Assembly: GCF_023518235.1 (NCBI RefSeq)
Contig: NZ_CP090423.1
Coordinates: 1,426,001 to 1,490,000 of the forward strand
DNA: 64,000 nucleotides
Reading direction: 5' to 3'
From: Stenotrophomonas maltophilia
GTDB lineage: Bacteria; Pseudomonadota; Gammaproteobacteria; Xanthomonadales; Xanthomonadaceae
The notes beneath the pieces were generated by a model. That model had not been told where the DNA came from. It ran no database searches and worked only from the letters and a program-made list of their open reading frames with translations. Each line of letters starts with the position of its first letter. Position 1 is the stretch's first letter. Made by a program: the position numbers and the translations under genes. This document shows, piece by piece, positions 1-64,000 of this stretch.

Positions 1-864
1 ATCCTCAACCCGCGTCCCTACGCTCACCTGCGCAGGTGAGGCGGTCATCAGCTCGGCCGCAGACCTGTCGAACACCTCGCGACCATGGCGTTCGAGCGCA
101 CGGCGCACGTCACCATCGGTAATGATCGCGTAGCCCGAGTCGGCCCGTACAATCGCCAAGCCCAGGCTGGAGCGGGTGATGGCCTGGAGAACGTCCATCA
201 TCGTTGCTGCCGCCTCCACCACCGGCAGATCGCCAACGATCATCTCGTGTTCCACGCGCGACAGCAGGCGCCGACCCAGCGAGCCACCCGGGTGGAAACG
301 CGCGAAATTCTCCGGCTGGAAGCCCCGCGCCTCCATCAATGCAACGGCCAGCGCATCGCCCATCGCCAGCGTCGCGGTCGTCGATGCGGTCGGTGCCAGC
401 GCCAGCGGACAGGCTTCCTGCGCAACACCGGCATCCAGATGGCAATCGGCCGCCTGCGCCAGCGTCGAGGTCACACGGCCGGTGATCGCCACCAGGAAAT
501 TGCCGTTGTCCTTCAGGAACGGCAGCAGTTTCACCACCTCTTCGGTTTCGCCGGAGTAGGAGATCGCAACGAACACATCGGTGGCGGTGACCATGCCCAG
601 ATCGCCATGGAATGCCTCGCCTGGATGCATGAAGAAGCTGGGCGTGCCCGTGCTGGCCAACGTGGCGGCGATCTTGCGCCCGATGATGCCCGACTTGCCC
701 ATGCCGCAGATGATGACCCGGCCCTGTGAGCCCAGCACCTGCTCTACCGCCTCGGTGAACTGCCCATCGAGCCTGTCGGCAAGCGCGGCGACGGCCGACG
801 CCTCGATCTGCAGGACGCGTTTGGCCGATGCGATGTGATCGGCGACTGATACCACGGAGGACAT
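1..864 (-). CDS. kdsD: Arabinose-5-phosphate isomerase (KdsD/KpsF), C-terminus cut by window edge
   Basis: Interconverts D-ribulose 5-phosphate and D-arabinose 5-phosphate, the first step of Kdo synthesis in the cytoplasm. The reading frame runs from ATG at 864 to the left edge (288 codons; family members are about 325 residues). The N-terminal SIS domain shows the GMGKSGIIG phosphate-binding loop and the SYSGETEE sugar-isomerase motif. The C-terminal CBS pair begins near residue 210 and is interrupted by the window edge. It is the last visible gene of the polysaccharide operon, 72 bp after kdsC. The operon setting recalls KpsF of group 2 capsule clusters. Family assignment is firm; whether it is the only copy in the cell cannot be seen. 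Confidence 0.93.
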   Translation of the reverse strand, partial: MSSVVSVADHIASAKRVLQIEASAVAALADRLDGQFTEAVEQVLGSQGRVIICGMGKSGIIGRKIAATLASTGTPSFFMHPGEAFHGDLGMVTATDVFVAISYSGETEEVVKLLPFLKDNGNFLVAITGRVTSTLAQAADCHLDAGVAQEACPLALAPTASTTATLAMGDALAVALMEARGFQPENFARFHPGGSLGRRLLSRVEHEMIVGDLPVVEAAATMMDVLQAITRSSLGLAIVRADSGYAIITDGDVRRALERHGREVFDRSAAELMTASPAQVSVGTRVED

Positions 865-936
865 ACGTGCTTCCTTCTGATGATCATTCGCGGCGCACCT
901 GCGTGCGCCACGCTTACCCGCGCAACCCTGCGCCGG

Positions 937-1488
937 TTACTGCACCGCTCCCGCGGCGCTCCAACCTGCAACCAGCGGTGCGTACGCTTCCTGCAGGCCA
1001 ATGCCACCTTCGGCAAGAACGCGCTCGGCCACTTCCCGCCCGACGCCACGCCCGCCACAGGTATCGGCAACCACATCAGCGGCAGCCAATACCAGCGGAT
1101 GCGCATCGGCGGGCGCGTAGAAGCGCCCCACCCTGCCCGCCAATGGCAGGTCAACGACATCGTCACCGACATAGGCGATCTCGCCTTCAGCGATGCCAAG
1201 GTCGCCACAGATGGCGGCCAACGCATCGAGCTTCTCGAGCCGACCGGTCACTGCCACGTCCATGCCCAGCTGATGGATCCGGAAGTCCAGCGAGGGGCTC
1301 GCCTTGCCCGACAACACGCCACACCGGATGCCATGCACACGCAGCAACGCGACAGCCAGGCCATCGCGGACGTTGAACGTCTTGAACTGCTCGCCCTTGC
1401 CATCGATGTGCAGGCCACCATCCGTCAGTACGCCGTCCACGTCGAACAGGACCAGCTTGATCGGCCCCTGGTACTTCGCCGATTCCAT
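937..1488 (-). CDS. kdsC: 3-deoxy-D-manno-octulosonate 8-phosphate phosphatase
   Basis: Removes phosphate from Kdo 8-phosphate to give free Kdo. At 183 residues it is the usual size for this HAD-family enzyme. The catalytic motif DVDGVLTDG lies near residue 15, the Thr/Ser motif is around VLSGK, and the metal-binding motif GDDVVDLP is near residue 118. The start was set at the ATG at 1488, directly before MESAKYQG, because the longer frame would run back into kdsA. Only one base separates it from the kdsA stop codon, so the two are probably translationally coupled. It works with kdsA upstream and kdsD downstream. Confidence 0.93.
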   Translation of the reverse strand: MESAKYQGPIKLVLFDVDGVLTDGGLHIDGKGEQFKTFNVRDGLAVALLRVHGIRCGVLSGKASPSLDFRIHQLGMDVAVTGRLEKLDALAAICGDLGIAEGEIAYVGDDVVDLPLAGRVGRFYAPADAHPLVLAAADVVADTCGGRGVGREVAERVLAEGGIGLQEAYAPLVAGWSAAGAVQ

Positions 1489-1489
1489 G

Positions 1490-2921
<1,432 letters not shown>

Positions 2922-2922
<1 letters not shown>

Positions 2923-4175
2923 CAGCTCCTCAATACTCTGGCAAGCCTCTCCAGCTGCTCAGAGTCATCATTGTACCAACGGGCAAGCTCATCGATCCTG
3001 CGCAGGAGGAGATCCGGACTCTGACGGTCCTGGATAACGGCTTCACTGATGGCCAGCCCCGAACCCCATGCGAGACCAGGCCTTCGAAACACATCAGCCA
3101 GTCTTCCATCATCCAGCAGGTAGACCGCCTGGCCCTGATTCAACAGTTCAACGACCGCGCCCGACATATGGGCGAGACTGAAATCCACGAGTCCTGCGTA
3201 CTCCTCAAGCGAAGCATGAATCAGTTTCTGGCAACGCGAATCGACAGCATCGCGGTACTCGCTCAGCGCAGTCCACGGATGAAGCCTGACGACATAAGCA
3301 AGATCCAAAGCCTCGGCGATGACAGATGCAGCCGAAAGAAGTGCACGATTCGACTCCTTTCCATTCTGCCCGTTCAGCATTACGCCAAAAGCATTCTTCC
3401 GACCTCGTTCCAGCCGAAGCACGCTCTGAGGCCGAATCCATCCCGCGATGCTCAGGCGATCCCTGGAGTACCCCATCTTCTGAAACTCACCGACGGTCGC
3501 CTCTCCCCAGGCAATCATTCGATCACTGATGAAGTTCGCGTAGGCCTCTGCATCCGCACTCATGTTTGTCGCGTCCAACACGCGATACTGCCCATGCTGG
3601 TTGGTGATCGTTCGCGACCCGCGCGTCCTCTCTGCCTGAGTCACAAGATTCTCGATTGCATGCGCATCGCAGAAAGTCACCAGAGTGTGGTGCCCGGAAG
3701 GAAGGGAAGCGAGAAGGCGCGGCGCAATACTCTTCATTCTGGCGATGAGAGAGCCAACGACCCATCGCCTGGAGAAAGACGCAGAGAGCCCACGGGCCAT
3801 CTGAAGGCCACGACGCAGGTTACGGAGTGTTCGGAGCCACTGCAGCGGCGAGACAGCGTCTCGCGCCTCGGCGTAGGACGCACGCTCACCCAGATTCAGT
3901 CTGATCGAGTCGATAATGAAGTCATAGTCACGACGTTTCTTGGCCCGCGAAGCGTAGAAGACAAGATGCGTCGGCGCACTGACACCTGCAGCGCACGTCT
4001 TGATTCCAAAGCCATAAGACAGTGCCAGGAGCTTCAACGCCCCCTTCAAAGTAGGGTCGTACAAGTATGGTGCCACCACCCGCGCATAGTTCAGGCCATT
4101 CTCGGTTGCGACGCCCGAACTCTTGAAGGCCTGGATATCTGCATACAAGCTATCGCCCTTGCGACACTCGCTCAT
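2922..4175 (-). CDS. Probable GT-B type glycosyltransferase of the polysaccharide operon
   Basis: 417 residues from the ATG at 4175, which overlaps the flippase stop by 4 bases. No transmembrane helix is evident. The C-terminal half has the look of GT-B enzymes acting on surface sugars: a TNQHGQY motif near residue 193, a MLNGQNGKES loop, then YVVRLHPWT and a LAHMSGAVVELLNQG stretch before the end. An HP motif of this kind is common in CMP-sialic acid and CMP-Kdo transferases, which is suggestive beside kdsA, kdsC and kdsD. I do not recognise a named family; the exact donor is unknown. Stop and next start overlap as TGATG, with a GAGGAG ribosome site for the acetyltransferase inside its last codons. 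Confidence 0.6.
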
Positions 4176-5452
4176 GAATGCCTCACCCCGGCATCCGTCA
4201 GCCGTCGGACATTGAAGAAGAGCGCACACGCCAGAGCGGAGTACGCCACGACGAACACCCACGATGCGGCAACCAGAGTTCCCGTCGCGCACACGGCAAC
4301 GAGCAGCGGAACAAAGAGCATGGTCATGCCGAGCTGCATCCAAAGCAGGAACTTCTCCTGATGGCACATGCTCAGCACAACGGCGTACAGCGCAGCCATG
4401 GAGAACGCCATCTGTCCAATCATCATGATGATGACGATGCCGCCGAAGTCCGTTGAGACCCGGGCGTAATCCAGGATAGGCCCCATGAACAACCAAGCCC
4501 CCGTGAGGATCGCGGCGCTGGCGATCAGAATCGCCCAGGAGGAAAGGCGGACGAGTTTCCACAGCTCCTGCAGGTTGCCTTGCGCATGCAGGGCCGCGAA
4601 TCGGGAAGAGAAGGTGAAATTGATCGCCAGCATCAGCAGGCTGATCAGCGTTGCAAGCTTCTGCGAGACCACGAAGCCGGCATAAGCCGAATCACCGTAG
4701 AAGATCGGAATGATCGCAACGGCACTCCAACCCAACGCCTGCTGGGCCAACACAACGGCGCCCAAGCGGTTGGCGCCAGCGCGATCAGAGGCGTCAGCAA
4801 CTACCTTCGCCCCTCCCGGCAGCAGGCCAAGCAGAACGTTCCGACCGAAACGCATGGGCACGACCGCGCCATACATGACAACAGCAGCCAGCAGGTAGCA
4901 CCAGAGCAGCTGCCGGGCACCGACTGCGTTATCGAGCAGAAGCAGGCACAACAGCCCGATCAATGTCAAGGACGGCGTGCATATATTCAGATAGAAGGTC
5001 GCAGCATCTGTACGGCCTTCGCCCTGTAGAACTCGAGCAGCAGCTGAAGCACACGCAATCAATCCAGAGGCCGTCACCATCAAGGCGAAGTCCAGGTAGC
5101 CGACTCCACCAAAGTGATGCCGCACCGAAGGCAGCAGGAGGGCAAGACCCAGCAGAAAGGCGGCTATCACCCAGATCAGAACCCGGCGATGCGCCTGGAT
5201 TACCAAGCCGACCGCGATAGCGTTTCGCTTGTCCACAGGAGCGGCGGCGACCCGTCGAATGACAACTTCATCGACACCCCAACGAAAGCAGACCGCCGCA
5301 ATGACGCTGGCATTGAAGAGAACGAAGAACAACGCAGCATCCGGGGTCTCCAGATAGCGGGAAACCAGCACAGTGAAGAGCACCGAGACGCCCGAACCGA
5401 GCCCTCGCAGAAGCAGAGTCCGCAGAACCGAGATCAAACGCCCAGGATTCAT
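4172..5452 (-). CDS. wzx: Polysaccharide flippase, Wzx/MOP superfamily
   Basis: Inner-membrane protein of 426 residues with about 12 hydrophobic helices spread over its length, typical of lipid-linked repeat-unit flippases. The N-terminus (LRTLLLRGLGSGVSVLFTVLVSRYL) has the amphipathic start and first helix seen in this family. It would move undecaprenyl-diphosphate-linked oligosaccharide to the periplasmic face for Wzy to polymerise. The start overlaps the wzy stop and the end overlaps the next gene, each by four bases. Assignment rests on topology and position, as Wzx proteins have little sequence conservation. Confidence 0.78.
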   Translation of the reverse strand: MNPGRLISVLRTLLLRGLGSGVSVLFTVLVSRYLETPDAALFFVLFNASVIAAVCFRWGVDEVVIRRVAAAPVDKRNAIAVGLVIQAHRRVLIWVIAAFLLGLALLLPSVRHHFGGVGYLDFALMVTASGLIACASAAARVLQGEGRTDAATFYLNICTPSLTLIGLLCLLLLDNAVGARQLLWCYLLAAVVMYGAVVPMRFGRNVLLGLLPGGAKVVADASDRAGANRLGAVVLAQQALGWSAVAIIPIFYGDSAYAGFVVSQKLATLISLLMLAINFTFSSRFAALHAQGNLQELWKLVRLSSWAILIASAAILTGAWLFMGPILDYARVSTDFGGIVIIMMIGQMAFSMAALYAVVLSMCHQEKFLLWMQLGMTMLFVPLLVAVCATGTLVAASWVFVVAYSALACALFFNVRRLTDAGVRHS

Positions 5453-6768
5453 CGGGACAGTTCCGTTCCCTTCCCCTGAAGCCGTGGCACTCGCCGATCC
5501 GCAGCCCGGGAGAGGTAGATCATCACCAACACCAGTACAACACCGTTGGCGTAGTACTCCCCCATCCGGAGCAGAATGATCGAGAGTGTGGCGATATAGG
5601 CGATTGCCATCGCTTTGTCATCCGCCGCCCGCATGTTCTTCCACGCCCAGTAAAGCACCGTCAACAGGAGCAGCCAGCCCGCCAGCCCGAGCTCCGCAGT
5701 TACACGTGCGAACAGCGAAGTTGCCGAGCCTCTACCGGGAATGTCGTCTCGATAGGCCGGGAGTTCGTAGCCAGAGATGTACTCATCAAAGACGGCGCTG
5801 TACATGCCCATACCGACACCTATGCCGTAGTTGTCAGCGAAGGAACGAAGGGATATCAGCGAATTGACGGCATTCGAGTACGTGCTGAGGTTCATTCCGT
5901 CCTCCATCGTAAGCTCGCCGCCTTGCAGCACTGAGACAGTGTCGTTCCACCTCAACTGAAAGAAGTCAAGGCTGCTTACCTTGATGGCCAGAACAAGAAC
6001 GAGCGGAACCGAGAGAAACAGAATCCAGAATCGGCGAATATGAAAGCCCACAATGAACGTCGCCGCGGCCGAAACGAACAGACCGATGTATCCGAGCGCT
6101 GAGGTCGAGAGCACGATGGCCAGCACGGTGATCGCGCCCTTGAACGAGATTCGGAATCTCTGCACGAATCGCGAAACGTGGTACGCACCCGCGGGCAGGA
6201 GGGCACATGCATAGAACGCCGGCTCGACACTTAGGCCTGCGATTCCGAGATGTGAGCCCAGCCTCTTCGATCCAGGTGACAGGAAAGCAAGCATGTCGAC
6301 GTCAAGCATGACGAAGACCAGCTCCTGCAGCACCCCTAATGCAGCAAAGAAGTATGCAACCTTCAGATAGATCGAGAAGACCTTGTTGACGGATCTTCCC
6401 AGCAGATTATAGATGGACGTGAAGAACACAACGAAGAACATGAAAAGCATGATCTTCGCAAGGGAAACCAGAAACACGGATGCCCGCGAACCCGCTGCGG
6501 CATCGTTGAACAACGCACCCATGAGGGACAGACAGGCCAAAGCCGCGGCAAAGCCCAGATACTCCCGCCGAAGACCGAGGCTCCTGGTCTTGAGAACAAG
6601 CAGAGCATAGGTTGCGATCATACAGATGTATGAAAAGTACAGGTTTCCCAGTGGCGTTGGAACGTAGATTCCCGATATGAAGATCGTCGAAAGGGCCAGC
6701 ACGGAAAGCCAGCCCCCCTCCAGCCTCCGCACTCCTTGAATCGACGTCGTAGCGACTGAAATACTCAT
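5449..6768 (-). CDS. wzy: O-antigen/exopolysaccharide polymerase, Wzy-like
   Basis: 439-residue integral membrane protein with 10-12 predicted helices and a large polar periplasmic loop around residues 270-350 (region WNDTVSVLQGG to DDIPGRGSAT), the layout of Wzy polymerases. A conserved-type segment SLISLRSFADNYGIGVGMG precedes the loop end, as in O-antigen ligase/polymerase proteins. It joins repeat units delivered by the flippase downstream, under chain-length control by the Wzc-type protein of this operon. The stop overlaps the flippase start by 4 bases. A WaaL-type ligase is the alternative, but its place beside Wzx favours Wzy. Confidence 0.75.
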   Translation of the reverse strand: MSISVATTSIQGVRRLEGGWLSVLALSTIFISGIYVPTPLGNLYFSYICMIATYALLVLKTRSLGLRREYLGFAAALACLSLMGALFNDAAAGSRASVFLVSLAKIMLFMFFVVFFTSIYNLLGRSVNKVFSIYLKVAYFFAALGVLQELVFVMLDVDMLAFLSPGSKRLGSHLGIAGLSVEPAFYACALLPAGAYHVSRFVQRFRISFKGAITVLAIVLSTSALGYIGLFVSAAATFIVGFHIRRFWILFLSVPLVLVLAIKVSSLDFFQLRWNDTVSVLQGGELTMEDGMNLSTYSNAVNSLISLRSFADNYGIGVGMGMYSAVFDEYISGYELPAYRDDIPGRGSATSLFARVTAELGLAGWLLLLTVLYWAWKNMRAADDKAMAIAYIATLSIILLRMGEYYANGVVLVLVMIYLSRAADRRVPRLQGKGTELSR

Positions 6769-6781
6769 TCTTTGCGTACTC

Positions 6782-7837
6782 TCAGACGACTTCCACGGAA
6801 GCGCGCACCTGCAGCACCTGCTCTACCCAATTCCCGACCGTGTAGCGCGCCCTGACCGCCTCGTCGTACGGCACTCCTTCGGAATCCAGGAACTCCTCCG
6901 CCACTCGCGGCGCATCGCGATCCACGATTTTCACCCCGGAACTGGTGTAGATGTCATAGGAGCTGACATCCTCATTGGTGGTGATCAGCTTCCGCTGCGC
7001 ACCCAATGCCTCGATCGTTCGCATCGTCAGGCCCTTCTGATCAGGCCGATTGATGTCGATCACGCAACGCGACACGCTGATGTAATCAACAACCTTCGGC
7101 AACGGCAACCCAACGAAGTTCACGTACTTCTTCGAGAATCTGCGGAAGCCAGGATCCACCAGCGAGCGCAGGCGATGCAGAATCCTGGAGGGGTAATAGC
7201 AGTACACGAATACCCGGCGCCCATCCCGCTCCAGAGCGTCCAGCAGTTTCTCCAGAATCCGGTAACGGTCGGTATGGATCGTGCCGATGAAGCAGGCGTC
7301 GTACTCGTACTCGCCGCGCCACTCTGCCGCACGGCCATACTCGTTGGCGAAGAACAGCGGCAGGAACTCGATCTCCGGGTTCTCGGACACATCAACCCGG
7401 TCGAACGACAAGACGGAATCGAAGTACGGCTTGATCAGACGCGCGTTCGGGTTGTAATGCATCGAGTCCCAGAGATACAGCGTCAGCTTCGCGGCCGGCT
7501 GGGTGGCACGGAGCTGCGCAATGATCTGCGGCGAGATGGCTTCACCACGGATGACCAGGACATGATCGTACTGCGCACCAGCCGCAGCCTCGAGGATGCC
7601 CCGGTAATGCTTGGCGATTCGCCGGGCAAGCAGGCGCCGATCAATACGGATCAAGGCCTTGGTGAGGAAATCCACACCCGGGCGATCAGGGTGGAAATCA
7701 ACGTGCGCGCCCTGCTGCTCCAGCTCGGCCTTGATGAGCTTCTCATAGCCGAAGAACATCGGGGCGATGAAGAGCACACGCTTCCCTTCAAGGGATTCGC
7801 TCACAACCTGCTCCTCTGATCGCCCTTCAACCTTCAC
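6782..7837 (-). CDS. CgeB-like glycosyltransferase
   Basis: 351-residue soluble protein. The N-terminal half reads KRVLFIAPMFFGYEKLI and later LTLYLWDSMHYNPN; the C-terminal half has YDACFIGTIHTDRY and GLTMRTIEALGAQRKLITTN, the E-containing donor-binding region seen in CgeB and GT4-like enzymes. It probably adds one sugar of the repeat unit on the cytoplasmic face. The first ATG, overlapping the epimerase stop by four bases, was used; a downstream start is possible because the first 15 residues look unconserved. It ends 13 bp before wzy. Confidence 0.7.
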   Translation of the reverse strand: MKVEGRSEEQVVSESLEGKRVLFIAPMFFGYEKLIKAELEQQGAHVDFHPDRPGVDFLTKALIRIDRRLLARRIAKHYRGILEAAAGAQYDHVLVIRGEAISPQIIAQLRATQPAAKLTLYLWDSMHYNPNARLIKPYFDSVLSFDRVDVSENPEIEFLPLFFANEYGRAAEWRGEYEYDACFIGTIHTDRYRILEKLLDALERDGRRVFVYCYYPSRILHRLRSLVDPGFRRFSKKYVNFVGLPLPKVVDYISVSRCVIDINRPDQKGLTMRTIEALGAQRKLITTNEDVSSYDIYTSSGVKIVDRDAPRVAEEFLDSEGVPYDEAVRARYTVGNWVEQVLQVRASVEVV

Positions 7838-8967
7838 TTGAGCAGTCCCTTTGCCCGCATCTCGTCGACCGAGCGCTGGTAACCGGAGTCTTCAATCTGC
7901 TGGGTCAGTACCCACGCGGCAAAGCGCTTCACGCCTTCGGCGAAGGTCACGCGCGGGCGATAGCCGATGGCAGCTTCAGCGCGACTGAGATCGGCGAAGT
8001 TGTGCCGGATGTCACCAATGCGGTAGTTGCCGGAGATGCGGATCTCTCCGCCCTTGCCGTATGCGTCCTTCAGCGCACTGGCAACGGTGATCACATCGGT
8101 CGCTTCGCCGGTACCCACATTGAAGGCCTGCCCACTGACATCTGCATCGATGGCCGACACCGTCGCCGCCACCACGTCATCAATGAAGACGAAATCGCGG
8201 GTTTCCTTGCCGTCCTCGAAGATGTTCACGTCCTTGCCCTGCAGCAACAGGGTGGAGAAGATCGACAGGATGCCGGTGTAGGGGTTCTTCAGCGACTGGC
8301 CCGGGCCGTAGACATTCTGATAGCGCAGGGCGATTCCCTGGATACCAATGGCGGCAGCACCCACCAGCACCAGTTGTTCCTGAACCTGCTTGGTGATGCC
8401 ATAGATCGAGCTCGGATGGATGCGCGATTCTTCATCGGTTGCCAGCGGCTCCACCAGATCGCCCGTTGCCGGATCGCGGCATTCAAAGATGCCCTCCTGC
8501 AGGTCCGCGTCGATGCGCGCCCCCGGATAGACCGGACCGTTGGCACCCTTGTACTTGCCTTCGCCGTAGATCGAGCGCGAAGACGCGACAACGACCCGCT
8601 TGACCGACCCGCAGCCCTGCACCTTGTTGCCGATCAGATCGAGGAACAGCGAGGTACCGCGCACGTTGACATCAACGTAGCGATCGATCTCGTACATGGA
8701 CTGACCGGTTCCCGTTTCTGCCGCCAGGTGGACGACTACGTCCTGGCCGGGAAGCACTTTCAGCCAATCTTCGCGCAGGCGCACGTCGCCCTTGACCACG
8801 ACGGCCTCAGGCGGCAGCGAAGCCAGCAGCGCCGAATCTTCCGGGCTGTCGCCGTGGATCTGCGGCGAAAGGTTGTCCAGGATGGTTACCTGGTCGCCGC
8901 GCGCAACCAGCGCGCGCGCCAAGGCACTGCCAATGAACCCTGCACCACCGGTAATCAGTACTTTCAT
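7834..8967 (-). CDS. NAD-dependent sugar epimerase/dehydratase (extended SDR)
   Basis: 377 residues. The N-terminal Rossmann motif is GGAGFIGSALA, NAD-binding continues with HLAAETGTGQSM, the catalytic Ser lies in SSRSIYGEG, and the YGITK motif gives the Tyr/Lys pair. A long insert between Ser and Tyr carries a pair of Cys-containing turns (about residues 150-190), a feature I associate with dTDP-L-rhamnose 4-epimerase-like proteins (Tll/WbiB), so the likely product is a 6-deoxyhexose or a related nucleotide sugar. The exact substrate is inference. It is separated from the Wzc-type gene by about 105 bp and overlaps the following glycosyltransferase gene by 4 bases. Confidence 0.75.
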   Translation of the reverse strand: MKVLITGGAGFIGSALARALVARGDQVTILDNLSPQIHGDSPEDSALLASLPPEAVVVKGDVRLREDWLKVLPGQDVVVHLAAETGTGQSMYEIDRYVDVNVRGTSLFLDLIGNKVQGCGSVKRVVVASSRSIYGEGKYKGANGPVYPGARIDADLQEGIFECRDPATGDLVEPLATDEESRIHPSSIYGITKQVQEQLVLVGAAAIGIQGIALRYQNVYGPGQSLKNPYTGILSIFSTLLLQGKDVNIFEDGKETRDFVFIDDVVAATVSAIDADVSGQAFNVGTGEATDVITVASALKDAYGKGGEIRISGNYRIGDIRHNFADLSRAEAAIGYRPRVTFAEGVKRFAAWVLTQQIEDSGYQRSVDEMRAKGLLK

Positions 8968-9073
8968 GTGTATCTCCGCAGCCTCTCGAATTGCGTCGCG
9001 GTCCCGCGTTCTGCAGCAGCCGTGACTTCCGTGTCACCCAGGGCGCCACAGGGCACCCTGCCTCAGTTCCCGC

Positions 9074-11284
9074 TCACCGGGTCGACTTGTACTCGTAGTA
9101 GCCGTAGCTGTAATAGCCGGTCGCACGGCGCTCGACCGCATTGAAGATCGCGCCCTTCAACTGGACGTTGTTCTGCTCGAAGCGCTTGCGGGCAAGTGTC
9201 AGCTCCTTGGGCTGATTCAGGCCGAAACGCGCCACCAGCAGACAGGTGCCGGCGTGGTGGGCAATGATCGCCGCGTCGGTCACCGCCAGGATCGGCGGCG
9301 TATCGATGATGACCAGATCAAACTGCTTCTCGACCTGCTCAAGCAGTTCCGTGAAGTTGCGGTGCATCAGAAGTTCGGAAGGGTTCGGCGGAACGTCACC
9401 GCGCGAGATGAAGCTCAGATTCCCCAAGCCGTCAACGGTGCGGATGGCCTCCTCCAGCGTCGCCTTGCCAACCAGCACGTCAGACAGGCCCGGCGTCTGG
9501 GTTGCACCCAGCGCCTTGTGCAGCGTGCCCTTTCGCATGTCCGCATCGATGATCAGCACACGCTGGCCGGCCTGCGCGATGACCGCCGCCAGGTTCGAGG
9601 AGACAAAGGTCTTGCCGGCGTTGGGGCTTGAGCCGGAGATCAGCACGATGTTGTTCTTCGCCTCCAACCGAGCGAAGTGCAGGCTCGTACGCAGGCTGCG
9701 CACCGCCTCGATCGCGAGGTCTGCCGGATCCTTCATGGCCAGCAGGTGCAGCTTGCCATCGGCGCGGAACTTGCCGCGCACCGAGTCGGACTGCTGCCCC
9801 GGGCTGACAGGAATGGAGGCATAGACCGGCAGGCCGATCTCTTCGATCTGGGAAGGGTCTTCGACGCCACGGTTGAGCAGCTGGCGCAGAAGAACCAGAC
9901 CGATGGAGAGGAAGGCGCCCAACAGCGCCCCTACCAGCACGACCATGCCCTTTCGCGGCTTCACCGGCTCGGTGGCATCGACCTCCGCAGCGTCCACGAT
10001 GCGCACGTTGCCCACCGTGCCGGCACGCGCAACATCCAGCTGCTGCGCCTGATTCAGCATCGCGGTGTACATCTCGTTGCTGACCTGCAGGTCACGGGTC
10101 AAGCGCAGAAGTTCCTGCTGGGCTTCCGGAAGCTGTTTCACCTGGCCCTGGAAGCCGTGCTTGCGCGACTCAAGATCGCCGATCTGACGCATCAAAGCCT
10201 GGTACGCGGGATGGTCCCTAGTGAACTTGCGGTCCATTTCCGCCTGTTGCAGGCGCAACTGCTGGATGCTGGTTTCAACGGCCACCTCCTGATCAAGCAG
10301 CCCCTTGGTCTGCAGGCTCAGGTCCACGGAGTTTGCGCGCATCTGATACGCACTCAGTGCCTTCTGGGCGGAGTCGACCTGGTTACGGACGTTCGGCAAC
10401 TGTTCCTTGACGAAAGTCAGCTGCGCAGACGCTTCAGCAGAGTTGCGCTCGACGTTCTGCCGAACATAGGCCTGCGCCACCTGCTGCAGGAAGTTCCTGG
10501 CGAGGTCGGAATCCGCATTCTCGTAGGTCAGCGTGAGAATGCCGGAGTCTTTTCCGGCCTCACCCACTCCAATTTCCTTCTGAAGGTCGCTGACGACACT
10601 GAGGTGGCGATGACGCACCACCTTGAACCGCATGCCGGGATGAGCATTCAGCGTCTCGACCTGAATCGTCACGCCCTTGCCACTGGCAGCCTTGCCCACT
10701 TCACCCGACAGCAGGCGCTGACCATCTTCGTCATACAGGTCGTAGCGCCCGCCCTCTCCAGCCACCAACTCCAGGTCGGTGGTCAGCAAAGCGGTGGGAA
10801 CGTCCAGCTGGAAGATCCGAAGCTGCTCACCACCCCAACCGAAACTCGACAGACCCAGCAGCGGGTCCGCCAGCTCACCTGGAGCGCGCTTCTCGGCGCG
10901 GCGCACGAAGTACCCGCCCATCAAAGGGAGGTGCCTGGGAACGATCTCAATGTCCAGTCGCAGCGCATCCACAGCACTGCCGACAACCGCACGGGACTTG
11001 ATCAATGCAATCTCTGTTGCCGCTTCTGCGGTGCCGGCATTGATGCCCAGCGATTGGCTCAAGTCCGTCAAGCCTGGCAGCGAGGGCGTCTTCGGCTCAA
11101 CCTGCACAATCGCGTCGGCGCGATAGATCGGCGTGGCCAGAAGAACATAGGCGACCGATGCGACCAGGAACGCGCCGGTGATGAGCAGGATCCACCACTT
11201 GTGATCGACCAGGGTACCGAGCAGCTGGCGAAGATCGATCTCTTCTGCATCATCCTGAGTGATGGAACGTGAATCAGTGGTCAT
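9074..11284 (-). CDS. wzc: Polysaccharide co-polymerase with tyrosine autokinase domain (Wzc/GumC-BY-kinase)
   Basis: 736-residue inner-membrane protein controlling polymer length and export. Residues 1-50 hold the Wzz-type N-terminal helix (about 32-52). A coiled-coil-rich periplasmic region with GNVR-type motifs follows, then a second helix around residue 430. The cytoplasmic BY-kinase has Walker A GSSPNAGKT at 551-559, Walker A' VLIIDAD at about 576-582 and Walker B DLVIIDTPP near 656. The C-terminus is a tyrosine cluster (YYSYGYYEY, 724-732) that is autophosphorylated in this family. The tyrosine phosphatase that would reverse this lies 57 bp upstream. Confidence 0.92.
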   Translation of the reverse strand: MTTDSRSITQDDAEEIDLRQLLGTLVDHKWWILLITGAFLVASVAYVLLATPIYRADAIVQVEPKTPSLPGLTDLSQSLGINAGTAEAATEIALIKSRAVVGSAVDALRLDIEIVPRHLPLMGGYFVRRAEKRAPGELADPLLGLSSFGWGGEQLRIFQLDVPTALLTTDLELVAGEGGRYDLYDEDGQRLLSGEVGKAASGKGVTIQVETLNAHPGMRFKVVRHRHLSVVSDLQKEIGVGEAGKDSGILTLTYENADSDLARNFLQQVAQAYVRQNVERNSAEASAQLTFVKEQLPNVRNQVDSAQKALSAYQMRANSVDLSLQTKGLLDQEVAVETSIQQLRLQQAEMDRKFTRDHPAYQALMRQIGDLESRKHGFQGQVKQLPEAQQELLRLTRDLQVSNEMYTAMLNQAQQLDVARAGTVGNVRIVDAAEVDATEPVKPRKGMVVLVGALLGAFLSIGLVLLRQLLNRGVEDPSQIEEIGLPVYASIPVSPGQQSDSVRGKFRADGKLHLLAMKDPADLAIEAVRSLRTSLHFARLEAKNNIVLISGSSPNAGKTFVSSNLAAVIAQAGQRVLIIDADMRKGTLHKALGATQTPGLSDVLVGKATLEEAIRTVDGLGNLSFISRGDVPPNPSELLMHRNFTELLEQVEKQFDLVIIDTPPILAVTDAAIIAHHAGTCLLVARFGLNQPKELTLARKRFEQNNVQLKGAIFNAVERRATGYYSYGYYEYKSTR

Positions 11285-11341
11285 GTGCGCTTGGATTCAA
11301 ATTGAAAGAAGTGTCGGTCGATCCGGCGAAGCGGGCAGCAA

Positions 11342-11776
11342 TCAGAGATGACGCGCCCAACTCGCCACGCCCTCGGCCATCAGCGTGTAGACATGCTCGA
11401 ACGCGGGACGCTGCTGGCGGTAGGGATCGGGAATCTCCCGATCCTGCTGCCACTTGCCCAGCAGGAAGGTCTTGCCGGACGCCTGCGGCGCGATCTCGGC
11501 GATGCGGCGCACGTGCTTGCGCTCCATGGTCAGCACCAGATCGGCGGCGCCGAGGATGGCGTCATCGATCTGGCGGGCGCGGTGGGCCAACCCATCCATG
11601 CCCTGCTCCACCAGCAGCTCCTGCGCGGTGGCGTCGATGCCGTGCCCCACCAGCGCGCCCAGGCCCGCCGAAGACACCTGGATGCCCCTGCCGGCCACGG
11701 CCTGCCTGAGCATGACTTCAGCCGAAGGGCTGCGGCAGATATTGCCTACACATACAAAAAGAACGTTCTTGAACAC
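11342..11776 (-). CDS. Low-molecular-weight protein tyrosine phosphatase (Wzb/EpsP-like)
   Basis: Dephosphorylates the tyrosine-autokinase partner. With a GTG start at 11776 the protein is 144 residues, the family norm. The active-site loop CVGNICRS is right at the N-terminus, and the catalytic acid motif DPYRQ is near residue 115. Longer in-frame starts exist, but they add about 17 residues not found in the family. Gene order phosphatase then kinase is the usual wzb-wzc arrangement. Confidence 0.9.
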   Translation of the reverse strand: MFKNVLFVCVGNICRSPSAEVMLRQAVAGRGIQVSSAGLGALVGHGIDATAQELLVEQGMDGLAHRARQIDDAILGAADLVLTMERKHVRRIAEIAPQASGKTFLLGKWQQDREIPDPYRQQRPAFEHVYTLMAEGVASWARHL

Positions 11777-11929
11777 TGACCTGGATCCTGTGGCATTCCT
11801 TGCGGCGCGCGCGACCAGAACAAGCATGGGTCGGCGGCAGCCGCACAGGATACCTTACAAGCGCATTACTGGCGATGAAATCGCCAACAGATTCATGGAA
11901 TTACGTCGCAGTTCCGCACATCGGCCAAC

Positions 11930-13387
11930 TCAATACGCCGACTTCTGGCCCAGCACCTTCAGCACGGTCAGCGCGATGATCCGCACGTCCAGCGTCGGGC
12001 TCCAGCGGCGGATGTAGTCGATGTCGTACTGCACTCGTTTCTTCATCGAGCGCAGCTCGGGGGTCTCGCCACGCAGCCCGTGCACCTGTGCCCAGCCCGT
12101 GATGCCCGGCTTGACGTAGTGACGATGCATGTAGCGCTCGATCACCCGCTCGTAGTGGTTGTTGTGCTGGATCGCGTGCGGCCGCGGCCCCACCACCGAC
12201 ATGTTGCCGCCCAGCACGTTGAAGAACTGCGGCAGCTCATCCAGGCTGCTGCGGCGCAGGAACGCACCGAACCGGGTAACCCGCGGATCGCCGCGCGTGG
12301 CCTGGGTCAGCTGCCCCGCACCCTCTTCATGCACGCGCATGGAGCGGAACTTGAGCATCCAGAATTCCTTGCCACCCAGCCCATGACGCCGCTGCCGGAA
12401 CAGCACCGGGCCCGGCGAACTGAGCTTCACCCCCAGCGCCAGCACCACCAACAGCGGCGACAGCAGCACCACCGCCACGCCGGCCACCAGGATGTCCTCG
12501 ACACGCTTGAACAACCGGAAGCGATGGTCGGCCAGGCCCTGGCGAACGCCGATCATCGGCACATCGCCCACCTGGTGCACTCCGGGATTCAATGCACCCA
12601 GGCCGGTGGTATCGGGAATCAGACGCACAGGCACGGGAAAGCGCTCGATCTGCTTGAGCATGTCCTTGATCGGCGCGGTGTCGCCCATCGGCATCGAGAC
12701 CCAGACCTGGTCGAACTCGCCCCGATGCAGGTCCATGTACTGCGGAACGTCGCCCAGAGCGCCCAGGCGGCGCGGCGCATCGCCGCCACGGCGGGTGGCG
12801 ATGTCGCCGGCACTGCTGAAATAGCCGACCACTTCCTTGCCCAGTTCCGGCTTGCCGCGCAGCAGGCGGTGCAACCTGAGCGCCGGCGCCCGCAGGCCGA
12901 CCAGCAACACCCGCTCCCGGTCCAGGCCACGCGAACGCAGCCGATGCAGCTGCACCCGCAGCAGCACGCGTACCGTCGCCATCGAGGCCAGGCCGGTAAA
13001 GTACCAACCCACCAGCCACTGCGCTGGCACCGCGTCACCCAGGCCGACCAGCACGGCGTACAGCGAGAACAGGGCGAACGTGCCGGACCAGGCCAGCAGC
13101 AGCAGCCACAGGTCGGCGAGCAGGCCGCGCACGCGCCAGTTGCGATAGACCGGGGCAATGGAGAAACAGACGATGGCGCTGAGAATCACCGCGCCGAACA
13201 CGATGCGCTGCGAGGGACTGGGCGCCCCAGTGGCGTAGCACAGCACGTGCGAGAGCACCGCCATGCCAGGCAGCAGCAACAGATCACCCAGGCGCAGCCC
13301 CAGCTCCAGGGCAGCCCGGGCCTCGACCCGGCGGCGGCCAGCCCGGGCCCGCTCGGCGGGAAGGTCTTCTACGGATCCATGTAGCAA
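11930..13387 (-). CDS. Undecaprenyl-phosphate sugar-1-phosphate transferase (GumD/WcaJ-like)
   Basis: Starts repeat-unit assembly by moving a hexose-1-phosphate, probably glucose-1-phosphate, onto undecaprenyl phosphate. The 485-residue protein has four to five N-terminal helices, a central CoA-binding-like Rossmann region ([17 protein letters not shown]), a further helix near 290, and the C-terminal bacterial sugar transferase domain with [32 protein letters not shown] and [10 protein letters not shown] motifs. The start appears to be TTG at 13387: a GGAG site lies 7 bases upstream and no suitable ATG is in frame. It is the first gene of the operon. Confidence 0.9.
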
Positions 13388-13413
13388 AGCACTTCTCCAT
13401 GTCTACTCGACTT

Positions 13414-13460
13414 GACAGCGAGCGGCTCGCTGTCGCGCGCGGGACTCCCCAGCCCGCGCG
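13414..13460 (-). promoter_or_regulatory. Two tandem stem-loops in the leader of the polysaccharide operon
   Basis: Bases 13414-13434 form a perfect 9-bp stem with a 3-base loop (arms GACAGCGAG and CTCGCTGTC). Bases 13436-13460 form an 8-bp GC-only stem (CGCGCGGG and CCCGCGCG) with a 9-base loop. They lie 27-73 bases upstream of the TTG start of the first polysaccharide gene, so they would be in its 5' untranslated RNA. No U-run follows, so simple termination is not evident. Confidence 0.5.
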
Positions 13461-13498
13461 GAAGTGTCGAGTGTTGTGTCAATTAAATGTGCAGAGAT

Positions 13499-13514
13499 TG
13501 TGAATGATGTCACG
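13499..13514. promoter_or_regulatory. Candidate CRP/Clp binding site
   Basis: TGTGA-ATGATG-TCACG matches the CRP-family consensus TGTGA-N6-TCACA at 9 of 10 positions. In Xanthomonadaceae the CRP homologue Clp, a cyclic-di-GMP-responsive regulator, controls exopolysaccharide genes. The site is 112 bp upstream of the first polysaccharide gene. Binding is inferred only. Confidence 0.55.
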
Positions 13515-13621
13515 CGCAAAAGATAGGAACCCGGTCACTCAATGGCGCCCACCTTCCGCGTCGAACCGAGCTAAGTCATTAGAACTAATCCTATTTTTGC
13601 TTGTTTCGGAGGGTGTCGATA

Positions 13622-13660
13622 TGCGTCACCTTGCGTCACAAACCGTCAACAAGCCTTCAC
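13622..13660 (+). promoter_or_regulatory. Four short direct repeats with 10-bp spacing
   Basis: GCGTCAC occurs at 13623 and 13633, CCGTCAA at 13643 and a weaker CTTCAC-ending copy at 13653-13660. One-helical-turn direct repeats are typical of OmpR/PhoB-family response-regulator sites. They sit about 160 bp upstream of the aldehyde dehydrogenase, followed by a TTGACA at 13675. Confidence 0.4.
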
Positions 13661-13817
13661 AGGGTGCCAAGCGCTTGACACCCCGCGCCGCCGCCCCCTA
13701 CCCCGCACCGCATCAAAGCCGCGCAACCGGCCTCTGCTACCATCGGCGGTTCCGTTCATCGCGCCCCCCACCTGCCCGCGATGGCGCCAAACAACGTAAC
13801 GAAACACAGGAGTCTGC

Positions 13818-15350
13818 ATGTCTTCCGAGCTGCTCAAGTCCCTTGGCCTGGACGCGATCAACGCTGGCACGTACCTGGGCAACGGGGAGTGGTCGAGCGC
13901 GACCAGCGGTGAGCTGATCACCCCGGTCAACCCGACCACCGGCGAGCCGATCGCGCAGGTCCGCGCGACCACCGAGGCCGAATACGACATCGTCGTCGCC
14001 CGGGCCCAGGAAGCCTTCAAGGTCTGGCGCACCACGCCGGCGCCGCGCCGCGGCGAAGCCGTGCGCCTGTGCGGTGAAGCACTGCGCAAGCACAAGGACG
14101 CCCTCGGCTCGCTGGTCGCGCTGGAGATGGGCAAGAGCAAGCCCGAAGGCGACGGCGAAGTGCAGGAGATGATCGACATCGCCGATTTCGCCGTGGGCCA
14201 GAGCCGCATGCTGTACGGCTACACCATGCACTCCGAGCGCCCCGGCCACCGCATGTACGAGCAGTACCACCCGCTGGGCCTGGTCGGCATCATCTCGGCC
14301 TTCAACTTCCCGGTGGCGGTGTGGAGCTGGAACTCGTTCCTGGCCGCCATCTGTGGTGACGTCTGCATCTGGAAGCCGTCCAACAAGACCCCGCTGACCG
14401 CCATCGCCTCGCTGAAGATCTGCAACGACGCCCTGCGCGAAGCCGGCTTCCCGGACATCTTCTTCCTGATCAACGACGCCGGCACCGCGCTGTCGGAAAA
14501 GATGGTCGATGACCGCCGTGTGCCGCTGATCAGCTTCACCGGCTCCACCCAGGTCGGCCGCACCGTCAACGAGAAGGTCGCACGCCGCCTGGGCCGCTGC
14601 CTGCTCGAACTCGGCGGCAACAACGCCATCATCCTGGACGAAACCGCCGACCTGAAGCTGGCCGTGCCGGGCATCGTGTTCGGTGCGGTCGGTACCGCCG
14701 GCCAGCGCTGCACCACCACTCGCCGCCTGATCGTGCACCGCTCGATCTACGCCGACGTGCTGGCCACCCTGGTCAAGGCCTACAAGCAGGTGGAAGGCAA
14801 GATCGGCGACCCGACCGATGCCGCCAACCTGATGGGCCCGCTCAACAGCGACGGCGCCGTGCAGCAGTTCCTCGATGCCATCGCCCAGGCCAAGGCCGCC
14901 GGCGGCACCATTGAAACCGGTGGCACCCGCATCGAGCGCGCCGGCAACTTCGTGCTGCCGGCAATCGTCTCCGGCCTGAAGAACAGCGATGCCGTGGTCC
15001 AGCACGAGACCTTCGCGCCGATCCTGTACGTGATGCCGTACGACAGCCTCGACGAAGCCATCGACATGCAGAACGGCGTGCCGCAGGGCCTGTCCTCGTC
15101 GATCTTCACCCAGAACCTGAAGACCGCCGAGAAGTTCCTGTCGGCCGCCGGCAGCGACTGCGGCATCGCCAACATCAACATCGGCACCTCCGGTGCGGAG
15201 ATTGGTGGCGCCTTCGGTGGCGAGAAGGACACCGGCGGTGGCCGCGAGTCCGGCTCGGATGCGTGGAAGGTCTACATGCGTCGCCAGACCAACACCATCA
15301 ACTATTCGGATTCGCTGCCGCTGGCCCAGGGCATCAAGTTCGATCTGTAA
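13818..15350 (+). CDS. amaB: Alpha-aminoadipic semialdehyde dehydrogenase (ALDH7 family)
   Basis: Oxidises 2-aminoadipate 6-semialdehyde/piperideine-6-carboxylate to 2-aminoadipate in lysine breakdown. At 510 residues it has the ALDH7 length and marks: [30 protein letters not shown] (NAD loop), the general-base motif LELGGNNAI and the catalytic Cys in [12 protein letters not shown] near residue 300. The C-terminus contains [17 protein letters not shown]. An ATG start with an AGGAG-type ribosome site (CACAGGAGT) 7 bases upstream supports position 13818. Its TAA overlaps the next ATG by one base, so the following SDR is probably cotranscribed. Confidence 0.88.
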
Positions 15351-16189
15351 TGGCGAACGATTCGGCCATGCCTGCGGGTCAGAGCCCCTCCGGGGCTCTG
15401 ACCCCTGCCCAGGGTCGGATCCCCGCAGGGGCTCCGACCCTCGACTTCAGTGGCCGCCGGGTATTGATCGCCGGCGGCAGCAAGGGCATTGGCCGTGAAA
15501 TGGCGCTGGCGTTCGCCGCCGCCGGTGCACAGGTTTCGGCCTGCGCCCGCGGCCAGGCCGGGCTGGATGCCCTGCAGGCCGACGCCCGCGCCCAGGGCAC
15601 GCCGCTGCACACGTTTGCCACCGATCTGGCCGACATCGGCCAGATCCAGGCGTGGCTGGACGCCGCTGCCGACGCACTCGGCGGGGTCGACGTGCTGGTC
15701 AACAATGCTACCGGGTACGGCATGGTCGATGACGAGGATGGCTGGGCCGCCAGCCTGCAGATCGACCTGATGGCGGCCGTGCGTGCCTCGCGCCTGGCAC
15801 TGCCCTGGCTGCGCGCGTCCGGCGATGCCTGCATCCTCAACCTCTCTTCGATCGCCGCGCAGCAGCCGCGCCCCGGTGGCGCGCCCTACGCCGCGGCCAA
15901 GGCCGCGCTTTCGCACTACACCACCTCGCAGGCGCTGGCGTTGGCCCCGCACCGCATCCGGGTCAACGCCATCGCACCGGGCTCGATCGCGTTCGACGAT
16001 GGCCTGTGGGACCGTCGCCGCACCGAAGATCCTGCGTTGTACCACGGCACCCTGGCGAAGATTCCGTTCGGGCGCTTCGGTCATCCGCGCGAGATCGCCG
16101 ATGCCGCCCTGTTCCTGTGCTCGCCGCTGGCGCGCTGGATCACCGGCCATGTGCTCAATGTCGATGGCGGCCAGGTGTTGATGGGCTGA
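15350..16189 (+). CDS. SDR-family oxidoreductase with repeat-derived N-terminal segment
   Basis: 279-residue classical short-chain dehydrogenase with the cofactor loop GGSKGIGRE, the VLVNNATG motif and the YAAAK catalytic pair following NLSSIAAQ. The start ATG overlaps the amaB stop (TAATG). SDRs usually begin a few residues before the beta-strand of the cofactor loop; here about 30 residues precede it, and most of them are encoded by two hairpin repeats (15376-15441). The insertion keeps the frame open. The substrate is unknown; coupling to amaB hints at amino-acid-derived ketones, but this is weak. Confidence 0.82.
   Translation: MANDSAMPAGQSPSGALTPAQGRIPAGAPTLDFSGRRVLIAGGSKGIGREMALAFAAAGAQVSACARGQAGLDALQADARAQGTPLHTFATDLADIGQIQAWLDAAADALGGVDVLVNNATGYGMVDDEDGWAASLQIDLMAAVRASRLALPWLRASGDACILNLSSIAAQQPRPGGAPYAAAKAALSHYTTSQALALAPHRIRVNAIAPGSIAFDDGLWDRRRTEDPALYHGTLAKIPFGRFGHPREIADAALFLCSPLARWITGHVLNVDGGQVLMG
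15376..15441. repeat. Tandem pair of hairpin repeats inside an SDR coding sequence
   Basis: The first unit (15376-15404) is a perfect 13-bp stem with a 3-base loop, arms GGGTCAGAGCCCC and GGGGCTCTGACCC. The second (15411-15441) has 9-bp outer arms AGGGTCGGA and TCCGACCCT plus an inner C4/G4 stem. The structure is REP-like and is translated as part of the N-terminus of the SDR. Confidence 0.75.
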
Positions 16190-16202
16190 CGCCGGCGCTC
16201 CG

Positions 16203-16249
16203 GTAGCGGCCAACCTTGGTTGGCATGCCTTTCGTCGACCAAGGTCGAC
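16203..16249 (+). repeat. SMAG-like repeat with two hairpins
   Basis: Begins with GTAG (16203-16206), followed by a 7-bp hairpin with arms GCCAACC and GGTTGGC (16209-16224) and a second 7-bp hairpin with arms GTCGACC and GGTCGAC (16234-16249). It lies between the SDR stop and the DUF4190 gene, as SMAG elements usually do. Confidence 0.65.
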
Positions 16250-16326
16250 GCCTGCCATCGTTTCCTCCGGGCATGGGATTGCCCGGGCAGAGGCACTATC
16301 ATGTGCACACTGCAAGGAGGACCCCG

Positions 16327-16611
16327 ATGAGCGTGGCACCCCGACAGACAAGTGCCCTGGCCGTAGTGAGCCTGGTCGCCGGCATCGCCAGCTGGACCGT
16401 CCTGCCGTTCGTGGCCAGCATCGTGGCCATCGTCACCGGGCACATGGCCCGCGCCGAGATCCGCCGCCGCCCGCACGACCTTGACGGTGACGGTCTGGCC
16501 GTCACTGGGCTGGTACTGGGCTGGCTGATGGTCGGCGCCGTGATCGCTGCGATCGTGGTCTTCATCCTGTTCTTCGGCGGCCTGGCCTGGCTCGCCGCGA
16601 TGTCGAACTGA
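16327..16611 (+). CDS. DUF4190 domain small membrane protein
   Basis: 94 residues with two long hydrophobic helices (about 10-35 and 60-90) separated by a polar turn, GHMARAEIRRRP. This GHxARxEI motif is the hallmark of DUF4190 proteins. The function of the family is unknown. The start at 16327 has a strong AAGGAGGA ribosome site at 16314-16321; the longer open frame upstream lies in the repeat. The methyltransferase starts 7 bp after its stop. Confidence 0.8.
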   Translation: MSVAPRQTSALAVVSLVAGIASWTVLPFVASIVAIVTGHMARAEIRRRPHDLDGDGLAVTGLVLGWLMVGAVIAAIVVFILFFGGLAWLAAMSN

Positions 16612-16618
16612 GCCCGCC

Positions 16619-17389
16619 ATGACGACCTCCGACAGCACTGAACGCTTCAGCAGCCGCGTCGCCGACTACGTCCGTTACCGGCCTGACTACCCATCCGCCC
16701 TGCTGGAGTGGCTGCATGGCCCGATGGGCGTCGGCCATCAGGTCCAGGTCGCCGACATCGGCGCCGGCACTGGCATCTCCAGCCGCTTGTTCCTGGCCAC
16801 CGGCCATCCCGTTGTTGCCGTTGAACCCAATGCGGCCATGCGCGCCGCCGCCGAGCAATGGCTGGGCCCGCAGTACCCGCAGTTCCGGGCCGCCGATGGC
16901 CGCGCCGAAGCCACTGGCCTGGATGATGCCAGCATCGATCTGGTCAGCGTCGCCCAAGCCTTCCACTGGTTCGACACCGTGGCCGTGCGCGCCGAGTGGC
17001 AGCGCATCCTGCGTCCTGGTGGCCAGGCGCTGATCTACTGGAATTCGCGCCTGCTCGATGCCAGCCCCTTCCTGGTGGGCTACGAGCAGCTGCTGCTTGA
17101 TTTCGGTACCGACTACAGCGCGGTGGCCGAGCGCTACCAGGATGACGCCATGATGCGGGCATGGTTCGGGACGGGGCTGCGCGGCATGGTGCAGCTGCCG
17201 AACGTGCAGTACCTGGATCTGGACGCCCTGCGCGGGCGGCTGCTGTCCTCGTCCTACGCACCGCAGGCCGGTCATCCGCGGCACGCGCCGATGATCGCCG
17301 CGCTGCAGGACCTGTTCGCCGCCCACGCGGTCGACGGCCAGGTCGCCTTTGAATATCAAACCCGAGCCTTCCTCGGCACGCTGGACTGA
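16619..17389 (+). CDS. Class I SAM-dependent methyltransferase
   Basis: 256-residue cytosolic protein of the Methyltransf_11 type. Motif I is [13 protein letters not shown], the acidic residue of motif II is in [10 protein letters not shown], motif post-II is [13 protein letters not shown], and motif III is [14 protein letters not shown]. The AFHWFD element is common in small-molecule methyltransferases of bacteria and in yeast trans-aconitate methyltransferase-like proteins. The substrate is not identifiable. It ends 8 bp before pyrD. Confidence 0.82.
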
Positions 17390-17397
17390 ACCGACGC

Positions 17398-18453
17398 ATG
17401 TATTCGCTTGCCCGCCCCTTCCTGTTCTCGCTCGACGCCGAGCGCGCCCACGGCCTCGGCCTGTCCGCACTGGACCTGGCCTGGCGCACCGGCACCACGC
17501 CGCTGCTGGCCGCCCGCATCGCGCCGATGCCGAGCACCGTGTTCGGGCTGAACTTCCCCAACCCGGTCGGCCTGGCCGCGGGGCTGGACAAGAACGGCGA
17601 GCACATCGATGCCCTGTTCGCGCTGGGCTTCGGCTTCGTCGAGATCGGCACCATCACCCCGCGCCCGCAGGCCGGCAACCCGCAGCCGCGCCTGTTCCGC
17701 CTGCCGGAACACAACGCCATCATCAACCGCATGGGCTTCAACAATGCCGGCGTGGACGTGCTGGTGCGCAATGTCGAACGCGCGCGCAACCGCCGTGGCC
17801 TGCTCGGCATCAACATCGGCAAGAACAAGGACACCGCCAACGAACAGGCGGCCGATGACTACATCGCCTGCATGGACAAGGTGTACCCGCTGGCCGACTA
17901 CATCACCGTCAACATTTCCTCGCCCAACACCGCCGGCCTGCGCGAACTGCAGGAAGAGACCGCGCTGCGCCAGCTGGTCAGCCAGCTGCGTGACCGCCAG
18001 GAAACCCTCGCCGCGCAACACGGTCGTCGCGTGCCGATGCTGGTGAAGGTGGCACCGGACCTGAGCGAGCGCGACATCGATGCCGCCGCGCGTGTGCTGG
18101 GCGAACTTCAGGTGGACGGCGTGATCGCCACCAATACCACCATCGACCACAGCAAGGTGGCCGGCGATCCGCTGGCCAACGAAGCCGGCGGCCTGTCCGG
18201 CGCACCGGTGCTGGAACAGTCCACGCTGGTGCTGCGCCGGTTGCGCGCGCGCCTGCCCGAATCGGTGCCGCTGGTCGGTGTCGGCGGCATCCTGTCCGGT
18301 GCTGACGCGGTGGCCAAGATGGCTGCCGGTGCCGCACTGGTGCAGTGCTACAGCGGACTGATCTTCCGTGGCCCGGCGCTGGTTTCCGAATGCGTGGAGG
18401 CGATCCGTCGCCGCCGCGAAGCGCCGAGCCGTGGCGCGGTGGCACCGCTGTGA
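17398..18453 (+). CDS. pyrD: Dihydroorotate dehydrogenase (quinone), class 2
   Basis: Oxidises dihydroorotate to orotate in pyrimidine synthesis, passing electrons to membrane quinone through FMN. The 351-residue length and N-terminal membrane-association helix (residues 1-25) mark class 2. Motifs visible are [44 protein letters not shown] with the catalytic Ser, VKVAPDLS and the FMN phosphate loop VGVGGILSG. Its TGA overlaps a GTG that may be an alternative start of murB, consistent with cotranscription. Confidence 0.95.
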
Positions 18454-18461
18454 GCGCGCCC

Positions 18462-19523
18462 ATGGACACCACCGACGCCGCCGCACCACTGCGCTGGACG
18501 CTCACCCGCAATGCGCCGCTGCAGGCGCTGAACACCTTCCATGTGCGGGCCAGCGCGGCACAGCTGCTGGAACTGCACGACCCGGCGCTGTTGCCGGAGG
18601 TACTGGCGCTGCCCGAAGTGGCTGAGGGCCCGTTGCTGGTACTGGGCAGCGGTAGCAATGTGCTGATCGCCGAGGACCTGCCCGGCACCGTGCTGGTGTT
18701 CGGCAACCGCGACATCAGCTTCCTCGAACACCGCGCCGACCATGCGGTGATCCGCGCCGGCGCCGGTGTACCGTGGCATGGTCTGGTGATGTGGTCGCTG
18801 CAGGAAGGCCTGTCCGGGCTGGAAAATCTGGCACTGATTCCCGGCACCGCCGGTGCCGCGCCCATCCAGAACATCGGCGCCTATGGCGTGCAGGTCGGCG
18901 AGTTCATCCAGGCCGTCGAAGCCTGGGACTGCCAGCAGCAGGCCTGGGTCCGCCTGGACAACGAGCAGTGCGGCTTCGCTTACCGCGACAGCGTGTTCAA
19001 GCAGCAGATGGACCGTTACCTGATCACCGCCATCGAGCTGAAGCTGCCGCTGCTGCACGACCTGCGCATGGACTACGCCGGGATCCGCGAGGAGCTGCAC
19101 GCTCAGGGCGTGGAACTACCGGGCGCGGTGGACGTGGCCAATGCAGTGATCGCCATCCGCCGCCGCAAGCTGCCCGACCCGGATGTGCTGGGCAATGCCG
19201 GCAGTTTCTTCAAGAACCCGGTGCTGCCGCTGGAGCAGGTCGACGTGTTGCTGCAGCACTTTCCCGAGCTGCCGGTGTTTCCGGCCGAGCAGGAGGACAA
19301 GCGCAAGGTCTCGGCGGCCTGGATGATCGAGTCCTGCGGATGGAAGGGCTTCCGCGAAGGCGATGCGGGCGTGGCGCCGAGCCATGCGCTGGTGCTGGTC
19401 AACCACGGCAACGCTACCGGCGCCGAACTGCTGGCACTGGCGCGCCGCATCTCGGCCTCAGTGCTGGAGAAATTCGGCGTACCGATCGAACCGGAGCCCC
19501 GCCTGCTCGGCGCACAGTGGTGA
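18462..19523 (+). CDS. murB: UDP-N-acetylenolpyruvoylglucosamine reductase
   Basis: Reduces UDP-GlcNAc-enolpyruvate to UDP-MurNAc in peptidoglycan synthesis, using FAD and NADPH. This is a type I MurB: N-terminal [12 protein letters not shown]-binding [26 protein letters not shown], the YRDSVFK loop, and the catalytic Ser in [10 protein letters not shown]. The ATG at 18462 gives 353 residues, close to the 342 of E. coli. A GTG at 18450 overlapping the pyrD stop would add 4 residues and is equally possible. The stop overlaps a GTG of the next gene. Confidence 0.94.
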
Positions 19524-20443
19524 ACAGCCCCACCCTCTCCCCCGGCGCCACTCCGATGCGGGCGGCGCTGCTGATGCTCGGCAGCACGATGGCCTTTGGC
19601 CTGATGGCGGTCGCCATCCGCTACGCCACGCGCTACGTGCCGACCCAGGAAGTGGCGTTCTTCCGCAACGCCTTCGGCCTGCTTGCACTGCTGCCGATGC
19701 TGCTGCGGCCGGGCCGCGCGCCATTGAAGACCCAGCAGCTGCCCCGCTATTTCGTGCGCAGTGCGATCGGGCTGGCGTCGATGCTGTGTGCGTTCTGGGC
19801 GCTGGGACACCTGCCGTTGGCCCAGGCGGTCTCGCTCTCATACTCCACGCCGCTGTTCGTCACCATTGCCGCGGTACTTTGGCTGGGCGAAACCGTGCGC
19901 GTACGCCGCTGGGCGGCGGTGGTGGTCGGCTTCATCGGCGTGCTGGTGATCGTGCGCCCTGGCACCGCCGGCTTCACCGCTGGCAGCCTGGTCGCGGTCT
20001 GCGCGGCCGTGCTCAGCTCGCTGGTGGCAATCCAGATCAAGCAGCTGACCCGCATCGACAGTGCCGACACCGTGGTGCTCTACACCTATGTGTTCTGGGT
20101 GCCGCTGTCGCTGGTCCCGGCGCTGTTCGTCTGGGTCTGGCCCACCGGCATGGCCTGGTTGTGGCTGCTGGCCACCGGCGTGCTTGGCACCCTGGGCCAG
20201 CTGTTGTGGACGCGCGCACTGCGCCTGGGCGAGGTGTCAGCGCTGACCCCGATCAGCTTCCTGCAGCTTCCGCTGGTGACCCTGTGTGGCTGGCTGCTGT
20301 TCAATGAAACCGTCGATCGCTGGACGATCCTCGGTGCCGGCATCATCCTCGCCGCCAATGCCTATATCGCCCATCGCGAAGCCGTGCTGTCGCGGCGTGC
20401 GGCCAGCGCTGCCGCCTCAGCCGCAGCCAAACCGGCCGAGTAG
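19520..20443 (+). CDS. DMT-superfamily (EamA/RhaT) transporter
   Basis: 307-residue inner-membrane protein with ten hydrophobic helices and two EamA repeats (helices 1-5 and 6-10). Typical motifs are FFRNAFGLL near residue 45, [20 protein letters not shown] at the end of the first repeat and [18 protein letters not shown] in the second. It probably exports a metabolite or drug; the substrate is unknown. The start taken is the GTG overlapping the murB stop (GTGA); an ATG at 19556 is possible. The stop TAG lies inside a GTAG-headed repeat. Confidence 0.83.
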
Positions 20444-20462
20444 ATCCGCGCCAAGCGTGGAT
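20440..20462 (+). repeat. SMAG-type repeat, slightly degenerate
   Basis: GTAG followed by a stem with arms ATCCGCGC and GCGTGGAT around a 3-base loop; one position is a wobble pair. It is the GTAGATCCACGC-type repeat seen elsewhere in the window with two changes. Its TAG is the stop codon of the DMT transporter. Confidence 0.7.
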
Positions 20463-20486
20463 AACAACCTTCCCGCCTGATCACGC

Positions 20487-20510
20487 CATCCACGCATGGC
20501 GTGGATCTAC
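20487..20510 (-). repeat. SMAG-type repeat
   Basis: On the minus strand it reads GTAG then a perfect 8-bp stem, ATCCACGC and GCGTGGAT, with a CAT loop. It faces the copy at 20440, making an inverted pair between convergent genes. Its TAG is the stop codon of the phosphotransferase gene that ends at 20507. Confidence 0.85.
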
Positions 20511-21511
20511 AGCGCGCGATACGCGCGCTCGGCGGCATCAAACACGTTGCCCGGAGCGAACTGCTCGCTGAGGAAATGCAGCGACTGCCGACGCAGCTGG
20601 GGCGAACGATCCAGCGCGCCTGGCGCCAGCAGCACCTGCTGGAATTCAATCAGGTCCTGCAGGATGCGCCAGTGACGATACCAGGCGATCCAGCGAGGAT
20701 CGCCCAGGTCGCTGCCATAACCTTCGCCGAAACCCGCCGGGTTCTCACGGCCCCAACGCCCGCCAACGGCGGCACCGACAAACATCAGGTCACGTTCGCG
20801 CGGTGCCAGTGACAGGCCGTCCCAGTCGATCAGGTGCAGGCCGCCATCGTTGCCCATCAGCAGGTTGCCGGCGTGCAGGTCGGTGTGGCACAGGTGCAGG
20901 TCCACCGCAACGCCCTGCAGTGCGCCGTACAGCTGCAACGCGTGTGCGTGCAGCGCGGCGATGCGCGCGTGTTGCTGCTGCCATATGGAGACGAACGCAC
21001 GACTGAGCCCGTCCTGAGCAGCCGGCAGGCCGCCCTCCGCCAGCCAGCGGCCCACCGTTTCCAGCGCTGCGGGCTCCAGCTGCACCCGCGGCAATGCGCC
21101 CTGCAGTTCCGCAGGCAGCTGCACCTCGTGCAGACGCCGCAGCACCTGGCCCAACCGGTTCCACTGGGCGCGGCTCAAGGGGGCCTCGAAACCGGACTGA
21201 CCTTCGATATAGGGAAACAGGGTGAACTGCAGGCCCCAGCGCTGAACCGATGCGCCGCCGGTGAGTGCCGGCCAGGGCGCCACGATCTCGTCGATGCCGG
21301 AGGTGCCGCGCAACCAATGCAGGCTGTCCCACACCGTGGGATCGACCTGGTAGGTACGGCATTTCAGCCACCACTGGCCATGCCGCGCATCGACGCGGTA
21401 CACGCTGGCGCCCGCGTCGGCGCCCACTGCGCGTGGCACCACCGCGGTCGCCGTAATGCCGTAGGACTGTTGTAGAACTTCGCCGAGATGCTGCGCCGAC
21501 GCGAATGACAT
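20507..21511 (-). CDS. APH-family phosphotransferase resembling spectinomycin phosphotransferase
   Basis: 334-residue cytosolic kinase-like protein. The nucleotide-binding Lys is likely in QWWLKCRTY, the catalytic loop is HTDLHAGNLL near residue 210 and the metal-binding motif is LIDWDGLSLAP. The segments FTLFPYIEGQSGFEAPLS and QWNRLGQVLRRLHE are like APH(9) spectinomycin kinases, but many homologues are unrelated to resistance. A real role in antibiotic modification is unproven. It starts 69 bp downstream of the DUF418 gene on the same strand. Confidence 0.7.
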   Translation of the reverse strand: MSFASAQHLGEVLQQSYGITATAVVPRAVGADAGASVYRVDARHGQWWLKCRTYQVDPTVWDSLHWLRGTSGIDEIVAPWPALTGGASVQRWGLQFTLFPYIEGQSGFEAPLSRAQWNRLGQVLRRLHEVQLPAELQGALPRVQLEPAALETVGRWLAEGGLPAAQDGLSRAFVSIWQQQHARIAALHAHALQLYGALQGVAVDLHLCHTDLHAGNLLMGNDGGLHLIDWDGLSLAPRERDLMFVGAAVGGRWGRENPAGFGEGYGSDLGDPRWIAWYRHWRILQDLIEFQQVLLAPGALDRSPQLRRQSLHFLSEQFAPGNVFDAAERAYRAL

Positions 21512-21580
21512 GAATGGAAGGGGAAAGTATTACCTGCGCCCACTATCGCAGATGCCCTCGCCGAGACACAGACATGTCCG

Positions 21581-22645
21581 TCACAACGTCGTGCCGGGGC
21601 GCGCTGAGGGCTGGCCCGCGACGCGACGCATCAACGCTTCCAGCGGGCCACGCGCAAACCGCCACGACCACAGCCACGCTGCGCCCGTCGCCAGCATCAG
21701 GAACAGCAGCGCCCACAACAGCACCGCCCCCAACGAAGCGCTGCCGTCCAGCAGGCCCAGGCTTTCCAGTGTGCCCATGCCCAGCAGGATGTGGCCTGCA
21801 TACAGGGTCAGGGTCATGCGCCCTGCGGCGGTGAACGGTTCCATCCAGTCACCCGGGCATCGACGCGTGAGCAGCAGGCAGGTGGCGATCAGCGAACACG
21901 CCGCACCAGCGCCGGTCAGCAGGTAGGCCGGACCGGGTGGCATCGGCTGCGTTCCCAGCCACACCTGCCAGGGCGTTGCCTGCGCCAGATGCTGCACACC
22001 GTGGCCGGCAACGATCAGCAAAAGCCCCAGCATCAGCACTGCCCGCTGCACCCGGGGTACCGACAGCGGCAGGCGCGCCAACAGCATCCCCAGCAGGAAG
22101 AAGCACAGCCACGGCAGCACTGGATGGAAACCGTTGAACAGCAGGTTGCGCACCGCGCCAGGCCATTGCCAGAGGCCCGCGTACTCCAGTGTCTGCCAAT
22201 TCCAGCCTTCACTGTAATCCCAGCGCAGCAGCGCCCAGAACGAGCACGCCGCCAGGCCGACGATGCTGGCCAGCAACACCTTCGCCGACGCGTGCAGCCA
22301 CAGCACTGCAAGCACGAAGTACGCCGCGTAATAGTGCAGGATGTCGGCCGGAAACAGGGTCAGGTTGAGCAGGCCCAACACCAGCAGGACCATCGCGCGC
22401 CGCCAGGTCTGCAGCGTTGCCGGCCCCCATCGCTCGCGCTGCGTGGCCAGCACCAGGCCCAGCCCTGCCAGCGTGACGAAGGTCGCCGAGGCCTTGCCCT
22501 CCAGCAGGTGGAAGAAACCGGCCAGCCAACCGTCACCTTCCGCAGGAACGGCCATGGCCAGCCGGAAGTTGACCAGCACCATGCCGGCCAGAGCCAGATA
22601 GCGCGCCAGATCCAGGCCATGCATGCGCCGGTCGACGCCACTCAC
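21581..22645 (-). CDS. DUF418/YeiB-type membrane protein
   Basis: 354-residue polytopic membrane protein with about 9-10 helices. The N-terminal GLDLARYLALAGMVLVNF is the hallmark of the YeiB/DUF418 and acyltransferase-like group (RxxAxxxMxxVH-type start), and the C-terminal half has FTAAGRMTLTLYAGH, the DUF418 signature. The function is not established; related proteins transfer acyl groups across membranes. It overlaps the upstream TetR gene by four bases (ATGA), so the TetR protein probably regulates this gene along with itself. Confidence 0.8.
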   Translation of the reverse strand: MSGVDRRMHGLDLARYLALAGMVLVNFRLAMAVPAEGDGWLAGFFHLLEGKASATFVTLAGLGLVLATQRERWGPATLQTWRRAMVLLVLGLLNLTLFPADILHYYAAYFVLAVLWLHASAKVLLASIVGLAACSFWALLRWDYSEGWNWQTLEYAGLWQWPGAVRNLLFNGFHPVLPWLCFFLLGMLLARLPLSVPRVQRAVLMLGLLLIVAGHGVQHLAQATPWQVWLGTQPMPPGPAYLLTGAGAACSLIATCLLLTRRCPGDWMEPFTAAGRMTLTLYAGHILLGMGTLESLGLLDGSASLGAVLLWALLFLMLATGAAWLWSWRFARGPLEALMRRVAGQPSARPGTTL

Positions 22646-23232
22646 CCGCGTGCGCCCAGCAGTGCCAGCAACGGGCCAGGATCAAGCGCGTCACCCTGCG
22701 TACCACCGGCCTGGAAAAGGCCCTGGCGCAGTGCATCGCTCTCGATGGCATCCAGCACCACCTGCGCCTGCAGCGCCGGTGTCAGCGCAGGCCGCCGGCG
22801 TTCGCGCTGTGCCATGCGCAGCAGTGCATCGGCCAGCGCCTGCTGCACCTGCCGTCGATTGGCGTTGAACGCGGCGGCGACTTCCGGGGTCCGCGCACAT
22901 TCGGCAAGGACCTCGACGGCGAGCGTCGCCCACTCCGGCTGCCGGCACAGCGCGTGGAACGCCTCAAGGAAGGCCACTACCTGCGTGCGCTCACCGTCGG
23001 CTGCCGCCAACCGGGCCAGCAGCGGCGCCAGCTCTTCGCTCTCGGCCACCGCCACCGCAAGGATGATCGCCTGCTTGCCCGGGAAGTGGTTGTAGAGATT
23101 GCCCAGACTGACCCCGGCCGCCTGCGCGATGTCACGCATGCTGGTCTGGTGGAAGCCCTTGGTCAGAAAGCACTGCAGGGCCGCCTGCAGGATCTGGGCG
23201 ATGCGTTGCTGGTTGCGGTCGATGCGGTTCAT
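22642..23232 (-). CDS. TetR-family transcriptional regulator
   Basis: 196-residue repressor-type protein. The N-terminal HTH is clear: QILQAALQCFLTKGFHQTSM, then IAQAAGVSLGNLYNHFPGKQAII. The C-terminal ligand domain resembles TetR_C_6. The ATG at 23232 was chosen because an upstream in-frame ATG at 23262 lies across a 12-bp palindrome that looks like its own operator. Overlap with the DUF418 gene by four bases indicates an operon under self-control. Confidence 0.85.
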   Translation of the reverse strand: MNRIDRNQQRIAQILQAALQCFLTKGFHQTSMRDIAQAAGVSLGNLYNHFPGKQAIILAVAVAESEELAPLLARLAAADGERTQVVAFLEAFHALCRQPEWATLAVEVLAECARTPEVAAAFNANRRQVQQALADALLRMAQRERRRPALTPALQAQVVLDAIESDALRQGLFQAGGTQGDALDPGPLLALLGARG

Positions 23233-23246
23233 GGCGCAGATACTGA

Positions 23247-23258
23247 ACGAACGTTCGT
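23247..23258. promoter_or_regulatory. Candidate TetR operator upstream of the TetR-DUF418 operon
   Basis: ACGAACGTTCGT is a perfect 12-bp palindrome 15 bases upstream of the chosen start codon. Placement and symmetry fit autorepression by the TetR protein. Confidence 0.55.
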
Positions 23259-23313
23259 ACATTGCAAGGGATCCAGCGCACGCCGGCAGGCCATTGTTCA
23301 GCCCCCTGCCGCC

Positions 23314-24123
23314 TCAGAAGAACTCATCAAGCAACCGGTAGAACGCCAGCCGCCGCTCATCGGCAACCAGGCCATAGCGCTGGAACAAGGGCGCCACCCA
23401 ACGGGTGCCTTCGAAATTGTCGACCAGACTGCGCGCGGCCAACGCCAGGTCCTGGTAACGATCCGCCACGCCGAGCCGCCCGCAGTCGATGAACCCGCTG
23501 AAGCGACCATTGACCGCCATCAGATTGGGCAGGCAGGCGTCGCCATGGCTCACCACCAGGTCTTCGTGTTCCGGCCGGGTGGCCTGAAGGTCGGCGAACA
23601 CCTGCTGCGGGCTCTGGCCGAGGCGTTCGTCATCGAAATCGTCGGCGTCGACCAGGCCACCCTGCACCCGCGCTGCCGCAGCCTGCAGACGCAAAGCAAT
23701 GCGCTGGTCGAAGGGACAGGCGGCAACCGGCAGCGCGTGCAGGCCACGCAGGGCATCGGCCAGCACCTCAACCAACGCCTGCGGCGCGAGCTCCGGCGAC
23801 GACGCCAGATCTCGCCCAGGCAACGCGCTCATCAGCAACCAGCGGCGCCCTGCTTCCTCGATGGTGGCGATCACCGTCGGCGCGGGCTGCCCCTGTGCCT
23901 GCAACCAGCGCAGGCGTGCGATCTCATCGCCAAGTTCGCTGAAGGCGTCGATCACTTCCGATTTCAGGAAAGCATCGGCCTGCCCGTGCCGATGCACGCG
24001 GGCAACCTCCGCGCGCGAAGCGCCGATCGATTGCCGTTCGATGCGGGCCTCGGCCAGAGTCTGCCGCCACGCCTGCGGCAACGGCATCCCGCTCGGGGTG
24101 GGTCCGGTTTCATCCATGCGCAT
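23314..24123 (-). CDS. aph(3')-IIc: Aminoglycoside 3'-phosphotransferase of the APH(3')-II group
   Basis: Phosphorylates the 3'-hydroxyl of kanamycin, neomycin and related drugs. 269 residues from the ATG at 24123; a second ATG lies two codons on. The catalytic loop is VVSHGDACLPNLM (His-Gly-Asp with the Asn metal ligand), followed by FSGFIDCGRLGVADRYQDLALA and the C-terminal FYRLLDEFF, all as in APH(3')-II enzymes. S. maltophilia is known to carry the chromosomal aph(3')-IIc gene, and this sequence fits that type. There are no mobile-element signs nearby. It is divergent from the SDR at 24317. Confidence 0.88.
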   Translation of the reverse strand: MRMDETGPTPSGMPLPQAWRQTLAEARIERQSIGASRAEVARVHRHGQADAFLKSEVIDAFSELGDEIARLRWLQAQGQPAPTVIATIEEAGRRWLLMSALPGRDLASSPELAPQALVEVLADALRGLHALPVAACPFDQRIALRLQAAAARVQGGLVDADDFDDERLGQSPQQVFADLQATRPEHEDLVVSHGDACLPNLMAVNGRFSGFIDCGRLGVADRYQDLALAARSLVDNFEGTRWVAPLFQRYGLVADERRLAFYRLLDEFF

Positions 24124-24316
24124 GCGAAGTCCTGCCTCAGTCGGTGACGCGGGCGATTGTCGCGCACTTCCAGCAGGCGCTCGGCCGCGCTGAACCGGAT
24201 CCGTACGTCGGGGCGCCGGGAGATGGACGAGATCCGGCTTGACGTCCACAGTGGCCAGCGCCGCGCAGGCGGTGTGCAGTGGCGTTCGCTGCAACTCTCC
24301 CATACAAGGAAGCAAC

Positions 24317-25033
24317 ATGAAGTTGATGGTCATCGGCGCCAGCAGGGGCCTCGGTCGGGCGTTCGTGGAAGGCCTGTGCTGCCCCGGCGATACGGTTATC
24401 GGCGTTTCCCGCAGCCGCCCGCGCGACCTGCAATGCCCGGATGGAATCACCCTGCAATGGATCGAGGCCGACCTGGCCCAGCCCTCCACTGCCGCCGACC
24501 ACATTGCCGCGCAGGCACCGGCCGATCTGGACGTGCTGATCCACAACCTGGGCATCTGGGAAGAGAAGGCTTTCAGCGAAGAGTACGCCTTCCTCGATGA
24601 AAGCGATGCGGCGCTCACGCAGCTGGTCGACGTCAACATCACCGCCACGCTGGTGCTGCTGCAGCGCCTGTTGCCGCGCGTACTGAACGCGCCGCGACCG
24701 CAGCTGGTGCTGACCGGCTCGACCTCGGCATTGCCGCGCAGCGGCCGTCCGGAAGTAGCGTTCGGCGCCTCGAAATTCGCACTCAATGGCATCGCCGACG
24801 CATTGCGCGAAGGCTTCCGTGATCGACGCCTGGCGGTGACCAGCCTGCAGCTGGGTTATCTCAATACCGACGATGCGCTGTCGGTACCGGTGGCCGACGC
24901 GGCGGCACGTGGCCAAGGTGAACTGGTGCCGGTGCACGACGTGGTGGCCATGGTGCGTGCACTGCTGCAGCTGTCGCCGTCCGGCTTCGTACGCGAACTG
25001 GTGCTGCCGGCCATCGCCGACCCTCGCTACTGA
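24317..25033 (+). CDS. SDR-family oxidoreductase
   Basis: 238-residue short-chain dehydrogenase with cofactor loop VIGASRGLGRAFVEG at the N-terminus and LDVLIHNLGIWE as the NAG-type motif. The catalytic Tyr of YxxxK appears replaced: the segment after the Ser motif (LTGSTSALPRSG) reads EVAFGASKFALNG, with Phe where Tyr is expected. That would put activity in doubt. The start is supported by an AAGGAAG ribosome site. Substrate unknown. Confidence 0.78.
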   Translation: MKLMVIGASRGLGRAFVEGLCCPGDTVIGVSRSRPRDLQCPDGITLQWIEADLAQPSTAADHIAAQAPADLDVLIHNLGIWEEKAFSEEYAFLDESDAALTQLVDVNITATLVLLQRLLPRVLNAPRPQLVLTGSTSALPRSGRPEVAFGASKFALNGIADALREGFRDRRLAVTSLQLGYLNTDDALSVPVADAAARGQGELVPVHDVVAMVRALLQLSPSGFVRELVLPAIADPRY

Positions 25034-25129
25034 CCATGACAGCCAGCGCCGTGCGGCCTCAGTGGCCGCGCGCGCGGCCGTGGTTTACCCTGCTCCTCAC
25101 TGGCCGTCGGTCACAGGCGGGAACCTGCT

Positions 25130-27076
25130 ATGGATGCGCTTTCACGGGTTGCGGCCCAGGTCCTGGACAGCGCCCTGCCCAGCCTGCCGCTGTACCTGCT
25201 GCAGGCCACCGCGGTGATCGGCATGATCGGCGTGCTGCTGATCGCCACCCGCCGTGCCGGCCATGCCATCGAAGGCCGCCGGCTGTACGTGGGCGTGGCG
25301 CTGGGCCTGATCTACCTGTTCAATTCCTGGTTCGTGGCCCGCTATACCCAGGGGGTGGTCAAGCTCCACCTCGGCTTCGATATCCTGTTGATCAGTGGTC
25401 TGCTCGGCGGCTGGCGCGGCGGCCTGGCCTGTCTCGCCGGCAGCCTGATGGCGCGCTACCAGTTTTCGGGTACGCAGTTCTTCCTGCCTGCCAGCCTCGA
25501 GTCCACCCTGCAGATGCTGGCCGGCATCTGGCTGCGTCGTCGCCTGCACCCGCGCATGCTCGGCGAACTCTCGCTGCGCATCCTCCTGCAGGCGTGGGGG
25601 GTGCGCATCGTGGTCACCGCCCTCGGCCTGGCGCTGGGCGTGGCGATCATCGGCGCCGCCCACCTGCCGGTGGAAGAACTGGCAATCCAGCGTTTGCTGG
25701 CGTTGCCGCTTTCGCTGCTGATGCTCGGCGCGGTGTTCGCGCTGGTCTACAACGACGCGCAGATCGATGCGCAGCGTCAGCGCGAACAGGCCTGGCTGCG
25801 CGTCGATCCGATCAGTGGGCTGCCGAACATGCGTGCACTGGGCGAACGCCTGCAGCAGGTCTGGCGCGACAACGACGGCGTCGGCAAGGCCTGCCTGATC
25901 GTGGCCGAGATGGGCAACCTGCGCGACCTGCGCCTTCGCTATGGGCCCTTGCAGGACAACGGGCTGTGGCGACGCGACAGCAGCGACGACGTGCGTCGGC
26001 TGCTGCCGCCGCTACCCGCAGAGCGGGTGGAGATCTACCAGTTTGGCGACGCCGCGCTGGCGATCCTGATCCATGGCCTGTCGCTGCCCGAACTGCGCGT
26101 GCAGCCGCAGATTGCCGAACTGGCCTCCAACCTGGCCGACCGGGTTGCGCAGGACTGGCCGGGCTTCCGGCCGCTGTTCCGTTGCGCGGTGGTGGAACTG
26201 AAGCCTCCAGGTGATGCCGACGATGGCCATCTGCCGTTCCGCGCGATCACCCTGGCACTGAGTGCGATCGAATCAGGCGTGGTGTTTTTCGATGATCCGA
26301 TCCAGCGCGACAGCGAGATCGACGCCCTGATCGAGAGCGCGCTCGATCATTGGCTGCAGCAGGGTGACGCCCCGCTGTGCTACCAGCCCAAGCATCGCCT
26401 GCATGATCGGCAGCTGGTGGGTGCCGAGGCGCTGCTGCGCATGCGCGATGGTGAAGGGCGCGCCATCGCACCGATGCGGGTAATCGCGCTGGTGCGTCGG
26501 CACGGCCGGCTGGCGGACCTGGAGTGGGCCACGCTGCGTTCGGCGGTGCGTTTCCTGCAGCACAGCCAGCAGGACGTCGCCGCGCTGACCATCGCCGTCA
26601 ACGTCTCGGCCGAATCACTGCGCCTGCCCGACTTCGGCCTGCGCCTGCAGGAGCTGCTGCAGCTGCATGCCGTGGCCGGTGCGAGGCTGCGCCTGGAGAT
26701 CGTCGAGTGGACGGAGATCGTCGAGCGCGACGTCGTCGACGCCAACATCGCCCAGTTGCTCGCTGCCGGCGTGACGTTGTCGCTGGATGATTTCGGTGCC
26801 GGCTACTCCACGCTCATCCTGCTTTCGCAGCTGGCCATCGCCGAGGTCAAGATCGAGCAGTCGCTGATCGCCACACTGGCCGATGCGAAATCGCAGTCCA
26901 TTGTCCGCTTCATCGTCGAGGTTGCTCATCGCTGCGGCGCGATCGTGGTGGCCGAGGGCACCGAAACACTGGCGCAGGAACAGCAGCTGCGTGCGTTGGG
27001 GGTGGATGTCGGACAGGGCTACCTGTACTCGGCGGCGCTGCCGGCCGCCGAGTTCCGCCAGCTTGCGGCACGCTAG
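25130..27076 (+). CDS. Membrane EAL-domain protein with degenerate GGDEF domain (c-di-GMP phosphodiesterase candidate)
   Basis: 648 residues. Five to six transmembrane helices (about 20-205) form a sensor of the 5TM-LytS type. A coiled linker leads to a GGDEF-like domain (about 220-395) without a GGDEF motif; the equivalent place reads YQFGDAALAIL. The EAL domain (about 405-645) keeps GAEALLRM, NVSAES, DDFGAGYS and EGTET, so cyclic-di-GMP hydrolysis is plausible, though the usual KID motif is KIE. It may influence Clp-controlled genes such as the polysaccharide operon. Start ATG at 25130 follows a GGGAACC stretch. Confidence 0.85.
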   Translation: MDALSRVAAQVLDSALPSLPLYLLQATAVIGMIGVLLIATRRAGHAIEGRRLYVGVALGLIYLFNSWFVARYTQGVVKLHLGFDILLISGLLGGWRGGLACLAGSLMARYQFSGTQFFLPASLESTLQMLAGIWLRRRLHPRMLGELSLRILLQAWGVRIVVTALGLALGVAIIGAAHLPVEELAIQRLLALPLSLLMLGAVFALVYNDAQIDAQRQREQAWLRVDPISGLPNMRALGERLQQVWRDNDGVGKACLIVAEMGNLRDLRLRYGPLQDNGLWRRDSSDDVRRLLPPLPAERVEIYQFGDAALAILIHGLSLPELRVQPQIAELASNLADRVAQDWPGFRPLFRCAVVELKPPGDADDGHLPFRAITLALSAIESGVVFFDDPIQRDSEIDALIESALDHWLQQGDAPLCYQPKHRLHDRQLVGAEALLRMRDGEGRAIAPMRVIALVRRHGRLADLEWATLRSAVRFLQHSQQDVAALTIAVNVSAESLRLPDFGLRLQELLQLHAVAGARLRLEIVEWTEIVERDVVDANIAQLLAAGVTLSLDDFGAGYSTLILLSQLAIAEVKIEQSLIATLADAKSQSIVRFIVEVAHRCGAIVVAEGTETLAQEQQLRALGVDVGQGYLYSAALPAAEFRQLAAR

Positions 27077-27086
27077 CCGGCAGGGT

Positions 27087-27698
27087 TCAGATCGCGTAGA
27101 AGCCCAGGAACATCGCCACCGCCGACTCGGCCACGCGCGTGCGTTCGGCCGCACTCAACGGCGCCTGCCCCATCGTCACCTGCGGCCAGAACGCAAAGCT
27201 CTTCACCAGCCCGTGCAGCTGGTGGCCGGCAAACTCCGGATCGACCGCGCGCAGCCGGCCATCGGCCATCGCGGCGCGGATCCAGGCACTCTCGCCGCTC
27301 TCCTTCTCGCCCATGCGGCAGACGATGGCCTGCGCGCGCTCGGGGGAATGGATGATCTCGGCCATTGCCACCCGCGCCAGGTCGATGAAGTTGGCGTCGC
27401 TGAGCAGCTCCAGCTTCTGGCCCAGCAGTTGCAGCAACTGCGCCTCCAATGGCTGGTCGGCGCGGTACGGCAGTGTGTCGCTGGCAACGCTGCGCTCCCA
27501 CAACTCCTCCAGGATCATCGAGAACAGCGCTTCCTTGCTCGGGAAGTGGTTGTAGACGGTGCGCTTGGACACCCCCGCCACTTCGGCAATGCGATCCATG
27601 CTGGTGGCCTCGTAGCCCGCTGCACGGAACTCCTCGACCGCCGCGCGCACGATGGCCTCGCGTTTGCGGTCGGTCAGGCGTTGCGGGGCACGGGGCAT
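27087..27698 (-). CDS. TetR-family transcriptional regulator (AefR-like)
   Basis: 203 residues. The HTH runs IVRAAVEEFRAAGYEATSMD, then IAEVAGVSKRTVYNHFPSKEALF. The C-terminal domain with RVAMAEIIHSPERA and LHGLVKSFAFWPQ is of the AefR/TetR_C_7 kind. The start at 27698 was chosen since MPRAPQRLTDRKRE is the natural N-terminus. It is divergent from the MBL-fold gene at 27804, and two copies of a 16-bp operator lie between them. Confidence 0.87.
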   Translation of the reverse strand: MPRAPQRLTDRKREAIVRAAVEEFRAAGYEATSMDRIAEVAGVSKRTVYNHFPSKEALFSMILEELWERSVASDTLPYRADQPLEAQLLQLLGQKLELLSDANFIDLARVAMAEIIHSPERAQAIVCRMGEKESGESAWIRAAMADGRLRAVDPEFAGHQLHGLVKSFAFWPQVTMGQAPLSAAERTRVAESAVAMFLGFYAI

Positions 27699-27735
27699 GG
27701 CAGAGCACCAGGAATCTGAACGGATGCCCACATTT

Positions 27736-27786
27736 TACACCCGGCAGTGTACTTTTGAAAAACAGGAAACTACACTGTGCAGTGTA
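27736..27786. promoter_or_regulatory. Twin operators between the TetR and MBL-fold genes
   Basis: Two 16-bp sites, TACACCCGGCAGTGTA at 27736-27751 and TACACTGTGCAGTGTA at 27771-27786, match at 13 of 16 positions and have inverted TACAC/GTGTA arms. Their centres are 35 bp apart. A TAAAAT -10-like box for the TetR gene overlaps the first on the minus strand. Confidence 0.65.
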
Positions 27787-27803
27787 CTCAGCGGACGTCA
27801 CCC

Positions 27804-28880
27804 ATGAAGCGCCTGCTCCTTGTCCTCCTGCTTGGAATCCTTGCCGTGACCGCCTACACCTTCTGCAAGTCCTGGTCCCTCCCCGACTTCCCGGCCTCGC
27901 CGCAGTACCGCGACGGCAAGTTCCGCAATGCCCTGCCGAAGCCGGCGATGGGCCTGCGCGACGGCCTGGAGATCTGGTGGACGTTCCTGTTCAACAAGCC
28001 CAAGGGCACCGTGCCCGCCCACCCCATCCCGGTGCAGCCTCTGGACCGCGCCACGCTGGATGCCGCGCCCGACCGTAGCCTGTTCCGCATCGGCCATTCC
28101 ACGATCCTGCTGAAGCTGCGCGGCCAGTACTGGCTGACCGACCCGGTGTTCTCCGAGCGCGCCTCGCCGGTGCAGTGGATGGGCCCGGCGCGCTTCCATG
28201 CCCCGCCGATCAGCATCGATGAATTGCCGCCGATCGCCGGCGTGATTCTCTCGCACAACCATTACGACCACCTCGACCACGCGGCAGTGATGCAGCTGGA
28301 TCGCAAGACCGCGCGCTTCATCGCCCCGCTTGGCGTGGGTGACCAGTTGATCGCCTGGGGCATCGACGCGGGCAAGGTGGAACAGCTGGACTGGTGGCAA
28401 TCGACCGAGGCCAACGGCCTGCGCCTGACCGCCACGCCAGGCCAGCACTTCTCCGGCCGCGGGCTGGGCGACAGTGACCGCAGCCTGTGGGCGTCGTGGG
28501 TGATCCAGGACGGTGACTTCCGCATCTTCTTCAGCGGAGACACCGGCTACTTCGACGGCTTCAAGGCCATCGGCGAGAAGTACGGCCCGTTCGACCTGAC
28601 CATGATCGAAACCGGTGCCTACGACCCGCGTTGGGCCTTCGTGCACATGCAGCCCGAACAGACCCTGCAGGCGCATCTGGACCTGCGCGGCAAGTGGCTG
28701 CTGCCGATCCACAACGGCACCTTCGATCTGGCCCTGCACGAATGGCAGCAGCCGTTTGAGCGCATCACCGCGCTGGCCGCCGCCAGCAACGTGCCGGTAG
28801 CGACGCCGATGATGGGCGAGGTCCTGGACATGCAGGCGCCGCAGGCCGGCACACGCTGGTGGGAAAAGGTGCAGCTGTAA
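27804..28880 (+). CDS. MBL-fold hydrolase of the NAPE-PLD/UlaG type, membrane anchored
   Basis: 358 residues with an N-terminal hydrophobic helix (KRLLLVLLLGILAVTAYTF) acting as anchor or uncleaved signal. The metal-binding motif is LSHNHYDHLDH near residue 150, followed by a metal His in TPGQHFSGRG and Asp in FFSGDTGY, the C-terminal His in IHNGTFDLA. This is the layout of N-acylphosphatidylethanolamine phospholipase D-like and RomA-like proteins. The natural substrate is unknown. It is expected to be controlled by the divergent TetR protein. Confidence 0.83.
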   Translation: MKRLLLVLLLGILAVTAYTFCKSWSLPDFPASPQYRDGKFRNALPKPAMGLRDGLEIWWTFLFNKPKGTVPAHPIPVQPLDRATLDAAPDRSLFRIGHSTILLKLRGQYWLTDPVFSERASPVQWMGPARFHAPPISIDELPPIAGVILSHNHYDHLDHAAVMQLDRKTARFIAPLGVGDQLIAWGIDAGKVEQLDWWQSTEANGLRLTATPGQHFSGRGLGDSDRSLWASWVIQDGDFRIFFSGDTGYFDGFKAIGEKYGPFDLTMIETGAYDPRWAFVHMQPEQTLQAHLDLRGKWLLPIHNGTFDLALHEWQQPFERITALAAASNVPVATPMMGEVLDMQAPQAGTRWWEKVQL

Positions 28881-28898
28881 CGCAGCCCGCTGCGGGGG

Positions 28899-28921
28899 GT
28901 GCCGGTCCTGCCCGGCACTAT
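28899..28921 (-). repeat. Degenerate SMAG repeat / possible bidirectional terminator
   Basis: A 7-bp stem, GTGCCGG (28899-28905) and CCGGCAC (28912-28918), with a 6-base loop between convergent genes. On the minus strand it reads ATAGTGCCGG, one base from the GTAGTGCCGG head of other copies. Its TAG is the stop codon of the gene ending at 28918. Confidence 0.5.
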
Positions 28922-29418
28922 GCCTTGGGCTGCAGCCTGCGCCCTTCGCGGGCCAGATTCAGCTGCAATGCAACGGCGGCCAGCTCGGCCAGTTCCGAGC
29001 TGACCTTGCCGCTGCCACGCGCCTGCAACCAGCCGAGGATGTCGGCCAGGTGCCAGATTGACGTACTGCCTTCGTGCACCGGCGATGGAAACGACTGCGG
29101 GTGGGCCAGCATCAGCTGGCGCATGTTCTGCCGCGACATCCCCAGCAGGTCGGCCACATCGGTCAACCCCACCAGATCGGGGCTTACTTCAACCAGTTCG
29201 GCGCCCGGCACCGCCTGCTGCACGTCCTCCAGCGCCGACTGCAGCGCTTGATCGGCACGCGACGCCTCACGGCAGAACGCCAGCGCCATCCTGCCCGGAC
29301 GCCCGATGCCCAACAGCGCATCGTCGCAGCCCGATGCCGCCAGGCGCTGCTCCAGGATATCGGTATCGTCGTACACGTCCGGCACGCGGTACTTCAGGGT
29401 GAAATTGAATTCCGTCAT
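28918..29418 (-). CDS. HTH DNA-binding protein, probable antitoxin/regulator of a two-gene module
   Basis: 166 residues. The N-terminal half (TEFNFTLKYRVPDVYDDTDILEQRLAASGCDD) resembles a small alpha/beta domain found in uncharacterised DNA-binding proteins. The C-terminal half has an HTH: VGLTDVADLLGMSRQNMRQLM, then FPSPVHEGSTSIWHLADILGWL, the pattern of MerR/excisionase-like winged helices. It follows the 80-residue gene by 30 bp and is convergent with the MBL-fold gene. Role as antitoxin is inference from size, order and HTH. Confidence 0.6.
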   Translation of the reverse strand: MTEFNFTLKYRVPDVYDDTDILEQRLAASGCDDALLGIGRPGRMALAFCREASRADQALQSALEDVQQAVPGAELVEVSPDLVGLTDVADLLGMSRQNMRQLMLAHPQSFPSPVHEGSTSIWHLADILGWLQARGSGKVSSELAELAAVALQLNLAREGRRLQPKA

Positions 29419-29448
29419 TGCCCACCTCGTTTCGGCTTCGACCGCTAC

Positions 29449-29691
29449 TTATTGCTCGCGGCTGCAGTTCTCGACAACGCGACGCAGCGCCCGGGCGTGA
29501 TTACGTCCACTACGTGGCGTGCTCCAGATGCTCACAACGCAGAACTCCCCGCACCGGCATTCGCTGTCGTTGTAGGGGCAGTACATCCGGCCCCAGGCAT
29601 GGCTCCCGCCGACGCGCAATCTCCAGCCCCGCGTTTCGGCAAAACGCAACGCGGCTTCTATGTCCTTGTCAGGGTGACGCACTCGAGACAT
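29449..29691 (-). CDS. Small HicA-like protein, possible toxin
   Basis: 80 residues. The segment RGWRLRVGGSHAWGRMYCPY resembles the HicA mRNA-interferase core (small dsRBD-like fold with a GSH catalytic loop). Unlike HicA, it has a four-Cys cluster, CPYNDSECRCGEFC, which may bind metal. The C-terminus is basic. It is the first gene of a two-gene unit with the HTH protein, preceded by an operator-like palindrome. I do not recognise a named family with certainty. Confidence 0.55.
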   Translation of the reverse strand: MSRVRHPDKDIEAALRFAETRGWRLRVGGSHAWGRMYCPYNDSECRCGEFCVVSIWSTPRSGRNHARALRRVVENCSREQ

Positions 29692-29709
29692 CCGCTGTTC
29701 TCCGAAGTC

Positions 29710-29735
29710 TGTACCTGTTCGGGTACATTGTCAAA
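29710..29735 (-). promoter_or_regulatory. Promoter and operator of the HicA-like/HTH pair
   Basis: On the minus strand a TTGACA (29735-29730) is followed by an inverted repeat with arms TGTACC and GGTACA separated by 6 bases (29710-29727). The start codon is at 29691. An operator directly downstream of the -35 box fits autorepression by the HTH protein. Confidence 0.5.
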
Positions 29736-29864
29736 TGACAACCAGCCCGAGCTCCGTGGCGTGCGTCGAACCTAGCCGATCGTGCCAACGCGTCCAGAGC
29801 CATACCCGTCAGCCGGCCGGCCCGGTTCGTGCCCGCAACGGCATCGACGTTACTGCAGTGCGTC

Positions 29865-29880
29865 ATGTAAACGATTACAT
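29865..29880. promoter_or_regulatory. LacI-family-type operator
   Basis: ATGTAA-ACGA-TTACAT is a 16-bp inverted repeat with a CpG near its centre, close to the TGTAAACGTTTACA form bound by many LacI/GalR repressors of sugar genes. It lies 55 bp upstream of the glycosidase-like gene. No LacI regulator is encoded in the window. Confidence 0.5.
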
Positions 29881-29935
29881 CCCTTGCTAGCGTAGCGCTC
29901 GCCAGATTCCGGCCGAACCTGCGAGGCTGTCCGTA

Positions 29936-32900
29936 ATGACGTTGCGCGCTGAACGTTCCAGGCTCACTCCCCTCTCCCCTCCGATGCGGCCTGCTGCGGC
30001 CCTGCTGCTCACCGCCCTGGCCGTCACCGCGCACGCACAGACCCTTCCCCCGCGCAGCCAGTGGCAGGCCAGCAGTTCCTCGCAGCAGGTGCCGGCCATG
30101 GCGATCAGCCGCCTGATCGACGGCGATGCGAAAACCGTCACCGGCGGCGCCTTCAGTCCCGGCCACTGGTTCCAGATCGATCTGGGCGCACCGGCAGAGC
30201 TGGCCGGCGCCCGCCTCACCTGGGACGTCTCCAATCCGGAAGGCTATTCGCTGCAGACCTCGCTGGACGGAACGCAGTGGCAGACCGCCTACACCATGGC
30301 TGATTCGCTGGGCGATGTGGAAACGCTGTACTTCGCACCGCGCCAGGCGCGCTACCTGCGGCTGGCCAGCCCGCAGCGCACCTCCGACTGGGGGGTATCG
30401 ATCTTCGAAATGGAGCCGTTGGACAGCGCGCTCAGCGCACGCGTGAAGGGTCTCGATGCAGCGCAGGCGGCCTCGCTCTGGCAAGGCGGGAGCGCTGTCG
30501 CGATTCCGCACGCAGAAGGGGGTGCCCATACGCTTGAGCTCACCCTGCCCCGGGCCCAGCCGACCGCCGGCCTGGTAGTGGACTGGGCCAATGGCGCGCG
30601 TGGCGCGGCCCGCCTGCAGGCGCAGGATGCACAGGGCCGATGGCACGCGCTCGCGCATGATGCGCAGGCGGCCACTCATCGACAGAGCTGGCTCGCCGCC
30701 GATACCGCGCAGCCGCTGCGTGCGTTTCGTCTGAGTGTGGACGGCAGCGCCCCACAGATCGCGCGCCTGCGCCTGCTCGGGCCGAAGGCGGTGATGACGC
30801 CGATGAAGCAGTACCAGATTGCCGCCAGCGGTGCGCAACGCGCGTTGTTCCCGGCCTCGCTGCAGATGCAGCAGACCTACTGGACCGCTGTTGGTGTGCA
30901 TGCCGGGCGACAAAAATCGATCTTCGACGAGTACGGCAACCTGGAAGCGTTCAAGGGCGCGCCGCTGGTGCAGCCGATCTGGCGCAGCGCCAATGGGGGC
31001 ACTGCAGGTGCCGCCGGGCAGAACGTGCAGCATGCATTGCGTGATGGCTGGAAGCCGATGCCCTCCGCCACCTGGTCGCCGCAGCCCGGGCTGGAACTGC
31101 GCAGCGAAGTGTTCGCCATCGAACGTGATGGCCAGCCGGTGACCTTCCTGCGCCACCGCCTGCACAACACCGGCAGCACCAGGATCGAAGGCACGCTCAG
31201 CCTTGTCGTGCGCCCGATGCAGATGAATCCACCGTGGCAGAACGGCGGGCTGTCGCCGATCCGCGAGGTGGTCATCAACGGACAGGCTGTGCGCATCAAC
31301 GGTCGCACGCTGCTGCAGTCACTCACGCCGGTGGCTGCGTCCGGCGCGGCGCCGTTCGGCCAGGACGGTGCAAAGGAAATCACCGCCGGCATTGCCGCCG
31401 GACAACTGCCTTCCGCACAGCAGGCGCGCGACGACCAGGGTCTTGCAGCAGCGGCGCTGGACTATCCCATCTCGCTGGCGCCAGGTGCCAGCCAATCGGT
31501 CGTGGTCGCCTTCCCGCTGGGCACCGCCGCGGCAGACACCGACGGCAGCTTGCCCGAAGCGCCACCGCTCGATCTGGCCTCGCTGCCAGACGACGCCAGC
31601 AGCGCCTTCGACACACTGGCCACGCAGGCCTCGGCGGACTGGCAGGCACGACTCGGCCAGGTTGGCCTGCGCCTGCCCGATCCCTCACTGGTGGACATGC
31701 TGCGCGCACAGGCCGCCTACATGCTGATCAACCAGACCGGCCCAGCCATGCAGCCCGGCCCGCGCAACTACAACCGTTCCTTCATCCGCGACGGCATGGC
31801 CACCTCGGCGGTGCTGCTGCGCATGGGTGAGGCGAAGGTCGCGCGCGACTACCTGGCCTGGTACAGCGAGCACGGCGTGCACGCCAACGGCCTGGTCTCA
31901 CCCATCCTCAACGACGATGGCAGCGTCAACACCGGCTTCGGTTCGGACATCGAGTACGACAGCCAGGGCCAGTACGTCGCACTGGTGGCCGATGTGGCGC
32001 GCCTCGATGGCGGGCCCGAATCGGTACGCGCGTATCTGCCGAAGGTGAAAGCGGCCCTGCGCTTCCTGCAGGAACTGCGCGAGCGCACGCTGGTGAAAGG
32101 TTACAAGGCCGACCAGCCAGCACCGGAACGCTTCGCCGGCATTCTCGCGCCGTCGATAAGCCACGAAGGCTACCCCTCGCCCACCCACAGCTACTGGGAT
32201 GACTACTGGGGCCTGAAGGGCTGGCACGACGGCGCGTGGCTGGCCGAGTCACTGGGCGACCACGAGACTGCGGCGTGGGCGCGCCAACAGTACAAGGCGT
32301 TGTACGACGCGCTGCATGCATCGATCCGGGCGACGATGGCGTGGAAGGGCATCGACTTCATCCCCTCCTCTGCCGATCTGGGCGATGGTGACCCCACCGG
32401 AGTATCGATCGCGCTGGACCCGACCGGGGCGCAGAGCGTGCTGCCTGCCGAGGCGTTGAAGACCACCTTCGCCCGTTACCTGGACGATGTGCGCAAGCGC
32501 GGCCAGCCTGGCGCGTTGTACGCGTACACACCGTACGAAATCCGCAACGTGCTGAGCTATGTGCACCTCGGTCAACCACAGGTGGCCGACGAGCTGCTGC
32601 AGGGCCTGCTGCATGATCGGCGCCCGCTTGAGTGGCAGGTGCTGGCCGAAGTGGTGCATTCGCGGCTGCGGTTCCCGCGCTATCTCGGCGACATGCCGCA
32701 CACCTGGATCGGCGCCGAGTACGGCCGCACGCTGTTCGGCATGCTGATGCGTGAAGACGATGATGCGCTGTCGCTGCTGCCGGGTACGCCGCCGTCGTGG
32801 GTGGCGGAGGATGGGTTGGCAGTGGAACGCTTGCCCACTGCGTATGGCACGTTGCAGATGCAGGCGCGGCAGCGCGACGGCGTGTTGACGGTGGCGCTTG

Positions 32901-33055
32901 GCGAGGGGCTGCGCAACGGGACAGCGGTGAAGGTCTGGTGGCCGGCGCGCACGATGCCGAAGACGGTGCGTGTGGATGGACGTAGCGTTTCCAACTTCGA
33001 TGCCGAGGGTGTGCGCCTGGCAAAGCCATTCAAGAAGCTGGAGGCACGTTGGTAG
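29936..33055 (+). CDS. Secreted discoidin (F5/8 type C)-domain protein with six-hairpin glycosidase-like region
   Basis: 1039 residues. A signal peptide is present (RPAAALLLTALAVTAHA, about residues 18-34). A first F5/8 type C carbohydrate-binding domain spans about 40-165 (SRLIDGDAKTVTGG, WFQIDLGAPAELAG, RYLRLASPQ), a beta-rich region follows to about 580, then an alpha/alpha barrel-like part with YNRSFIRDGMATSAVLLRMG, GYPSPTHSYWDDYWGLKGWHDGAW and PHTWIGAEYGRTLFG. This suggests a polysaccharide hydrolase in the periplasm or outside the cell. The first ATG has a GCGAGG ribosome site; ATG 29984 is an alternative. The stop TAG lies in a SMAG repeat. Confidence 0.75.
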   Translation: MTLRAERSRLTPLSPPMRPAAALLLTALAVTAHAQTLPPRSQWQASSSSQQVPAMAISRLIDGDAKTVTGGAFSPGHWFQIDLGAPAELAGARLTWDVSNPEGYSLQTSLDGTQWQTAYTMADSLGDVETLYFAPRQARYLRLASPQRTSDWGVSIFEMEPLDSALSARVKGLDAAQAASLWQGGSAVAIPHAEGGAHTLELTLPRAQPTAGLVVDWANGARGAARLQAQDAQGRWHALAHDAQAATHRQSWLAADTAQPLRAFRLSVDGSAPQIARLRLLGPKAVMTPMKQYQIAASGAQRALFPASLQMQQTYWTAVGVHAGRQKSIFDEYGNLEAFKGAPLVQPIWRSANGGTAGAAGQNVQHALRDGWKPMPSATWSPQPGLELRSEVFAIERDGQPVTFLRHRLHNTGSTRIEGTLSLVVRPMQMNPPWQNGGLSPIREVVINGQAVRINGRTLLQSLTPVAASGAAPFGQDGAKEITAGIAAGQLPSAQQARDDQGLAAAALDYPISLAPGASQSVVVAFPLGTAAADTDGSLPEAPPLDLASLPDDASSAFDTLATQASADWQARLGQVGLRLPDPSLVDMLRAQAAYMLINQTGPAMQPGPRNYNRSFIRDGMATSAVLLRMGEAKVARDYLAWYSEHGVHANGLVSPILNDDGSVNTGFGSDIEYDSQGQYVALVADVARLDGGPESVRAYLPKVKAALRFLQELRERTLVKGYKADQPAPERFAGILAPSISHEGYPSPTHSYWDDYWGLKGWHDGAWLAESLGDHETAAWARQQYKALYDALHASIRATMAWKGIDFIPSSADLGDGDPTGVSIALDPTGAQSVLPAEALKTTFARYLDDVRKRGQPGALYAYTPYEIRNVLSYVHLGQPQVADELLQGLLHDRRPLEWQVLAEVVHSRLRFPRYLGDMPHTWIGAEYGRTLFGMLMREDDDALSLLPGTPPSWVAEDGLAVERLPTAYGTLQMQARQRDGVLTVALGEGLRNGTAVKVWWPARTMPKTVRVDGRSVSNFDAEGVRLAKPFKKLEARW

Positions 33056-33081
33056 AGCAGCCGAGCATGGCTCGGCTCTAC
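33052..33081. repeat. SMAG repeat at the end of the glycosidase-like gene
   Basis: GTAG (33052-33055), an 8-bp stem AGCCGAGC/GCTCGGCT with an ATG loop, then CTAC. The TAG is the stop codon of the upstream gene. It may also serve as a terminator between the convergent units. Confidence 0.85.
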
Positions 33082-33114
33082 AGAAGCGGAGGTAGCGCCA
33101 GGCCACGCCCGGCG

Positions 33115-34092
33115 TCATTGCAGCGTCGGCAACCCCGGTGGGTTGGTCTGCGACTGCGGCACGGCTTCCTCTGCCACGTTCCAGCGCGCCAACGCCTGCG
33201 CATAGGTGCCACTGCCAATTTGCGTGTTCAGTGCCTGCGTGACTGCATCAGCCAGGCCACTGCCCTTGCGTGTGGTCACCGAGATCGCCGCGGCATTCGG
33301 CCAGCCACCCGGGAACAGGCCCACGCGCCGTACCTTGCCGTCGCGCGCCGAATAGGCGCCGGTGGCATTGGGCTCGAATGAAACATCGGCACGCCCGGTG
33401 ATCACCGCCAACCGACCAACCACCGCGTCATCGAAGTACTGGTACTCCACCGGCTTCAGGCCGGCGGCGATGTTCTGCTGGTCCCACTGGCGCAGGATCT
33501 GGTCCTGGTTGGTGCTGGCACCGACCACCACCTTCAGCCCGGCCACATCGGCGGGCTTTTCGATCTTCTGGATCGGCCCATCGCTGCGCGTGTAGATGCC
33601 CAGCAGGTCGTAACGGTAACTGGAGAAATCGAACTTCTTCTTGCGTTCTTCAGTGACCGTCACGTTCGACAGCACCGCATCGTACTTGCCCGATTCCAGC
33701 CCCAGTGGCCAGTCGGCCCAGGCCACCGGCACGATCACCAGCTTCAGGCCCAGGCCATCGGCGATCAGGCGGGCGATATCCGGCTCGATGCCGACCACCT
33801 CCCTGCTGTCGGCACCATAGTCGGCCAGCGGCAGCTGCCCCGGGTGGGTGGCGACGGTGAGCGCGCCTGGCGTGACGAAGCGGTAGCCCGCAGGAATCAA
33901 GGCCTGCGCCTTGGGATCGAGCGTGCCTTTCAGCACGGCGGTGTTGGCGCCGGCCAGGCTGGTCGCGGCCACGGCTGCAGGCTCCGGGGCCTGGCGCACG
34001 CGCGAATAGACAATACCGGCGGTGCCGATAACCAGCACGCCCACGATCAACAGGGTGCTGCGCCAGGGGCGACGGGGGGCTGCAGGGCTCAT
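33115..34092 (-). CDS. ABC transporter substrate-binding protein, amino-acid type
   Basis: 325 residues, periplasmic and probably anchored: RSTLLIVGVLVIGTAGIVY forms an N-terminal helix without a clear cleavage site. The SBP_bac_3 fold is shown by GIEPDIARLIADGLGLKLVIVPV, LGLESGKYDAVLSNVTVTEERKKKFDF and the RADVSFEPNATG region. It is 15 bp after the fused permease-ATPase gene. Together they resemble cystine/S-substituted-cysteine importers of the Tcy/Yxe kind, judged from the neighbours. Confidence 0.85.
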   Translation of the reverse strand: MSPAAPRRPWRSTLLIVGVLVIGTAGIVYSRVRQAPEPAAVAATSLAGANTAVLKGTLDPKAQALIPAGYRFVTPGALTVATHPGQLPLADYGADSREVVGIEPDIARLIADGLGLKLVIVPVAWADWPLGLESGKYDAVLSNVTVTEERKKKFDFSSYRYDLLGIYTRSDGPIQKIEKPADVAGLKVVVGASTNQDQILRQWDQQNIAAGLKPVEYQYFDDAVVGRLAVITGRADVSFEPNATGAYSARDGKVRRVGLFPGGWPNAAAISVTTRKGSGLADAVTQALNTQIGSGTYAQALARWNVAEEAVPQSQTNPPGLPTLQ

Positions 34093-34107
34093 GGCATTCC
34101 TTGAGGG

Positions 34108-35853
34108 TTACAGAGTCTTGGCCAGGAAGTCGGCGGTACGTTGCTGGCGCGGTCGCTCGAACACGGCGTCGGGCGTGCCCTGCTCGATCACCCGGCCCTG
34201 GTCCATCATCACCACGTGGTCGGCCACGCGGCGGGCAAAGCCCAGTTCATGGGTGACGATCACCAGCGTGGTGCCGGAGCGGGCCAGCTCTTCAATCACG
34301 CTGAGCACTTCGGCCACCAGTTCCGGGTCCAGCGCCGAGGTGGGTTCGTCAAACAGCAGCACCTTCGGCTGCAGCGCCAGCGCACGGGCGATCGCGATGC
34401 GCTGTTGCTGGCCGCCGGACAACTGGCGCGGGAATGCATCGGCCTTGTCGGCTAGGCCGACACGTTCCAGCAGCGTGCGTGCCTGCTGCTCGGCCTGCGC
34501 GCGTGGCACGCCACGCACCGCGATCGGCGCCTCGATGATGTTCTCCAGCGCGGTCAGGTGCGGGAACAGGTTGAAGCCCTGGAACACCATGCCCACCTCG
34601 GCACGACGGCGGCGGATCTCGCGCTCGGGGCGTTCGTACAGGGTGTCACCGTCGCGGCGGTAGCCGATCAGCTGGCCGCCCACGGTCACGTACCCGCTGT
34701 CGGCACGTTCCAGGTGGTTGATCAGCCGCAGCAGCGTGGACTTCCCTGCACCCGAGGGGCCGATCAGCACGGTCACGCTGCCGGCGCGCAGGTCCAGATT
34801 CACGTCTTCCAGCACCGGCTGCTCGCCGAATGCCTTGCCCACGTCATGCAGCGATACCGCCGCACCCTCGCCCGCTTCGACCTGGGTGGCGATGCGCGGG
34901 CGGTTGGCCTCGCGCGGTGCGGCATCGCTCTGCACGCGCGGGGACGATGACACGCGCGACACCGAGCGCTCGCGCTGCAGCTGGCCGCGCGCGAAGCGCT
35001 GCTCCACGCGTCGCTGCAACAGCGACAGCACGGTCAGGATCACCAGGTACCAGACCGTGGCCACCATCAGCAGCGGCACCACCTCCAGATTGCGGCGGTA
35101 GATCACCTGCACGGTGTAGAAAAGCTCCGGCAACGCCAGCACGTAGACCACCGAGGTGCTCTTGGCCAGGCCGATCACATCGTTGAACGCGGCCGGCAGG
35201 ATCGAGCGCATCGCCTGCGGCAGGATGATGCGGCGCACCTGGCGGCCACGCGGCAGGCCCAGCGCGGCCGCTGCTTCATACTGGCCGTGGTCTACCGAGA
35301 GGATGCCGCCACGGATCACCTCGGCCGAGAACGCGGCCTGGTTCAGGGTCAGGCCCAGTACGGCCGCGGTGAACACGCCGATCAGTTGCGTGGTCGGGTA
35401 CGAGAACAGGCTGATGCCGGTGAACGGCACGCCCAGCTCGATGGTGCTGTACAGATAGCCCAGGTTGTTCAGCAGCAGCAACAGCACCAGCAGCGGAATC
35501 GAGCGGAACAACCACACATAGCCCCAGGACACCGCCGACAGCAACGGCGAACCGGACACGCGCGCCAGCGCAAGCAGCGTGCCCAGCGCAAACCCCAGCC
35601 CAGTGCCAAGTGCGGTCAGCAGCAGCGTACGGCCCAGCCCTTCCAGCACCGGGCGCGCGAAGAACCATTCGGCGAAGGTGCCCCAACCCCAACGCGGGTT
35701 GCCCAGCACCGATTGCAGCCCGATCAGGATCAAGGCCAGCGCCAACACGGTGCCGAACACCTGCAATGGATGCCGGGCCGGCACGATCTTCAGCGCAGGT
35801 GCCGGTGCCGGCCGTGCAGCGATGCCCCCCAGTGCCGTCGAGGGCGTACTCAT
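34108..35853 (-). CDS. Amino-acid ABC transporter: permease fused to ATPase
   Basis: 581 residues holding both transporter core parts. Residues 1-290 are a HisM-type permease with five or more helices and the EAA loop EAAAALGLPRGRQVRRIILPQA. A linker rich in Ser/Arg/Pro (about 290-335) leads to the ATPase: Walker A GPSGAGKST, signature LSGGQQQRIAIARAL, Walker B VLLFDEPTSALDP and the H-loop VTHE. Such subunits are normally separate polypeptides. It overlaps the GNAT gene upstream by four bases and is followed by the binding-protein gene. Confidence 0.9.
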   Translation of the reverse strand: MSTPSTALGGIAARPAPAPALKIVPARHPLQVFGTVLALALILIGLQSVLGNPRWGWGTFAEWFFARPVLEGLGRTLLLTALGTGLGFALGTLLALARVSGSPLLSAVSWGYVWLFRSIPLLVLLLLLNNLGYLYSTIELGVPFTGISLFSYPTTQLIGVFTAAVLGLTLNQAAFSAEVIRGGILSVDHGQYEAAAALGLPRGRQVRRIILPQAMRSILPAAFNDVIGLAKSTSVVYVLALPELFYTVQVIYRRNLEVVPLLMVATVWYLVILTVLSLLQRRVEQRFARGQLQRERSVSRVSSSPRVQSDAAPREANRPRIATQVEAGEGAAVSLHDVGKAFGEQPVLEDVNLDLRAGSVTVLIGPSGAGKSTLLRLINHLERADSGYVTVGGQLIGYRRDGDTLYERPEREIRRRRAEVGMVFQGFNLFPHLTALENIIEAPIAVRGVPRAQAEQQARTLLERVGLADKADAFPRQLSGGQQQRIAIARALALQPKVLLFDEPTSALDPELVAEVLSVIEELARSGTTLVIVTHELGFARRVADHVVMMDQGRVIEQGTPDAVFERPRQQRTADFLAKTL

Positions 35854-36401
35854 GCGTGGGCTCCGTGCACCGCGGCGGGTGCAGGTGCGATCACCGCCGC
35901 CGGCGCGAGCAGGTGCTTCTCGAAGGGCAGATGCGCGACGGTTTCCGGATCGGCCTGGAGGTCGAACAACGCGGTGTAGCCATGGCTGAGGTACAGGCCC
36001 ACCGCTTCGGGCTGGCGGAAGCCGGTGGTCAGGAACACGCGGCGGTACCCCTGGCGCAGCGCCTGGTCTTCCAGTTCCTGCAGCACGCGCCGCGCGATGC
36101 CTTGGCGGCGCAGTCCGGGCAGTGTCCAGATGCGCTTGAACTCGGCGGTATCCGGGTCCCGGTGTGGCATGAAGGCGCCACCGGAGATGGCAAGACCATC
36201 GCGCAGCAGCAGCACGAACGCCCCCACCGGCGCGGCAAAGGCCTGCGCTGGATAGCGTTGCAGTTCTTCGCGGGCGCTGCCGCCGATGCGACGGCGCACG
36301 TCGGCATAGCGGCTGTCGTACTCCTGCTCCAGGCCGTCAAACAGCGGACGCGCCAACGGGTCATCCACCGAGGTGTAGAGGAAGCGTTCGTTGCTGCTCA
36401 T
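35850..36401 (-). CDS. GNAT-family N-acetyltransferase (SnaA/SnaB-like role)
   Basis: 183 residues. The acetyl-CoA binding motif A reads RIWTLPGLRRQGIARRVLQELE and the C-terminal half has GYRRVFLTTGFRQPEAVGLYLSHGY. In the Bacillus ytmI and yxe operons an acetyltransferase of this kind N-acetylates S-(2-succino)cysteine before oxygenation. The same job is proposed here because of the neighbouring deacylase and monooxygenases. The start overlaps the M20 gene stop by 4 bases. Confidence 0.82.
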   Translation of the reverse strand: MSSNERFLYTSVDDPLARPLFDGLEQEYDSRYADVRRRIGGSAREELQRYPAQAFAAPVGAFVLLLRDGLAISGGAFMPHRDPDTAEFKRIWTLPGLRRQGIARRVLQELEDQALRQGYRRVFLTTGFRQPEAVGLYLSHGYTALFDLQADPETVAHLPFEKHLLAPAAVIAPAPAAVHGAHA

Positions 36402-37618
36402 GCTACGTCCTTCACCAGATAGTCTTCGGCCAGCCGCGCCCACAGGCTGGCCGCGGGTGCGATCGCCGCGTCATTGAACACATAGCGCGGGCTGTGCAGC
36501 GGCGCGCTGTCGCCGTTGCCGACGAACACGAAGCTGCCGGGCCGCGCCTGCAGCAGGAACGCAAAGTCCTCGCTGGCCGTGCGCGGCGCGAAATCGGGCA
36601 CCACCTGTCCAGCGCCGAATCCGCGCTCGGCGACTTCGCGGATATAGGCGGTCTGCTGTGGGTGGTTGATCACGCTGGGGAAGCCGCGCGGAAACTCGAT
36701 CTCGGCACGCGCACCGAACGCAGCAGCGGTCTGCTCGGCAAGTTCGGTAACCCGGCGCCGCAGCGTATCGCGCACTTGGGGCAGGTAGGCGCGCACCGTC
36801 AGCTTCAGCTCCACCACGTCCGGAATCACATTGGCCGCCTGCCCGCCATGGATCGAGCCGACAGTGACCACGCCCATCTGCCGCGGATCGACATTGCGCG
36901 AGACCACGCTCTGCAGCGCGGTGATGATGTGTGCCGCCACCAAAATCGGGTCGACACTGCCCTGCGGCTCGGCGCCATGGCCGCCCTTGCCGATCACCTT
37001 CAGTCGCGCCCAGTCCACCGAGGCCATCGCCGGCCCGTCGACGAAACCGAAATGGCCCACCGGCACGCCCGGCCAGTTGTGCAGCCCATAGATCGCATCC
37101 ACCGGGAAGCGCTCGAACAGGCCATCGGCAATCATCTTCGACGCACCCGAACCGGTTTCCTCTGCGGGCTGGAACACCAACTGCAGGGTGCCATCGATGC
37201 GCCCGTGATGGGCCAGGTAGTGCGCCGCCGACAGCAGGATCGCGGTATGGCCATCGTGGCCGCAGGCGTGCATCAGGCCATCGGTCTGGCTGGCGTAGGC
37301 CAGCCCGGAGTCTTCCTGGATCGGCAACGCATCGATGTCCGCACGCAGGCCCAGGCGACGGCTGCCCTGCCCGCGTTGCAGCGTGCCGACCACGCCGGTG
37401 CCGCCGAGGCCAGTGGTCACCTCATAGCCCCACTGCTGCAGCAGTTCGGCCACGCGGGCGCTGGTGCGATGCTCTTCGAAGGCCAGTTCCGGGTGCCGGT
37501 GCAGATCATGGCGGATCGCGATGGCCGCCTCGGCACGCGCGGCGATTTCGGCCAGCACGCCGGTTGTTGGGTGATTCTGCCGGACGTCGCCCGGTGCTAG
37601 CGCGGTTTCTCCGCTCAT
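36398..37618 (-). CDS. M20-family amidohydrolase/deacylase
   Basis: 406 residues of the hippuricase/N-acyl-amino-acid amidohydrolase type. The metal-binding residues are visible in MHACGHDGHTAILL, FQPAEETGSGASKM (catalytic Glu), YGLHNWPGVPVG and the C-terminal FGAGQ...RTASEDFAFLLQARPG. The dimerisation domain is at about 190-300 (GKGGHGAEPQGSVDPI). A related protein, SndA/SndB, removes the acetyl group after oxygenation in S-substituted cysteine salvage. ATG 37618 follows 4 bp after the LLM gene stop. Confidence 0.9.
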   Translation of the reverse strand: MSGETALAPGDVRQNHPTTGVLAEIAARAEAAIAIRHDLHRHPELAFEEHRTSARVAELLQQWGYEVTTGLGGTGVVGTLQRGQGSRRLGLRADIDALPIQEDSGLAYASQTDGLMHACGHDGHTAILLSAAHYLAHHGRIDGTLQLVFQPAEETGSGASKMIADGLFERFPVDAIYGLHNWPGVPVGHFGFVDGPAMASVDWARLKVIGKGGHGAEPQGSVDPILVAAHIITALQSVVSRNVDPRQMGVVTVGSIHGGQAANVIPDVVELKLTVRAYLPQVRDTLRRRVTELAEQTAAAFGARAEIEFPRGFPSVINHPQQTAYIREVAERGFGAGQVVPDFAPRTASEDFAFLLQARPGSFVFVGNGDSAPLHSPRYVFNDAAIAPAASLWARLAEDYLVKDVA

Positions 37619-37622
37619 CGCC

Positions 37623-38966
37623 TTACCCCACCTTCCGCGCCGGTTCGGCATCGGCCGCATAGCGGCTGGCCTTGTACGGCAGGCCCAGATGCTCGCGCAG
37701 GGTCTGCCCTGTCAGCTCGCGCTGGTGGTAGCCGCGCGCCCGCAGGATCGGCAGCACCTGGGTCACGAAATCGTCCAGGCCTTCGCGCTGCGCGGCGAAG
37801 CCGAGGATGAAGCCATCGCTGGCACCGGCATCGAACCAGCGGATCAGCTCATCGGCCACATGCTCCGGTGTGCCGATGAAGTTGGGCCGCGGGCTCACCG
37901 CTTCCAGTGCCACCTGGCGCAGGTTCAGGCCCTTCTCGCGCGCGTCCTGCTTGATGCGGTCGGTGGTGGAACGGAACGAATTGCTGCCGATGTCGCCCAG
38001 CTCCGGGAAGGGTGCATCCGGGTCGTACTGGCTGAAGTCGTGGTGATCGAAGAACCGCCCCAGGTACGCCAGCGCATCTTCCAGCGTCGCCAACGCGGCA
38101 ATCGCCTGGTATTTGGCTTCGGCCTCCTCGGCAGTGCGGCCGACAATCGGGCCGATGCCCGGGAAGATCTTCACGTCGTTGCCGCTGCGGCCGTGCGCGA
38201 TTGCCGAGTTCTTCACCTTCTGGGTGAACGCGCGGGTTTCTTCCAGCGACGGCGAATGGGTAAACACCGCATCGGCGTACTTGCCGGCCAGCGCGATGCC
38301 ATCGTCAGATGAACCGGCCTGGAAGATCACCGGCTGGCCCTGCGGCGAACGCTGGATGTTGAGCGGCCCTTCCACCTGGAAGAAGCGACCCTTGTGGTCG
38401 AGGCGGCGGAACTTCTCCGGCGCGAAGAAGGTGCCGCTGTCGCGCTCACGCACGAAGGCATCGTCATCCCACGAATCCCACAACCCCTGCACGACGTCCA
38501 GGTACTCGTCGGCGATCTGGTAGCGCAGCGCGTGTTCCGGATGCGGCCGGCCATAGTTGCGGCCGGAGCCTTCCAGCGGTGAAGTCACCACGTTCCAGCC
38601 GGCCCGGCCGCCACTGAGCAGGTCCAGTGAAGCGAACTGGCGGGCCACGGTGAACGGGTCGCTGTAGGAGGTCGACAGCGTGCCGGCCAGGCCGATCTTC
38701 CTGGTTGCCGTGGCAAGCGCCGACAGCAGCGAGATCGGCTCGAAGCGGTTGAGGAAGTGCGGGATCGACTTCTCGTTGATGTACAGGCCATCGGCCACGA
38801 AGCCAAAGGCGATGCCGTTGTCCTCGGCGATGCGCGCGATGTCGATGTAGAACTGCAGGTTGACGCTGGCATCGGCCGGGTTCGACGGGTGCTTCCAGGC
38901 ATGCATATGGCTGCCGGGGCCCTGCAGCATGATGCCGAACGGGATGTGGCGCGGGGTCGTGCTCAT
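37623..38966 (-). CDS. LLM flavin-dependent monooxygenase, NtaA/SnaA/DszA family
   Basis: 447 residues, the normal size of this two-component monooxygenase family. Marks include the N-terminal HMHAWKHPSNPADASVNL, GLAGTLSTSYSDPFTVARQFASLD, SGGRAGWNVVTSPLEGSGRNYG, FRRLDHKGRFFQVEGPLNIQRSPQGQP and VIFQAGSSDDG. It uses reduced FMN supplied by a separate reductase, which the gene at 40496 could provide. In Bacillus, YtnJ and YxeK of this family oxygenate N-acetylated S-substituted cysteines. That is the best guess for its role here. Confidence 0.88.
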   Translation of the reverse strand: MSTTPRHIPFGIMLQGPGSHMHAWKHPSNPADASVNLQFYIDIARIAEDNGIAFGFVADGLYINEKSIPHFLNRFEPISLLSALATATRKIGLAGTLSTSYSDPFTVARQFASLDLLSGGRAGWNVVTSPLEGSGRNYGRPHPEHALRYQIADEYLDVVQGLWDSWDDDAFVRERDSGTFFAPEKFRRLDHKGRFFQVEGPLNIQRSPQGQPVIFQAGSSDDGIALAGKYADAVFTHSPSLEETRAFTQKVKNSAIAHGRSGNDVKIFPGIGPIVGRTAEEAEAKYQAIAALATLEDALAYLGRFFDHHDFSQYDPDAPFPELGDIGSNSFRSTTDRIKQDAREKGLNLRQVALEAVSPRPNFIGTPEHVADELIRWFDAGASDGFILGFAAQREGLDDFVTQVLPILRARGYHQRELTGQTLREHLGLPYKASRYAADAEPARKVG

Positions 38967-38984
38967 GGGAATCGCTCCTGCAGG

Positions 38985-39962
38985 TCAGGCCACCGCCGCG
39001 CGCGGCGCGGGCGACAGCAGTTCAAGGGATGTCAGGCGTGCGTCGAGGTCGGCCACCGGCGCGTCGAGAACGAATTCACCCACGCCGAAGCGCCGGTGCA
39101 GCGCGTCCAGCTCGTCACGCACGTGCTGTGCATCGCCGGAGAGCACACTCGGGCGTGTTTCCTCAATGCGGAAGTCGGCCACACCCACCTGCCGTGCGTA
39201 CTCGGCAGCAGCCTCGGGGCTGGGCAGGTTCACCGTCTGCCCGGGACCGAGGTGCAGCTTGTAAACCCGAAGTGCGCCGATATGGCGTGCGGCCGCTTCG
39301 GCGGTAGGTGCGGCGAACGCCACCGTGGCCAGCAGCGGTGCCTGCGTGGAGACACTACGGTAGGCGTCGAACGCCGCCTCGATGTGCTTCGGATCGCCGT
39401 CGAAGTGCGCGGCGTAGACGAAACGCCAGCCCAGCTCGGCCGCCAGCCGCGCACTCTGCGGGCTGGCCCCGAGCAGGAAGCGCTCCGGGGCCTGCTGCGG
39501 AATCGGGCGCGCCAGCGCCTCGGTGTCAGCGCCCGTCAAATAGCCTTCCAGGTCCCGCAGTTGCTGATCGAAGTCAGCGAACGCCGGTCGCCCTGCCGCC
39601 AGCGCGGCCGTCGAGGCCGGCAACCCACCGGGGGCCTTGCCCACGCCCAGATCAACGCGGCCCGGTGCCAGCGCGGCCAGCAGGTTGAAGTTCTCCGCCA
39701 CCTTGTAGGGCGCGTAGTGGCGCAGCATCACCCCGCCACTACCGATGCGGATCCGTCGGGTCTGCGCCAGCACCCAGGCCGCCAGCACCTCCGGTGCGGG
39801 ACTGGCCAGGGCCGGCGCCGCGTGGTGCTCGGCAAACCAGTAGCGGTGGTAACCCAGCTGCTCGGCACGCTGCGCCAGCTGCAGGCTGTTGCGCAGCGCC
39901 TGCTCCGCTGACGCACCCTCGGGCACCGGGCTCTTGTCCAATACGCTGATCAGATAGCTCAT
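38985..39962 (-). CDS. LLM flavin-dependent oxidoreductase, luciferase-like (YtmO/MsnO8 type)
   Basis: 325 residues. The N-terminus (SVLDKSPVPEGASAEQALRNSLQLA) and [21 protein letters not shown] are typical of the MsnO8-type subgroup, with RIRIGSGGVMLRHYAPYKVAENFNLL and GRVDLGVGKAPGG later. It lacks the NtaA-specific features of its neighbour. YtmO of the Bacillus ytmI operon belongs to this group. It is 18 bp from the following monooxygenase gene and 14 bp from the DUF3088 gene. Confidence 0.87.
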   Translation of the reverse strand: MSYLISVLDKSPVPEGASAEQALRNSLQLAQRAEQLGYHRYWFAEHHAAPALASPAPEVLAAWVLAQTRRIRIGSGGVMLRHYAPYKVAENFNLLAALAPGRVDLGVGKAPGGLPASTAALAAGRPAFADFDQQLRDLEGYLTGADTEALARPIPQQAPERFLLGASPQSARLAAELGWRFVYAAHFDGDPKHIEAAFDAYRSVSTQAPLLATVAFAAPTAEAAARHIGALRVYKLHLGPGQTVNLPSPEAAAEYARQVGVADFRIEETRPSVLSGDAQHVRDELDALHRRFGVGEFVLDAPVADLDARLTSLELLSPAPRAAVA

Positions 39963-39976
39963 GCTCGCGTCCTCGC

Positions 39977-40339
39977 TCAGGGATGGGCCACGGGAATGCC
40001 AAGCAGGCCGTTCAGCGCGGCCAGGATCGGCTCGGCACCGGAGATGTACTGGCGGTCCTGGTGGGCACCACTGGCCAATTCGCTGCGCACGCCCTGCGGC
40101 AACACCAGCTTCGGCAGCGACTGGTCCTGCTCGCCGATCTCGGCGATCACCTCGTGGCGTGGCCGCGCGAAGCCGATGCGGCGCACGTCCAGCTGAGTGT
40201 CCAAGCCCTCGATACTCGACAGCGCGCCTTCCAGCAGCAGACTGTGCCGGCAGAAGAAGCGCTGGCCGGGAATCTGGCCGTCCTCGAACTCACGGTCGAG
40301 CAGGAACAGGATGGGTTTGCTTGCTGCGTCCAACGCCAC
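39977..40339 (-). CDS. DUF3088 protein, thioredoxin-like
   Basis: 120 residues from a GTG start at 40339, supported by a GAGGAG ribosome site 7 bases upstream; the longer open frame starting at 40441 adds a segment without family similarity. It reads PILFLLDREFEDGQIPGQRFFCRHSLLLEGAL, then LDVRRIGFARPRHEVIAEIGE, which is the DUF3088 pattern. The family has a thioredoxin-like fold with a Cys at the position of the active-site pair, here FFCRHS with only one Cys. Its place in the cluster parallels the glutaredoxin-like YtnI of Bacillus (inference). Confidence 0.75.
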   Translation of the reverse strand: MALDAASKPILFLLDREFEDGQIPGQRFFCRHSLLLEGALSSIEGLDTQLDVRRIGFARPRHEVIAEIGEQDQSLPKLVLPQGVRSELASGAHQDRQYISGAEPILAALNGLLGIPVAHP

Positions 40340-40495
40340 GGGGATCTCCTCACAAGGGTCGGCAATGCGATGCCGCTTCAACTTCGATGCTAGAGATGCC
40401 AGCGGCTGCGGCAGCGATTCCAGGCGACAATCGGCGGTCATATCCGGCCATGCAGATGCGCCTTGGCCATAAGCAAAGCGCCGCCGGTTATGGCG

Positions 40496-41077
40496 TCAGG
40501 CAATGCGTCGCAGCGGCACCGGCAGCGCCCGTGCCTGCGTGGCCAGATGCCCGACCGCGCGCTCGGTCGCCAGCGCAATCCGCGCCTGCAAGGCCACGCT
40601 GTGGATACGCTCGCCTTCGAAGTCCGTTGGCGTTGCATACACCCCGATTGGCAGCGTGTGCGCCTGCAGGAAGCTGAACAACGGCCGCAACTGGTGATCG
40701 ATCACCAGCGCGTGGCGTTCGCTGCCGCCAGTTGCCGCCAGCAGTACCGGCGTATCCACCAGCGCCTCCAGCCCGATGAAATCGACCAGATGCTTGAACA
40801 GGCCGGGATAGGAGCCGCGATACACAGGCGCGGCCACTACCAGCAGCTCGGCCGCCTCGATCGTCTGCAGCGCCTGCTCCACCGCAGGCTCCGCCTCATC
40901 GCGCGACAGCGCCTGCCCCAGCGAGCGCGCGATCGGCGCCAGCTCCACCAGCTCCACGCTGGCGTGCACCCGCTGCTGCAGCGACTCCAGCAGATGCCGC
41001 ACCAGCAACAGCGTGCGCGACGTCGCCGAACTGGTCGGCGACCCCACCAGCGCAACCACCTTCAATGCACCTGACAT
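40496..41077 (-). CDS. NAD(P)H-dependent FMN reductase
   Basis: 193 residues of the flavodoxin-like FMN_red family. The N-terminal GSPTSSATSRTLLLVRHL loop binds the FMN phosphate; LLVVAAPVYRGSYPGLFKHLVDF and LLAATGGSERHALVIDHQLRPLFSFL are typical of MsuE/SsuE reductases. It would supply reduced FMN to the two monooxygenases downstream. The ATG at 41077 has a GAGGAG site; longer frames run through the SMAG repeat at 41092. Confidence 0.88.
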   Translation of the reverse strand: MSGALKVVALVGSPTSSATSRTLLLVRHLLESLQQRVHASVELVELAPIARSLGQALSRDEAEPAVEQALQTIEAAELLVVAAPVYRGSYPGLFKHLVDFIGLEALVDTPVLLAATGGSERHALVIDHQLRPLFSFLQAHTLPIGVYATPTDFEGERIHSVALQARIALATERAVGHLATQARALPVPLRRIA

Positions 41078-41091
41078 TGACCTGCTCCTCT

Positions 41092-41114
41092 GTAGAGCCG
41101 AGCCATGCTCGGCT
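41092..41114 (+). repeat. SMAG repeat between TonB receptor and FMN reductase genes
   Basis: GTAG followed by AGCCGAGC-CAT-GCTCGGCT, the same family as the copies at 33052 and 43863. It lies in the 53-bp gap after the receptor stop codon. Confidence 0.85.
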
Positions 41115-41130
41115 GCCGTTGGCCTGAACC

Positions 41131-43707
41131 TCAAAACCGGTAATTGACCCGCCCATACCAGAACGCCCCGATCCGGCTCAGCACATCGCCCGAATCCCAG
41201 GTAGTCTCGATGCTGGCCACATCGGTGGCGCTGCGCGCGTACTGCGGCACCTTGCGCGTGCGCTTGTCGAACACGTTGTTGATGCCCAGCGCAGCGCTCC
41301 AGCCCGCTCCCAGTTCCACCGCACCTGAAAGGTTGGTCACCAGCACCGGCGGCTGCTTGTACTCCACGCCGTTGTTCAGGCGTTTGATCGGGCCGTAATA
41401 GGTGAAATCGATGTTCGAACGCCAACGCCCGTTCTGCCAGCCCAGCCCGGCCACCTGCGTGTAGCTCGGTGTGCGGAAGCGCAGCGCGTACTCGCTGCTC
41501 TTGGTCAACAGGTTGATGTTCGGCAGCCCCTGCAGCGCCGCCGGAATGTCGCTGACCTTCTGGATGGTGGTGCGACCGACGTTGGCCGCATAGCTCCAGC
41601 GCAGCTTGCCCCACGCCGTTTCCTGGTTCGCTTCCAGGGTCAGCTCGACCCCGCGCGTGCGGGTATTGCCCACGTTGGTGAAGTAGCTGGCGTAGAACGC
41701 ATCACCGGGCAGGATGCTGATGCCGGCCGAGCCCAGCAGCGCATCGATGGTGTTCTTCTGCGCCGCGCTCAGCACGGTGCCACTGTTGTCGGTGATGCGC
41801 GCCGGGTCCTGCGCGTTGTAGCCGATCTGGCTGGACTGGCCAAGCTGGCCTCGGATGTCGATCTGGTACGCGTCCACCGCCAGGTGGAAGGCCGGGCTGG
41901 GGTCCCAGGTCACGCCCAGGCTGTAGTTGGTGGCTTTCTCGGGCTTCAGTGGTGTTGCCCCCAGCGCGATCGCCGCCGGTGAAGACACCTGCGCCACCAG
42001 CGTAGTACCGCAGGGGCAGCTACCGGTGGCCTGGTAGAACTGCGCGCCCAGGCTCGGTGCGTGGAAACCGTTGCTGACCGTGGCGCGCAAACCCAGCGCA
42101 TCGGTGAAGTCCAAGCGCGTGGTCAGGCGGCCGGTGGACACGCTGCCGAAGTCGGAATGGTCTTCCCAGCGCGCGGCCGCATCCAGGTACCAGCGCGAGG
42201 TGATGTTGGTAGCCGCGCCCGCATAGACCGCCTTGCTGTTGCGGGTGGCCTTCACCGCATCGGCGGTGGAGTAGCCCACGAAGGCGGCCGCACCGAATCC
42301 GGTATACGACTCCCACTGCCCGGCCCCGCGCTCGTATTGTTCATGCTGGTATTCCGCACCGGCGCTCACTTCCAGCGGCGAGGCGAACGCGGCCACCTCG
42401 AAACCACGGTGCAGATCCAGATTGGCGATGCCCTGCTGGTAGTCCAGCTTGCCGTCGTAGAAATCGGTGGGCGAACCGGGATACGGCAGCGAGTAGTTCA
42501 CCGAGTTGCGCGTGTAGGTGCGCACCGTGCTGCGGTTACCGGTCAGGCTGGCGTCGTAATCCCAGCCCGCGATCTGGCCTTTCACCCCCGCGGTACCGGT
42601 GTACTGTTTCTCCTTGGTTTCCAGCACCGGCAGGAAGCCATCGGGGAACACACTCAGTACGCCGGCAGCCCTGTAGGTGGTGAAGATGGTCGCCGGCAGG
42701 CGGAAGTTCTGGATCGCCTGCGCGGTGCGGTCGCTGGCCGTGGCATTGGCGTAGAACTGCGCACTCTCACCCAGGCCATGGCCGACATTCACCGCGAACG
42801 CCTTCAGCGCATACGAGGGCGAGCTGAGGATGGTGTTGGCCTCAGCATCACGCGTGGCCTCGGCCGGGTTCGGCGACGCGCCGGCCGGCAGCCGGTTGTT
42901 CGGGCGCAAGGCCACCCGGTTGCCGCTGGCATCCACCGCTGGATAGCTCAGGTAGCCATCGACATAGCGCCGAGTGCGGATCGCATGATGCTGACGCGTG
43001 GTCTCGCCGGACAGATTGACGAAGCCATCAGCGCCCCACGGCAGGCCCACATTCGCTCGCACGCTGGTGCGCGAACCATCGCCATCCACGCTCTGCCCGC
43101 TTTCCACGGCGAACTCGCCGCCGTGCGCCTGCGACTTCAAGATCACATTGACCACACCAGTGATCGCATCCGAGCCATAGATGGCCGATGCACCATCACG
43201 CAGCACTTCCACATGGTCGATGGCCGAGACCGGAATCAGCGCCAGGTCGGCCCAGGCATGGCCGGGGAAGCCACCGCCGTTTGCCCCACTCACGTAGGCG
43301 CTGGCATTGCGGCGCTTGCCGTTCACCAGCACCAGCGTGTAGCCGGGCGACAGGTTGCGCAGCTGGTAACCACGGATCAGGCTCTCCTGATCACTCTGGT
43401 AGCCGCCAATCTGGCTGAGCGAGGGCAGCGCACGCTGCAGCGCTTCGAGCAGGTTGGCCTGGCCGGTGGCGGTGAGGTCTTCCGCAGAGATCACATCGAT
43501 CGGCGTGGAGCTGTTTTTCACCGTGCGCGTACTGGTGCGCGACCCGGTCACCACCACCGCATCCAGCGTAGAGGCGGCAACACTGGCGGTGGCCGCAGTG
43601 CTGGCAGGATCCGCATCGGCTTCAGCAGCATGGCTGGGCGACGCAGCAAGCGTGGCTGCAATCAGGACGGCAAGAGAGCTCAGGACAGGAGTGTGGGCGG
43701 CAGGCAT
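41131..43707 (-). CDS. TonB-dependent outer-membrane receptor
   Basis: 858 residues from the ATG at 43707, which gives a good signal peptide (PAAHTPVLSSLAVLIAATLAASPSHA). The plug domain follows the TonB-box-like DAVVVTGSRTSTRTVKNSSTP and includes LVLVNGKRRN and VEVLRDGASAIYGSDAITGVVNVI. The 22-strand barrel ends with the aromatic GRVNYRF. It likely brings the substrate of the downstream ABC importer across the outer membrane. The open frame extends upstream to 43878, but that part lies in the leader with a SMAG pair. Confidence 0.88.
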   Translation of the reverse strand: MPAAHTPVLSSLAVLIAATLAASPSHAAEADADPASTAATASVAASTLDAVVVTGSRTSTRTVKNSSTPIDVISAEDLTATGQANLLEALQRALPSLSQIGGYQSDQESLIRGYQLRNLSPGYTLVLVNGKRRNASAYVSGANGGGFPGHAWADLALIPVSAIDHVEVLRDGASAIYGSDAITGVVNVILKSQAHGGEFAVESGQSVDGDGSRTSVRANVGLPWGADGFVNLSGETTRQHHAIRTRRYVDGYLSYPAVDASGNRVALRPNNRLPAGASPNPAEATRDAEANTILSSPSYALKAFAVNVGHGLGESAQFYANATASDRTAQAIQNFRLPATIFTTYRAAGVLSVFPDGFLPVLETKEKQYTGTAGVKGQIAGWDYDASLTGNRSTVRTYTRNSVNYSLPYPGSPTDFYDGKLDYQQGIANLDLHRGFEVAAFASPLEVSAGAEYQHEQYERGAGQWESYTGFGAAAFVGYSTADAVKATRNSKAVYAGAATNITSRWYLDAAARWEDHSDFGSVSTGRLTTRLDFTDALGLRATVSNGFHAPSLGAQFYQATGSCPCGTTLVAQVSSPAAIALGATPLKPEKATNYSLGVTWDPSPAFHLAVDAYQIDIRGQLGQSSQIGYNAQDPARITDNSGTVLSAAQKNTIDALLGSAGISILPGDAFYASYFTNVGNTRTRGVELTLEANQETAWGKLRWSYAANVGRTTIQKVSDIPAALQGLPNINLLTKSSEYALRFRTPSYTQVAGLGWQNGRWRSNIDFTYYGPIKRLNNGVEYKQPPVLVTNLSGAVELGAGWSAALGINNVFDKRTRKVPQYARSATDVASIETTWDSGDVLSRIGAFWYGRVNYRF

Positions 43708-44053
43708 GGGGGCTCGTGGGGATGGGCCGGAGACACGCTTCCATTCAAGGGCCTGTTCACGCACCGCGACAGGCGGAATCGCGTCACCCAGCCGTAACAT
43801 CCGGCCACTCACATGACTGCTGGTAATGAGGTTAGGCAGCCCGCGCCGGTGCACTGCTGTCTGTAGAGCCGAGCCCACGCTCGGCTGCTCTTCGCGACGG
43901 CGTCAGATGCATCCACTCCTGCCATTTTTGAGCCGAGCGTGGGCTCGGCTCTACAGGAAGGGATCCGCCCCCGGGGCCGCACATGCTTCACCGGCATCAC
44001 CTCATGCCCGTACACCACTGCGCGCGGTGCACCGCCGCCCGTAGCATCAATCC
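43708..44053. promoter_or_regulatory. 346-bp divergent gap between the TonB receptor and the GlxA-type regulator
   Basis: Holds the inverted SMAG pair at 43863-43954 and the promoters of both flanking genes, which I could not place with confidence. Nothing else with clear structure is visible; the coding frames listed across it are continuations of neighbouring frames. Confidence 0.5.
43863..43954. repeat. Inverted pair of SMAG repeats
   Basis: Copy one (43863-43886) reads GTAG then AGCCGAGC-CCAC-GCTCGGCT. Copy two (43931-43954) reads the same arms around GTGG and ends with CTAC. The two face each other 44 bp apart and could form one large cruciform, as dimeric SMAG elements do. Confidence 0.85.
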
Positions 44054-45055
44054 ATGACCAGCCCATCCGCCGATCCCGCCGCGCCGCTCGTCGCCATCGT
44101 CGCCTGCCACGGCCAGGGGCTGTTCGAGTTCGGCTGTGCGGTCGGCCTGTTCGCGCCCGTGCGGCCGGAACTTGGCGTGGCCTGGTACCGCACCCAGCTC
44201 TGCGCAGGCGAGCCCGGCGCATTGCGCATGCTCGGCGGCACGCAGGTACAACTGCCCTACGCGCTCGATGCCCTCGAAGACGCCGACATCATCGTCATCC
44301 CCGGCTGGCGCGAACCCAGCGAGCGTCCGCCGCAGGCGCTGCTCGATGCCCTCATCCGCGCCCACGCACGTGGCGCGCGCATTGCTTCAATCTGCTCCGG
44401 TGCCTTCGTGCTGGCCTGGGCCGGCCTGCTCGATGGCCGCCAGGCCACCACCCACTGGCGCCTCACCGAAGCGCTGGCGCATGCGTTCCCGCGCATCGAT
44501 GTGCGCGAGGATGTGCTGTATGTGGATTCCGGCAGCATCATCACCTCGGCCGGCTCGGCCACCGGCATGGACATGATGCTGCACATGGTGCGCAAGGATT
44601 ACGGCGCGCGCGTGGCCAATCTGGTGGCCGAACGGCTGGTGCTGGCACCGTGGCGTGATGCCGGCCGCAGCCAACGCGTCAGCCGGGCCATCCCCAATGG
44701 CGAGCCCACGCGGTTGGCGAAGCTGATGGAGTGGATGCGCCGCAACCTGCGTGAACCGCACTCGCTGGGCAGCCTCGCCGAGCAGGCGGCCTTGAGCCAG
44801 CGCACGTTACAGCGGCAGTTTCTGGAAGCCACCGGCCTGTCGCCCATCGATTGGCTGATCCGCGAGCGCGTGGCCTACGCCCGCGAACTGCTGGAAACCA
44901 CCGACCGTCCGCTGCAGTGGATCGCCGAGCAGGCCGGCTTCGGTTCGCAGGAATCGTTCCGCCGCCATTTCCGCAGCCAGGCCGAGGCCAGCCCAACCGA
45001 ATACCGCAGCCAGCATCGCAATGGCATCGGTGCCGACCGCCTGGTCGGCTGCTGA
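44054..45055 (+). CDS. GlxA-family regulator: DJ-1/PfpI domain with AraC-type HTH
   Basis: 333 residues. The N-terminal DJ-1/PfpI-like domain (about 10-190) includes ARIASICSGAFVLAWAGLLDG with the Cys and the TTHWRLTEAL motif, as in FtrA and GlxA. The C-terminal AraC HTH pair (about 220-320) reads SLGSLAEQAALSQRTLQRQFLEATGLSP and ERVAYARELLETTDRPLQWIAEQAGFGSQESFRRHF. It is divergent from the TonB receptor, 346 bp away, and could regulate that cluster. Direct evidence is absent. Confidence 0.88.
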   Translation: MTSPSADPAAPLVAIVACHGQGLFEFGCAVGLFAPVRPELGVAWYRTQLCAGEPGALRMLGGTQVQLPYALDALEDADIIVIPGWREPSERPPQALLDALIRAHARGARIASICSGAFVLAWAGLLDGRQATTHWRLTEALAHAFPRIDVREDVLYVDSGSIITSAGSATGMDMMLHMVRKDYGARVANLVAERLVLAPWRDAGRSQRVSRAIPNGEPTRLAKLMEWMRRNLREPHSLGSLAEQAALSQRTLQRQFLEATGLSPIDWLIRERVAYARELLETTDRPLQWIAEQAGFGSQESFRRHFRSQAEASPTEYRSQHRNGIGADRLVGC

Positions 45056-45064
45056 ATTCCTGCG

Positions 45065-45087
45065 GTAGTGCCGGCCGCCGGCCGGCA
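45065..45087 (+). repeat. SMAG repeat, TGCCGGCC type
   Basis: GTAG followed by TGCCGGCC-GCC-GGCCGGCA, a perfect 8-bp stem between the convergent GlxA-type and membrane-protein genes. Confidence 0.85.
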
Positions 45088-45091
45088 GCGA

Positions 45092-45586
45092 TCAGGAACG
45101 GGGGACGCGTCGATGAATCCGCCAGCACTGCGCGGCAAACCCAATCACGAACACGGCCAAGCACCCGAGCAGCGTCTGCTGGATCACCGGCGCCAGCGGC
45201 GCAGCAGCAACAGGATGGCCCACCGGCAGCCGCGTCAGCGTTTCATTCACGCCCGGCACCAGCGACAGCAGGAAGCTGAAAGACAGCGCGAATGTGGACA
45301 GATAGCGCGCCGCACGCCCAAGCCAGCGCAGCCGTGCCAGTACCACACCGCCGAACGCCACCAGCAGCACGATCACCCCGAACGCATGGCCGGGGTTCAA
45401 CCCGCCCGTACTGGAGACCGTGAACGATGTGGCCACCGACAACAGCAGGCCCCACAGGTAGAGCTTGCCTGAGCGCGTGGCAGGATCGATCGCGCGATGG
45501 CGGATGAAGCCATACGCCCCGGCGAGCACTGGAACCAAGCTGACGGCGGTATGCACAACGCCGAGGGTCGAAAGTGGGTGCGACAT
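45092..45586 (-). CDS. Four-helix membrane protein of unknown function
   Basis: 164 residues with four hydrophobic helices (about 8-26, 42-60, 66-90, 130-150) and an RHRAIDPATRSGKLY loop after the first. I do not recognise a family; DUF2306-type small membrane proteins look similar in outline. The start at 45586 has a GGAG site 6 bases upstream; an in-frame ATG four codons earlier lacks one. The palindrome ACCTACTAGTAGGT lies 24 bp before the start, identical to the core of the site before the TetR gene at 45679, so this gene is its probable target. Confidence 0.7.
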   Translation of the reverse strand: MSHPLSTLGVVHTAVSLVPVLAGAYGFIRHRAIDPATRSGKLYLWGLLLSVATSFTVSSTGGLNPGHAFGVIVLLVAFGGVVLARLRWLGRAARYLSTFALSFSFLLSLVPGVNETLTRLPVGHPVAAAPLAPVIQQTLLGCLAVFVIGFAAQCWRIHRRVPRS

Positions 45587-45609
45587 GGAGATCTCCATTG
45601 GATAATTAA

Positions 45610-45623
45610 ACCTACTAGTAGGT
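45610..45623. promoter_or_regulatory. TetR operator copy 1
   Basis: ACCTACTAGTAGGT, a perfect 14-bp palindrome upstream of the four-helix membrane protein gene. The same sequence is the core of the 18-bp palindrome at 46272. Confidence 0.7.
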
Positions 45624-45678
45624 AGATCTAAAGGACAAAGAAAAGGCCTGCGCTCGGGCAGGCCCCACACATCACCGC

Positions 45679-46266
45679 TCAGGCAGCCACGGCCACCCGC
45701 GCGATCGCCAACCGCGCCAATGCCGCGAACGTCGCCGCATCGCCCAGCCCCCGCGCAGCCAGCATCGCCCCGTGGACCGCGGACATGAACGCCTTGGCCT
45801 CATCGGCCGCCGAACCCTGCAACCGCAGCTGGCCGGCCGCCGCGCCCTTTTCCAGGGTGAGCGCCAGCCAGCCGCTCAGGTCCTCGAAATGCCCGCGCAC
45901 TTCCTCGGCGATTTCCGGCGGAATCATCGGCGCCTCGGCCGCCAGCATCGCGCAGATGCAGAACGACGAGGTGCCACCGGCAATGCAGCTGGACCAGTAG
46001 TCCACATAGGCCTGGAGTTCGCGCAGCGGATCGTCCAGCTGCCGATCCAGCAGCGCCAGTCCCTCACGCGCCTCGGCCCGGTACAGCACCACCACCGTGC
46101 GCACCAGGTCCGCCTTGCTGGGGAAGTGGTGGTGGATGCTGGCCTTGCTGATGTTCACCCGCGCCGACACGTCGGCGTAGCTGAAACCGTTGTAGCCACC
46201 GGCCTCCAACAGCGAACGGGCGTGGGCCAGGATCTCCTGGGCCTTGGGCGAGAGCGACTCTTTCAT
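45679..46266 (-). CDS. TetR-family transcriptional regulator
   Basis: 195 residues. HTH: EILAHARSLLEAGGYNGFSY, then VSARVNISKASIHHHFPSKADLV. The ligand domain includes SSCIAGGTSSFCICAMLAAEAP with two Cys. The protein probably represses itself and the membrane-protein gene 92 bp downstream, because the same palindrome precedes both. The ATG at 46266 lies 5 bases from the edge of its own operator. Confidence 0.88.
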   Translation of the reverse strand: MKESLSPKAQEILAHARSLLEAGGYNGFSYADVSARVNISKASIHHHFPSKADLVRTVVVLYRAEAREGLALLDRQLDDPLRELQAYVDYWSSCIAGGTSSFCICAMLAAEAPMIPPEIAEEVRGHFEDLSGWLALTLEKGAAAGQLRLQGSAADEAKAFMSAVHGAMLAARGLGDAATFAALARLAIARVAVAA

Positions 46267-46271
46267 GCTGC

Positions 46272-46289
46272 CAACCTACTAGTAGGTTG
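46272..46289. promoter_or_regulatory. TetR operator copy 2
   Basis: CAACCTACTAGTAGGTTG is a perfect 18-bp palindrome 6 bp upstream of the TetR start codon. It contains the 14-bp palindrome found at 45610. Confidence 0.75.
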
Positions 46290-46329
46290 ACCCCCTGTCA
46301 ACTCCCCGCTGCCGGGTGGGCAGCATCTG

Positions 46330-46401
46330 GTAGTGCCGGCCGCTGGCCGGCAACTGCACGCACCCAAGGCCACCGGGAAGCCGGCCAGCGGCCGACACTA
46401 C
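46330..46401. repeat. Inverted pair of SMAG repeats, TGCCGGCC type
   Basis: Copy one (46330-46352): GTAG then TGCCGGCC-GCT-GGCCGGCA. Copy two (46380-46401) is in reverse orientation and ends in CTAC, with one changed base in its outer stem. They lie between divergent regulators. Confidence 0.82.
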
Positions 46402-46426
46402 CACGCCCGGGGGTTCGTAGCGGAGT

Positions 46427-46456
46427 TTGACATGTAGGCATTTACCTGCATATAGT
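46427..46456 (+). promoter_or_regulatory. Promoter and ArsR-type operator of the SRPBCC-ArsR-SRPBCC operon
   Basis: TTGACA at 46427-46432 and TATAGT at 46451-46456, 18 bp apart, form an excellent sigma-70 promoter. Between them is an inverted repeat ATGTAGG-N6-CCTGCAT (46432-46451, one mismatch). Repressor bound there would block RNA polymerase; the ArsR protein in the operon is the obvious candidate. Confidence 0.7.
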
Positions 46457-46501
46457 CACCCCCAAGGACGGCACCTGCCCGCCCATCGCGAGGAACCTGC
46501 A

Positions 46502-46957
46502 ATGGTGGATATCGCACATCGGGTCGGCATCAAGGCCCCCGCAATCCAGGTGTATCAGGCATTGGCCACCCCCGAAGGCGTCGCCGCCTGGTGGGCAGAA
46601 GACACCCACGGCGACCGTAACGTCGGCGGCACGGTCAAGGTCCGTTTCACCAACAACGGCCAGGAAATCGGCGCCATGCAGATGAAGCTGGAACAACTGG
46701 TTCCTGACGAACTCGTGCTCTGGCAGTTCCTGGCCGGCCCCGCCGAATGGATCGGCACGCATGCGCGCTTCGTGCTGAAACAGGAAGGCGACTACTGCAT
46801 CGTGCTGTTCACCCACGAAGGCTGGAAGGAACGCGTCGAGTTCACCTCCCACTGCAGCACCAAGTGGGCGGTGTTCCTGTTGAGCCTCAAGGCCCTGCTG
46901 GAAACCGGCAAGGGCCAGCCCAACCCGCACGACATCAGGATCGACAACTGGAACTGA
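46502..46957 (+). CDS. SRPBCC/AHSA1-family protein
   Basis: 151 residues with a START/SRPBCC ligand-binding fold: VDIAHRVGIKAPAIQVYQALATPEGVAAWWAEDT is the typical entry, and FTSHCSTKWAVFLLSLKALLETGKG the C-terminal helix. The family binds hydrophobic ligands or acts as an Hsp90-type Aha1 relative; a specific role is unknown. ATG 46502 follows a GCGAGGAACC ribosome site. The ArsR gene begins 11 bp downstream. Confidence 0.82.
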   Translation: MVDIAHRVGIKAPAIQVYQALATPEGVAAWWAEDTHGDRNVGGTVKVRFTNNGQEIGAMQMKLEQLVPDELVLWQFLAGPAEWIGTHARFVLKQEGDYCIVLFTHEGWKERVEFTSHCSTKWAVFLLSLKALLETGKGQPNPHDIRIDNWN

Positions 46958-46968
46958 AGACGCCCCGC

Positions 46969-47283
46969 ATGAATGCAGACAAGGTGTTCAAGGCCCTGGC
47001 CGACCCCACGCGCAGAACCCTGCTGGACCTGCTCTGCGCGGACAACGGCCAGACCCTGGGCCAGCTCTGCGAGCACCTGGACATGGCCCGGCAATCGGTC
47101 ACCCAGCATCTGGGCCTGCTGGAAGACGCCAACCTGATCAGCACCGTGCGCCGTGGCCGCGAGAAGCTGCACTTCATCAACCCGGTGCCGCTGCATGAAG
47201 TCTACGAGCGCTGGGTACGCAAGTTCGAGCAGCAGCGCCTGAGCCTGCTGCATGACCTGAAACGAGAACTGGAAGGAGAATGA
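46969..47283 (+). CDS. ArsR-family transcriptional repressor
   Basis: 104 residues. The winged helix starts KVFKALADPTRRTLLDLL and continues with LGQLCEHLDMARQSVTQHLGLLEDANLI and VRRGREKLHFINPVPLHEVYERWV. No metal-binding Cys motif (such as ELCVCD) is present, so it is probably not a metal sensor but the type often coupled to AHSA1 proteins. It likely binds the inverted repeat at 46432-46451. Its TGA overlaps or abuts the start of the third gene. Confidence 0.88.
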   Translation: MNADKVFKALADPTRRTLLDLLCADNGQTLGQLCEHLDMARQSVTQHLGLLEDANLISTVRRGREKLHFINPVPLHEVYERWVRKFEQQRLSLLHDLKRELEGE

Positions 47284-47285
47284 CG

Positions 47286-47744
47286 ATGTCCGCAGAGACC
47301 ACCCGCTTCATCCACGTGATCTACATCGCCTCCACGCCACAGAAGGTGTTCGAGGCCATCACCCGCCCCGAGATCGCCAGCCGCTACTGGGGCCATGAGA
47401 ACGTCTCGGACTGGAAGCCCGGCTCACGCTGGCAGCATGTGCGCGCCAACGAAACCCGCTCGGTCGAGCTGGTCGGCGAAGTGGTGGAAAGCGCCCCGCC
47501 CTCGCGTCTGGTCATCACCTGGGCCGCCGCCTCGCAGGCCGACAACCCGGATGCCTACAGCCGGGTGACCTTCGAAATCGTGCCCTACCAGGACATGGTG
47601 CGGCTGACCGTTACCCACGACGAGCTGGAACCCGGCAGCGGCATGGATACCGGCATCCGCCAGGGCTGGCCGATCGTGCTGTCGAGCCTGAAGTCCTTGT
47701 TGGAGACGGGCAAAGGGCTGGATGTGTTTGCGAAGCCGGCGTAG
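47286..47744 (+). CDS. SRPBCC/AHSA1-family protein
   Basis: 152 residues: TRFIHVIYIASTPQKVFEAI, RYWGHENVSDWKPGSRWQH and GWPIVLSSLKSLLETGKGLD are typical of Aha1-like SRPBCC proteins such as YndB and CalC relatives. The ATG at 47286 is preferred because the GGAG ribosome site is 8 bases away; an ATG at 47280 overlaps the ArsR stop and is too close to that site. It is a paralogue of the gene at 46502 and part of the same operon. Confidence 0.82.
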   Translation: MSAETTRFIHVIYIASTPQKVFEAITRPEIASRYWGHENVSDWKPGSRWQHVRANETRSVELVGEVVESAPPSRLVITWAAASQADNPDAYSRVTFEIVPYQDMVRLTVTHDELEPGSGMDTGIRQGWPIVLSSLKSLLETGKGLDVFAKPA

Positions 47745-47827
47745 TCGTCGGGAGGGTTGGCCCGCGCGAGCGGCACAGGGGGGGAGGAGAGCCTCCCCTT
47801 GTCGCCGCCTCTGCTAAACACCAAATC

Positions 47828-47864
47828 GCTCCCAATAATTGTATTTCATGGAACAATAGGGAGC
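47828..47864. promoter_or_regulatory. AT-rich dyad upstream of the HTH-hydrolase-DUF4180 operon
   Basis: Arms GCTCCC...ATTGT (47828-47842) and ACAAT-A-GGGAGC (47853-47864) form an interrupted inverted repeat in a notably AT-rich stretch, 22 bp before the HTH gene start. It is a plausible operator for the HTH protein. Confidence 0.45.
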
Positions 47865-47885
47865 ACATGCTTCTCGAGTTCCGAT

Positions 47886-48305
47886 ATGTCTCCCGCGTTG
47901 CTAACCGTCGATCAGGCTGCCCAGCAGCTCAGCCTGCACCCCAAAACCGTCCTGCGGCATATCCGTAACGGCCAACTGCGCGCGACACGCATCGGCAAGT
48001 CCTATCGCATCACCGCTGAAGACCTCGACATGTTCACCGGCACCGTGCGTGAGCCCTCCGCTGCGCGCCCACAGCTCACCACCGTGGTGGACATTCCCGG
48101 ATGCGGTGCGACACGTGCCGCCGACCTGGCCCGTGCCCTGCATGCGCGCGTCACCGGCCGCGAGGCCGAGGATGAGCCGCTGCGCATGGAGACGATCTAT
48201 TCGCCTGAGCACGATGTGCTCAAGCTGATCGTGATCGGTGGCCTGGCAGGTTCCACGGCGCTGCTGGTCAGCCTGCAGCGTCTGCTGCAGGACCGCAGCG
48301 CATGA
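47886..48305 (+). CDS. Excisionase-type helix-turn-helix protein
   Basis: 139 residues. The N-terminal MerR/excisionase HTH reads LTVDQAAQQLSLHPKTVLRHIRNGQLRATRIGKSYRITAEDLDMFTG. The C-terminal domain (about 60-139) contains VDIPGCGATRAADLARALHARV and a hydrophobic LKLIVIGGLAGSTALLVSLQRLL segment, likely a ligand-sensing or dimerisation part. Its stop overlaps the hydrolase start by four bases. The protein is probably a repressor of the operon rather than a recombination factor; no integrase is nearby. Confidence 0.78.
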   Translation: MSPALLTVDQAAQQLSLHPKTVLRHIRNGQLRATRIGKSYRITAEDLDMFTGTVREPSAARPQLTTVVDIPGCGATRAADLARALHARVTGREAEDEPLRMETIYSPEHDVLKLIVIGGLAGSTALLVSLQRLLQDRSA

Positions 48306-49168
48306 AGCGGCAGCGCCCCGGCATTCCCACGCAGCACGTACTTGCCGCCTACCGCCAGGTGCTTTCGGACTGGCCGGTACCACACGAATCGCAGCATCTC
48401 GCCACCCGCGCCGGTTCGACATTTGTGGTCAGCTGCGGCCCGGAACACGGCCCTGCCCTGGTGCTGTTGCATGGCACCCTCAGCAATGCCGCCAGCTGGA
48501 TGTTCGATGCCGAACGTTGGAGCGAGCACTACCGCGTGCATGCCGTCGACATCATTGGCGAACCGGGCCTCAGCGAAGGCACGCAACCTGCGCTGGACAG
48601 CGATGCGCATGCGCAATGGCTTGATGATGTCTTCGACGCACTCGGCATGGAAAGTGCAGCATTCGTGGGCCTGTCGTTCGGCGGCTTCCTGGCACTGGAC
48701 TACGCGCTGCGAAGGCCTGCCCGGGTCAACGCACTGGTCCTGGTCAGCCCCTCGGGTATCGGGCGCCAGCGTGCATTCCTGCTCAAGGCGCTGCCACTGT
48801 TGCTGCTTGGCCGATGGGGACGCGAGCGCCTTCGCCGTGCGGTCATGGGTCCCGCGCCACTACATGCACCTGCACGTGCGCAGCCGCTGCTCGACCTGTT
48901 GGCATTGATCCGTACCGAGGTTCGGCCACGTCCGCTGCGCATTCCCCCCATCAGCGACGAGCGGCTGGCTGCGTTGCATCCGCCGGTAGCTCTTGTCATG
49001 GGCGCGCGTGATGCCCTCATCGACACCCCTGCCGCCGCCGAACGCATGAAACGGCTCGTCCCGACGGCGGACGTCACCCTGCTCGCAGACACCTATAACT
49101 ACATCCCCGGCCTGCGCGAAGACATCCTCGCCCGGCTGCGTCAACTGCAGAACCTCCAGCATGAATGA
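48302..49168 (+). CDS. Alpha/beta-hydrolase
   Basis: 288 residues of the alpha/beta-hydrolase fold. The oxyanion strand has LVLLHGTLSNAAS, the nucleophile elbow is VGLSFGGFLAL (Ser near residue 123), and the acid and base are likely in VMGARDALIDTPAAA and the C-terminal DTYNYIPGLR, where the expected His is not evident: Asn-Tyr stands where GH normally occurs. This could mean altered or lost catalytic function. It lies between the HTH and DUF4180 genes and overlaps both. Confidence 0.8.
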   Translation: MKRQRPGIPTQHVLAAYRQVLSDWPVPHESQHLATRAGSTFVVSCGPEHGPALVLLHGTLSNAASWMFDAERWSEHYRVHAVDIIGEPGLSEGTQPALDSDAHAQWLDDVFDALGMESAAFVGLSFGGFLALDYALRRPARVNALVLVSPSGIGRQRAFLLKALPLLLLGRWGRERLRRAVMGPAPLHAPARAQPLLDLLALIRTEVRPRPLRIPPISDERLAALHPPVALVMGARDALIDTPAAAERMKRLVPTADVTLLADTYNYIPGLREDILARLRQLQNLQHE

Positions 49169-49538
49169 TTCCATTGAACACATCGGCACCACCCGCCTCC
49201 TGCGCATCGCGCCGCAGGGCCCCGCACTCGATGCCAACGGCCTGCGCGATCTGGTCGGCGACGCCCTTGGGCATCAGGCCGAGTGGATTGCCGTGCCGGT
49301 GCAGCGCCTTTCGGCAGACTTCTTCGAGCTGCGCTCCGGCATGGCCGGTCAGTGGCTGCAGATGCTGGTGAACTACCGCCTGCACTTCGCCGTGCTGGGC
49401 GATGTCAGCGACTACCGCGCACAGAGCGAATCGCTGGACGCGTGGATCATTGAGTGCAACCACGGCCACAACGGCTGCTTCGTTGCCGACTGGGATGCCC
49501 TGCTGGCTCGCCTTTCGGCCCCCGCCAGCGCGGGCTGA
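49161..49538 (+). CDS. DUF4180 protein
   Basis: 125 residues. GLRDLVGDALGHQAEWIAVPVQRLSADFFELRSGMAGQWLQMLVNYRLHFAVLGDVS is the DUF4180 pattern; the C-terminus CNHGHNGCFVADWDALLARL matches the second half of that family. The family is uncharacterised, often next to small HTH regulators. It overlaps the hydrolase gene by 8 bases, so the three genes form one unit. Confidence 0.8.
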   Translation: MNDSIEHIGTTRLLRIAPQGPALDANGLRDLVGDALGHQAEWIAVPVQRLSADFFELRSGMAGQWLQMLVNYRLHFAVLGDVSDYRAQSESLDAWIIECNHGHNGCFVADWDALLARLSAPASAG

Positions 49539-49635
49539 ACGCCAACCCCACGCCCACCCTCACCGAACCCGGTTCCGACTGCACTCCGACGCCGCCCGCC
49601 ACAGCATCACCGGCAGGCTCCCCAGGCGACGTTCG

Positions 49636-50400
49636 ATGAGTGCTTCAGACGCAGACTCCCTGCACAGCAAAGTGGCCGCGGTCACCCTCGGCTTCTGGGT
49701 GATGAAGATCGCCGCCACCACCCTCGGCGAGACCGCCGGCGACCTGCTGTCGATGACGCTCAACCTGGGTTACGTGGCCAGCTCGGCCATTCTGCTGACC
49801 ATCTTCGCCGGCCTGCTGGGCATGCAGTTGTCGGCACGGCGCTTCCACCCGGTGCTGTTCTGGTCGGTGGTGCTGGCCACCAGCACCGCCGGCACGACGA
49901 TGTCCGACCTGCTCGACCGCACGCTCGGCCTGGGTTACGCCACCGGTGCCAGCCTGCTGGCCGGTTGCCTGGCGCTGGTGCTGCTGGTCTGGCGGGTGTC
50001 GGAAAAGTCGATCTCGGTCAGCAACATCGCATCGCGCCGCGCCGAAGGCTTCTACTGGACCGCCGTGTTGGTCTCCAACACGCTCGGCACCGCGCTGGGT
50101 GATTTCCTCGCCGACGATTCCGGGCTCGGCTTCACCGGCGGCGCGCTGCTGATCGGCAGCCTCATCGCGCTCACCGCGCTGGCCAGCCGCATCAAGGGCA
50201 TCAACCGGGTCATCCTGTTCTGGATCGCCTTTGTACTCACCCGCCCGTTCGGCGCCACCTTCGGCGACCTGCTCACCAAGCCGCTGGAAAAGGGCGGGCT
50301 GGGCTTCGGCACGGTCGGCTCGTCGCTGGTGCTGTTCACCATCCTGGTAACGCTGGTGGCACTGCCGATGCTGCAGCGGCGCACGCAACCGGCACACTAA
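49636..50400 (+). CDS. COG4705-type multi-pass membrane protein
   Basis: 254 residues with seven to eight helices. Internal repeats are seen: LGFWVMKIAATTLGETAGDLLSMTLNLGY, FYWTAVLVSNTLGTALGDFLADDSGLGF and FWIAFVLTRPFGATFGDLLTKP share a T-G-x-x-x-G/D-D motif at each helix pair. This pattern is that of the uncharacterised COG4705 membrane proteins, some linked to manganese or sugar-alcohol stress by annotation only. Function unknown. It ends within 4 bp of the convergent dehydrogenase gene. Confidence 0.78.
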   Translation: MSASDADSLHSKVAAVTLGFWVMKIAATTLGETAGDLLSMTLNLGYVASSAILLTIFAGLLGMQLSARRFHPVLFWSVVLATSTAGTTMSDLLDRTLGLGYATGASLLAGCLALVLLVWRVSEKSISVSNIASRRAEGFYWTAVLVSNTLGTALGDFLADDSGLGFTGGALLIGSLIALTALASRIKGINRVILFWIAFVLTRPFGATFGDLLTKPLEKGGLGFGTVGSSLVLFTILVTLVALPMLQRRTQPAH

Positions 50401-51179
50401 CGGGCCGTCCAGCCCCCATCCACCGGCAGCGCCGTACCGGTGATCTGCGCCGCGGCGTCCGAGGCCAGGAACACCACCATCTCGCCCAGCTGCTCGGGCG
50501 TCACGAACTGCAACGAAGGCTGCTTTTCGGCCAGCAGCGCGCGGGCGGCGGTTTCCTGATCCGTGCCGTCCTTCTCCGCCAACGCGGTGATCTGTTGCTC
50601 GACCAGCGCGGTTCGCACCCAGCCCGGGCAGATGGCGTTGGCGGTGATGCCCGTACCTGCATTCTCCAGAGCGGTCACCTTGGTGAAGCCCACCACGCCA
50701 TGCTTGGCCGCCACATAGGCGGACTTGTTCACCGAGCCCACCAGTCCGTGTACCGACGCGATGTTGATGATGCGGCCGGCGCCCTGCTGCTTCATGTGCG
50801 GCAAGGCGGCCGCCGTTGCATGGAACACCGCCGACAGGTTCAGCGCCAGGATCGCATCCCATTTTTCGACCGGGAATTCCTCGATCGATGCGATGTGCTG
50901 GATGCCGGCGTTGTTCACCAGGATGTCGATGCGGCCCATCTTCGCCACGGCGTGGTCGATCAGTCCGCGCACCGCCTCGCCGCGCGACAGGTCCGCGCCG
51001 TCATGCGCCACCCGCACCCCGAACTCGGCTTCCAGTCCGGTACGGATGCGTTCGATCTCCGCCGCATCGCCGAAGCCGTTCAGCACGATATCGGCACCTT
51101 GCCGCGCCAGCGCGGTGGCAATACCAAGACCAATACCGCTGGTGGAACCGGTAACCACCGCAACCTTTCCAGAGAACAT
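50397..51179 (-). CDS. 3-hydroxybutyrate dehydrogenase
   Basis: 260-residue classical SDR that interconverts D-3-hydroxybutyrate and acetoacetate. Cofactor loop VVTGSTSGIGLGIA, NNAGIQHIASIEEFPVEKWD, the Ser motif IINIASVHGLVGSVNKSAYVAAKHGVVG with the Tyr/Lys pair, and NAICPGWVRTALVEQQI, which is close to known BdhA proteins. ATG 51179 has a GGAAGC ribosome site 7 bases upstream. It is convergent with the COG4705 gene, sharing 4 bases at the stops. Confidence 0.9.
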   Translation of the reverse strand: MFSGKVAVVTGSTSGIGLGIATALARQGADIVLNGFGDAAEIERIRTGLEAEFGVRVAHDGADLSRGEAVRGLIDHAVAKMGRIDILVNNAGIQHIASIEEFPVEKWDAILALNLSAVFHATAAALPHMKQQGAGRIINIASVHGLVGSVNKSAYVAAKHGVVGFTKVTALENAGTGITANAICPGWVRTALVEQQITALAEKDGTDQETAARALLAEKQPSLQFVTPEQLGEMVVFLASDAAAQITGTALPVDGGWTAR

Positions 51180-51211
51180 GGGTGAGCTTCCATCGGGCAT
51201 GGGCCACCAGT

Positions 51212-51242
51212 GTAGCCCCGTGCCTCCACGCCACGCGTGGAT
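51212..51242 (+). repeat. Degenerate SMAG repeat
   Basis: GTAG at 51212 is followed after 9 bases by a 7-bp stem TCCACGC-CAC-GCGTGGA (51225-51241). It lies in the divergent gap before the dehydrogenase gene. Confidence 0.5.
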
Positions 51243-51306
51243 GCTCCCCCTCGGCATAAATCCACATTCCCCCTATAGTCACCACCATCCACCCAAGGAT
51301 GGCTCG

Positions 51307-52683
51307 ATGAACCCCTGCAAGGCCCTGCTGCCCGCCGTTGTCGCCGCACTGCTCGCCCCTGCCATCAGCCAGGCCGCCTTGCCCGCGCAGCCAGCCACAC
51401 CGCTCACCACCGGTAGCGTGCGCGTGGATATCGCGACCGGCCGCGTAGAGGGCGATGTGTGCGTATCCAATGCCCCCGCCAACGCCCAAGCCCACTTCGT
51501 GCTCAACGCCGGCCTGAACGTCGCTCGGGTCACCGATGGCGAAGGCAGGCCGGTCGGGTTCGATGGCTGGTACGACCCGGGCGTGGATGGCGAAGCGCGC
51601 GTCTACACCCTGGCCGAACCCACCACCAAGATCTGCGTGCAGTACGTCGGCGCGTTCCCGCTGTACCCGAAGCACGATGCCCTGGGCGACTTCAAAGGCA
51701 TGATGGCCTTCAACGGCGACAGCGCGCGCTTCACCGAGCAGTCCGCGTGGCTGCCGCAGGCGTTCGATCCCAAGGCCCGCGTGCGCAGCAACCAAAGCCG
51801 CTACGACCTGCAGGTGGATTGCGCCGGCTGCCGCTTCCTGTATCTCAACGGCAGCCCGGCCATCGAAGGCGCGCAGGGGCGATTCCGCAGCGACAACGCG
51901 CGGCCCATCCTGCTGTTCGGCGGCAGCGGCCCGATCACCCGCACCGCGCAGGTCACCATCCTCAGTGAGACCCTGCCCGCCGCCAAGGTCGATGCACTGT
52001 CCAATACGGTGCAGAAAGTGGCCGACGTGCACAGCCGCTACATGGGCGTGCCGCTGGCCGACCGCCCCACTTTCCTGCGCATGGTCACGCTCAACCAGAT
52101 CGAGCGCGACCGCGAAGGCAGCGAATGGGGCTTTGCTACCTGGCCGACCATCGCCATGAGCGGCAGCATCGGCAACGTGGCCGATTCACTGCTGGCCGGT
52201 GGCGAGAACGCCGACCGCCGCGTGCAGTACATCGCGCACGAAATGGGCCACTACTACTTCGGTACGCTGAACCGTCCGCAGGGCCCCTACTTCTGGGTGC
52301 TGCTGGAATCCAGCGCCGAGTTCCTGTCGATCAAAGCCCTGCGCGAGATCAGTGGCGATGCGGCGGCCGACCGCTATATCGCCGGGTTACAGGCGGCCGT
52401 CGACAAGCAGAGCACGCCGCTGCCGCCATTCGATGCCGTCGACGGCAGCGCGGACCTGGGTGAGATGTATCGCTACGTCTATGGCCCGTTGCTGCTGCTC
52501 TCGCTGGAAAAGCAGGTGGGTGAGGCGAAGATGCAGGCCTTCATGCGCGGGCTGCTGGCTGCGCCTTCGCCGAAGAGCTGGGCGGAGCTGCAGGCCGTCG
52601 CACTGAAGGCTGGCATCGATGCCAAGGCCTTGGAGCATTGGCGGGCAAGCTGTGTGGCTGACGGCAGGCAGAGATGCCAGTAG
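51307..52683 (+). CDS. Secreted zinc metallopeptidase-like protein (HEMGH motif)
   Basis: 458 residues with a signal peptide (NPCKALLPAVVAALLAPAISQA). The zinc motif QYIAHEMGHYYF is near residue 315, and a downstream Glu in FWVLLESSAEFLSIKAL, 20 or more residues away, could be the third ligand, as in gluzincins (M1/M61). N-terminal beta domain contains three Cys pairs-like segments (VCVSN, TKICVQYVG, DCAGCRF). It probably acts in the periplasm; the substrate is unknown. The stop TAG lies inside the GTAG of a SMAG repeat. Confidence 0.75.
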   Translation: MNPCKALLPAVVAALLAPAISQAALPAQPATPLTTGSVRVDIATGRVEGDVCVSNAPANAQAHFVLNAGLNVARVTDGEGRPVGFDGWYDPGVDGEARVYTLAEPTTKICVQYVGAFPLYPKHDALGDFKGMMAFNGDSARFTEQSAWLPQAFDPKARVRSNQSRYDLQVDCAGCRFLYLNGSPAIEGAQGRFRSDNARPILLFGGSGPITRTAQVTILSETLPAAKVDALSNTVQKVADVHSRYMGVPLADRPTFLRMVTLNQIERDREGSEWGFATWPTIAMSGSIGNVADSLLAGGENADRRVQYIAHEMGHYYFGTLNRPQGPYFWVLLESSAEFLSIKALREISGDAAADRYIAGLQAAVDKQSTPLPPFDAVDGSADLGEMYRYVYGPLLLLSLEKQVGEAKMQAFMRGLLAAPSPKSWAELQAVALKAGIDAKALEHWRASCVADGRQRCQ

Positions 52684-52702
52684 ATCCACGCCATGCGTGG
52701 AT
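52680..52702 (+). repeat. SMAG repeat at the end of the peptidase gene
   Basis: GTAG then ATCCACGC-CAT-GCGTGGAT, a perfect 8-bp stem. Its TAG is the stop codon of the peptidase gene. Confidence 0.88.
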
Positions 52703-52810
52703 TCACTGCCTCAACATCCGCATATCTGAATCATCCAGCACTGTGTCCAAGGCAACCCGCCCTCCTAGCCCCTCTATTTGCCAATCAGCGCCGCTGATAT
52801 CGCCGCACAA

Positions 52811-53290
52811 TCAGAAGAACAGACCCGCTCGCTCAACGGTCGCGAGCCGATTGGCCTTCCGTACCGCCTCCAGGAACAGCAGGAAATCGCGGTTTAACAG
52901 GGTCAGGTTGTTGGTAAACGTCACGCACTTTCTGCCCGAAGCTTTGCTGAAGCACACCTGCCAGACATAGCGTCCGTAGATCCTGTCGGACGTTCGCGTG
53001 ACTGAGGTGATCTGCGAAAGCGGAACCGCCGTGGGTACCGGGCCCCGCCGCAGGTAGAAGGATTCTGTATCAAAGAAATAGTGCTCGCGATCCTCTTTGC
53101 CATCCACCATCACCAAGGTCATGGATGTACCGGAGATCCGGCGAGGAGGATCCAAACGCAGCCCCGATTTCACGGACGAGCGAGCAGTTGCCGACATTCG
53201 CCGAAGGGTAAACCAGAGGATCACCAACGGAAGTGCGGCAAGGACAATGAAACCTACGGTCTTCAAAACAGTTTCCAGCGTGCTTGGCAC
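52811..53290 (-). CDS. Small membrane protein with PH-like domain, function unknown
   Basis: 159 residues. One N-terminal helix (TVGFIVLAALPLVILWFTL) anchors a soluble beta-rich region: HYFFDTESFYLRRGPVPTAVPLSQITSVTRTSDRIYGRYVWQVCFSKASGRKCVTFTNNL resembles a bacterial pleckstrin-homology-like fold. I do not recognise a family. It stands alone between two SMAG repeats (52680 and 53327), with slightly lower GC than its neighbours. Nothing in the context suggests a function. Confidence 0.65.
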   Translation of the reverse strand: MPSTLETVLKTVGFIVLAALPLVILWFTLRRMSATARSSVKSGLRLDPPRRISGTSMTLVMVDGKEDREHYFFDTESFYLRRGPVPTAVPLSQITSVTRTSDRIYGRYVWQVCFSKASGRKCVTFTNNLTLLNRDFLLFLEAVRKANRLATVERAGLFF

Positions 53291-53326
53291 ACAGATCTCC
53301 AGGATGAACTTTCAGGCGATGCCCGA

Positions 53327-53349
53327 GTAGATCCACGCCATGCGTGGAT
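53327..53349 (+). repeat. SMAG repeat
   Basis: GTAG then ATCCACGC-CAT-GCGTGGAT, identical to the copy at 52680. It lies between two leftward genes. Confidence 0.88.
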
Positions 53350-53369
53350 GACTCTCCCTCAACGCCCTT

Positions 53370-54107
53370 TCACTTCCAATGATCCGGCCCCAGGAACGGC
53401 AGGCTCAACACAAACACCGGAACCGCCACAGGCGCCAACGCCGCGCCCAGCACTTTGCCTGCCGCCGTCCCAGCACCCGGCTTGTCCGTATCGTCCGGCC
53501 GGATCCGCTCAGCCCGCGCGGTAATCGGCTGCGCCAGCTTCGCCTTCGCGGCCAACGAAGCAGCGTCAGGCAGTTTCACCCGCTCGCCATCACTCTCGAA
53601 CAGCGCGCTGTAGTAGCTGCCGCCCTGCCTGGAAAGATTGCAGTCCGGGTTGGCCGCCAGCTCGTAGCGGCTCCGGGCTTCAAGGATGTACGGCTGGCGC
53701 GTCAACGCAGCGATGGCCTTGGCCACCCGCGGGCTGATCTCCAACCGCTCCAGCTTGAACTGCGCCGCCTGCTCCGGTGTCACCTGCTCCGGCCGCAGCA
53801 GCAGCGCGTAGCTGCCATGCACCTTGGTCCTGTCGGCCGGCACGCGCCAGTCCTCACGGAAGTACAGCTGCGCGCAGACCACAGCCTCGCGCAGCGGGCT
53901 GTCCATCAGGGCGCGGTAATCACGGAACGGCGCGGCGTCGAAGCGCATCGGTTCGTCATAGACCGGCAACAGGTACAGCTTGCCGTCGTCGGCCACGAAC
54001 GCGCCGGTGATCTCGCGATTGGAATGGTGGTAGTCCGGACCACTGGCGCAACCAGACAGCAGGCCAAGGCACAGTGCGGAGAGAATGAAGAAGATGGACG
54101 TTCGCAT
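53370..54107 (-). CDS. Lipoprotein of unknown function
   Basis: 245 residues from the ATG at 54107. The signal peptide ends in a lipobox, LLSGC, near residue 20, so the mature protein is lipid-anchored. The body (ITGAFVADDGKLYLLPVYDEPMRFD, VHGSYALLLRPEQVTPEQAAQFKLERLEIS) is unfamiliar to me. The C-terminus is hydrophobic (AAGKVLGAALAPVAVPVFVLSLPFLGP), probably a second membrane helix. The longer frame upstream runs into a region without ribosome site. Confidence 0.72.
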   Translation of the reverse strand: MRTSIFFILSALCLGLLSGCASGPDYHHSNREITGAFVADDGKLYLLPVYDEPMRFDAAPFRDYRALMDSPLREAVVCAQLYFREDWRVPADRTKVHGSYALLLRPEQVTPEQAAQFKLERLEISPRVAKAIAALTRQPYILEARSRYELAANPDCNLSRQGGSYYSALFESDGERVKLPDAASLAAKAKLAQPITARAERIRPDDTDKPGAGTAAGKVLGAALAPVAVPVFVLSLPFLGPDHWK

Positions 54108-54205
54108 GTCGTAGTGAAGGGCTTCCCTGGAAAACCGGCCCCGCCCATAAGGTCGAGGCCAGTCCGCCATGGTGCCACGGCACTGCATGCGATGCAGAGC
54201 CTGCC

Positions 54206-55076
<871 letters not shown>

Positions 55077-55078
55077 TT

Positions 55079-55103
55079 ATTCATCGCCCCAGCGGCGATA
55101 AAT
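55079..55103. promoter_or_regulatory. LysR-type operator between the PfpI and LysR genes
   Basis: Arms ATTCATCGCC and GGCGATAAAT around 5 central bases make a 25-bp inverted repeat with one mismatch, in the 96-bp divergent gap. Size and position fit a LysR recognition site. Confidence 0.6.
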
Positions 55104-55141
55104 TGGCCCCCTCGCAAAACATTTGTTCGCCGGAGAGCCAA

Positions 55142-56059
55142 ATGAGCCGCAAGTTCGACTACCTGGGCGATGTGGAGGTGTTCCTGGCAGTGGTCGAGCA
55201 CGGCTCGTTCACCGCTGGCGCGGTGGCGCTGTCCACCACGCCCTCGGTGCTGAGCCGCGCGGTCACCCGCCTGGAAGCGCGGCTGGGCCGACAGCTGCTG
55301 CAGCGGACCACCCGCCGCGTGGGCCTGACCGACGCCGGGCGGCTCTATCTGGAACAGGTGCGCACCGCCTTCAGCCTGCTGGACGACGCCGAGCGCGACG
55401 TGCTGGCCCAGGACGGTGCGCTGGCCGGCCGCGTGCGCCTGAGCGTGCCCACCACCTATGGCCACTACCGGCTGCCGCCCGTGCTGGCGCGCTTTGCGCA
55501 GCAGTACCCGCAGGTGCAGGTGGAACTGAACATCACCAACCGCAACGTGGACCTGGTGGCCGAAGGCTTCGACCTGGCCATCCGATTGGGGCAGCTGCCG
55601 GACAGCGGGCTGGTGGGGCGGAAGCTGGAGGATGCGCCTTTGGTGCTGGTGGCTTCGCCGGAGTACCTGCAGCGTCGGGGCACGCCGCAGACGCTGGAGG
55701 ATCTGCAGCAGCACCTGTGCCTGCCCTTCGTGATGCCGCGCACCGGGCGACTTGCCCCGTGGATCTTCCGCGACGGCGGGCGCGACGTGGACTGGCTGCC
55801 GCGTTCGTCCATCGAGACCTCCGACGATGTGCTGGGCGTGGTGTCACTGGCCGAACAGGGCATCGGCATCTGCCAGAGCTATGCGTTCATCGTGCGCGAG
55901 CGGTTGATGCGTGGGGAACTGGTGGAAGTGTTGCCGCAGCTGCGGGGACGGTCGCGGCCGTTCTCGGTGATCTATGCGCCGCATCGGCGGCAGTCGGCGG
56001 CGGCGCGGGCAATGATTGAGTTGCTGGTGGGGAATGCGGGTGAGAGTGGCGCCGGTTGA
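55142..56059 (+). CDS. LysR-family transcriptional regulator
   Basis: 305 residues. The N-terminal HTH reads DVEVFLAVVEHGSFTAGAVALSTTPSVLSRAVTRLEARLGRQLLQRTTRRVGLTDAGR, and the substrate domain has RVRLSVPTTYGHYRLPPVLARFAQQYPQVQVELNITNRNVDLVAEGFDLAIRLG, typical of the CrgA-like LysR subgroup. It is divergent from the PfpI gene with a shared dyad. The co-inducer is unknown. Confidence 0.9.
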   Translation: MSRKFDYLGDVEVFLAVVEHGSFTAGAVALSTTPSVLSRAVTRLEARLGRQLLQRTTRRVGLTDAGRLYLEQVRTAFSLLDDAERDVLAQDGALAGRVRLSVPTTYGHYRLPPVLARFAQQYPQVQVELNITNRNVDLVAEGFDLAIRLGQLPDSGLVGRKLEDAPLVLVASPEYLQRRGTPQTLEDLQQHLCLPFVMPRTGRLAPWIFRDGGRDVDWLPRSSIETSDDVLGVVSLAEQGIGICQSYAFIVRERLMRGELVEVLPQLRGRSRPFSVIYAPHRRQSAAARAMIELLVGNAGESGAG

Positions 56060-56610
56060 AGCCGGGGGCTTGTTAACGGTGTCGGGTTTGAACCGCTTTT
56101 CGGGGTCTGCGGCTGATTCGACGCCGTTGCTTGGCGAGGCGGACTAAGAACTGTTGCAAAGAAGGCCGTCGCGCTATTCGCTTATGGCGCGGGCGATTGC
56201 GTCATTCAGAATCGCAATCAACAGAGCAGCTGCGCGAATGCGTCTGGCGGTGTCGCGTGCTGCACGCATGGTGCGTGCCACAATAGTTCTTCGCTCTCGA
56301 ATTCCGCGATTCCTTCGCGAATTTCTATTGGCATTCGGAGCGAGCGCATAAACAACATGGCGCGCCACCGACAAGGGGTGGCCGGGTCTGCAAACCCGCA
56401 TTGATGTACGCGTCTGTAGTTTGCGCTTGCCCGTCGGCACCGTCCTTAACCGGTGCCGGCGGGCAATCCGTCGGCCTTTCTGGCGGGCGGTGCGTGGGGA
56501 TCTTCGGATCCACCGGTTCTATGACGCTACATCATCCCGGTTTGCAGCCATGCATCGTCCGCCACCTCTTCACGGTGGCGCTGTTAAGCACAGCCACGGA
56601 AGCCGACGCC
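56060..56610. other. 551-bp stretch with a leader resembling Ash/Icd-like phage sequences
   Basis: No firmly supported gene. A 15-codon frame at 56358-56404 encodes MARHRQGVAGSANPH and stops as TGATG over the next ATG at 56404, from which an open frame runs on into the gene at 56611. The GWPGS/GVAGSANP-type peptide recalls the leaders of Ash/Icd-like genes in P4-type and other prophages. A small hairpin CGGGT-ctgcaa-ACCCG is at 56382-56397. The opposing frame at 56174-56440 is Arg-rich and unconvincing. It marks the left edge of the defence island. Confidence 0.4.
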
Positions 56611-56967
56611 ATGAACGAATCCGACACCTTCTCCTCGTACACCGTTGTTGAACCCATCAACGACGACGCCTCCCTGCCCGACTTGAACTACCTCTTGGGC
56701 ATCCTCAAGCGCATGCGCGGCTGCGAAGGGGCAGATGGGCACCCGTGGCCGGAAACCGATGTGTCGCCCGGCCGCCGCGTGAGTCTGGCCAGGAGTGAGC
56801 GCGCGATGGTCGGGGCGCTGACTGTGCTGGAGCTGCTGCACGCGGCAGACCGCTGCCGGGTGGCAGCGGACCCGGAGCGGCATCTTGATGAGGGGGTGGT
56901 TGATGGGTTGTTTCTGGCTTGCCGTGGGTTGGTTGAGTGGGCTTGTCGGGAGGTCAGGCCGGAGTGA
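56611..56967 (+). CDS. Small hypothetical protein of probable mobile-element origin
   Basis: 118 residues from the ATG at 56611 (GGAAG site upstream). The body is largely helical: NYLLGILKRMRGCEGAD, SLARSERAMVGALTVLELLHAADRC, LFLACRGLVEWACREV. No family is recognised with confidence. The open frame is continuous back to 56404, giving a possible 188-residue product, but the upstream part (SLTGAGGQSVGLSGGRCVGIF) looks like a leader. Its context is the entry to the defence island. Confidence 0.5.
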   Translation: MNESDTFSSYTVVEPINDDASLPDLNYLLGILKRMRGCEGADGHPWPETDVSPGRRVSLARSERAMVGALTVLELLHAADRCRVAADPERHLDEGVVDGLFLACRGLVEWACREVRPE

Positions 56968-56992
56968 TATCCACCGGTCTTCTATAGATACC

Positions 56993-57014
56993 GAGGGCAC
57001 CTCTAAGTGCCCTC
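56993..57014. terminator. Hairpin after the small hypothetical gene
   Basis: Perfect 8-bp stem, GAGGGCAC and GTGCCCTC, with the 6-base loop CTCTAA, 26 bp past the stop codon of the gene at 56611. It is followed by AATTCT, not by a clear T-run, so terminator strength is uncertain. The 210 bp from here to the DRT gene stop hold nothing else I can support. Confidence 0.5.
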
Positions 57015-57224
57015 AATTCTCAAATCAAGGTCAACCGGCCATCAGCTTGAACGTTATGTTGAGTGATCGAAAATGAGACATCCCCGTCACTTCCACCGCC
57101 AGAAGCACGCATCGTTTCGCGACAGGATCGCGAGTTGAAGTCGCTCTGAACGACTGCATTTGACGCTACAGAGTCGAGTTCGTGCAAACTAGCGCGGGGC
57201 ACCAGATGAAGCAGGACTCACATA

Positions 57225-60200
57225 TCACTCCCCCAAAGGCAATATCTTTCGCCGATGATCCATCGCATCATTGAACCCATCCGGCACCGGCTTGAATGGT
57301 TTTGCTGGTGAGCGGTGGCTGCTTTGGAATTGACGCAACGCTTGCACATCGATTTCGCCAATCACGCAGTAATCGGTGACCCCGCCTTTGACCCGCAGCA
57401 CATCACGCTTCCAACTGTCCTTGTAAGGGGCGCGGATGCGGCTGTCGCCGTACTGCCTATCATTGCATTGGATGATGTAGGCATGGATATCCAATGCTGC
57501 GGACTCAACCAATGCATTGAAGGTTTCGGTATCTGGATTCCATTCCGGAACGAACAGCGCATCCACTTTGCCACGCAGATCAGCGCGATAGCGAATGTTG
57601 GTCAGTTCGCTGCAGATCAACATGGTGAAGCGAAAGTCGCCGTGCTGAATGATGGGCGGTGTTTTCCAGGCCTTGTCCGGCTTCATCTCCAATCCGGCCA
57701 GCCGCTGCAATTCTTGCTCTTCATGGAGGGCGGGCCGCTGCTTGTCCTGACGGTAGATCATAAGCGAGGGAAAGCCCAGACCGTCATGGGAGAGCGCTGC
57801 CCAAACCTGATTGCGGACCCGCGACTTGCTGGCGTGCAGATATTCGATGCCCGTAACTAGCGAAATTCCCCGGCCTTGCAGCTTTCGAGCGATACGAATG
57901 AACCAGTGCGCGGGCAGTGCCAATTCCGGCAAGATCAGATAGCGGCTGTCCCTGGGCTGGGCGATTACGCCATCCAGCAGGCGACAAAGGCGCACATAGC
58001 GTTCGGCGTCGGGATCCGGCATGCGCATCACACTAGCTGTCCAGCTATCCAGACTTGTTTGCCAACTGGATACGGCAATACTGCATTTCCTTGGAGTTAC
58101 ACCATCTGGTACTTGCAGTACGTTGTTTTTATCGAAGAGAGGCGTTTTCTCTCCCAACTCAAAGCCACGCACAGACAATACTACCGCCCGCATATCGTCC
58201 TGCGTCGCCTCTAAATAAGCATGGCGATTAAGAATAAATAGCTCCGGCAGATTGAAGGGCCGAGTCGCGAACGGCAGCCCCTGCGGCAATTGCTTGAAGC
58301 CGATCCACTGGGTAACTGTCTGCGCGCCCTCGAATACAGCGCTAGACAACAACTCGGCAGCTTTGTCGCAGCCTACAATGGTCTTTTTGGCGGGGATACC
58401 GCGCTGCGCCACCATTTCCTTCGGCAGCCCGATGAAGCGGAATGGCAGATGTGCAAGGTCAAGCGAGAACAGGCGGGCCTGCTGTGCTTGAAAGCTTTTT
58501 ACGGATAACGGCCAGGACAGAAAAGCATCAAGGTCAATGACGGGATGACAGTCGGCCATATAGGTCTTCCACGCCTGTTTGCCTGCTTTGGACAAGCGGG
58601 GAGGAAATGCGGCCGTTATGCTTTCCCGAACACTGGAAAAAAGCTGCCCTTTCCAGCGATCCAGCATCTCCGTAGCGTTCGGCTTACTCTTTTTCTCATG
58701 CCACGCTTTGACACTGATGTCGCATTGCTCCTGTACCTGCTGGCAGAGTCTTTGCAGCGCTTCGATAATTCGGCGTAGATCGGCAAAGTCTTCACAGGCC
58801 GTGGCGAGGCGAATGACTCGGGGCAGATAGACAGCCAAGTCGAAAAACTGCGGTAACACCAACACGTGCTGGGTGAAGGCGCGGAAGAACGCGCGACGAT
58901 GTGCTGCCCAGGCTTCGGGCAAAAGATCGCGTTCATAGGCTTCGAAGTCGCGAAGTTTTATGGCGAAGCCTGCCCGACGCATGGTCAGCGCATCCGCATT
59001 GCGCAGGTTGTCGGCGGCCTCGCCGTCGCTTTGTGTGGCGGCCAACAGATCGGTGCCAACATGCGTAGCGGATCGAGGCAACCGCGGCATGGCTCGCCAC
59101 TCGCTGGCGCGTTCGTAAATCTGATGAGCAATGGCGTCCGCCAAGGTCTTGCCCGGCTCACCGGCCAGAATGAATACCTTGTTCTTGCCATTGGCAAAAC
59201 GCACCCGGCTTTTACTCCTACCTTTGCTAAGGTAAGCGGGCCTGAAGCGAACTTGCTTTTTACTTTGATCCACCCAGCCCAGCATTTCGTTTGACCGGTC
59301 AAACAGCCATTCCCATAAATCCAGCGTCGAATCGAAGCCAGCCCCGTTCTCCATGACTAGCAAAATGTCATCGACGTATCGCCCGTAATAGATGGGAGCA
59401 ACCTGATGTTCGATGCAGCGATCCAGCTCGACCAGCGCCATGTTGGCGACAATAGCCGATGCCGGCAGCCCCACGGGTAAGCCTTTCTTCAACGGGGTTG
59501 CTGCTGCCCAGGCCTGCAATGCATGAATGAACAAGCGGTGTAGTTTTTTCTTTCTCCTATTCAGCTTTATGCCAAGTATTTCCTTTCTAAAACTTGGATT
59601 CAACATGAAGCCAGGATTCAGCTCGTGATAGAAAGAGCTGACATCCGCAGTTAATGCCACAATCTTTTTGTCGGCATCCAGCGCGGCACGCATGGCGGCA
59701 ATACCCTTGTCACGCCAGTCGCGAAAGGGCTTCAGATAAGGCTGGAACGAACCAAGCGACAGCTTATTGATGCCTTTTCCATCTTGAGTGCGGCGCAAGC
59801 GGTTGCCATATGCGCACTCGCTCAATCTTGCATCGAATAACTGCCCGACTTCCAGCATCCATAAGGTGGAGAGCACATGAAAGTCCAGGCTGCATCGGGC
59901 CATTATTCGGAATTCGGCTTTTGGCTTTTCTGGCACTTCCTTCTCAGCCAAGGCTTTCAACGCATGCTGCCACTCATCAATGGGCGAGGAGAAAATCAAT
60001 CCACCGCCATTCTCTTTCTTGTACTTCGCCCAGCAATCCATCTCGACGGACTTGGTGACCAGTGTCCAAGTGCCTATGAATTCCGGTGATGTCACCCAGG
60101 CTTCGTCTTCGCCATTGATCTTTTCCTGCAGCAAGGAAAGGTTGGAATGCAAATTTTCTTCATAGTTTGCAATATCATCCAGAGAGGCATGGGACGAATA

Positions 60201-60257
60201 ATAGAGATCAACTTTCGCCTTGCGATAGGCGAGGCCCAGATCTTGCAGGTTGGTCAT
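57225..60257 (-). CDS. drt1: Reverse transcriptase-nitrilase fusion, DRT type 1 (UG1) antiphage protein
   Basis: 1010 residues. The N-terminal RT domain has motif A ALTADVSSFYHEL (Asp 205), motif B KGLPVGLPASAIVANMAL (258-275) and catalytic YVDD at 294-297. A helical middle region (about 400-700) joins a C-terminal nitrilase-like domain with the expected triad: Glu 778 in YLILPELALP, Lys 839 in MIYRQDKQRP and Cys 882 in MLICSELTN. This domain order defines defence-associated RT type 1 (UG1 class), shown in other bacteria to give phage resistance. It lies 86 bp after hsdS on the same strand. The region is AT-richer than the chromosome. Confidence 0.88.
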   Translation of the reverse strand: MTNLQDLGLAYRKAKVDLYYSSHASLDDIANYEENLHSNLSLLQEKINGEDEAWVTSPEFIGTWTLVTKSVEMDCWAKYKKENGGGLIFSSPIDEWQHALKALAEKEVPEKPKAEFRIMARCSLDFHVLSTLWMLEVGQLFDARLSECAYGNRLRRTQDGKGINKLSLGSFQPYLKPFRDWRDKGIAAMRAALDADKKIVALTADVSSFYHELNPGFMLNPSFRKEILGIKLNRRKKKLHRLFIHALQAWAAATPLKKGLPVGLPASAIVANMALVELDRCIEHQVAPIYYGRYVDDILLVMENGAGFDSTLDLWEWLFDRSNEMLGWVDQSKKQVRFRPAYLSKGRSKSRVRFANGKNKVFILAGEPGKTLADAIAHQIYERASEWRAMPRLPRSATHVGTDLLAATQSDGEAADNLRNADALTMRRAGFAIKLRDFEAYERDLLPEAWAAHRRAFFRAFTQHVLVLPQFFDLAVYLPRVIRLATACEDFADLRRIIEALQRLCQQVQEQCDISVKAWHEKKSKPNATEMLDRWKGQLFSSVRESITAAFPPRLSKAGKQAWKTYMADCHPVIDLDAFLSWPLSVKSFQAQQARLFSLDLAHLPFRFIGLPKEMVAQRGIPAKKTIVGCDKAAELLSSAVFEGAQTVTQWIGFKQLPQGLPFATRPFNLPELFILNRHAYLEATQDDMRAVVLSVRGFELGEKTPLFDKNNVLQVPDGVTPRKCSIAVSSWQTSLDSWTASVMRMPDPDAERYVRLCRLLDGVIAQPRDSRYLILPELALPAHWFIRIARKLQGRGISLVTGIEYLHASKSRVRNQVWAALSHDGLGFPSLMIYRQDKQRPALHEEQELQRLAGLEMKPDKAWKTPPIIQHGDFRFTMLICSELTNIRYRADLRGKVDALFVPEWNPDTETFNALVESAALDIHAYIIQCNDRQYGDSRIRAPYKDSWKRDVLRVKGGVTDYCVIGEIDVQALRQFQSSHRSPAKPFKPVPDGFNDAMDHRRKILPLGE

Positions 60258-60343
60258 TTTATTATCTCATTACTAGCTCTAGTCCTCTTCTGGCACCTCC
60301 CAGTCCTGCGAACGTGCCTCTCGCTGCCATGCAAATTTCACCG

Positions 60344-62692
60344 TTAATCAAAGCCCAATCTTGATTGCTGCACGGTTCTCGGTGGCAGTCCGAGAGGAAT
60401 GATGTTCTCTCTGCGTAGCCAATCAAGCCATCGCCCAAGTTCGGCCGGTGTGAAGCGTGCTTTGCGCTCGTGCCAGTTTTCGCGAACATCGGAGATGATC
60501 TGCGCATCCGTCGGTTGAACACCATCGATCAGAAAATCGTTCCATACCGCGAAAAGTGTGGCGATGATCTCGACTTCTTCGGTCTTCTTGTCTGCCAGGG
60601 CGTAGATCAGACGGTCAAATTCAGTCTTCTGGCCGGGCGACATCAGTGCTTCGGCTTTCGCTGCTGGCTCCGACAACGCCGACAAACAGCGGTATTCCGT
60701 CTTTTTCCCGCCGTTAGCCAAGGTCTTTTCATTGACTTCGAACCAGCGCTTGTCTTGACCTTGCCGCTCGAAATCATAAATCCAGGTATCCAGTGGCCCA
60801 GCAGCTTCACGTTCGGGTTTCAGATTCAGTTCCAAGCCGACGTGCGCTTGCGCCAAGTACATTACCTTGGCGGCGGCAGTGCGACCGAAGTATTGGGCAG
60901 TGGCGAGCTTGTTGATCGTATAGCAGCCGATGCACGCGCGGTAGGTGGCGAGGTCAATAACTTGGGCTGTTGAACGTGATGATCGCTGGGTATCTTCAAC
61001 TGCGCCACCTTGCGATTGCGCACGAACCAGAGCACTCAGCAATTCTGTCTGCTTGCTGGTGTTGGCGTCGATCTGCTGCTCTAGCGAGTCACATAGAGCC
61101 ATAATTGCGTCTATTTTCTCAACGATGCGGTGCTGTTCGGAAAGTGGCGGGAGTGGGACTAATGTTTCCTTCACCTTACGAACATTCAGATTAGGCTGCG
61201 CAGCCCCTTCCGCCATTTTTCGTATTTCCTCATAGATCTTTATAAAGAAATACTTCAGGTACTTCTTCACGCCGATGGAAGAGTCAAAAAATACCATGGC
61301 GGCAATCGCCTGGTTTGTGGCCCCAGCAATTGTCAATTCGCTTATTTGGCCCCTTGTTTTTCCTTGACCATATAGTGCAATAATTAAAGAGCCCGAAGGA
61401 AAAACCTTGCAGTTGGTTTCTTTTATTGCCTTTTCTGTAATAAAGGTTTCTGGCTTGCCAGCAAACGACTTATTCGTTGCAGAGCTAGTGTACCAGGGCA
61501 CGTCCCCACCATAATAATCTCTATTTGTTGTAGCAGGAGTTGAACCAGTTCCAACATCAACTATATCGATAACACGCACCCACTCCCACCCCCGCGGCAA
61601 CGTATACGGTTTTTCTTCCTCTGTCACTGGTGGCAAAGGCTTGGGCTTTTTGATCTTACCTTCCTTCACCAGACGCTGTTTCTCAACCTCGATCTCTTTC
61701 AACAATTCGCTGGCGGGCTGCTCGTCCGAGTTTTGCGGGACGAGTTTGCCCATCACCGCCAGTTGCAGGATGGCCTTGCGGAGTTCGGCGACGTTTTCCT
61801 TGACGGTGTAGAGCTCGCCGAAGTTTTCGGCGAGGAAGGCCAGAGCGCGCTGGTGCTGGTCGGGTTCGGCGATGTTCAGCAGTTGCTTGATGGCCGCGTT
61901 ATGGACGATCAGGCGTTTTTCCTGCTGTGCATTGCGGATCCTTTCTAGTTCGTCACAGCGTGCAATCAGTTCATCAAATTTATTAACGATACGGGCTTGC
62001 TCTTCCATAGGAGGAATAGCAATCGGATACGCCAAGAAAGGACCTCTATTGATATGCGTCATAACTAGTCCATGCGCATGATCACTTTCAGCCAATTGGC
62101 GTATTACCCATTTCAGAAGCCAGAACAAATACTTTTTGTTTACAAGCGAAGCTGGCAGCACTCGGAAAATATGTTGATTAAGTACACCTTCTTCTCCATG
62201 CCAAATGTAGGCATCAAGTGTTGCCGACCAGGAAACGAGAATATCGCCTTTTTTCACCAAAATGGATTGATCAAAATCTTTTCGGGTTCGATTAAATACT
62301 GAACTTCGACCCGAAAGATTCTGAATTCTAATGATAGGCCGGCCAGTCTTATCCCAGTCACTTTGTTTAAATGCCGCGCCATTGATGAACTGCCCTAAAT
62401 CAACAAGCCTGCACCACGCCCACGTACTTGGTGGGTGAAAGCGTTTCTCACTTTCTTCGATAGAAGCGGCGGCCTTTTCTCTCTTGACACCTCCTCCATT
62501 CATTGCTTCTACCATTCGAGCACGGCTGCGCTCCAACAGTTCATTGGCAGGCTGATCGTTCGGATCCTGCGGCACCAGCTTGCCCTGCATGGCCAGCGTC
62601 AGGATCAGCTCGCGCAGTTTCTTGATGCCATCTGGTGCGGAAAAGGCGGTATCGAAGTGCTTTTCCAGCAATTCGGCCGTGTGCTTATTCAT
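60344..62692 (-). CDS. hsdS: Type I restriction-modification specificity subunit with C-terminal extension
   Basis: 782 residues; ordinary HsdS proteins have 400-600. Two target-recognition domains (about 90-260 and 395-545) are each preceded by a copy of a LVPQ-x3-DQPA-x-ELL motif, and each is followed by a conserved helix with (M/L)(E/S)EQ-x-RIV-x-K. From about 600 to the end is an extra domain (FGRTAAAKVMYLAQAHVGLEL, FERQGQDKRWFEVNEKTL, NDFLIDGVQPTDAQIISDVRENWHE). The ATG at 62692 has a GGGAGG ribosome site. It overlaps the YhcG gene by 8 bases. Local AT-rich stretches lie in the second TRD. Confidence 0.87.
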   Translation of the reverse strand: MNKHTAELLEKHFDTAFSAPDGIKKLRELILTLAMQGKLVPQDPNDQPANELLERSRARMVEAMNGGGVKREKAAASIEESEKRFHPPSTWAWCRLVDLGQFINGAAFKQSDWDKTGRPIIRIQNLSGRSSVFNRTRKDFDQSILVKKGDILVSWSATLDAYIWHGEEGVLNQHIFRVLPASLVNKKYLFWLLKWVIRQLAESDHAHGLVMTHINRGPFLAYPIAIPPMEEQARIVNKFDELIARCDELERIRNAQQEKRLIVHNAAIKQLLNIAEPDQHQRALAFLAENFGELYTVKENVAELRKAILQLAVMGKLVPQNSDEQPASELLKEIEVEKQRLVKEGKIKKPKPLPPVTEEEKPYTLPRGWEWVRVIDIVDVGTGSTPATTNRDYYGGDVPWYTSSATNKSFAGKPETFITEKAIKETNCKVFPSGSLIIALYGQGKTRGQISELTIAGATNQAIAAMVFFDSSIGVKKYLKYFFIKIYEEIRKMAEGAAQPNLNVRKVKETLVPLPPLSEQHRIVEKIDAIMALCDSLEQQIDANTSKQTELLSALVRAQSQGGAVEDTQRSSRSTAQVIDLATYRACIGCYTINKLATAQYFGRTAAAKVMYLAQAHVGLELNLKPEREAAGPLDTWIYDFERQGQDKRWFEVNEKTLANGGKKTEYRCLSALSEPAAKAEALMSPGQKTEFDRLIYALADKKTEEVEIIATLFAVWNDFLIDGVQPTDAQIISDVRENWHERKARFTPAELGRWLDWLRRENIIPLGLPPRTVQQSRLGFD

Positions 62693-63725
62693 GATCGCCT
62701 CCCAGTTCACGTTCGATCTGTTCGATGCTGGGCAGGCTGGTTTTCAGTTCTTCAGGAAGGGATTCAATCAATTGGTATTCCGCCCCGCCTATAGGCTGGG
62801 TCTTGTCGCGCAATGCGTATTCGGCCACCACGGTGTTCTTGCTCTTGCACAGCAATAAGCCGATGGTGGGGTTGTCCTGTTCGGCCTTTACCTGCATATC
62901 CACGGCGGTGAGGTAAAAGCTCAAATGGCCAAGGTGCTGCGGTTTGAACTTCTCGGCTTTCAGCTCGATGACCACGTAGCAGCGCAGCTTTAGGTGGTAG
63001 AACAACAGGTCGATAAAGAAGTCGTCACCGCCTACTTCCAGATGAACCTGGCGGCCGACGAAAGCGAAGCCCGCACCCAGCTCCAGCAAGAACTGGGTTA
63101 TGTGTTTGATCAGCGCTGACTCGATATCCCGTTCGTTCGCTTCCTGGCCAACGTGCAGGAAGTCGAACAGGTAGGGATCTTTGAGGACTTGCCGGGCCAG
63201 ATCGGTTCCCTGCGCGGGGAGACGCTCGGCGAAGTTGGTGATCGCCTGGCCTTCCCGCTCCAGCAAATGGGATTCGATATGAATTTCCAATGTGGCGCGT
63301 GACCAGCCCTGTTCCACGGCGCGCTGGGCATAGGCCAGGCGCTGTTCGGGTTGCTTCAGTCTGGCCAGCAACACCAGGTTGTGGCCCCAGGGCAATTGTC
63401 CAACAGCCTGTTGGACAACTGCCGCGTCCGGCCAGGCGTCGGCGAAGGAACGCATGTACATCAGGTTGGCGCGGGAAAAGCCCTTCATCTCGGGAAAGGC
63501 TGTCCTGAGGTCGTGCGCAAGCCGCTCGATGACCTTGGCTCCCCAGCCCTGCTCGGCCTGCCGTTGCAGGATGTCACGACCGATCTGCCAGTAGAGATGT
63601 ACCAGCTCGCGGTTAACGGCCAGCGCGGCCCGCTGCTGGGCACTGTGGATGCGGTTCTTCAGCTCGCCCAACCAGTTGGCGTAGCCTTCCGGGGCCGACA
63701 CGAGAGACACGGGCTTGTCGCTCAT
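62685..63725 (-). CDS. yhcG: YhcG/DUF1016 PD-(D/E)XK nuclease-family protein
   Basis: 346 residues. The N-terminal DUF1016 domain has NRELVHLYWQIGRDI, WGAKVIERLAHDL and FPEMKGFSRANLMYMRSFADAWPD. The C-terminal half is a PD-(D/E)XK-like nuclease: GGDDFFIDLLFYHLKLRCYVVIELKAEKFKPQHLG, with the Asp and ELK catalytic residues. Such genes often sit between hsdM and hsdS of type I systems and may act as an accessory nuclease. It overlaps hsdM and hsdS by a few bases each. Confidence 0.87.
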   Translation of the reverse strand: MSDKPVSLVSAPEGYANWLGELKNRIHSAQQRAALAVNRELVHLYWQIGRDILQRQAEQGWGAKVIERLAHDLRTAFPEMKGFSRANLMYMRSFADAWPDAAVVQQAVGQLPWGHNLVLLARLKQPEQRLAYAQRAVEQGWSRATLEIHIESHLLEREGQAITNFAERLPAQGTDLARQVLKDPYLFDFLHVGQEANERDIESALIKHITQFLLELGAGFAFVGRQVHLEVGGDDFFIDLLFYHLKLRCYVVIELKAEKFKPQHLGHLSFYLTAVDMQVKAEQDNPTIGLLLCKSKNTVVAEYALRDKTQPIGGAEYQLIESLPEELKTSLPSIEQIERELGGDHE

Positions 63726-64000
63726 TCCGCCTCTCCGCTGGTGGCCTTGAGCGCGGCCAGCAGTTCGGTTTTCAGCGCTTGCTGGGCAGCGTGCAACTGG
63801 CGGGTGATGTCCTGGTATTCGGCCATCAGCTCGTCCGGATCCACCAGTTCGACGGCCACCTCATGCGGGTTCTTGCAGGCCAGGTTGTAGCTGCGAGCAG
63901 CCAGATCCTTGGCAGGTACCTTCCAGGCATGCTCGGTAATCTTGCGTCCCTTACGCTGCGGGCCGCCCCACCAGGACTTCTCAAGGTCGAACTCCTCAAT
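63722..64000 (-). CDS. hsdM: Type I DNA methyltransferase subunit HsdM, C-terminus only
   Basis: Only the last 92 residues are in the window; the gene continues past the right edge. The sequence includes DLEKSWWGGPQRKGRKITEHAWKV and SYNLACKNPHEVAVELVDPDELMAEY, a typical C-terminal region of HsdM with the DPDEL segment. A coiled-coil follows. The TGA overlaps the YhcG ATG (ATGA), so the genes form one unit. The hsdR gene is not in the window. Confidence 0.82.
   Translation of the reverse strand: MEEFDLEKSWWGGPQRKGRKITEHAWKVPAKDLAARSYNLACKNPHEVAVELVDPDELMAEYQDITRQLHAAQQALKTELLAALKATSGEAE

Follow-up and report, generated by a model that had tools for sequence, protein, structure and literature searches.

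Protein-primed DNA synthesis that proceeds without a template was shown for the defence reverse transcriptases (RTs) DRT1, DRT5S and DRT5L (PMC13275509). DRT1 (UG1; structure 9yfd) combines an RT and a nitrilase in one chain with a conserved C-terminal tail. It primes on Ser402, a residue 77 positions past D325 that other class 3 DRTs do not conserve; RT mutants as well as Cys mutants lose defence, and the tail (lid) is essential (PMC13275509). By our reading of its name, DRT5L corresponds to UG5-nitrilase, and UG5 RTs fused to a nitrilase are already described in excerpts of PMC8934634. A UG5 RT with a C-terminal nitrilase, accompanied by a transmembrane partner (1TM) and carried by P4-like satellites, is presented among the E. 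coli systems tested for defence (Rousset et al., 2022, PMC9122126, in part).

Effectors encoded inside other defence loci are also known. PrrC combines tRNA anticodon nuclease activity with an ABC ATPase domain and, according to excerpts of PMC2610378, occurs invariably with type Ic restriction-modification (RM); the idea of a coupling between immunity and suicide was put forward by Makarova et al. (2012; PMC3506569, in part). For RM and BREX, embedded effectors have been described in general terms (PMC12839542, PMC12629846, excerpts of both), including auxiliary or backup effectors encoded within BREX core loci; those listed in the consulted sections of PMC12839542 are nucleases, unlike the RT-nitrilase addressed here, and its main text holds 0 occurrences of "reverse transcriptase", "nitrilase" and "split". 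Neither the recurrence of an RT-nitrilase in RM/BREX operons nor a division of pglX around an RT was found in the main texts searched, several in excerpt (including PMC12839542, PMC9716671, PMC11206119, PMC13064858, PMC12629846, PMC12255303, PMC12489045, PMC9122126 and PMC8934634). The protein described below belongs to a known family, to which the RM/BREX arrangement is added. The presence of UG5 in such loci may already be described by Mestre et al. (2022), on UG/Abi, and by a 2024 preprint of Payne et al. on embedded defence systems.

Family and conserved residues of the RT-nitrilase

The gene lies in a 64,000-nucleotide stretch of the Stenotrophomonas maltophilia genome (the window; Table 1). 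An earlier note on this DNA had recognized an RT-nitrilase fusion, which stands, both parts matching profiles, and had assigned it to UG1/DRT type 1. Profile comparison places it outside UG1 and identifies it as UG5-large (UG5-nitrilase; class 3 UG/Abi DRT). The PADLOC profile RT_UG5-nitrilase (PDLC03780) reaches 1045.9 bits over residues 2-1007, which is the whole protein, and no difference from that family is seen in the protein itself. The next-best PADLOC profile gives 157.3 bits on residues 738-996 only, and Drt1a scores 93.7 bits against the whole protein. Without the nitrilase, the RT part is still best matched by UG5-nitrilase (613 bits), followed by UG5-small (88), a second UG5-nitrilase model (74), UG36 (56), Drt3a (54) and Drt1a (32.7), and the nitrilase part alone gives 417 bits with UG5-nitrilase and 64.8 with Drt1a. 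The layout common to UG1 and UG5 speaks for the former assignment, as does a match of the alignment profile to DRT1 (9yfd; E 4.7e-17) that pairs C882 with C1116 and the two YVDD motifs with each other. As both the whole protein and its RT part score as UG5, the UG1/DRT1 identity was dropped and can be regarded as practically void. DRT1 belongs to a different RT group and is longer (1229 residues vs 1010), and 9yfd was not among the 50 matches listed by either fold search (library ending 2026-04-08).

The motif A aspartate, the YVDD motif and the Glu-Lys-Cys triad, all reported as present in the earlier note, are intact and invariant among relatives. Glu846 is equally invariant, and its spacing makes it a candidate for the fourth residue of the nitrilase tetrad. 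Ser385 is the sole Ser, Thr or Tyr within residues 298-469 of the window protein that is identical in all alignment rows; it sits 88 residues past the last Asp of YVDD, in a block modelled at lower confidence (mean pLDDT 58 for residues 381-390), and may be the counterpart of the priming serine of DRT1. The region around Ser402 falls outside the alignment of the window protein with 9yfd, and, given the lack of Ser402 conservation across class 3 noted above, priming could use another residue here. Eight residues of the C-terminal tail are invariant in the alignment of relatives (R975, Q978, S979, K989, P990, P992, F995 and R1003), and the tail is a candidate equivalent of the DRT1 lid.

The predicted anti-phage role of the protein is likely; protection and protein-primed DNA synthesis are reported for its relatives and would extend to it by analogy. 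The view that the product and the role of the nitrilase are poorly understood is partly outdated by the 2026 work on DRT1, in which the nitrilase substrate is still unknown (PMC13275509).

Table 1. Features of the RT-nitrilase gene and its surroundings (positions in the window)
Feature	Position	Strand	Remark
Right edge of variable locus	56401..56967	+	homology to window restarts about here in 14 relatives fetched
UG5-large RT-nitrilase gene, 1010 aa	57225..60257	-	ORF and profile matches
C-terminal tail, residues 975-1007	57237..57335	-	candidate DRT1-lid counterpart
Nitrilase domain, residues 720-998	57264..58100	-	
Cys882, nitrilase	57612..57614	-	invariant in 48/48 alignment rows; DRT1 Cys1116 in alignment
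Glu846	57720..57722	-	invariant; candidate fourth catalytic residue
Lys839, nitrilase	57741..57743	-	invariant, 48/48
Glu778, nitrilase	57924..57926	-	invariant, 48/48
Ser385	59103..59105	-	invariant, 48/48; candidate DNA-priming residue
RVT_1 core, residues 169-305	59343..59753	-	
YVDD motif of RT, residues 294-297	59367..59378	-	invariant, 48/48
Asp205 of RT motif A	59643..59645	-	invariant, 48/48
Gap between hsdS and RT gene, 86 bp	60258..60343	-	
hsdS, type I specificity subunit, 788 aa	60344..62710	-	
YhcG/DUF1016 PDDEXK nuclease gene (PADLOC PDC-S02), 346 aa	62685..63725	-	
hsdM 3' end (hsdM 492 aa)	63722..64000	-	rest beyond window

The type I RM operon and the variable locus after guaA

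The RT gene closes a type I RM operon whose genes, all co-directional, are ordered hsdR-hsdM-yhcG-hsdS-RT. Past the window edge, hsdM is followed by hsdR (805 aa), at 9723-11201 and 11227-13644 of the extended locus L005, and guaA precedes the operon; 3' of the RT gene no further operon gene was recognized. GC content is 0.50-0.59 in the five operon genes vs 0.65 in window positions 1-56900 and 0.65 in guaA. HsdR, HsdM and YhcG from full-length genes of four other loci (L006, L007, L026 and L051) are 91-98% identical to those of the window and HsdS only 52-57%, as expected from the exchange of target recognition domains, and by these comparisons the operon travels as a unit. In L051 the full RM gene set is kept and the RT has decayed.

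The RT gene does not overlap hsdS but is probably co-transcribed with the RM genes across the intervening gap, and a simple sigma-70 scan of 56900-64000 listed no promoter sites on the minus strand. No transmembrane partner gene was found in this operon, unlike in the satellite-borne UG5 system of Rousset et al. (likened here by its description in part of that source). A separate non-coding RNA partner was considered and dropped: at Rfam cut-offs, the only match in 50000-64000 is a C4 antisense RNA located beyond the 3' end of the RT gene. Similarity of the hsdS-RT gap among four close relatives of the operon carries little information on such an RNA. The RM operon is not mentioned in the earlier note.

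Beyond the end of guaA, all 14 genomes sampled among the 40 others of the genus with guaA carry 2.3-14.3 kb with no match to the window's operon (match limits >80 bp, E 1e-10), and homology picks up again near window position 56967, the first homologous stretch being weaker (77%) in L069. Recognized defence genes occur in eight of these 14 loci (PADLOC was run on ten of them): Gabija (L066), type I RM (L065, L068, L071), PDC-S06 (L067), a PifA-like gene with an AriAB fusion (L070), E1-E2 (L063) and a DrmD-like gene (L076); the proteins of L069 and L075 gave no defence match in the profile scan. The guaA locus swaps whole systems. Counting the window's own genome, UG5-nitrilase was detected in 2 of the 41 genomes examined within the genus and in 4 of 369 within the class. 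Carriage by phage was discarded, as 50,697 phage records gave no match at E 1e-5.

A search of 250 genomes from the order with the window's hsdS gave, apart from the query, only two matches, both distant; relatives of HsdM, at 60-80% DNA identity, occur in 968 of 5426 E. coli genomes, and the three operons inspected are annotated as EcoAI/FtnUII family. Related E. coli operons carry AAA ATPase or SymE genes after hsdS. This placement and the swapping of whole systems at guaA would suit an RT-nitrilase that is an independent defence gene, lodged in accessory slots of often-moving RM/BREX operons with no functional tie to them. Similar operon slots house YhcG, PDC-S11, HEC-02 and HEC-05, and copies of the RT with no recognized partner exist. 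Such independence is nevertheless improbable, given that RM/BREX pairing recurs on separate branches of the RT tree and that the gene overlaps and the loss-free division of pglX described below exceed mere neighbourhood.

RM and BREX contexts of related RT-nitrilases

Forty-six relatives were obtained by one scan of an 84,980-species collection with peptide words of the window's protein; they represent its nearer kin, at 47% identity or more. The homologue search, in which part of the candidates were scored, listed 120 of 1053. According to RM/BREX gene profiles, 12 of the 47 loci, window included, are type I RM, 14 are BREX and 18 are neither, and the remaining three (L031, L039, L046) adjoin a PglX second half on short contigs. 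RM/BREX genes are thereby found around or beside the RT in 29 of 47 loci, and a recognized HsdM or PglX methyltransferase gene lies in the flank in 26. For comparison, 197 N6_Mtase matches in 253 Mb of 94 class genomes put about 1.6% of random places within 10 kb of such a gene, a control that uses one Pfam family and another method than the locus profiles and ignores defence islands and relatedness, so that a binomial tail computed from it gives no fair probability. Drt1a and Drt2 were too few to serve as neighbourhood controls (matches in 0 and 2 of 369 genomes).

At least five of the 18 loci with neither system are damaged: L042 and L034 are truncated, L048 and L049 have decayed and L023 is broken. 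Others, among them L022, L025, L032 and L037, have room in the flank, yet hold no recognized partner, so that an RM/BREX partner is not obligatory. Three divergent UG5 proteins were taken as outgroup (30-31% identity): two have no RM/BREX gene nearby, and in the third, L059, a PglX-like sequence 3.2 kb upstream matches weakly (80 bits).

Contexts were followed on a tree of 44 RT-nitrilases, from which L023, L027, L046 and L048-L051 were left out (RT cut or broken) and on which L059, L042, L037 and L057 are flagged as long branches. The RM context changes five times, at least three of them on well-supported branches, and the BREX context eight times, at least six on well-supported branches; these changes may be gains or losses. 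All context labels together require 13 changes, below every one of 200 shuffles. The "neither" label, which includes cut contigs, shows hardly any clustering (69 of 500 shuffles reach a value as low). RTs 74-80% identical to that of the window are found next to HsdR/HsdM of only 25-29% identity over partial length (L008, L010, L013, L035), and in L041 an RT of 72% identity accompanies HsdR/HsdM of 60-61%. Since close RTs are associated with divergent HsdR/HsdM, the RT has passed from one RM family to another.

In 11 of the 14 RT-carrying BREX loci, pglX is split in two, and the RT sits between its ORFs where the methyltransferase part gives way to the specificity part; in the other three (L024, L029, L050) it is one undivided ORF before the RT. 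The order in L014, each protein having been checked, is BrxA, BrxB, BrxC, PglX first half, HEC-02A, HEC-02B, RT, PglX second half, HEC-05, PglZ and BrxL. The two halves of L014 correspond to residues 1-602 and 596-1176 of the undivided PglX of L029, hence no part is lost. RT-free BREX loci with intact pglX, drawn from four loci of the class sample and eight of the top ten plasmid matches, have a single ORF in 10 of 10, after two of the 12 were set aside (L082, pglX in pieces; L089, truncated). Division is associated with the presence of the RT (Fisher p 1.5e-4, relatedness ignored). Four-bp overlaps join the RT to the recognized upstream gene in 9 of 13 BREX loci, to the downstream gene in 7 of 13 and to both in 4 of 13.

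Motif recognition by PglX resides in its C-terminal domain, which resembles type I specificity subunits (Went et al., PMC11341690, in part). In most BREX loci with a divided pglX the RT is therefore placed close to the specificity part, adjoining it or separated from it by accessory genes; in the window and most RM loci it follows hsdS. Placement of this kind would be expected if the RT-nitrilase acted as a direct guard, bound to and silenced by the complex of methyltransferase and specificity parts (HsdM/HsdS, or both halves of PglX) and fired when an anti-restriction protein inactivates that complex. The precedent is PrrC, an effector that is encoded within type I RM loci of the EcoprrI kind and silenced by RM (PMC2610378, PMC3506569, excerpts of both). 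The window gene shares this location, but it encodes an RT-nitrilase, for which silencing by RM is hypothetical, and the invariable RM linkage of PrrC does not extend to its family, with 12 of 47 loci in RM operons and 18 in neither system. One protein would moreover have to recognize very different complexes, as RTs of 74-80% identity sit beside poorly related HsdR/HsdM, BREX genes or no recognized partner, and accessory genes intervene between the RT and the specificity gene in some loci (L007, L013, L017, L041). A direct guard is accordingly considered unlikely. A bolder version is held to be doubtful too: UG5 RT-nitrilases as the dedicated death switch of N6-methyltransferase defence, docked on the methyltransferase-specificity unit, with the BREX pglX cut into M-like and S-like genes to build the RT in, and with phage-induced loss or inhibition of the unit freeing the nitrilase. 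Were it true, type I RM and BREX would have one alarm in common.

The placement near specificity subunits is also the argument for a role of RT-made DNA in the RM/BREX machinery, for example as unmethylated bait or as a scaffold for the specificity subunit. This is very improbable: the adducts of DRT1 are short, A-rich and devoid of a sequence motif (PMC13275509), and no sign of contact with an RM enzyme was seen here.

A probable second layer behind methylation-based defence

The reading favoured over a direct guard or the lack of any tie is that of a class 3 DRT which, carried at the end of a mobile type I RM operon, probably forms a self-contained second layer behind methylation-based defence. 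It is preferred because close relatives of the RT pair with very different partners or none recognized. Counted against it are the 18 loci with no RM/BREX neighbour, the decayed RT beside a full RM set in L051, the outgroup UG5 proteins with no clear RM/BREX, the 86-bp gap to hsdS and the lack of a transmembrane partner like that of Rousset et al. (2022).

The proposed mode comprises protein-primed DNA synthesis, a nitrilase effector and abortive infection. The RT would synthesize short DNA without a template, using its own chain as the primer, perhaps at Ser385, and the DNA-bearing protein would assemble with the conserved tail keeping the nitrilase ready but closed. Phage replication activity may then free the nitrilase, which would hydrolyse an essential small molecule and stop the infected cell. 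Co-expression with RM, or with BREX in relatives, would provide a second line against phages that pass restriction. The pairing with RM/BREX fits the immunity-suicide coupling idea and the PrrC precedent.

The arrangement connects a class of enzymes that synthesize DNA for defence, and whose trigger is known only in part, with two methylation-based systems. Inhibitors such as Ocr are described for the latter, so a coupling would be directly testable. For annotation, the UG1 call is corrected to UG5 and the operon can be noted as a possible two-layer system. The natural split of the BREX PglX into methyltransferase and specificity genes is useful for the study of PglX organization; half-length PglX models are already separate in PADLOC, which indicates that divided PglX proteins had been collected before.

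Variable locus next to guaA

The type I restriction-modification (RM) operon that ends with the UG5-large reverse transcriptase (RT)-nitrilase is located in a variable locus next to guaA, where the DNA differs from this operon in all of the same-genus genomes fetched (14/14). Recognised defence genes occur at this site in eight of these 14 genomes and include DrmD-like genes as well as those of Gabija, type I RM and AriAB. The right edge of the locus carries a C4 antisense RNA (Rfam RF01695; 58.9 bits, cut-off 45), which overlaps an ORF of 188 aa on the same strand.

Features described in this section and their coordinates
Feature	Location	Position	Strand
Variable locus	own genome	guaA (13912 of L005, a locus reaching past the window end) to window 56967	
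C4 antisense RNA	window	56476-56569	+
188-aa ORF	window	56401-56967	+
HsdS C-terminal stretch	window, gene 60344-62710	residues 564-788	
Related RM operon	L051, Pusillimonas caeni	1627-11990	
318-324 aa gene	L007	9014-9988	
RT-nitrilase and flanking genes	L009, Nitrosomonas oligotropha	9118-14215	
Distant UG5-nitrilase	L057, E. coli plasmid NZ_CP146678.1	9959-13168	
Retron-like RT	L002, own genome, C1 near 2889780	1243-2298	

RM operon and its relatives

About 220 C-terminal residues of the window HsdS lie past the final Pfam recognition domain, and this stretch is matched by one PADLOC specificity model. A closely related operon of P. caeni retains full-length hsdR, hsdM, yhcG and hsdS next to a decayed RT, and thus the RM genes can outlive the RT. 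Between hsdS and the RT, two relatives (L007 and, as a homologue, L051) contain a gene of 318-324 aa, whose L007 copy had no matches in Pfam or PADLOC.

RTs in other settings

In N. oligotropha the genes flanking the RT-nitrilase are not those of RM but encode a zeta-toxin-like ATPase and a Fic protein. The plasmid-borne E. coli protein, with about 30% identity, scores 1034 bits against the UG5 model; its gene adjoins a toxin-antitoxin pair of the AbiE type, and genes for phage tail proteins follow at a greater distance. Two other RTs are encoded in the own genome: one retron type III-A-like (396 bits) and one of 575 aa (L001), with a generic RT model as top match.
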